IMG/VR virus record: IMGVR_UViG_3300021373_001532
Location: 1 to 28,795 of that record
From: a virus
Length of the DNA: 28,795 nucleotides
Reading direction: 5' to 3' (one strand)
Shown here: positions 1 through 28,795 of the stretch, piece by piece
Position numbering within the stretch: the first letter of the stretch is position 1
Layout: every line of letters begins with the position of its first letter
Notes under the pieces: model-generated
What the model was told of the DNA's origin: nothing
Seen by the model: the letters and a program-made list of their open reading frames with translations, nothing else
Database searches by the model: none
Translations under genes and position numbers: made by a program

Positions 1-3000
1 ACCATCGCTAGTTGATTTTCTAAATATAATAGTGTCTCCTGCACCAGCACCTTCACCAGATGAAATTACATCAACTATATAACCTGACGCACCTGCCAAA
101 CTTGGATCGTCTTGTGCTGGTGTGTTGCCATCTTGGAATATACTTCTAATAGTAGCAAGTGATGGTTTGCTAATAACTGGAGCAATGTATGTGTTGTGGA
201 AAGCATAACCTAATGGGTTATTTGCTTGAATGCCTGCTTGGGTACGCATATCGTCTGTCCATTCCGGAGCAAGACTTCCGCCGTCCCATAATTCTGTGTA
301 TTCAAACATAGCAAAGTTTAGTAGGAACAAGTATTCTTTTGCGGCTACTTCAAATGCATCTGCATCTGTTTTCCAAGCATTTGATGGAGTTTGATAACCT
401 GATGGATCCCACTTGCCGGCATCGTATGCTTCTTCCATTGCCGCATATAACTCACCTGTCTGCCAATCAGCGGCTAAGAAACTATATAATTTTATGTCAT
501 CTGCAGGTAAACCATGCATGTGTAGTGTGTGGAATACGTGTTCAATAACTTCTTGTGCGTCTATATCACCATCACCATAGCCGTCGCCTGTTGAATTTAA
601 ATACCATACCATGTCATTTTGAACATGCGTATCAAACAAGTTAGTTAGGTTCCAACTAATAACACCTGCGTCAGTTAAGAAGTTTGGAGTGTAATCTGCT
701 CCTGCACCTCTTGCTACTCTTTGTATAGTTGGTAATCCTGCGTGATAAGTTCCTGTGTCACCACTTAGTGTTTTAATTAAATTTCTTTGGTATTCTTCGT
801 TAATGCCTGCACCATTTGGATCTGTAAACAATTCAAACATACGTGCTACTTTTTCTAACCACGCATCTGGAACTGCTGTTTGTCCGCCAACACCACCTGC
901 CGCCATAATTCTTACACCGTTGGTTGTAACTTCACGTTTGAAGAAATCACTGCCATCGCCGACAACATTACTAATTGCACCATTGTTGTATTCTGGGTCT
1001 AACGAACTTCCTTCTCCATTAATATTAAGTCCGTCATTGTCTAAGAATATGGTTGTTTGCTCGCCGTCACCTGTTAAACTTTGTGTTATCGCATTTGGAT
1101 TTGCTACAGGATTACCTGTGCCAAAGTTTGGATCATCAATTCTTACACCATTTAGATATACATTATACACTACATCGTTTTCTAAAGGTTTAGAAAGAGT
1201 TATTTGTATTGTACTTCCGTCTAGTGTAATTATTTCATCTTCAAATCCGTCATCGTAACTATCCCAAGTAGTTGCATACCAAGGATCATTATCCCAACCT
1301 AGTTTGGCACCAAATTCAAAACTCTTAACTTGTACTCCACCGTAGTCAACACCATCCATTAACTGTGCAAAATCTTTTCCGTATAATCCTGATTGTGCTT
1401 CATATAAGAATTGTATGCGTTCTGCAGCATTTAGTAAGTCTAATGATCTGTTGTATGTTATTAATACAGTTGAATCTTTTGCTGGAGCAAAACTAAACTC
1501 AATTTGCCCTGTTTTTCTAGTATACCCCTTTGTCGAATCCTCAACATTTTTATATTCGTATTGGCTACTTAATGCTTGTATACCATCTATAGTTACGTTA
1601 ATTGTATTAGTACTCAACTGTAAAGGCCATTTAGTATTAAATTTAAGTTGGCTGCCTGATGCTACAAATGTTTCTTGTTCTTGTATATCTGCTAGTACAA
1701 TATCTGTTGTAATCCTATCAAACTTTTGGGCAATTTTTGTTGCTCGAACTTTACCGTTGCCTATTATTACTGATACTACAGGTTGTGTACCTTCTTGTGT
1801 TTGTGTTCCTTCAAACTGTATTAAAGGTGCTGAGTAATATCCTGTACCTGGATTTGTAATTTCAATCTTTTTAATAACACCGTTACCAATAAACGCTTTT
1901 GCTGTTGCGCCTGTTCCGCCGCCACCTACAAATGTTACTAGAGGAGTTTCAGTATATCCTGATCCTCCGTCTTTAATAAGTACTGAATCAATAAAGTATG
2001 AAGAATTATCTACCCAATGTCTTGCAGGATAGTCTGATACGTCTGTAAGTACACTTGATAATCTGTCATTCTCCACAATAAAGTCTGATGGTACAATTTT
2101 ACCAACATTTCTATTATACACAGCAGGTAAATCATAATCAGTTATAACCGAACTAGTATTATCTTTACCTTCGTATGCACTTAAATATTCACGTATATTA
2201 GTCTTATAAGGTTTAACTTCGTTAACATACTCTTCAAAACTAGGTAAGTTGTCGTTTTGATAATTTGTTTTCTGTACTAAATTACCAACATTATGTTTTG
2301 CTTTGATGAAACTTGTTTTGAACGCCCAGTCTACATATGATTGCTCTGAGAATACATATCGTAAACATGCAAAGAATAAATTGTTATATTCTAACTCTAA
2401 ATTACCTACAAAAATGTTATCTCGTAATGCTGTTAATATTTTGCGTAATGCAATCTTGTTAGTTGAATCAGAGCTAATTGTAGTTACAAATTGCAATGTA
2501 CCATCTTGTCTACCAACTGTTCTATAGTTAATAGTATAGTCTGGAACGTCAGCATTTAGTGTTTTTTCTAATAGTAACCAACCGCCTGTGCCAACATTTT
2601 CAACTTTAACAATATCACCAATTTTATCATCAATTTCATTTAATTCGTATGTTTCTTGTACAAGGTAATCAATTGATGTTAATTGACTAAATCCTGTATC
2701 GTACCAGTCAATGTAATTCCAATAATCAGATACATCATACTTTTCTTTTGATGTAATTGTAAATTCTTGTGTTTCTGAATCCCATCCGTAAATAGCCCAA
2801 TCACCGTCAAGTGTTGAATCAGCACCAACAAGTACACTTAGTGGACGTACTATTAGTGTTAACGAATCTGCATAATTTCTACCGCCGTTAACAACTGTTA
2901 CAGATGTAATTTGACCTAGTGCATTAATTGTACTTTCTAATTCTAATCCTTCACCCGTTCCAATTGCTGTAATTTTTGGACCTTTTCTTATTCCACCTGT

Positions 3001-6000
3001 TGTTGTGTTGTAAGATGGATCTGAATAACTATAACCCTTATTAATGATGTTTACTTGTGTTACTATTCCGTTAACAACTACAGGTTCTAGTATTGCAACT
3101 TGTGCTTTGGCAGTACCAATAATACTTAACTCAGCATCTGTGTCAACTCGACGATCCCATGTTGCAGAAATTGCACTAGGCTCTGGATCTTTTTCTAATA
3201 AAGTAGTAATATTATAATTGTCATCAATTAATTCTTGCTTAATAACTTTATTAATTCTAGTAAATGCTTGACTTACTGCTTCTTCTCTATTTACAAACCA
3301 ACTTTGTCTTGGTCTATTTAATACGCCATATTTTTGTTTTGCACTTAGAGCTGGATCTGGAACCGGTCTACCGTATGCATCTTGGCCAATAAGACTATCA
3401 AACCATTTAAGTTCTAATGTAGACTTAGGCTTACTAGTGTAAAGTCCTTCACTAATAATTTGATATTCGTTGTGTACGTTAATACTCTGATCGTCAATTG
3501 TCCAATATCTAAAGTTTACTGCAATATCTTGATTTTCAAGTAACTTGTCGCAATTTCTAATTACTAAACTATTAGTAGTGAGCAAATTAGCAAACTTTAA
3601 GTTTTGTGAAACAGGATCTATTATTATTGCCGCAACATCAAATGCTGATTTATTACGGTTTTCAATATTAGGCGTTGTTTTCTTATCTTTAACCCAGTAA
3701 TAATACTTTGTAGTAAATGTACCAGATATTTTATCATAATCCTGTCTAGTACAGTATGCAGATTCACCGTATTTTGTTTTGCCACTAATGCCTAAACGTA
3801 TTCCTGCAGGAGTATCTGCTTGTGTGTCCCATTGTGTAGGTGTTAGTGTAGTTTCTACCCATTCATAAATGTCTACTGACGCACCTGGTGCTAATGTATT
3901 CCAACTATTTGCACTATAAATTGCATCTCCTTGATACGCATTTAAAAACTTAACTGTACTTAAATCCCACCAAAGTTTTCCAATATTTTTTACACTCCAA
4001 CTATTATACTGATCAACAGTAACTGCTGTATTTGTTGCTGTTGTGTAAGTTGCTGGATCATAATATGTTTTAAATGATAATTCTTGTTCTGCAAGACCTG
4101 ATATCTTACCTTGTACTGGATCAATTAAATCTAATGATGTTAGGTATTCATTTGATGACGTATTGTACATAAACGAACCTTTAAATTTATCAAGATTAAT
4201 TTGATCATTTGGTTTTCTGTGTTCTGTCCAAGTATTAACGCCATCTTTTTCAAACTGTACTACTTTACCAATTGTTCCATCAATATTATCATTTATTAAT
4301 CCAACATAAACTTTATCATTCTTAACAATAATGTCTCTACCAAAGTCTTTAACATCAAAGTCTCTATAGGATAATTGCTGTCCATATACTAATGCATCTC
4401 TAACTCTTTCATATAGATATATTGATCCACTGTCAATAAGTGTTCTACTAAAGTTAGTAAATCCGTTATCGAATACTGTACCATCGTTATCATAGGTAGT
4501 ATCTAATTCTATGTTTCCGTTAGCACTTGATACTGCTAACTGATTGCCGTCGAAACTTAACTGGTATCCGAAGTTTTCAATTGGTTCACTATTCTGTGCA
4601 ACTAGTGTTTGAATTAATTCGTATCCTGTTTCTTTTTGTGCATAAACAAACACTTGTCCTTGTCTAGCAGATAAGTATGTTGATCCAGGGGCACCTACTG
4701 CAATTAGTTTACCGTCGTCGGCTACGCTAACAGTTTCTCCAAACTCCATTGACGAATTAGGTATTTCTAATATTTGGAATAACTCGTAATGTTCGTCATG
4801 ATATTTGTAAACAGCAATGCGTTTTAAATCTCCGTATGCTGAAATTGAAGCAATGGTTTTCCCGTCATCGCTAACATCAAACGATGTGCCAAATGATGTT
4901 ACATCATTTTCTAATACAGAATCATCTGCAAACTTATAACCTAATGTATTAGGAATAGATCCAATAAAGTCAATATGATCTTTAAGTTGTGTCCATTTAG
5001 TTGCTGTAAATTCTTCGCCTTGTATATTAGTTAATGCTTTATAAAAATTACCATTATAATATACAATATCATCTATGTAATAAATTACTGAATTATTATA
5101 TATGCCTCTAAACTTAACGTCTTTTGAAAGTTGCCAATCATAAACTGCACCTGTTTCGCTAGTACCGTTTAGTACTGTATAAATTTTACCAGCACCTTCT
5201 TTACTGTTTATTAATAATTTGTATAAGTTGCCAGTTTTGATTATTTTTATTTGCTGACCTAGTCTTCTACTACTTACTCTGTTAGGTAATATGTATCCAT
5301 TTACTAAGTCGTATTCACTTGTTGTTGCATTACGTTGATAAACATAAAACACACCTTCATTAGTATATGAACTTGCTTCGCCTGTACTTACTACAGGAAT
5401 GTTATAAACTTTTTCCCAGTCATTGTTTGCAACTTCAGGTACTAGTGATAAGCGTTGTGTACCGTTTCTATTTTCTTGAATCCATGTAAAGTATTCTAAA
5501 TCAAATCCTGATATTACATCACTATTAAATGACGCAAGGTCAGTTGCTCTGTTTCTAGTTGGGATAGGTAAATTTTGTGAGTGTTCAAACACCATTAACT
5601 TACCAATTGTATTATCATCAATTGAAGTTCTTAATGATGTTCCAATTACTGGACTTAGTACTTGTTGACTATCAATTTTTCTTATTTGGTATGCTGGTAA
5701 ACTTTGTGCGCCAGCAGGTCCATAATCAGCACCTTGTGTAAATGTGCCTGACTGAACTTTGATATAGTATCTTGCATCATTACCATCTCTTTGATAGTAA
5801 ACAATTTCAGCTCTACCATTAGTACCTTCTACTAAGATATCACCAACTTGTGCCTGGTCTGTTGTGTTTGTTAATACTACATCAACATAGCCGTCCCATA
5901 CATCAACTATTGTGTGAGTATCATTAATAATTTCACTAGTTAGTCCGCTAAATGTTTCGTCTTGGATTGTACCGTCTGGTCTGGCAATTTGATTTAACCA

Positions 6001-9000
6001 AATACCAAGTTGTGGATTATTGCCTAAGGCACGTTCAGCTACAACTTTATCACTTATTGCTTTGTCTGCTCTAAGTAACCATTTGTTTGATAAGATGTCA
6101 ATCCTTGCATCAGCAACTGTATTAGCATTACCGTTATAACTTATATTAGTTATGTAATGACTTTGCTTCTGTAATACTTTACCTGTTGTAAGTTGTACAG
6201 GTGGAACACTAAGTAAACTTTGAATACTTGATTTGTACGGTAACGGTGAACTTGCATCACCTATTAAACGTACATCTCTAAGTACAATGCTTGGTGCATA
6301 GTCAATAGTTCTTGCATTAGGGTTAATTTTAAAACCAGTTTCAATTGTGTCTAATGATATTTTCCAATATCCGCCCAGTACATCGCTTGTTTCAATTTGT
6401 TCGTGTGCAGGTCTTGTAAATTCACCAATTCTAAATGTAGAACTTATTTCTAATGTACCTGTTTCAGTAAATACACCATTTTTGTTATTAGCGTATATTA
6501 CTAATTTACCTAATTCAAATTTTGTATATACTACTGTTGCGTTACCTGTACTAGTTGTTACTATATCACCTATCTCAGGAACATTTAAAGGATCAAGTAT
6601 ATAAAATATTTCATCTACTTTTGATTGGATTGTATGTACGTTAGATGTAAGCCATTCAGTGTTTACACGAGTTTCTGTGTCAACTATTTCAATATTAATA
6701 GTACTGTCAGTATAATCTACTCCGCCTGCAACTAAGTTTACAGCGGTTATTCTGCCATTCGTAACTGTTGCAGTTGCTACAGCACTATTGCCGGTGCCAG
6801 TGTCTGTAATTTTTATTACCGGATTAGTATATCCAGTACCTTGTATTGGTGTAGGATTACTAGGGTCTGATAAATCATTTTTAATTGTTAAATTATATAT
6901 TGTACCGTTATCATCTAGTTCATACTCTAATTCACAACCAAAGCCGACCATCCTATTGTCAAATAATGATCTAACTTTTCTTAAGTTACCGTTAAACTGA
7001 CCACCCGGAATAGCACTTCCTTGAAATGCCGCACCTTGTATATTATTTGTACCATTAACTAACGTATCTAAAGCATATGTTGTGTACAAGTATACTTCTT
7101 TAGTTGATTTAACTTTAACATAGTACTTGTTGTATTCTAATCCTGTAACACCTTTATTTTGTACTTCATTAAGTGGTAATGTTTGATCCGAATTATCAAA
7201 CCCTGATGTTGAAATAGTATTATTAGGAACATCAGTAATTATTATTTGGTCGCCATCTACTAGACCGTGTTCAAGATTTGTCTGTAGTCTAATACCTGTA
7301 GTAACATTTGTCACATTAGGAAATTCTGGCGGTACACTTTCAAATTTAATATCAATTATTTCAGATTTATCAATTGGCTCATACGCATGACTTACTTCGT
7401 TCCAGTCAAAATATACTTTGTCTCCAGGAACACTACCTTCGTATGCTGTAGCTGGTGCTCTTACAAGTATATGGTCCGTCTCAGTATTAGTTAGTGGATA
7501 ATCACCTGTTAAAATATTTTTATTTTCACCTACACTAGACCAATTAGCAGGTATTCTTGGACCTGGGTTTGATCTTGCTGTAGCAATATAGATATCTCCA
7601 AGATACGTTGTAATATTTCCAACATTATAAATTATAGATTCGTCAAATTCGGCATACTTGTCTAGTAAATATTCTTTAACTTGAGGTGCCGAATCAAATG
7701 TATCAAACACAACATTTGATGTCTGTCCTTTAACAATTCTTCTTGCTTTCCACAGACTATTGTTATATTCAACAACAGATGCAAATGGATATGTTATACT
7801 TGCATCAAAGTCGTCTTTGAAATTAGATTTTACATTTGATGCTTCAGGAGATGCAATTACAAGGTATTCACCATCTGGGCTCATTGTAATAGATTCGCCA
7901 AATTTTGAATTAACACTTGATAGTCCAGAAATTGGTGAAAGCACTTGACTTAAACTTGCACTTGAATCGTCACTAGTATAAACAAACACTTTGCCGTCTT
8001 CGTTGTTTGGTGCTCCTACAACAATTACTGTGTTATCATCTGATGCTGTAATAGAACTACCAAATAACGGATTTGTAGAATCTGCTTCTAAAGGATTTAT
8101 TATTGTTAAGTTATCGTGATAAGACGCAGAATTTTTAAGAACTCCCCATCTACCGTCGCCCATATCATCAACCCAAAGTAGCTCTCTATTGTCAATAGTG
8201 TTTTGTGTATATGAATTTGCTTCGGGCAATGATTTTACTCTGTTACTTACAAATTTAGTTAACACGCCTTTGGCGTTAACAATAGGTTCATCTAGCGTTA
8301 TTGTTGTTGCAACGGTTACTGTATTTGTTGCTGAACTAGTAACTTTAAAGAATCCTTCAAATCCTGTTAAATTTGTAATACCAATAATATCGTCTTTTAC
8401 AAATGAACTTCTTCTATCTAATGATATAGTAGCACTTGTTCCGTTTGCTGTTACCCCAGTTACTATAAATCCACTGTCAATATGTTTATAAACATTCCAG
8501 CTTTGATCTTCAAAAGTTACCCAAACATATTCGCCTTGATTTAAATCATCAATAGCAATATTTAAAATATCACTTTTGTCTACAACAGTATATTTTATAT
8601 CCTCAGTTCTAACATACCCTGCTGTTCTAACTTGTGTTTCGCCTTCTGGTACAAACTTAGTTGGAAACGGAGTATTATTATAGTTAGACGGTTTTAAATA
8701 TACTTCGCTTTCGGGTATATTATATATTAAGTTGTCTGTTTCTGGCTCGTCTGTTAACTGTATTGGCTGAGGACTTAATTTAAACTTTTCTTCATCTAGT
8801 TTAATTTCTAATTCGTCAAAGCCGTCAGCAGCACCGTATTGTCCTAAACGTAATGCCCATTCTTCAAAAAACTCTAAACTTTCTTTGTCTGCTGCTCCAA
8901 GTGCATCAAACAATTTAGTAAGTGCATTTTTAGTACCTTTGTCTTGAATATAACCTTGGTAGAATTTATACTGGCTAACATCGTCATTAATTATATTAGC

Positions 9001-12000
9001 AAGATAGTTTCTCTTTTGATAACCAATTAAATGTTGAGCAACTTCTTGTTGATCAAGATCAAAATTATCAGTATCTAGATCATAAAAGTCTGCAAACTGG
9101 TCAACTTTGTAATTAATGTTAGTTAGTAATTGCGACTCTGGTTTAGCATCAAGTCTTAACCAGTCATTTTCATTAAAGTTTTGTGTTCCTGATACTTTTT
9201 TGTAAGCACTATAATAAAATTCTTTGTTTTTAACAATGCTTCCAATTTCATAATCTTTGTATTGCTCCCACAAAGTAATTTCAGCACTGTCATATAAAAA
9301 GCCCGGTATATTTAAACTTCCGTTCCAGTCTGCTGTTCTATATCCTAAGACTCTAATTCTTTCTTGTCTATATCCTGCTTGACGATCATATATTACATCT
9401 TTAAACTCAGTTTCGTTATCTAAAATAACAACGTGTTCTGTCTGCTCAGCTGCTAACTTAATAGCATATATTCCGTCTGCTGTATTCTTAGGTTTAATAT
9501 TAAATTCATCATCAGTTCTTGATACTGTTAATACATCTTCTTTAAGTTTTGTTCCGTCGGCTTTAAAAATTGAGTATCCAAAGAAATTATTAAATACATC
9601 TCCAATTACAGTAAAGTCGCGTTTAAATTTAACGCCGTCTGCCAATGGACTTAATGATATTAAACTTCCTGTGTCCCAGCCTTGTGTTGTCCAGAATAAG
9701 AATTCTTTAGCACTTAACTTAAAGTTTTTAATTGATTGCATATCTGCATCAAAGCCTTCAAAGTTAAAACCTAATGTTTCTAAATATCTTTGATATCCTA
9801 ATAGAAAGTCTACTACTTCTTGACTTGTTCTAAATAGTGTTCCGTAAGGTAAACTTAATATTTCTGATTTCCAGGATGAACGGAAAATTGCTTCGCGGCC
9901 ACCTTCTTGTGGAAGAGCTGCTAATTTTATAAATTTGCTTCCATCAAATGTTTGTCCACTAGTATGTGCTTCTTTAACTCTGTAGTACAAATCGTTATAC
10001 TCTACAACTTGTCCTTCTAAGTATTGTTTTGATTCACTCCACTGTACAAATGTCTCGCTAACGCCTCCAATACTTACTAGAGGATCGCCATTAATAACAT
10101 TGTAATCGTAATATTTGAATACAGGATTAGTACTATCATATCCTCTAACTATATAACCCAGAGCACTTCGTTCAATAACAACTCCGCTGTAAGTAATAAT
10201 ATCAGTTGGTGAACTTTGTGAAAGTATTATATTGTAGTTTTCTTGTGGTATAAAAACATTACCTTCATTCAACGGTGTTCTTGAATCCAGTATTAAATTA
10301 AATTTAGATTTATCAGTAAACCCGCCTAGTCTAAATGATAATTGATTTGTAAGGTTTGCTAATTTATCTTGATACTCTGTATAATTAGTAAGAACATTAC
10401 TTGACAAATAGTTTGCAATAAAGTTTACTAGTCCTGCTGTTAACACTCGCACATCAACTGCTTGACTATTATTAGGGAATTTTAATTCACTAAGATTGAT
10501 TCTTTTTGATGTATCAGAATAAACAATTTGTCCTGCATTATTTCTTATAGTTCTAGATCTATCAAATCCAAGTCCTATAATTTTTGAAGGTTGATTCAAA
10601 CACCAAGATCTTAATAATGCAAATGGATACTCACTACTTCTGCGCCAGGCTGTTTCTGCAGGTGCTTCGTCACCAAATACAAACGGTGACGCTGTTAAGT
10701 TACTAATAAATCCTTGTGCATATCCACTCTCTAATGGGCTTATTAAATTGCCGCCATCGTCGACCGGTAAATGAGCAGTTAAGTTTGTTCTCTTGTATTG
10801 TTCCTTAATTACAATAGGCTTATTAGGTTCTCTAATTACACCATTTTGTATATCTTCCCATAGGAATAAATTATCTTTAGTGTATGGTGCAGGACCATAT
10901 ACAGTTTCCCACCAACTTGGCTGTTTAAAGAATCCTTGCATTTCCCAAGGATGTGTATGTGGACGATCTGTATCATATGCATCTTTGTAAACAGCTCTCC
11001 AATATCCTGCTAATTTCTTGCCACTTGGGGATGTCATAAAACTATAATTGTAAGTAAACGGGTTACCTCTTACATAACCTGTATTTTCAGTATAGTCTAC
11101 ATCACCTACTGAAGCAAGCCAACTTGCAAAATCACTAATTAATGCATTATCAATATCTTTTTTGTATACGCCTGTATTTCTATCTTCCCCACCAATAAAA
11201 TCATGTATATTAACAACATTTGGATCGTAGGATATTTTAATGTTATTGTATATTCTTTTTTCTAATTCTAATATTAAATCATCTCTATAATCATTAAATG
11301 CTAAAATCTTAGAACCATCATGTCCTTGAATAACTTTTCTAGTAGTAATGTAAGTACTATCATCAAAAATCTGAGGGACAAACTTGGGATATAATCCTAG
11401 TTTGGTTGGTGTTGGTGGAATAAACGAACCGTCTGTTGTTTCATATTCAAAAATATCAATTATGTCGCCGTTTGTTGTAGGCTTACTTATTACACAAAAC
11501 CCTTCATTGTTAAATGTATAATCGTTTCCGTAAATAAGTTGTTCACCATTAATATAAACTGTTACTGCTTTTACGCTTAGTTCATTATTATTATGTGTTT
11601 GTGAAAGTGCATAAAACTGATTATTTGTATCAAAGACAGTATATGTAATTTTCTTTTCACCACCCGACGGTGCCATATCACTAAAGTAAAACGGCATGTC
11701 TATACTTCTATTTTGGCCTAGTTCTTTAAGTATAACATCAACGTGACCTTTTACAGTTCCGTCATATCCTGTTGTTAAACTAGTTTGTAAAAATGTTCTT
11801 TTAAACTTTGCATACTCGCGTCTATTAAATTCAAGAGCTTTAATAATGTTTGTATCTTTGTCTGTTAAATGATATAACGATAAATTAATTGGACCAGTGT
11901 GTTGTACAAACTTTTTACCATATAATGCAATATTACCTAAATCTCTAAGATTACTATTACCAGGATATACACCACTAAAGTTATTAATTTCTTCAACTAC

Positions 12001-14343
12001 TGTACTAATATGATCATTAACTTCACCTAGTGTAAATGTTTCAATATTATCGTTACTAGGATTTCTTTCAAAGTTTGCTGGTACTTCATACAACCCATTG
12101 TCATTTTTAAGTGTATGGGATTTAGTTTTAATTAAAACAATATCATTTTCATTTAATTCTGATGTAAATATAATTTTTGCATCATGGTTTGTTCTATCAA
12201 TAGTGTAATCAATATTTTCAAATTTAAGTGAATTGTTAACAAAGACTTTTACTATTAAATCAGTTAGCTCAGCACTTCGATCATATGTATCAATAACAAA
12301 TTCGGTTTGGTTATCTAAACTAGTATACTGTCTCAATACATATTGACTACTAGACATTGGTGCTTTAATCCAAGCATTTACATAATCAAATGTATCAATG
12401 TTTTTAAATTTTTGTAAACTATACGTATCAGTTTTATTAGTAATAACGTCAGTACTAATTACTGTAGGTGTATATGTAAATGTATCTGATAATAAATTAA
12501 AATCAAAAACAATATCACCTACATTAGAAATACTTCTATAACTTAACGGAAAGCCTAGTTCAGAATCATTAGATCCTGTACCTACTTTATACGAAAATAC
12601 TTTGTTACCTTCAAACGTTGTATTAGGATAGTATTCTGAATCGCCTATACTGTATCCAGACTCGTCAAATAAGTCAAATAACGGTTGCTGGTTAACGTCA
12701 GTTTTTTCTTGTGTAACATTCCAAGTTGAACCGTTAAAGTAAAACATTTTACCTTTATTTTCAACACCATTTAATACTAGTACTGTTTCGTTAGTAATCG
12801 GTGAAGAGTCTGTTTCTTCTATCAAAGATATTTGACGTCTTCCTTTGTGGTTGATAAATGAAACTTTAAATATTTTTCCAGACTGACGTATGTCTTCTTC
12901 TGCTGTAAATAGTACACGCATACCATTAACAAGTTTTACTCCGTCAACTGTATATCCTATTGCACCTTCAATAGTAGAAAATATATCTTTAGTAAATGTA
13001 TCAACTAAATCTACATTAGTTTTACTTTGTGATCCAAATTGGAAAAGTTTTAATCCTGAATTAAATTCAATAATAGGTCTTGATGCTCTTGCACTTTGGT
13101 CAACTGATATGCCTTGATTATTATAGGCTGCAGATTTTTCGATTACATCTCTATGGAACCATCTATTGTGTCTTGACCAAGGACTTCTTTCAGGAGAAGC
13201 ACGATTAATAACAATATAATCTTTAGTATTTGTATAACCACTAGCATTGTCAAATGGCAATCTATCAAATGAATTTGTATCAAACGGTATTGATAAGTCT
13301 GTTACATAACTACTAGTAACTTCTAAGTCAGTTTCACTAACTAACTTAATTTTATCACCTACTCCTTCAACATACCATTCGCCTTCTGCATATTTTGCAG
13401 GAGTTACATTTCCTAAAAATTCAACTTTCATACCATTTGATAATGAAAGTCCTTTTACTGTAGTATAATTCTTTTTACCAATAATTTCGTTTTCAACATT
13501 AAGGTCTGTATTTTCGTCAATGTCTTTAATTTTGATTAAGCCACCATTATTAATATCATTGTTTGCAACGTAATATAATAGTTCAGGTGCACCCGGAGAC
13601 ACTGTAAATGTAATAGAACCTTTTTCTACATTTTGTGCTGAAACGCCGTCATCATAATTAAACTCTGGATCTAATGTTTTTTTAGTTTTTATTGTAAACG
13701 GAAATCCTTCTGAATTAATTTCAAAAGTATAAGTCTGTCCTCTATATAAAGTTAAACTTGGTAATTGTGTTTGTCCGTCTGGTGAAAATATGTAAGCAAG
13801 GTTGTCTGCATTGTTAAACAGCTCAACAGTGTATGTACTTTCTACACCTCGTGACTGACCTGCAATGCTAATAATTTGCGGACCGTTTGGTAACCAATAA
13901 TACTCACGAAAGTTAACAACTTTATCTAAGTCTATATTTGGATTCCACGCATAATATTCTTGTGCGTTAAGACTGTCTTGATTTTGTGAATTACCGCCAA
14001 AGTTTGCTATTTGATTAATATAATCAATATAATCTTTTCTAAACGTATAATTACCTAGATCGTTTTTAATTACTAGTGAAGGTTCTAATTGATAGTTTTT
14101 CCTATCATTAGAAATTTCATTAATATACGAATCGTCTGCTACATATGCTTTTGATTCTTTTCTTCCAATAAATCCATTTAGTTTTTCTGCAACACCCGGT
14201 TGCACCATTTGGTCTAATGTACTTTCAAGAAACTTTTGATTAGTTTGTGTTCTAAAATATTTTGGAAGTAATGCAACGCTCTTTTGGTTGCCTTTACCAT
14301 TATTTGGTAATGGAAATTCTTTCTGGTCATTATCATATGCCAT
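1..14343 (-). CDS. Giant T4-like virion structural protein, partial (C-terminus beyond base 1)
   Basis: The reading frame starts with ATG at 14343-14341 and runs in frame to base 1. I checked most of the codon rows between 1 and 7000 and spot-checked the rest, and found no stop. It therefore encodes at least 4781 residues, roughly half a megadalton. The start overlaps the gp6 stop (TAATG), with an AGGT ribosome-binding match just upstream. The N-terminus begins MAYDNDQKEFPLPNNGKG. Visible parts include a Trp/Pro-rich block near residues 1131-1150 (HPWE, then PSWWETVYG), two FG-GAP-like blocks (about 2094-2167 and 3151-3365), three Gly-Tyr/Pro-Val modules, and an EF-hand-like loop plus His cluster at 4587-4610. 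Position at the end of the baseplate operon suggests a very large baseplate-peripheral or tail-fibre-associated protein. Giant structural proteins, some annotated VrlC-like, occur at this place in marine T4-like phages as far as I recall. No transmembrane segment or signal peptide stands out. The CDS is certain; the function is inferred from context. Confidence 0.92.
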   Translation of the reverse strand, partial: MAYDNDQKEFPLPNNGKGNQKSVALLPKYFRTQTNQKFLESTLDQMVQPGVAEKLNGFIGRKESKAYVADDSYINEISNDRKNYQLEPSLVIKNDLGNYTFRKDYIDYINQIANFGGNSQNQDSLNAQEYYAWNPNIDLDKVVNFREYYWLPNGPQIISIAGQSRGVESTYTVELFNNADNLAYIFSPDGQTQLPSLTLYRGQTYTFEINSEGFPFTIKTKKTLDPEFNYDDGVSAQNVEKGSITFTVSPGAPELLYYVANNDINNGGLIKIKDIDENTDLNVENEIIGKKNYTTVKGLSLSNGMKVEFLGNVTPAKYAEGEWYVEGVGDKIKLVSETDLEVTSSYVTDLSIPFDTNSFDRLPFDNASGYTNTKDYIVINRASPERSPWSRHNRWFHRDVIEKSAAYNNQGISVDQSARASRPIIEFNSGLKLFQFGSQSKTNVDLVDTFTKDIFSTIEGAIGYTVDGVKLVNGMRVLFTAEEDIRQSGKIFKVSFINHKGRRQISLIEETDSSPITNETVLVLNGVENKGKMFYFNGSTWNVTQEKTDVNQQPLFDLFDESGYSIGDSEYYPNTTFEGNKVFSYKVGTGSNDSELGFPLSYRSISNVGDIVFDFNLLSDTFTYTPTVISTDVITNKTDTYSLQKFKNIDTFDYVNAWIKAPMSSSQYVLRQYTSLDNQTEFVIDTYDRSAELTDLIVKVFVNNSLKFENIDYTIDRTNHDAKIIFTSELNENDIVLIKTKSHTLKNDNGLYEVPANFERNPSNDNIETFTLGEVNDHISTVVEEINNFSGVYPGNSNLRDLGNIALYGKKFVQHTGPINLSLYHLTDKDTNIIKALEFNRREYAKFKRTFLQTSLTTGYDGTVKGHVDVILKELGQNRSIDMPFYFSDMAPSGGEKKITYTVFDTNNQFYALSQTHNNNELSVKAVTVYINGEQLIYGNDYTFNNEGFCVISKPTTNGDIIDIFEYETTDGSFIPPTPTKLGLYPKFVPQIFDDSTYITTRKVIQGHDGSKILAFNDYRDDLILELEKRIYNNIKISYDPNVVNIHDFIGGEDRNTGVYKKDIDNALISDFASWLASVGDVDYTENTGYVRGNPFTYNYSFMTSPSGKKLAGYWRAVYKDAYDTDRPHTHPWEMQGFFKQPSWWETVYGPAPYTKDNLFLWEDIQNGVIREPNKPIVIKEQYKRTNLTAHLPVDDGGNLISPLESGYAQGFISNLTASPFVFGDEAPAETAWRRSSEYPFALLRSWCLNQPSKIIGLGFDRSRTIRNNAGQIVYSDTSKRINLSELKFPNNSQAVDVRVLTAGLVNFIANYLSSNVLTNYTEYQDKLANLTNQLSFRLGGFTDKSKFNLILDSRTPLNEGNVFIPQENYNIILSQSSPTDIITYSGVVIERSALGYIVRGYDSTNPVFKYYDYNVINGDPLVSIGGVSETFVQWSESKQYLEGQVVEYNDLYYRVKEAHTSGQTFDGSKFIKLAALPQEGGREAIFRSSWKSEILSLPYGTLFRTSQEVVDFLLGYQRYLETLGFNFEGFDADMQSIKNFKLSAKEFLFWTTQGWDTGSLISLSPLADGVKFKRDFTVIGDVFNNFFGYSIFKADGTKLKEDVLTVSRTDDEFNIKPKNTADGIYAIKLAAEQTEHVVILDNETEFKDVIYDRQAGYRQERIRVLGYRTADWNGSLNIPGFLYDSAEITLWEQYKDYEIGSIVKNKEFYYSAYKKVSGTQNFNENDWLRLDAKPESQLLTNINYKVDQFADFYDLDTDNFDLDQQEVAQHLIGYQKRNYLANIINDDVSQYKFYQGYIQDKGTKNALTKLFDALGAADKESLEFFEEWALRLGQYGAADGFDELEIKLDEEKFKLSPQPIQLTDEPETDNLIYNIPESEVYLKPSNYNNTPFPTKFVPEGETQVRTAGYVRTEDIKYTVVDKSDILNIAIDDLNQGEYVWVTFEDQSWNVYKHIDSGFIVTGVTANGTSATISLDRRSSFVKDDIIGITNLTGFEGFFKVTSSATNTVTVATTITLDEPIVNAKGVLTKFVSNRVKSLPEANSYTQNTIDNRELLWVDDMGDGRWGVLKNSASYHDNLTIINPLEADSTNPLFGSSITASDDNTVIVVGAPNNEDGKVFVYTSDDSSASLSQVLSPISGLSSVNSKFGESITMSPDGEYLVIASPEASNVKSNFKDDFDASITYPFASVVEYNNSLWKARRIVKGQTSNVVFDTFDSAPQVKEYLLDKYAEFDESIIYNVGNITTYLGDIYIATARSNPGPRIPANWSSVGENKNILTGDYPLTNTETDHILVRAPATAYEGSVPGDKVYFDWNEVSHAYEPIDKSEIIDIKFESVPPEFPNVTNVTTGIRLQTNLEHGLVDGDQIIITDVPNNTISTSGFDNSDQTLPLNEVQNKGVTGLEYNKYYVKVKSTKEVYLYTTYALDTLVNGTNNIQGAAFQGSAIPGGQFNGNLRKVRSLFDNRMVGFGCELEYELDDNGTIYNLTIKNDLSDPSNPTPIQGTGYTNPVIKITDTGTGNSAVATATVTNGRITAVNLVAGGVDYTDSTINIEIVDTETRVNTEWLTSNVHTIQSKVDEIFYILDPLNVPEIGDIVTTSTGNATVVYTKFELGKLVIYANNKNGVFTETGTLEISSTFRIGEFTRPAHEQIETSDVLGGYWKISLDTIETGFKINPNARTIDYAPSIVLRDVRLIGDASSPLPYKSSIQSLLSVPPVQLTTGKVLQKQSHYITNISYNGNANTVADARIDILSNKWLLRADKAISDKVVAERALGNNPQLGIWLNQIARPDGTIQDETFSGLTSEIINDTHTIVDVWDGYVDVVLTNTTDQAQVGDILVEGTNGRAEIVYYQRDGNDARYYIKVQSGTFTQGADYGPAGAQSLPAYQIRKIDSQQVLSPVIGTSLRTSIDDNTIGKLMVFEHSQNLPIPTRNRATDLASFNSDVISGFDLEYFTWIQENRNGTQRLSLVPEVANNDWEKVYNIPVVSTGEASSYTNEGVFYVYQRNATTSEYDLVNGYILPNRVSSRRLGQQIKIIKTGNLYKLLINSKEGAGKIYTVLNGTSETGAVYDWQLSKDVKFRGIYNNSVIYYIDDIVYYNGNFYKALTNIQGEEFTATKWTQLKDHIDFIGSIPNTLGYKFADDSVLENDVTSFGTSFDVSDDGKTIASISAYGDLKRIAVYKYHDEHYELFQILEIPNSSMEFGETVSVADDGKLIAVGAPGSTYLSARQGQVFVYAQKETGYELIQTLVAQNSEPIENFGYQLSFDGNQLAVSSANGNIELDTTYDNDGTVFDNGFTNFSRTLIDSGSIYLYERVRDALVYGQQLSYRDFDVKDFGRDIIVKNDKVYVGLINDNIDGTIGKVVQFEKDGVNTWTEHRKPNDQINLDKFKGSFMYNTSSNEYLTSLDLIDPVQGKISGLAEQELSFKTYYDPATYTTATNTAVTVDQYNSWSVKNIGKLWWDLSTVKFLNAYQGDAIYSANSWNTLAPGASVDIYEWVETTLTPTQWDTQADTPAGIRLGISGKTKYGESAYCTRQDYDKISGTFTTKYYYWVKDKKTTPNIENRNKSAFDVAAIIIDPVSQNLKFANLLTTNSLVIRNCDKLLENQDIAVNFRYWTIDDQSINVHNEYQIISEGLYTSKPKSTLELKWFDSLIGQDAYGRPVPDPALSAKQKYGVLNRPRQSWFVNREEAVSQAFTRINKVIKQELIDDNYNITTLLEKDPEPSAISATWDRRVDTDAELSIIGTAKAQVAILEPVVVNGIVTQVNIINKGYSYSDPSYNTTTGGIRKGPKITAIGTGEGLELESTINALGQITSVTVVNGGRNYADSLTLIVRPLSVLVGADSTLDGDWAIYGWDSETQEFTITSKEKYDVSDYWNYIDWYDTGFSQLTSIDYLVQETYELNEIDDKIGDIVKVENVGTGGWLLLEKTLNADVPDYTINYRTVGRQDGTLQFVTTISSDSTNKIALRKILTALRDNIFVGNLELEYNNLFFACLRYVFSEQSYVDWAFKTSFIKAKHNVGNLVQKTNYQNDNLPSFEEYVNEVKPYKTNIREYLSAYEGKDNTSSVITDYDLPAVYNRNVGKIVPSDFIVENDRLSSVLTDVSDYPARHWVDNSSYFIDSVLIKDGGSGYTETPLVTFVGGGGTGATAKAFIGNGVIKKIEITNPGTGYYSAPLIQFEGTQTQEGTQPVVSVIIGNGKVRATKIAQKFDRITTDIVLADIQEQETFVASGSQLKFNTKWPLQLSTNTINVTIDGIQALSSQYEYKNVEDSTKGYTRKTGQIEFSFAPAKDSTVLITYNRSLDLLNAAERIQFLYEAQSGLYGKDFAQLMDGVDYGGVQVKSFEFGAKLGWDNDPWYATTWDSYDDGFEDEIITLDGSTIQITLSKPLENDVVYNVYLNGVRIDDPNFGTGNPVANPNAITQSLTGDGEQTTIFLDNDGLNINGEGSSLDPEYNNGAISNVVGDGSDFFKREVTTNGVRIMAAGGVGGQTAVPDAWLEKVARMFELFTDPNGAGINEEYQRNLIKTLSGDTGTYHAGLPTIQRVARGAGADYTPNFLTDAGVISWNLTNLFDTHVQNDMVWYLNSTGDGYGDGDIDAQEVIEHVFHTLHMHGLPADDIKLYSFLAADWQTGELYAAMEEAYDAGKWDPSGYQTPSNAWKTDADAFEVAAKEYLFLLNFAMFEYTELWDGGSLAPEWTDDMRTQAGIQANNPLGYAFHNTYIAPVISKPSLATIRSIFQDGNTPAQDDPSLAGASGYIVDVISSGEGAGAGDTIIFRKSTSDG
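511..585 (-). other. EF-hand-like loop plus histidine cluster in the giant protein
   Basis: Residues 4587-4598 read DGYGDGDIDAQE. This fits the 12-residue EF-hand loop, with acidic positions 1, 5, 7, 9 and 12, Gly at 6 and Ile at 8; position 3 is Tyr instead of Asp/Asn. It is followed directly by VIEHVFHTLHMHG, which places His at 4602, 4605, 4608 and 4610 with Glu4601 in front. Bound metal is inferred from the residues only. The order E-H-x-x-H is neither the HExxH nor the HxxEH zincin signature. Confidence 0.55.
1810..1970 (-). repeat. Gly-Tyr/Pro-Val structural module 3 in the giant protein
   Basis: This is the clearest copy. GGSGYTETPLVTFVGGGG is followed by TGATAKAFIGNGVIKKIEI and TNPGTGYYSAPLIQFEG. 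The half units GxGYxxxPLVxFxG and GxGYxxAPLIxFxG mirror each other, so the module is itself an internal duplication. Confidence 0.65.
2840..3039 (-). repeat. Gly-Tyr/Pro-Val structural module 2 in the giant protein
   Basis: The translation reads INKGYSYSDPSYNTTTGG, a Gly-rich stretch, then a strand ending in VTVVNGGRNYADSLT. It follows the same GYxxxxP, NGxI/LGQI and GGxxYxxS order as the modules at 6640-6840 and 1810-1970. It is more diverged than module 3. Confidence 0.5.
4250..4893 (-). repeat. FG-GAP-like protein repeat block B in the giant protein (4 copies)
   Basis: Residues about 3151-3365 hold four blade-like units beginning FGTSFDVSDDG, FGETVSVADDGK, FGYQLSFDGN and FGRDIIVKND. Each has a following hydrophobic strand; in unit two it ends VGAPG. 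Between units lie outer strands such as GQVFVYAQ and GSIYLYER. The spacing is 50, 57 and 76 residues. Family knowledge: FG-GAP repeats form beta-propellers used in binding and adhesion. That this block binds a receptor is inference. Confidence 0.72.
6640..6840 (-). repeat. Gly-Tyr/Pro-Val structural module 1 in the giant protein
   Basis: The translation reads GTGYTNPVIKITDTGTG, then VTNGRITAVNLVAGG and VDYTDSTINIEIVDT. The pattern is GxGYxxPxV, a Gly-rich turn, an NGxI strand, then a second G-x-x-Y unit. It recurs twice more in the protein, at 2840-3039 and 1810-1970. It is likely a small beta-rich module of phage structural proteins. The function is unknown. Confidence 0.6.
7843..8064 (-). 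repeat. FG-GAP-like protein repeat block A in the giant protein (2 copies)
   Basis: Residues about 2094-2167 contain two copies of a unit starting FGSSITASDD and FGESITMSPDG, each followed by a hydrophobic strand ending in VVGAP or VIASP. The Phe-Gly starts are 54 residues apart. This is the pattern of FG-GAP/beta-propeller blades. Two blades cannot make a closed propeller alone, so other blades may be too diverged to see or may come from elsewhere in the chain. Confidence 0.7.
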
Positions 14344-17300
14344 TAGTAACCTGAGCCCCCGTTACTTGAATTGCTTGAGCTACTAGAGCTACTAGAGCTA
14401 CTTGACGAACTACTTGAACTACTCGAACTACTTGCCACTTGGCTTACAGTATTGTTTTTAACTTCTGTCACTACCGCTCCTGTTGCTTTAAGTTTTGAAG
14501 CAGTTACTGCTGATATAATTTCAACATCTGCTACTGTTGCTCCGTTAATAAAAATTTCATCAGCTTCTGCTTTTATTTCAAATAAACTACCAAATGCTGA
14601 GTTTGTTTTATTAGGAACAATAACAATTGACGAAATATCTGGTGATAATTCGTTCATAATATATGTGCTTAGTTCTGAGAAGTAAAAAGTTTCTCCAAAG
14701 TCCCAATTTTCAAGTGCAAAGAATCTGTTTACAGCTGATATAACATTTGCTTTTACTTCGTTATCGTTAACAACTCTATCAGCATTTTTTACTATCTTAA
14801 ATGTTGCTTGTAAATCAGTGTTAGATGCTGTACCAAATAATGGTTTATATTTTACTGGGTGATAAATTACATCGTCACTAATTGATTTAATTTTGTTTAT
14901 TTCACTACCATAGTTGGTATATAAACTATCTGAAGTAGGTGTTACTGGAGCAACTGGTATTGCACCCTGTAACCACTGTCTATATAAAGTATCATACGAT
15001 CTAGTTAAAACGTAAACATCAATAATGTTACTACTGCTTGGATCTATTCTGTTACTTTCATCAGCAGCATGTTCGTATTGGAAGATAATGTTATCTCTAC
15101 CACTAAATGCTCTATAGTCAACTGTAAGTGTTAATGTTTCTGCTTCTTCATTGTATACTTTAAATAAGTCCACATCAACAATATAAAATATTGTGCCGTC
15201 AGTGAACGACGACAGTCCTGCTGTAGTAATATCTGACTCTGTTGCAACAACTTTTTTATCAGATGTTCTCCAAGATACAAATCTAAAGTCATCAATGCCA
15301 TCATAGTTTGTATATTTTTCTTGCATTACATATTGATCTTTTAAATCAGGAGGTGTACCAACAAACTGTGTAAACATATCTGGGTCGTCAACTACTCCGT
15401 CATCGTCAGAGTCAAAAAAGCCTACTTGTATTTTTTTGCTGTCAACATAGCCTTCTGCATCTCTATATTCTTGTAATATTTCCCAATCAAACGGAACTGT
15501 AAACGGCTGCGTTGATCCTGGTTGTGTGTTAATAGACATAATTCTAACTTTGTCTTTAACAATTTTATTTGTTTGAGGATCATATACTTTATCACTACTG
15601 TCAAAATAAAATCTAATTTCTTTGTCACTTTCGAAGACGTATCTCTGACCGTGTGTTGTAATTGTATATGTTTCTCCGTCAGTATTAAATAATAGTAACC
15701 AACTGTTGTCTAGTTGTTGATTACTAGTGTCTCCAGTCTTGCCCATTCCAAACGCTGATGTTTTATCTAAATTGCTTTCAGTAATTAAACGCCATAAATT
15801 TTCGCTAGTACTGTAACGTAATCCAAATGTTTTATATTGGAATACTTGGTCAATAATTTGTGTTTGTAAATCATTATCTAATAATGTTGCAAACTTTGGT
15901 ATAATTCTTTCAATAATTGGATATGCTTCTGTGCCTGCTGGAGCTGCAGGAATTACATCGTTGAATACAATAGGTCCTCTGCCGTCGGCATAATTTTCTT
16001 TACCATTACCATTTATAGCAGTAACCTTAGTCCATTTATATTTTGTTGCTCCTGTATGTAAAGGTTTACCAACTTCATCTAACATTAATGTGCCGTCTGG
16101 CATAAAATGATAACCTTCTGGAGCAATAAATTTAACCATTGCACCTGGTTGTACAAATTTTAGTGTGCTACCAGTAAATGTCGAAACTGTATATTTTACA
16201 TTTTGCAAGTCCATTAAGTAACCTGTAGAAATATTTTGATCTTTAGTTACTTGTACAAACTGTGCATTTAGATCTGTAACTGTTTGTACCGGAAATTTAC
16301 TATAGTAAAAATTTCTAAGTTTAGCATCTAAAAGTAACGGTTCAATAGTAGAACTAATAATCCCTTGAATATCGTTTCTTGTTGTAAATGTAAAATTAAC
16401 TTTACTATCTAAGTACTGTGTATATACAGCACCGTCTTTACCATATAGGTTAGTTTTAGAATATTTGCCTGTAGCATCTAGTAGATCAAAATATCTTGAT
16501 ATGCCGCTAGATGTTCTGTTAACTGCTTTTACTTTAACTATTTCTTGACTTACAGCCAATGGAGCAACATTATAGTCTTCTCCAGTAATCATTCTATTTT
16601 GTGTATAGTATGTTGAAGGAGCATTTGATTTAATGCTTTCGTTGCTTTCGCTTTCTGCTGAATTGTCAACTGTGTATTTTAATTCATATTCAATACTTAA
16701 AACTTCTTGTGTTCCTGTTTTACTAACATACGGAACAGTAATGTTTATATTAGTCATTTCGTCTGGGCTAATTACAAAACTTCTATTATCACTTGCTCTG
16801 TAATAAACTTTAAAATTGCCTTTAGGCAACGTGCCAAAAACGCCATCACTAAAGATTAAACTAATTCTATCTTGTACTCTTGTTAAAACACTATAAACAT
16901 TTCTAATATTTTTACTTAAACTGTTATAAACAATATTGTTACCTTCAACTGAATTTACTTTGCTCCATAACTCAGTTTCGTTACCGGTTGTGTCTAATTT
17001 ATAAAGCCATACGTCACTATTGTTTACATTAATAGCATCTAAGTTTACTGTTTGGTTAGTACTTGGCGTACTAATTGAAAAAGTTCCTTGGTCTAAAGAA
17101 CCTTGTCTAAAGTGTGAAAAGAATCCTGTATTGTTACTACCAGCACCTTGTCCGTCATCTTGATATATAAACGCAAAGTTGTTTCCTGGCAACGGTGCTT
17201 CTTCTAGTATTGCATTACTTTCAATATTAGTTGAAACAATTTCAAATGTAGTTCCTCTACCGCTAATATTTTTTGTAAAGCCAAAGTTAGGAACATCAGT

Positions 17301-17879
17301 GTTAAGAGCATTAAATCTATATTGCTCTGCACTTATTCCATTTACTGTATCTTTTTTAACTGGTCGTCCTACAACTCCGTTAGCAGGTAATGCTGAATTT
17401 AAAACTTTAATAAACTGTTCATACCAGTCTTGATTTGAAACATCGTTCCATACAATAGTTTGGCCTGCTAAGTTATTACCATTAGAATCTATAATGTCTT
17501 CTGTAGTAGTAATACTTTCCATTTTAAGAAGACCATTAGCTGCTTGGTTACGTTTAGGATTATAAGATAACAATCTTGCTAAACGTATAACACTTTCTCT
17601 GCGTTCTGCTAGTTCTAAAAAATTCTCTCTTGCATTAAGGTCTGTACGGAATGCGAGGTTTTGTCCTAAGTAAGCAATTAAGTCAATTAGGGCAAGGTAT
17701 TCACTACTTTCAATATAGTCGTTGAAATCCTCAGGATAATTTTTCCTAAGGTAATTAATCATTGTACGTCTTAAATTGTCAAAGTCGTAACTCTGAAAAT
17801 CAGCATTTTTGAAAGACTGGTAGACACGTTTCCAGTCCTCTGCAATTAATAATCTGTTTTGTCTATCTGTTGACGACAT
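14343..17879 (-). CDS. gp6: Baseplate wedge protein gp6, enlarged
   Basis: This is a core subunit of the T4-type baseplate wedge; in T4, gp6 dimers form the inner iris that links wedges around the hub. The N-terminus (residues 1-120, with DWKRVYQSFKNADFQSYDFD and YLALIDLIAYLGQNLAFRTD) is the part I recognise as gp6. At 1178 residues it is far longer than T4 gp6 (about 660), so the middle and C-terminal parts are additions or strongly expanded. Residues 823-834 (DSDDDGVVDDPD) form a calcium-loop-like motif. Residues 1150-1168 are all serine, followed by NSSNGGSGY. The ATG start has a GAGGA ribosome-binding site and a late-promoter motif upstream. It lies between gp25 and the giant structural gene and overlaps the latter by one base. 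Confidence 0.88.
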   Translation of the reverse strand: MSSTDRQNRLLIAEDWKRVYQSFKNADFQSYDFDNLRRTMINYLRKNYPEDFNDYIESSEYLALIDLIAYLGQNLAFRTDLNARENFLELAERRESVIRLARLLSYNPKRNQAANGLLKMESITTTEDIIDSNGNNLAGQTIVWNDVSNQDWYEQFIKVLNSALPANGVVGRPVKKDTVNGISAEQYRFNALNTDVPNFGFTKNISGRGTTFEIVSTNIESNAILEEAPLPGNNFAFIYQDDGQGAGSNNTGFFSHFRQGSLDQGTFSISTPSTNQTVNLDAINVNNSDVWLYKLDTTGNETELWSKVNSVEGNNIVYNSLSKNIRNVYSVLTRVQDRISLIFSDGVFGTLPKGNFKVYYRASDNRSFVISPDEMTNINITVPYVSKTGTQEVLSIEYELKYTVDNSAESESNESIKSNAPSTYYTQNRMITGEDYNVAPLAVSQEIVKVKAVNRTSSGISRYFDLLDATGKYSKTNLYGKDGAVYTQYLDSKVNFTFTTRNDIQGIISSTIEPLLLDAKLRNFYYSKFPVQTVTDLNAQFVQVTKDQNISTGYLMDLQNVKYTVSTFTGSTLKFVQPGAMVKFIAPEGYHFMPDGTLMLDEVGKPLHTGATKYKWTKVTAINGNGKENYADGRGPIVFNDVIPAAPAGTEAYPIIERIIPKFATLLDNDLQTQIIDQVFQYKTFGLRYSTSENLWRLITESNLDKTSAFGMGKTGDTSNQQLDNSWLLLFNTDGETYTITTHGQRYVFESDKEIRFYFDSSDKVYDPQTNKIVKDKVRIMSINTQPGSTQPFTVPFDWEILQEYRDAEGYVDSKKIQVGFFDSDDDGVVDDPDMFTQFVGTPPDLKDQYVMQEKYTNYDGIDDFRFVSWRTSDKKVVATESDITTAGLSSFTDGTIFYIVDVDLFKVYNEEAETLTLTVDYRAFSGRDNIIFQYEHAADESNRIDPSSSNIIDVYVLTRSYDTLYRQWLQGAIPVAPVTPTSDSLYTNYGSEINKIKSISDDVIYHPVKYKPLFGTASNTDLQATFKIVKNADRVVNDNEVKANVISAVNRFFALENWDFGETFYFSELSTYIMNELSPDISSIVIVPNKTNSAFGSLFEIKAEADEIFINGATVADVEIISAVTASKLKATGAVVTEVKNNTVSQVASSSSSSSSSSSSSSSSSSSSNSSNGGSGY
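14376..14432 (-). repeat. 9-bp tandem repeat encoding the gp6 poly-serine tail
   Basis: On the minus strand there are six 9-bp units of the form AGTAGYTCN, three AGTAGTTCR then three AGTAGCTCW, separated by one TCA codon. Each unit encodes Ser-Ser-Ser, so the length can change in steps of three residues without a frameshift. The mixed AGY/TCN codons lie over gp6 residues 1150-1168. Confidence 0.85.
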
Positions 17880-17899
17880 TGGTTTTCCTCGCTATAGTG

Positions 17900-17907
17900 T
17901 ATTTATT
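17900..17907 (-). promoter_or_regulatory. Late promoter motif upstream of gp6
   Basis: The minus strand reads AATAAATA, matching the T4-like late -10 element TATAAATA at seven of eight positions and the relaxed marine form NATAAATA completely. It ends 20 nt before the gp6 ATG in the 58-bp gap after gp25, the largest gap inside the operon. A ribosome-binding site, GAGGA, lies between it and the start. Confidence 0.55.
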
Positions 17908-17937
17908 ACAAATAGATAAGTGCGTATATTATTTCTG

Positions 17938-18381
17938 TTATGTAAGACCATTATCCTCATCAAATTTAAACTGTAATTTTTCAGATATATTATACGGCAA
18001 ATACGTAAGTTCGCATTCAATTTGTAGTCCGCTTTCGTAAGGAACTACGTCTATTGCTGATACCGAAACCCTTGGGTCAAAGTTAACAATTTCTGTAACA
18101 TTTTTTACTATTGCAGATTTTAAATTTTCTGTAAGTGGTTCAAAAAGTACGTCCCATATAATAGTACCAAATTCTGGATTTTCTAATTTTTCTCCTTGAC
18201 GGATATGAAAATGGTTGATAAGATCTTGTTTAATAAGTGCAATATCATATAGTGTATTCGTAGAATTTTCTGGGTTGGCTGTCGATATGCCCCTATAGGC
18301 TCTGCTTTCAACCACAGGAAGAGGTTTTTTGTTAGTGCTAACTTCTACTGTTTTATATAATGATTTCTCTTTTGTGCTCAT
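17938..18381 (-). CDS. gp25: Baseplate wedge protein gp25 (GPW/gp25 family)
   Basis: This is a small baseplate wedge component that in T4 binds gp6 and gp53 and starts sheath polymerisation; homologues occur in contractile tails and type VI secretion. At 147 residues it is close to T4 gp25 (132). The family core is visible: YDIALIKQDLINHFHIRQGEK, then NPEFGTIIWDVLFEPL and the strand with FDPRVSVSAIDVVPYESG. The first 40 residues are a basic/Ser-rich extension. The ATG start at 18381 lies 16 bp after the gp5 stop. Upstream, the only ribosome-binding match is a weak TAGG. Confidence 0.93.
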   Translation of the reverse strand: MSTKEKSLYKTVEVSTNKKPLPVVESRAYRGISTANPENSTNTLYDIALIKQDLINHFHIRQGEKLENPEFGTIIWDVLFEPLTENLKSAIVKNVTEIVNFDPRVSVSAIDVVPYESGLQIECELTYLPYNISEKLQFKFDEDNGLT

Positions 18382-18397
18382 GTCTATATTTACCTAC

Positions 18398-20872
18398 TTA
18401 TTGTGGACCTGAAATTGGCTGATCTACACCCTTTCCTGCTTCAATGTTTGTTCCTGCTGGTTCTGTAGTTAATGATGCTTTTGGTGTAAGTTCACCGTTA
18501 ACTAGTTTACTGTAAAACCCTTTACCTATGCCAATACGTCTACTTGTTTCTGCACCACCTTGATTAGCATACCCAACTGCTTTTCTAAATGATTCTCCTA
18601 AAGCAGAAAAACTAGATTCAGCTGGGCTAATACCCTTACTTGCAATATAAGCGACAGCAATTTTAGTTGCAAAAATTGGGTCATTAACTAAGTCAGGATT
18701 TTCTACAATCTCAGGAGTACCTGCTTTTGCACCGTATGTTTCGTAGTTTCCTTTAAAAGTTAACTGTATTAAACCTCGACCTCTATATTTGTAGCCTTCG
18801 TCTTGTGCATTTCCATAACGTCCACCATATAATGTATTACCTATTGCGGCTGGACCTGCATTTGCAAGTTCTTGAGCAAACGCATCAGTTTTAACACGAC
18901 TTGGATATACTTGACGCAGACGTCTAGCACTGTAGTTTAAATTTTCGCTTCGTGGTTTAAATCCGCATTCTGCTTGAGGTTGTGCCATAGCCATTGCAAG
19001 ATATTCTGCATTTCCTGCTGTTACCCCTTCAGGATTATTGTCTGGGTTTGCACTATTCAAACATGTAGCAGGATCAAGCCCAAGTTTTGTTATTAATTCA
19101 TTTAAGAAAAATTGCTGAAGATCAGTTACTGGTACAGGTTTAGCAGGTTGATCTCCAATTGGTCCTACTTCTCCTGGAACAACTGTTTGTGCGCCATCAA
19201 CGTTTGCTCGTTGTCTGTATTCGCCGCTTACTGGTTGTTCATCTCTCGCATCGTTAACTAACGGAGTTGTTTCTCTTAATGTAGGACTTGGTGAAGTTAT
19301 TGGATTAGTTTTACTTGGAGTAAAGACTAGTGGATCTAAACTTTCATGACCTAACCATGGTTCGTGTTGTGGAACTCTAACAGGGAATAAAGCAGGTGCT
19401 GCTACTAATGCTTGAGACGCTTCTGTTGCTTCTGCCGCAGAAGTTGCTTCTGGGCCACCGTTAGTTTGACCATTCATGTGTATTTCTGTCGCTGTCTCAA
19501 CATGATTGCCACCACTTAATATTTGTGTGTCGCCTTCGGCTGTAAAATAATTGTATCCCGGTGTATTAAGATCTAAGTTTGCTTGTTTATCTTTTCTATC
19601 ACCCACAGTAAGAATATCAAGTGTTGCCTTACTTGTTATAGAATGAGCGTCAGTAACAATTAAGTCTCCTGATCCACCAACAAATAATTTTTGATTTGCA
19701 CCAACAAACTGATCTAAATCTGCACCAACATCAATTTTACTGTTAACTCCAATTTTTACATCACTGTTTACAGCCGCTGTCATTTTATAATCTCTACCAG
19801 CATTTATATTAACATCTCTACTTGCTGACATGTTGATATCTCTATCTGCACTTATGTTTAAATCAACTGAAGTTCTAATAGATATACTATCGTCTGCAAA
19901 AATATCAATTTTACCATTGGACGACATTTCAATCCACGAACTTCCTCTAGCATTACCTATGTAAATTAAATCTTCTGAATTGTGTAATAGTATTTGATGG
20001 CCTGTTCTTGTACGAAGTCTTACAGACTCATTAAATGGTATTGTGGGCAATCCGTCTGTTTCGTCTTGTAAAACATCAGCATATTGCGAAGGGCCTTGCC
20101 CTGCAAAACTTTTTCTTAAAAGTTTGTCGTCGCCATCATCAAACACCAATGATGTTCCGCCTAGTCTTGCTGAATGAATATTATCTCTTGCACCATGTAA
20201 TCCTTGTGGTGATTTAGGTGCGCCATCTCTTTTATCTAATGGACCTGGAGTTGATATACCAAATACCATACTAGGAACTTCACGCCTAGCACTTGCACTT
20301 GATATGCCTCGTATTTCATCACGGAGTAATCCTTGAGCTCCAAGGGTTATTTCAAAGTCTTTATTAACAGGCTTTAAATATGTGCTAGGAACATTACCTG
20401 ATACTACGCCAGGAACGGCTTTATTAAATTCACCAACTGGAAGTTTTTGATTAATGTCTTCGTTGTTAAATTTTGATCCTGGTCTAGATTCAGGAAGTGT
20501 AAAGTTCATATACATGTCTTGTACGCAACCTATCCAATAACCGTTACTGATATTGCCTTCAACAAATATTACTATAACTTTAGTACCAACATCGGGAGGT
20601 ACAGCCCAAAATCCAGATACTTGTTGTGTGTTTTGATATGTATCGTTTTTGTTATTTCCGTTAAGAGGAGTACTATTATAAAAAGGTGACATATACGAAA
20701 CTGTAACAACTTGACCTGTACGCTCTGGCTGGTTACCAGAAGAAGAATTTTTTAATAGTTCAACTTGTAATGATCCCATAAATTTAGTATCAAGATGACT
20801 TACAACAATCGCTTCATAAGGACCTGGGTTAATAGGTGCCTTAGGGAATACTGACCTTCTTTCTTGTGCCAT
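18398..20872 (-). CDS. gp5: Baseplate hub/needle protein gp5 with C-terminal GH19-type muralytic domain
   Basis: The central spike locally opens the cell wall during tail contraction. Residues 15-125 look like the gp5 OB-fold, with strands around EAIVVSHLDTKFMGSLQVEL and FWAVPPDVGTKVIVIFVEG. Residues about 280-440 are a repetitive beta-helix (DISIRT, DLNISADRDINMSASRDVNI and similar units of about eight residues), as in the T4 gp5 needle. A Pro/Thr-rich linker follows. Residues 590-795 resemble GH19 chitinase-like endolysins: QAECGF with Glu635, SENLNYSA with Glu643, and YKYRGRGLIQLT with Thr705 fit the family's catalytic Glu/Glu/Thr. T4 gp5 (575 residues) instead has a GH24 lysozyme between OB-fold and helix. 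The ATG overlaps the upstream stop (TAATG). Confidence 0.88.
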   Translation of the reverse strand: MAQERRSVFPKAPINPGPYEAIVVSHLDTKFMGSLQVELLKNSSSGNQPERTGQVVTVSYMSPFYNSTPLNGNNKNDTYQNTQQVSGFWAVPPDVGTKVIVIFVEGNISNGYWIGCVQDMYMNFTLPESRPGSKFNNEDINQKLPVGEFNKAVPGVVSGNVPSTYLKPVNKDFEITLGAQGLLRDEIRGISSASARREVPSMVFGISTPGPLDKRDGAPKSPQGLHGARDNIHSARLGGTSLVFDDGDDKLLRKSFAGQGPSQYADVLQDETDGLPTIPFNESVRLRTRTGHQILLHNSEDLIYIGNARGSSWIEMSSNGKIDIFADDSISIRTSVDLNISADRDINMSASRDVNINAGRDYKMTAAVNSDVKIGVNSKIDVGADLDQFVGANQKLFVGGSGDLIVTDAHSITSKATLDILTVGDRKDKQANLDLNTPGYNYFTAEGDTQILSGGNHVETATEIHMNGQTNGGPEATSAAEATEASQALVAAPALFPVRVPQHEPWLGHESLDPLVFTPSKTNPITSPSPTLRETTPLVNDARDEQPVSGEYRQRANVDGAQTVVPGEVGPIGDQPAKPVPVTDLQQFFLNELITKLGLDPATCLNSANPDNNPEGVTAGNAEYLAMAMAQPQAECGFKPRSENLNYSARRLRQVYPSRVKTDAFAQELANAGPAAIGNTLYGGRYGNAQDEGYKYRGRGLIQLTFKGNYETYGAKAGTPEIVENPDLVNDPIFATKIAVAYIASKGISPAESSFSALGESFRKAVGYANQGGAETSRRIGIGKGFYSKLVNGELTPKASLTTEPAGTNIEAGKGVDQPISGPQ
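18488..19105 (-). other. GH19 chitinase/lysozyme-like domain of gp5
   Basis: This covers gp5 residues about 590-795. The putative catalytic Glu635 codon is at 18968-18970. The two Glu residues are eight apart and Thr705 lies 62 residues after the second, close to the spacing I recall for phage GH19 endolysins. Substrate peptidoglycan is inferred from the family and from the location in the tail spike. Confidence 0.75.
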
Positions 20873-23163
20873 TATGCTCTTGCTCCTATGTAACCAGAAC
20901 CTTCGTTATTTTGCGAAGTACTAGCATCACCCTCTTTAATAACTGTTTCAGTGTTTGGTGCTACTGTTTCATTAGTGTCGCTTTCTTGATTAAGCACTCT
21001 GATAGCTCTTATATTTTGTTTAAATTGTCCTGCTGCAATGGTGTTTTCTACTTGTAATACTCTGTATAGCCCACTAAATGCTTTTACTGGTTGTGTATCT
21101 CCAGGAAACTCCATGCCGCCATCATCTTTGTAATCAATTGGCGTTCTAAAATTTAAATTCATCAAAACTTCGTTTTGTTCATGTGACGGCGTATTATCAA
21201 TAGTAAGAGATTTTTTAAATAGTGGATTTGGTAATGCAGAATAATTGCCTTGGCCGCTGTCTGCCATAAAGAACGGATCTCCCATTATTTCTAATTCAAT
21301 AGTTAGCAAGTCTACATCTGAATTTACTAGTGCTTCGTGAAAGTCTCTTGCAATTCTAACTGCGGTAGTATTTGTTCCTCTGCCGCCGCCGGAATATCCG
21401 CTGTCTTTAGCATCTGATTGTAACGACTGTGACGACCCACTATCGCTTTTTACTCCAGCAACACCGTCTGCTGTTTTAACTTTTACAGATTCGTTTGGTT
21501 TTGCGGAATCTACAGCATTTAGTTTTTCAGCTGACGAACCTTCTGCAATGTCTGCCGATATTGATTTATAGTAAGCATTGTCAAGTTTAATTTCAAAATT
21601 TAATATGTCTTTATTTAGACCAGTGTAAATGTAGTTGTATTCTTTAACAGCTCTTTTAGCCCTTGCTTTAACTCCTGTTGCTGGTGCATTAGGTGCTTTA
21701 AATATCGATGCATCTACAAAATAAGGATATACTCTATAAACATAAAGTTTAGGATGTTCGCCAGTTGCTGTTGCTGCTTCTTTATCTTCGTTTAAGAAAA
21801 CTTGTGTATCAATTCTAAACCAAGGTATTTCGCCATCTGATCCTTCTTTAGCAAATTCGGCTATTGCTTTTCCGTAATCACTTACTAGTATAAGTTCTTC
21901 TATTATTCTTTCAATAGACGTACCTTTAGCAAATGTAAATGTTTTAAAGTCGTTACTAATTGATAACTTATCGCTTCTGTATACTTTTTTGTCTTTGTCA
22001 TATGTAAACTTAGACAACCCAAAAGGAACATCGCCTTGGTCAATAAAACTTCCTGTTATTTTTGATGTGCCAATCATGTTAGCATTATCAATAGATTCTG
22101 ATTGTTTTTTAACGGCTTCTTCAGTTGCTGTTTGTTTTTTACCAGCTGATAAAGCTAAAATTTTATTCCTAAATTCTGAAAAGTTTTCTGGTGCTTTGTC
22201 ATCAGTGCCACTAACACTTTCATATAGTCGTTGCATATATTCATCTTCAGTTACTGGTGCTCCGGCTTCGGATGTTAACTGTGCCAATGAAGCAAGCTCT
22301 TTTGGAAATAAAAATACATACTGATCTGGTGATTTGATTTGTTTTTTATCTTCTTGATCTAACAATCTTTCGTTAAGCACTGTTGACAAACTTTGACCAC
22401 CTGTTTGTAATAATGTTAACATGTTATCACCTGTTAAAACTGTATCTGTTTTAACTGTTTGTATTTCATCTGTTAGTGCAGTTTCGTTCCAGGCTACAGC
22501 TCTAACAGCATAGTGGCTGCCTCCTTGGTCAACTGTTAGTGACGAATTAATTAGTTTAATTGGAAAATGTCTTATTTCGTTAGTAGGAATAACTTGACCG
22601 TCATCGTTATATCCTACAAATCTAATGCTTAATAAAAAAGGAGCTCTATTGTATGCAGAATCGTCACCGTTTGCATCTTTAACTGCTTTCTGTAATGTTT
22701 GATAAAACAACCCCATACTATAAGGTTCAGTTACTTCAAATGATATTGAAGTAGCATTAGTAGTTCGTGTTCGTGATGTAGGCATAATGATTGTTTTGAT
22801 TTCAACATTATCAATAAAGTATTCTAATTGTTTGTTTGCACTTTCGTATGCAGTTAAGGCTTTCTTTGCTCCGGCGCCACCACCGGATTGTAAAACAATT
22901 GAAGATCCAGAGCCAGTCAGCCTATAAGTTGCGTCAGGATTATTAACTTCAAACGGACTAAGTGCTGATAATGTAATAATAGTGTTTGAACTAGCAAATT
23001 TTTCTAATGTATTAGGTAATGGTAAATCGCCAAGTAAAGTTTTAAAAAAGTCTTCGGCAGATTGACTACTGCTTTCGTTGCTTTCTTGAGTTGGCTTTTC
23101 TGTCTTTTCCTCTGCGGGAGGTGTTCCACTGCTAACTTCTATGTTTCCGCCATTGTCAGCCAA
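20872..23163 (-). CDS. Hub-like virion structural protein, candidate gp27 counterpart
   Basis: This 763-residue protein lies between gp53 and gp5. The first 45 residues are disordered and Glu/Ser/Thr-rich. A folded region follows (about 110-250), with IDNVEIKTIIMPTSRT, ISFEVTEPYSMGLFYQTLQ and FLLSIRFVGYNDDG. Residues about 570-620 are Ser/Gly-rich, and the C-terminus ends EGSGYIGARA. Marine T4-like phages carry a similar structural protein next to gp5. By position it could serve as the hub torus like T4 gp27 (391 residues), but I cannot show homology. The start is TTG at 23163-23161, supported by an AGGAG ribosome-binding site six bases upstream. It begins one base after the gp53 stop and overlaps the gp5 start by one base. 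Confidence 0.75.
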   Translation of the reverse strand: MADNGGNIEVSSGTPPAEEKTEKPTQESNESSSQSAEDFFKTLLGDLPLPNTLEKFASSNTIITLSALSPFEVNNPDATYRLTGSGSSIVLQSGGGAGAKKALTAYESANKQLEYFIDNVEIKTIIMPTSRTRTTNATSISFEVTEPYSMGLFYQTLQKAVKDANGDDSAYNRAPFLLSIRFVGYNDDGQVIPTNEIRHFPIKLINSSLTVDQGGSHYAVRAVAWNETALTDEIQTVKTDTVLTGDNMLTLLQTGGQSLSTVLNERLLDQEDKKQIKSPDQYVFLFPKELASLAQLTSEAGAPVTEDEYMQRLYESVSGTDDKAPENFSEFRNKILALSAGKKQTATEEAVKKQSESIDNANMIGTSKITGSFIDQGDVPFGLSKFTYDKDKKVYRSDKLSISNDFKTFTFAKGTSIERIIEELILVSDYGKAIAEFAKEGSDGEIPWFRIDTQVFLNEDKEAATATGEHPKLYVYRVYPYFVDASIFKAPNAPATGVKARAKRAVKEYNYIYTGLNKDILNFEIKLDNAYYKSISADIAEGSSAEKLNAVDSAKPNESVKVKTADGVAGVKSDSGSSQSLQSDAKDSGYSGGGRGTNTTAVRIARDFHEALVNSDVDLLTIELEIMGDPFFMADSGQGNYSALPNPLFKKSLTIDNTPSHEQNEVLMNLNFRTPIDYKDDGGMEFPGDTQPVKAFSGLYRVLQVENTIAAGQFKQNIRAIRVLNQESDTNETVAPNTETVIKEGDASTSQNNEGSGYIGARA

Positions 23164-23176
23164 TTTATACTCCTAA
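23161..23176 (-). promoter_or_regulatory. Ribosome-binding site fixing a TTG start of the hub-like gene
   Basis: The minus strand reads TAGGAG, then TATAAA, then TTG. The Shine-Dalgarno match lies within the last codons of gp53 with normal spacing, and no ATG in frame is equally well placed. The TATAAA before the TTG resembles part of a late promoter but is too close to the start to serve this gene. Confidence 0.6.
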
Positions 23177-23467
23177 AAGTCGTTTTAATTTAGAATCCTG
23201 CGGAAGATATATTTCTGTGCCTGCAATCATATCATAAATTGGATCTTTAATTACATCCATATTACGTTGTGCAAATACCCACCATAGTTTACTGTCTCCG
23301 TATACATCATATGCTAATAGATCTGGCCTATGTGTATATTGTGGTTGTATAGTATATAATACATCATCAGACTCTTTTGGAACAGGTCTGATTTTTAAAA
23401 GTCCTAGATATTCCTCGCCTTCAATTTTAGTATTGTGCCAAGGACTGCTTGTTGTGTAAGTTGCCAT
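23165..23467 (-). CDS. gp53: Baseplate wedge protein gp53-like
   Basis: This is a baseplate wedge component. In T4, gp53 (196 residues) joins gp6, gp7 and gp25 and helps clamp neighbouring wedges. This copy has 100 residues, with the recognisable core YTHRPDLLAYDVYGDSKLWW, FAQRNMDVIKDPIYD and the C-terminal AGTEIYLP, which resembles a LysM-like end. It is shorter than T4 gp53, as in marine relatives. The ATG at 23467 overlaps the gp48-like stop (TAATG) and has no strong ribosome-binding site, suggesting translational coupling. Confidence 0.8.
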   Translation of the reverse strand: MATYTTSSPWHNTKIEGEEYLGLLKIRPVPKESDDVLYTIQPQYTHRPDLLAYDVYGDSKLWWVFAQRNMDVIKDPIYDMIAGTEIYLPQDSKLKRLLGV

Positions 23468-24264
23468 TAAATATACCCGCTATCGTTTCCAATATATCCG
23501 CCATTGATAAATGACTTCATACTAAATTGTTGTGTTTTGCTACGTGAGTAAATTGGTGATAATGTAATTGCTACCTGACTTTGTGTTGGTACAAAAGAAT
23601 AAGTTTCATTACCTTCTGGAAAATCTGTTTTTAAGTAATCAACATCAGCAGGCATATCAACTGTAAAGTTTTTAATAATACATGAAACATTGTTAAACAC
23701 AAAATCACCGTAACCATTTAGTTTAACAACGGGTGGTGGATTACCTGCATTATCTCCTGCTCCATAAAACATTTTAGTTACAGTTCTTAGATAATGTACA
23801 GCGGCACACCAGTAACGTGCTTCTTGTGCATTTTGTACAAAAAAGTCACCTGTGATAACCATGTCATCCACTTGTGATGCTTGATAGTTATAAAACGGAT
23901 AATTAGTATGTATAGGCTGCAATGCATTATAGTTTGCACTATGACTCATTAGTATTGTAGGAGTAAAAGGAAAACATAAGCCTCCAGTTTTCTTTAAAGG
24001 AGCAAAAGCATCACTATCTATGATCGACGGAATACTTAATTTGACACGCCAATCGTTACCTTCATCTTCTTTAATACTCGCTGTTGCAAACTCAGCTTTT
24101 AACGGATCACTACTAGGTCCTTTACGTAATAACTTTCCAAGACCCGTTGAATCGGCAATATCCTCGAGGGCGCCTTTACCAGCGTCAACGAGCGAGTTTC
24201 CTGTTTTGGATAAGTCTTTAACAAAACTTGATCCGGCTTTTTGTAAATGTGAGCCAATCGACAT
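23467..24264 (-). CDS. gp48: Baseplate tail-tube cap protein gp48-like
   Basis: This is the first gene of the minus-strand operon. Its 265 residues have a Gly/Lys-rich, helical N-terminus of about 60 residues, then WRVKLSIPSIIDSDAFAPL, FPFTPTILMSHSANYNALQ, a stretch with NAQEARYWCAAVHYLRTVTK, and KLNGYGDFVFNNVSC. This resembles the marine phage protein annotated gp48, which in T4 (364 residues) sits on the hub and nucleates the tail tube; gp54 is the alternative. The C-terminus carries two GYI motifs (GGYIGNDSGYI). The ATG has an AGGAGAG ribosome-binding site and a late-type motif upstream. Confidence 0.72.
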   Translation of the reverse strand: MSIGSHLQKAGSSFVKDLSKTGNSLVDAGKGALEDIADSTGLGKLLRKGPSSDPLKAEFATASIKEDEGNDWRVKLSIPSIIDSDAFAPLKKTGGLCFPFTPTILMSHSANYNALQPIHTNYPFYNYQASQVDDMVITGDFFVQNAQEARYWCAAVHYLRTVTKMFYGAGDNAGNPPPVVKLNGYGDFVFNNVSCIIKNFTVDMPADVDYLKTDFPEGNETYSFVPTQSQVAITLSPIYSRSKTQQFSMKSFINGGYIGNDSGYI

Positions 24265-24283
24265 ATTACTCTCCTATATAAAG

Positions 24284-24291
24284 TATTTAGT
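24284..24291 (-). promoter_or_regulatory. Late promoter motif upstream of the baseplate operon
   Basis: The minus strand reads ACTAAATA, a TAAATA core with one mismatch to NATAAATA. It ends 19 nt before the gp48-like ATG, almost the same distance as the motif before gp6. It directly abuts and shares one base with the -35 box of the divergent gp55 promoter. Confidence 0.5.
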
Positions 24292-24319
24292 TGACTTTAT
24301 TAACAGAGTAGTTTATAAT
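24291..24319 (+). promoter_or_regulatory. Sigma70-type promoter for gp55
   Basis: TTGACT at 24291-24296 and TATAAT at 24314-24319 are separated by 17 nt, one mismatch from the bacterial consensus. The gp55 ATG lies 23 nt after the -10 box, with a GGAG ribosome-binding site at 24334-24337. This fits early or middle expression by unmodified host polymerase. Confidence 0.8.
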
Positions 24320-24342
24320 AGATACTAACAACTGGAGAAATC

Positions 24343-25173
24343 ATGAGAAAAGTAAATTACTTAAACAATAAAGATATTTTAAAAGAAATACACAAGTCTA
24401 AATCAAAATTTAGCAGTTTTACCGATGATTCATACGCTCAATACGACATTATACTTCCGTCTATTGAAAAAATTAACATTAGAACTATTGCTGAAGCAAA
24501 ACGCAATAAAGCCAAGCGATTGCAAGTAGAAGCATTTGATGCTGCTAAGTTAGCAGGTATAAAGTGTAAACAAGCAGAGTTCGAGGTTGACTATAGAAAA
24601 ATTACCAAATATGAGCTAATTTTTAGAATTATGACTTTTGACCATATACCAGAAGAGTTAGGTCGAAAGAAGAATCCAAAAACTATTGCTGATACTAAAG
24701 TAAAACTAAACTTTCCTCCGTATGTTCATTACAAGTTTAACGACAAAGATGAACTAGAAATGGTAGGAAAAAGCCATTGGGTTGGCGGTATGAGTAACGG
24801 ATACTTTTCTAAAGATCATACTCAAGTTACAGAAAAACTTGCTCGCATGTGGATGAAACTTGTAGACCGCTATGCTACTAGAGGTAATGTAAGAGGATAC
24901 ACATACAACGACGAAATGAAAGGGCAAGCAATATTACAATTATCACAGATAGGACTACAATTCGATGAATCTAAAAGTAATAATCCTTTTGCTTACTATA
25001 CCGCTGCTGTTACTAATTCATTTGTACGTGTCATTAATATCGAAAAGCGTAACCAAAATATTAGAGATGATATTTTAGAAATGAACAACATGAATCCTAG
25101 TTATACAAGACAACACGCAGGCGACTGGGAAGCACAGCAAAAAAGAGAAATGGAAAAAAATCAGGCCAAATAA
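24343..25173 (+). CDS. gp55: Late-transcription sigma factor gp55, with long N-terminal extension
   Basis: This sigma subunit directs host RNA polymerase to phage late promoters. The C-terminal part (about residues 160-250) carries the marine gp55 signature: YNDEMKGQAILQLSQIGLQF, DESKSNNPFAYYTAAVTNSF and the segment with RVINIEKRNQNIRDDILEMN. At 276 residues it exceeds T4 gp55 (185). The first 140 residues (MRKVNYLNNKDILKEIHKSK and a Lys/Arg-rich helix around 48-65) are an extension with no assignment. The gene is divergent from the tail operon it should activate and has its own sigma70-type promoter. The ATG at 24343 is well supported by GGAG. Confidence 0.85.
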   Translation: MRKVNYLNNKDILKEIHKSKSKFSSFTDDSYAQYDIILPSIEKINIRTIAEAKRNKAKRLQVEAFDAAKLAGIKCKQAEFEVDYRKITKYELIFRIMTFDHIPEELGRKKNPKTIADTKVKLNFPPYVHYKFNDKDELEMVGKSHWVGGMSNGYFSKDHTQVTEKLARMWMKLVDRYATRGNVRGYTYNDEMKGQAILQLSQIGLQFDESKSNNPFAYYTAAVTNSFVRVINIEKRNQNIRDDILEMNNMNPSYTRQHAGDWEAQQKREMEKNQAK

Positions 25174-25177
25174 GGGC

Positions 25178-25206
25178 TTGACATTCCTCTACATTTACGC
25201 TATAAT
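25178..25206 (+). promoter_or_regulatory. Consensus sigma70 promoter for gp47-gp46
   Basis: TTGACA at 25178-25183 and TATAAT at 25201-25206 with a 17-nt spacer exactly match the bacterial housekeeping consensus. The promoter begins five bases after the gp55 stop, in a 59-bp gap, and precedes the gp47 start by 26 nt. Confidence 0.88.
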
Positions 25207-25220
25207 ATTAACTAAGATTA

Positions 25221-25235
25221 AAGGACTTTATTTTG
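25221..25235 (+). promoter_or_regulatory. Ribosome-binding site and TTG start of gp47
   Basis: AAGGA at 25221-25225 lies seven bases before TTG at 25233-25235. The residues right after it (FKKAAVFTDIHFG) are the conserved N-terminus of the phosphoesterase, so an internal ATG start would remove motif I. Confidence 0.75.
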
Positions 25236-26243
25236 TTTAAAAAAGCTGCTGTCTTTACAGACATACATTTTGGACTAAAAGGTAACAGTCGCACTCATAA
25301 CGATGATTGTGAGGCGTTTGTTGACTGGTACATAGAAACTGCAAAAGAAAACGGATGTGAAACCGGTATCTTCTGCGGAGACTGGCACCATAATAGAAAT
25401 AGTCTAAACTTAACAACTATGGATTCGACTATCCGTAGCATGGAAAAACTTGGAAAAGCATTTGACCAATTTATCTTTTTTGACGGTAATCACGATTTGT
25501 ATTACAAAGATAAAAGAAATGTTAATTCTACTGCCTTTGCAAAACACATTCCTGGTATAACATTTATCGATGAATTTACAGTAATTGAAGATGTTGCTAT
25601 TGTGCCGTGGCTTGTTGGCGACGAATGGAAAAAAATACAAAAGTGTGATGCAAAGTATATGTTTGGCCATTTTGAATTGCCAAGTTTCTATATGAATGCT
25701 CTTGTAAAAATGCCCGACCATGGCGATTTACGTCCTGAGCATTTTAAAAATCAAGAATATGTGTTTAGTGGACACTTCCACAAAAGACAACAACAAGGCA
25801 AAATACATTACATTGGTAATGCTTTTCCTCACAACTATGCTGATGCATGGGATGACGATAGAGGAATGATGATACTAGACAGAGAGAACAATAAAGAGCC
25901 CGAATTTATTAATTGGCCTGATTGTCCAAAGTATCGTACAGTAAAACTAAGTCAATTACTTGACCCTGATGCAGATATTATTAAAAGTAAAATGTATCTA
26001 AGGGTTACTATAGATGTTCCTATCAGTTATGAAGAAGCAAGTTTTATAAAAGAAACATTTATTAATCAACACGGATGTAGAGAAATTAGTTTAATAACAC
26101 AACAACAAATCGAAGAAATATCTACTGAGCTTGATATACAACAGTTCGAAAGCGTAGATCAAATTGTTGCTGGAGAAATCTCTGCACTTGATACAGAAAA
26201 CTTTAACAAGAAAACGCTATTGGATATCTATAACGAGCTATGA
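25233..26243 (+). CDS. gp47: Recombination nuclease subunit gp47 (Mre11/SbcD-like)
   Basis: This metallophosphoesterase partner of gp46 resects DNA ends for T4-type recombination-dependent replication. At 336 residues it matches T4 gp47 (339). All phosphoesterase motifs are visible: D10-I-H12, GDWHH (49-53), GNHD (85-88), GHFE with His146, and GHFHKR with His181 and His183. These would bind two Mn ions. It starts at TTG. Its stop overlaps the gp46 start (ATGA), giving coupled synthesis of the two subunits. It is transcribed from the consensus sigma70 promoter just upstream, as expected of an early or middle gene. Confidence 0.95.
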   Translation: MFKKAAVFTDIHFGLKGNSRTHNDDCEAFVDWYIETAKENGCETGIFCGDWHHNRNSLNLTTMDSTIRSMEKLGKAFDQFIFFDGNHDLYYKDKRNVNSTAFAKHIPGITFIDEFTVIEDVAIVPWLVGDEWKKIQKCDAKYMFGHFELPSFYMNALVKMPDHGDLRPEHFKNQEYVFSGHFHKRQQQGKIHYIGNAFPHNYADAWDDDRGMMILDRENNKEPEFINWPDCPKYRTVKLSQLLDPDADIIKSKMYLRVTIDVPISYEEASFIKETFINQHGCREISLITQQQIEEISTELDIQQFESVDQIVAGEISALDTENFNKKTLLDIYNEL

Positions 26244-28015
26244 TAAAACTTAAAGATTTAACCGTCAAGAACTTTATGAGTGTGGGCAATCAGACCCAGG
26301 CCGTAGACTTTAATAAAGAACAACTTACCTTAGTGCTAGGAGAAAACTTAGACCAAGGCGGCGACGACAGTGGTAGTCGTAATGGTACTGGTAAAACTAC
26401 TATCATCAATGCATTAAGTTATGCATTGTATGGTGTAGCGTTAACAAATATTAAACGTAACAATCTAATTAATAAAACAAACTCTAAGGGTATGTTAGTT
26501 ACGTTACACTTTGAAAAAAATAATGTTGACTACAGGATAGAACGTGGTCGTAGTCCTAACGTTTTAAAGTTCTATATTAATAATCAAGAACAAGAGGCTA
26601 TCGACGAATCACAAGGTGATAGTAGACAAACACAAAAAGACATTGATGCCTTGTTAGATATGAGTCACGATATGTTTAAGCATATTGTTGCACTTAATAC
26701 GTATACAGAACCATTCTTAGCAATGCGACAAAACGATCAACGTGCTATTATTGAACAACTATTAGGTATTACGTTGCTATCTGAAAAAGCAGATCGCCTT
26801 AAAGACGAAACTAAAAAAACACGTGATGCTATTGCAGAAGAAACAATGCGTATTAATGCAATACAGTCTGCTAACGAAAAAATTGAAGAAACAATTAGTA
26901 GTTTACAAAGTAAGCAAAAAGCATGGCTTAGTAAACGTACTACCGACGTTGTTAAGTTAAAAGAAGGAATCGACGAATTAGAGCATTTAGATATTGATAA
27001 AGAGCTCGAAAGTCACGAAAAATTACAAAATTGGACTGAGCATAATAACTCTATTTTGGCTCTTAAAAAAGAATTAAGCACACTGGAACCTGCATTAGTA
27101 CGTGCTAACAGAGCTGTAGAAAAAGCAAAACAAGATGCAGATGACTTAGCTGATGGTACATGCCATTCTTGCGGTCAAGATCTTCCTGCTGATAAAAAAG
27201 CAGAGATTGCAGAGCGTAAAAATAAAGAGCTTGAAGATGCTGTGTCTTATGCACAGGAAATTAATACAAAATGTAGTGAAGTTATGTCTGCACTTGATAA
27301 AATAGGCGACATTAACGGAAAGCCTACAACGTTCTACGAAACAGCAAAAGAAGCATATGATCATAGACAGAATGTTAATGCTTTAAAGAAGGCGTGGGAA
27401 TCAAGAAAAGATGAAGACGATCCATATCAATCTCAAATTGATGATCTTAGTAACACAGCAATTCAAAAAATTGATTGGACGCCTGTGAACGATCTTACTG
27501 ATTTTAAAGACCATCAAGAATTCTTGTTGAAACTATTAACAAACAAAGATAGTTTTATTCGTAAAAAGATTATTGATCAAAATCTTGCATATCTTAACAA
27601 TAGGTTAACATATTATTTAGATAAACTAGGACTTCCGCATTTAGTAGTATTCCAAAACGATCTAAGTGTAGAAATTACGCAACTCGGACAGGATTTAGAC
27701 TTTGATAACTTGTCAAGAGGTGAACGTAATAGACTAATACTAGGCATGAGCTTTGCATTCCGTGATGTTTGGGAAAGCCTATATCAAAAAATTAATTTAA
27801 TGTTTATTGACGAGCTTATTGATAGTGGTATGGATACAGCAGGAGTTGAAGGATCTTTGGCTGTTCTTAAAAAGATGGGACGTGAAGGTGATAAGAATGT
27901 ATTTTTAATTTCACACAAAGACGAATTAATTGGTAGAGTTAGCAACGTATTAAAAGTTGTAAAAGAAAACGGTTATACCAGTTATGAAAATGATATCGAA
28001 GTTTATGAAGAATGA
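26240..28015 (+). CDS. gp46: Recombination nuclease subunit gp46 (Rad50/SbcC-like ATPase)
   Basis: This SMC-like ATPase works with gp47 in DNA end processing and host DNA breakdown. At 591 residues it is near T4 gp46 (560). It has Walker A GTGKTT at 49-54 with Lys52, coiled-coil arms at about 180-300 and 315-400, a zinc hook CHSCG with Cys308 and Cys311, the ABC signature LSRGE at 491-495, Walker B LMFIDE with Asp524 and Glu525, and the switch His559. The P-loop is preceded by an unusual Gly/Asp/Ser-rich stretch (residues 35-48). The ATG overlaps the gp47 stop by ATGA, and the gene overlaps the next small gene in the same way. Confidence 0.96.
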   Translation: MIKLKDLTVKNFMSVGNQTQAVDFNKEQLTLVLGENLDQGGDDSGSRNGTGKTTIINALSYALYGVALTNIKRNNLINKTNSKGMLVTLHFEKNNVDYRIERGRSPNVLKFYINNQEQEAIDESQGDSRQTQKDIDALLDMSHDMFKHIVALNTYTEPFLAMRQNDQRAIIEQLLGITLLSEKADRLKDETKKTRDAIAEETMRINAIQSANEKIEETISSLQSKQKAWLSKRTTDVVKLKEGIDELEHLDIDKELESHEKLQNWTEHNNSILALKKELSTLEPALVRANRAVEKAKQDADDLADGTCHSCGQDLPADKKAEIAERKNKELEDAVSYAQEINTKCSEVMSALDKIGDINGKPTTFYETAKEAYDHRQNVNALKKAWESRKDEDDPYQSQIDDLSNTAIQKIDWTPVNDLTDFKDHQEFLLKLLTNKDSFIRKKIIDQNLAYLNNRLTYYLDKLGLPHLVVFQNDLSVEITQLGQDLDFDNLSRGERNRLILGMSFAFRDVWESLYQKINLMFIDELIDSGMDTAGVEGSLAVLKKMGREGDKNVFLISHKDELIGRVSNVLKVVKENGYTSYENDIEVYEE

Positions 28016-28230
28016 TTGAAGACGACACACATGACCGACTAACTAAGATGTATCTTGAATACTTTAAGGAAAACGAGAAGTTTGAGTCAAGAAATTCAGT
28101 TAGAACGCACCAATCAGCAAGACGCTGTTTAAGAGAAATTAGACGTCTTGCAAAAATTCGCATGGACGAAATACACACCATGCACTTGGATAAAAAACTA
28201 AAGAACCAAAACGACGAAGGCACAAATTAA
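28012..28230 (+). CDS. Small basic helical protein, function unknown
   Basis: This 72-residue protein starts at the ATG overlapping the gp46 stop (ATGA), so it is translated with the recombination genes. It is rich in Arg, Lys and Glu and predicted helical: YLEYFKENEKFESRNS, then RRCLREIRRLAKIRMDEI. Short proteins with a similar YFKENEKFE start occur in marine T4-like phages as far as I recall. No catalytic motif is visible. The tight coupling to gp46 suggests a role with DNA or the nuclease, which is inference. Confidence 0.75.
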   Translation: MIEDDTHDRLTKMYLEYFKENEKFESRNSVRTHQSARRCLREIRRLAKIRMDEIHTMHLDKKLKNQNDEGTN

Positions 28231-28249
28231 GGCTACGGTAAGTAAGTTC

Positions 28250-28705
28250 ATGCAGTGGACTTATGAAGGCAAAACAATAGACAAAATACCAGACGAGTAT
28301 GAAGGATTTGTATATCTCATAACAAACACTACTACCGGGCAAAAATACGTAGGCAAAAAACTAGCAAAATTTAAAACTACAAAACCACCGCTAAAAGGCA
28401 AAAAGAATAAAAGACGTGGAACAAAAGAAAGCGACTGGCGTGACTACTGGGGTAGCTCAGATAGATTAAATGCAGATGTTGCAAAATTAGGCCCGGACAA
28501 ATTCACACGAGAAATACTATACCTATGCAAAGGCAGGGGCGAAATGTCCTACATAGAGGCGAGAGAACAGTTTGATAGGCGAGTACTTGAAACAGATGAT
28601 TACTATAACGGTATTATTAATGTAAGAGTAGGCGGATCTGACAAACTAAAGCAGGCATTGCTAGAACAAAACATCAAGGCAAAACAATCCAACACAAAAG
28701 GTTAG
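28250..28705 (+). CDS. GIY-YIG-like putative endonuclease
   Basis: The protein has 151 residues. GFVYLITN at 19-26 and KYVGKK at 32-37 fit the two short strands of a GIY-YIG nuclease, as VYL and YVG. A basic stretch follows (KGKKNKRRGTK, 49-59), then DWRDYWGSS and GPDKFTREILYLC. EAREQF (103-108) is a candidate for the helix carrying the metal-binding Glu. Such genes in T4-like phages may be free-standing homing endonucleases or repair-type nucleases; nothing here shows mobility. It lies 19 bp after the small basic gene, with only a weak GGTAAG before the ATG. It ends in TAG. Confidence 0.7.
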   Translation: MQWTYEGKTIDKIPDEYEGFVYLITNTTTGQKYVGKKLAKFKTTKPPLKGKKNKRRGTKESDWRDYWGSSDRLNADVAKLGPDKFTREILYLCKGRGEMSYIEAREQFDRRVLETDDYYNGIINVRVGGSDKLKQALLEQNIKAKQSNTKG

Positions 28706-28795
28706 CGGGCCAGATTAGTAATACCGCTGTGGAAAAAGCTCTCGTATAGAAGCACACGTACATATTGATTAACACACCAGAGTGTGGAAGCCACC
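28704..28795 (+). other. Non-coding tail of the window with hairpin potential
   Basis: No ORF with a start is visible here. AGCGG (28704-28708) can pair with CCGCT (28724-28728). CACAC (28773-28777) and GTGTG (28782-28786) form a perfect five-pair stem with loop CAGA. An alternative stem, GTGG (28784-28787) with CCAC (28791-28794), would exclude it. It does not fold as a tRNA and lacks a T-rich terminator tail. It could be a leader of the next gene, a small RNA or chance pairing. Confidence 0.35.

What the first reader, a model, noticed from the sequence alone, without database searches (positions are those of the whole stretch)
1..14343. Uninterrupted structural gene of more than 14 kb, still open at the window edge
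A single frame of at least 4781 codons takes up half the window and follows gp6 by a TAATG overlap. Seen directly: no stop in the rows checked, and protein-like sequence throughout. Inferred: it is one of the largest proteins of the virion and is transcribed with the baseplate genes. Its size rivals or exceeds tape-measure proteins, and its domain layout is not that of any T4 baseplate protein.
Basis: partly seen in the sequence, partly recalled or inferred. Interest (0 to 1): 0.7.

Follow-up and report, generated by a model that had tools for sequence, protein, structure and literature searches.

The report
Giant tail protein with hopping domain
The very long phage gene is real and belongs to a known family of giant tail-base proteins, but near its end it has recently gained a compact, enzyme-shaped domain that turns up, little changed, inside many unrelated proteins of other marine phages.

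Summary
Confirmed: window 1-14343 (-) is one open frame of 4781 codons starting in a TAATG overlap with gp6. A 97%-identical, gap-free homologue is complete at 5254 aa, so the frame is real. By itself it is ordinary: the giant gene that follows gp6 in PA5oct-, Atu_ph07- and cyanophage-type myoviruses (phrog_10938; PA5oct copy noted ESI-MS/MS).

The news is its end. A ~310-aa module (window 52-1002) is missing from that homologue, yet 89% DNA-identical to a segment inside a different baseplate gene of S-RIM2. Copies sit in frame in 18 flank contexts, in baseplate, tail-fibre-like, subtilase and other proteins, and at about six places of the giant gene family. Isolated cyanophages give a second full/empty pair. 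Records usually hold one copy. The module matches no family library; its model is zincin-like, with E-V-x-E-H-x-x-H-T instead of HExxH. Best reading: a possibly enzymatic domain that moves between virion and other phage proteins. Mobility is shown; function is inferred.

The parts
1..14343 (-). Giant gp7-position virion protein, 4781 codons in the window, open at base 1
   Evidence: phrog_10938 E=0; complete 5254-aa module-free homologue
1018..14343 (-). Host (scaffold) part, residues 1-4442: 97.0% identical, 0 gaps, to the module-free homologue L178
52..1011 (-). Mobile module with its linkers (residues 4445-4764); core window 70-1002 (residues 4448-4758)
   Evidence: absent from L171-L176
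526..552 (-). Module motif E-V-I-E-H-V-F-H-T (module residues 151-159; E151, E154, H155, H158, T159 each in 51 of 51 rows)
   Evidence: E-V-[VI]-E-H-L-L-H-T in 7 of 7 distant Actinomarinales-order sequences fetched
328..339 (-). Module motif K-E-Y-L, E223 in 51 of 51 rows, candidate third metal ligand
1..39 (-). Scaffold sequence resuming after the module (residues 4769-4781 align with 4448-4460 of the empty gene, 77%, E 2.9e-4)
9952..10044 (-). CBM5/12-like domain, residues 1434-1464 (look-alikes by pattern near residues 1698 and 3088)
   Evidence: Pfam PF02839 3.6e-7; regular expression
7978..8067 (-). FG-GAP repeat, residues 2093-2122 (look-alikes by pattern near 2148 and 3151)
   Evidence: Pfam PF14312 1.4e-7; regular expression
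14343..17879 (-). gp6-like baseplate wedge protein, 1178 aa; its stop overlaps the giant gene's ATG by one base
   Evidence: phrog_10646 1.8e-300
17938..18381 (-). gp25-like baseplate wedge protein
   Evidence: phrog_261, phrog_43
18398..20872 (-). gp5-like hub/tail-lysozyme protein with a chitinase/endolysin-like C-terminal part
   Evidence: phrog_13211, phrog_181; PF00182 3.3e-6
26240..28015 (+). gp46-like recombination nuclease subunit, used to place the phage (best rows PA5oct-type phages, 49%)

Best explanation
The frame is the giant 'gp7-position' wedge/tail protein of a PA5oct-like large myovirus. It has recently acquired, in one loop, a self-contained ~310-aa domain that circulates among marine phages as an in-frame cassette. 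Shown: the host gene runs on across the insertion point in close relatives; the same domain sits in several unrelated phage proteins and at several places of this same gene family; it is far more alike between phages than anything around it; records usually hold one copy. Inferred: the cassette spreads by rare illegitimate insertion into tolerant loops or C-termini, then by homologous recombination between copies, and is kept because one displayed copy is useful. Inferred, less sure: the domain has a zincin-like (metallopeptidase) fold with a shared E-V-x-E-H-x-x-H-T plus Glu site, and works as a virion-borne, probably metal-dependent enzyme that cuts a protein or peptide layer at the host surface during adsorption, mounted on whichever outer protein tolerates it.
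For: Giant gene: phrog_10938 and the order gp5-gp25-gp6-giant as in PA5oct; gp6-giant also in Atu_ph07. Empty site: L178 is 97.0% identical over residues 1-4442 with 0 gaps, then has no module; L171-L176 likewise lack it. Both junctions lie in the window: after the module the frame resumes at scaffold residue 4448. L078 occupies the same site on an independent contig with about 748 aa following. Isolate pair: S-RIM12 RW_04_0709 carries the module in a 1723-aa protein; W1_24_0910 has the same protein without it (1404 aa), flanks 95.7% over 717 aa and 99.3% over 685 aa. Contexts: 18 upstream-flank clusters among the 87 of 91 loci with enough flank; in 10 of 91 the module is the C-terminus. About six insertion places in the giant gene family. 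Transfer: window versus S-RIM2 module dN 0.046, dS 0.458, while the gp6 proteins align over only 126 columns at 28.6%. Megablast of the whole 14,343 bases hits 85 records; the 10 rows shown match only 52-1002. The module tree needs 32 changes of context among 66 copies (least possible 17). One place per record in 85 of 85 phage records; one copy in 25 of 26 module-bearing contigs. Fold: model pLDDT 91.7, pTM 0.91; ranks 1-31 of VIA-align are zinc metallopeptidase entries of several families, Z 3.9-6.0; unrelated rows begin at Z 3.8. The ranges of ERAP2 and IRAP rows that end at module residue 163-165 put HExxH on module E154-H158 (inference; enzyme residue numbers recalled). E151, E154, H155, H158, T159, E223 are in 51 of 51 rows; E-V-[VI]-E-H-L-L-H-T in 7 of 7 distant sequences fetched.
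Against: Foldseek alone finds no significant PDB or BFVD match (best E 0.52, 0.087 and 0.68) and every VIA Z is under 8, so the zincin reading is a fold-class hint. HExxH is absent. I found no record of activity, metal content or virion detection of the module; the ESI-MS/MS note concerns PA5oct, which is not among the 85 module-bearing records. Many host proteins are subtilases or unidentified, and whether those are virion proteins was not tested. The 18 flank clusters are not 18 protein families: several fall in the same family at different places. The window ends 51 bases after the module. Module identity within a context is barely above that between contexts, with no trend toward the ends, and recombination inside the module violates the tree model. 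G009 holds a second, 56%-identical copy. L009, although clustered with the giant gene, gives no clean insertion point.
Confidence: 0.48

Rival explanations
1. The module is displayed by the phage but is a binding domain (adhesin, or zincin-fold pseudo-enzyme), not an active enzyme.
For: HExxH is absent. Other domains of the giant protein are binding-like (CBM5/12, FG-GAP), as is one host protein with Laminin_G (L055). Contemporary domain mosaicism in phages is often linked to receptor-binding and baseplate proteins (PMC10684548, passages seen).
Against: Polar, site-like residues E151, E154, H155, H158, E223 do not vary in 51 rows and the motif survives in 7 of 7 distant bacterial homologues fetched, unlike a binding surface under host-driven change.
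Confidence: 0.33
2. It is a selfish recombination cassette: copies spread mainly because high identity lets them recombine between genes, with no benefit to the phage.
For: Mosaic identity: L021 and L030 are identical in 12 consecutive 60-column bins while the flanks are unrelated.
Against: No shared terminal repeats in 4 loci examined; no other coding capacity in the module; purifying selection, dN/dS about 0.1; normally one copy per record.
Confidence: 0.1
3. Assembly chimera: a cyanophage module was joined to the end of a PA5oct-like contig.
For: The module lies at the contig end; some other contigs start inside it (L032, L047, L053, L068), as expected of a sequence repeated across a metagenome.
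Against: The frame continues past the module into the matching next scaffold residues. L078 shows the same site occupied mid-contig. Isolate genomes S-RIM2, Syn33, S-RIM12 and S-B43 carry the module in two different genes.
Confidence: 0.04
4. The module is an intein-like element that splices itself out.
For: In-frame, precise, even between the Asp and His motifs of a subtilase (L030, motifs read by eye).
Against: In 10 of 91 loci it is the C-terminus. Among 66 distinct copies, 8 are followed by a stop and the rest by 11 different residues. No intein-type Pfam match.
Confidence: 0.03
5. The domain is ancient and vertically inherited, and merely very conserved.
For: Homologues exist in marine bacteria at 44-68% identity.
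Against: Near relatives lack it at an otherwise collinear site; it occurs in unrelated genes and at different places of one gene family; dS 0.46 between phages whose gp6 proteins barely align.
Confidence: 0.02

Closest known systems
Giant gp7-position virion proteins: phrog_10938; PA5oct gp355 (Arenbergviridae), Atu_ph07 gp180, S-RIM2 SWTG_00060
   Same: Directly downstream of gp6, thousands of residues; Atu_ph07 aligns at 25-31% over several long stretches
   Different: No module in the Atu_ph07 alignment; in S-RIM2 the module sits in the gene SWTG_00062, two genes further on
phrog_708 baseplate wedge subunit (S-RIM2 SWTG_00062; Syn33 copy labelled T4-like GC 1018)
   Same: Carries the module copies most similar to the window's among the phage records, 92-93% aa
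   Different: A different protein; the 1383-position profile spans the 1713-aa protein from 1 to 1711, leaving the module as an insertion; 291 records match its upstream flank, while 85 records in all match the module
Domain mosaicism of phage proteins (PMC10684548, passages seen)
   Same: Recently shared fragments in otherwise unrelated phage proteins, tail proteins among them
   Different: No occurrence of cyanophage or Synechococcus in its main text. Here one domain is followed over 18 flank contexts with full/empty pairs
Zincin metallopeptidases (PPEP, M9 collagenases, M1 aminopeptidases, anthrax lethal factor catalytic domain)
   Different: EHxxH instead of HExxH; no sequence similarity found; Foldseek not significant
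Marine bacterial proteins with the same domain (Opitutales/Verrucomicrobia, Actinomarinales, Flavobacteriaceae, mostly MAGs)
   Same: 44-68% identity over the domain and the same motif
   Different: There the domain is mostly the C-terminal part of small proteins, some with lipoprotein-like starts by eye

Membership tests
phrog_10938 giant virion structural protein | Significant match to the family profile | tested here: met
   E=0, 1039.7 bits, 4 stretches
phrog_10938 giant virion structural protein | Gene order gp6 then giant gene | tested here: met
T4 gp7 (baseplate wedge) | Sequence similarity to T4 gp7 | tested here: inconclusive
   Neither the protein nor a 3-row profile of its first 900 residues matched a solved T4 baseplate chain; 'similar to gp7' is the S-RIM2 record's note
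T4 gp7 (baseplate wedge) | Size about 1000 residues (recalled) | tested here: not met
   At least 4781 residues
Zincin/gluzincin metallopeptidases (module) | HExxH zinc motif | tested here: not met
   E-H-x-x-H in 51 of 51 rows
Zincin/gluzincin metallopeptidases (module) | Zincin fold | tested here: inconclusive
   VIA-align Z up to 6.2, same classes in two models; Foldseek best E 0.52 and 0.68
Zincin/gluzincin metallopeptidases (module) | Third ligand Glu on a following helix | tested here: inconclusive
   E223 invariant, on helix 214-232; geometry not examined
Zincin/gluzincin metallopeptidases (module) | Bound metal and proteolysis | not testable with these tools
   Needs protein
Intein | Intein domain and Cys/Ser/Thr right after it | tested here: not met
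   No such Pfam match; of 66 distinct copies 8 are followed by a stop, others by 11 different residues, S or T in 18
DNA transposable element | Terminal inverted repeats | tested here: not met
   No shared end repeats in 4 loci examined
DNA transposable element | Encoded recombinase | tested here: not met
   The module has no match to any Pfam, NCBIfam or PHROG family above noise

The most novel reading that the evidence does not exclude
The module is the founding case of a new enzyme family (E-V-x-E-H-x-x-H-T zincin-like proteases), shared with marine bacterial proteins, that now behaves as a 'portable weapon' of marine phages: a payload domain, normally one per genome, that jumps in frame between baseplate, fibre and protease genes of distant myoviruses, so that the unit of transfer and selection is a protein domain rather than a gene.
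Probability: 0.3. Interest if true: 0.82.

Novelty: new variant of a known kind. Interest (0 to 1): 0.66.

Why it matters
Domain shuffling in phage tail proteins is known. Here one unclassified domain is caught moving: presence/absence pairs on collinear genes, several insertion places in one giant gene family, and high identity between a PA5oct-like phage and cyanophages whose gp6 proteins barely align. That makes two questions directly testable in culture: what a phage-mounted, enzyme-like domain does for a marine phage, and how in-frame domain insertion happens. It also names a sequence that can mislead gene annotation and metagenome assembly.

Tried and rejected
Plain 'giant ORF' reading: kept for the scaffold, but ordinary. 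Module against Pfam, NCBIfam, PHROGs, PDB sequences and plasmids: nothing above noise. First genome-contig scan with one sequence found none; with the alignment, 12 loci. Foldseek against PDB and BFVD, and PDB again with the better model: no significant hit. T4 gp7 by profile: no hit. End repeats: none shared by the 4 loci examined. Proline-rich linkers ('PAVPAV', 'GSPAIP') on both sides in 7 of 66 copies against 2 of 556 background windows may help recombination, but most copies lack them. Whether module ends track context better than the interior: no clear trend. GC3 of the module against that of its host protein: r -0.37, 74 of 91 higher, suggestive only. RaK2 paper: the strings tried for its giant gene 070 do not occur in the text. 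MIJ3 paper: the passages seen name four virion proteins by MS; I did not match them to the giant gene.

Literature: the listings of searches show no title or abstract start that describes this module; these are word searches of open papers, and listings are capped. Passages only were seen of PMC10684548, PMC3037559, PMC2984593, PMC3622015 and PMC6892783; no paper was read in full.

Changes made on re-checking: '18 kinds of virion protein' became '18 flank contexts', since several contexts fall in one protein family and the subtilase hosts are not shown to be virion proteins. For that reason the confidence of the best explanation went from 0.6 to 0.48 and the probability of the novel case from 0.35 to 0.30.

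Full report
OBSERVATION. The minus-strand frame 14343->1 is open for 4781 codons, while the other five frames carry 184-712 stops. It begins in a TAATG overlap with gp6. The same gene is complete on an independent 83.9-kb contig (L178 = G028:C1:47001-66800): 5254 aa, collinear with window residues 1-4442 without a gap, 97.0% aa and 95.7% nt identity. The frame is therefore real, and the window lacks only its last part.

WHAT THE SCAFFOLD IS. The protein matches phrog_10938 'virion structural protein' (E=0), with FG-GAP and CBM5/12 hits in Pfam. The gene order gp5-lysozyme, gp25, gp6, giant gene, with gp46/gp47-type nucleases divergent, is that of PA5oct; the best listed matches of the window's gp46 are PA5oct-type phages (49%). 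There gp355 (3857 aa) follows gp6, and its record note reads ESI-MS/MS. Atu_ph07 (4449 aa), S-RIM2 (6378 aa) and S-B43 (4337 aa) have giant genes at the same position. Atu_ph07 aligns at 25-31% over several long stretches; S-RIM2 and S-B43 align, outside the module, only over short stretches. The giant size is thus ordinary for this gene position. Relation to T4 gp7 rests on annotation; sequence searches did not reach a solved T4 chain.

THE INSERT. A search with the last 1000 residues gave 142 records: 85 above 80% identity and 57 below 60%. All 60 rows listed cover residues 4445-4764 only. In S-RIM2 this segment lies inside another gene, SWTG_00062, between gp9 and gp8. At DNA level window 52-1002 is 89% identical to S-RIM2 and S-RIM12. 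A megablast of all 14,343 bases hit 85 records; the 10 rows shown match only 52-1002. GC of the module is 0.415 against 0.335 for its flanks here.

FULL AND EMPTY SITES. L171-L174 (96% identical over the 395-aa upstream query), L175 (81%) and L176 (50%) lack the module; in L171-L175 the frame continues for 812-813 aa. Mapped on the empty gene, the window's module sits between residues 4442 and 4448, and the last 13 residues of the window already match the resumed scaffold. L078 has the same site occupied within a 28-kb contig. Among isolates, S-RIM12 RW_04_0709 and Syn33 carry the module in a protein of about 1720 aa; W1_24_0910 has a 1404-aa version, 95.7% identical before and 99.3% after the site (against RW_04_0709). 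S-RS29 and ACG-2014a are empty too. The upstream flank of that protein occurs in 291 phage records; the module in 85 records overall.

HOW WIDELY IT MOVES. Two viral scans confirmed 148 and 217 stretches, 80 kept each. For 91 loci (window, S-RIM2, S-B43, Syn33 and 87 IMG/VR loci; some are near-duplicates) I clustered 200-aa flanks: 18 upstream clusters (87 loci with enough flank), 16 downstream clusters (80 loci), 21 combinations; in 10 of 91 the module is the C-terminus. These are contexts, not families. Among 16 host ORFs scanned against PHROGs and 9 against Pfam, hosts include baseplate-wedge matches (phrog_708, phrog_13163), tail-fibre matches, subtilases (Peptidase_S8 in 5 of 9) and a Laminin_G protein; 3 of 16 matched no PHROG at 1e-5. 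In L030 the module lies between the Asp and His motifs of a subtilase whose three motifs look intact by eye. Whether the subtilases are part of the virion was not tested. In the giant gene family the module is found near 4442-4450 (window, L078, L010, L028, L048, L135), at about 4410 (L029, L140, L141), at about 4730 (L008, L018, L019), between 4820 and 4908 (L022), about 4660-4715 (L016, L035; weak alignments) and about 1205-1224 (L023, with some 320 further unmatched residues). The places at 4410 and 4730 lose at most about four scaffold residues. L009 gave no clean point.

RECENCY. Window versus S-RIM2 module: dN 0.046, dS 0.458, whereas the two gp6 proteins align over only 126 columns at 28.6%. 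A tree of 66 copies (from 87 full-length ones, after dropping copies at 98.5% identity or more) needs 32 context changes, least possible 17, shuffled mean 47.3; starred branches alone force at least 7 for each of the two largest groups. The label is thus clustered, yet changes often. Recombination inside the module breaks the tree model, so 32 is not an event count. L021 and L030 are identical in 12 consecutive 60-column bins between unrelated flanks. In metagenomes bubble merging could exaggerate such identity, which is why the isolate evidence carries the claim. Within-context identity is only 0.006-0.044 above between-context identity along the module.

COPY NUMBER. 85 of 85 phage records have one place. 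Of 30 contigs searched whole, 26 have the module, 25 of them once; G009 has a second, 56%-identical copy at its edge in another giant ORF. The four without it are those of the empty relatives L171, L172, L175 and L176. These contigs may be fragments.

WHAT THE MODULE IS. No family match above noise. Bacterial relatives occur in marine genomes, mostly MAGs, at 44-68% identity over 12 loci, mostly as C-terminal domains of small proteins. In whole genomes, 3 of 132 in the order of the Opitutales MAG G037 matched, all three already known from the twelve; 16 of 42 in the order of the actinobacterial MAG G033 matched, at least two already known and most of the others weak and distant. AlphaFold with 51 rows: pLDDT 91.7, pTM 0.91. 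VIA-align ranks 1-31 are zinc metallopeptidase entries, Z 3.9-6.0 (two of them aminopeptidase N in complexes with coronavirus proteins); unrelated entries begin at Z 3.8 and are mixed with further metallopeptidases. The tool warns that Z under 8 may mean only a common arrangement. The HExxH helix of ERAP2 and IRAP falls on E154-H155-V-F-H158 (inferred from range ends; enzyme residue numbers recalled). E151, E154, H155, H158, T159, H161 and E223 are in 51 of 51 rows, and 7 of 7 distant homologues fetched keep E-V-[VI]-E-H-L-L-H-T. I do not file it as a zincin, since HExxH was tested and not met; 'works like one' stays open.

MECHANISM. Shown: in-frame presence/absence, many contexts, recent transfer. 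Inferred: insertion into tolerant loops, exchange by homologous recombination between copies, selection for one displayed copy. Less sure: an enzymatic role at the host surface (about 0.45 in my judgement), against a binding role (about 0.33).

LIMITS. The window stops 51 bases past the module; function is untested; display on the virion is inferred from the baseplate and fibre hosts; literature coverage is partial (searches listed under Tried and rejected).

Noticed in passing
window 18398-20872 (-): The gp5-like hub protein ends in a chitinase/endolysin-like part (PF00182, phrog_181).
   Followed up: no
window 14343-17879 (-): The gp6-like protein is 1178 aa (676 in S-RIM2) and ends in a long serine run just before the giant gene's start.
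   Followed up: no
L030 7521-10034, also L046, L044, L081, L054: The module is repeatedly carried by phage subtilases, at several positions including between the Asp and His motifs.
   Followed up: partly
L011 and L022: Modules 98% identical, the next 60 bases identical, upstream unrelated: recombination inside the module, or a metagenomic chimera.
   Followed up: partly
L010 7956-8006 and 8937-8987: Module flanked on both sides by similar proline-rich linkers (51 nt, 71%); such linkers on both sides in 7 of 66 copies. Could favour excision or insertion.
   Followed up: partly
L096, ORF of 738 aa: An Opitutales protein seems to hold a second, much diverged copy of the domain upstream of the recognised one (read by eye).
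   Followed up: no
window 24264-24343: Strand switch: structural genes run leftward, the ORF at the place of PA5oct's late sigma factor and gp47/gp46-like genes rightward, with GC skew changing sign just after; same order as in PA5oct.
   Followed up: no
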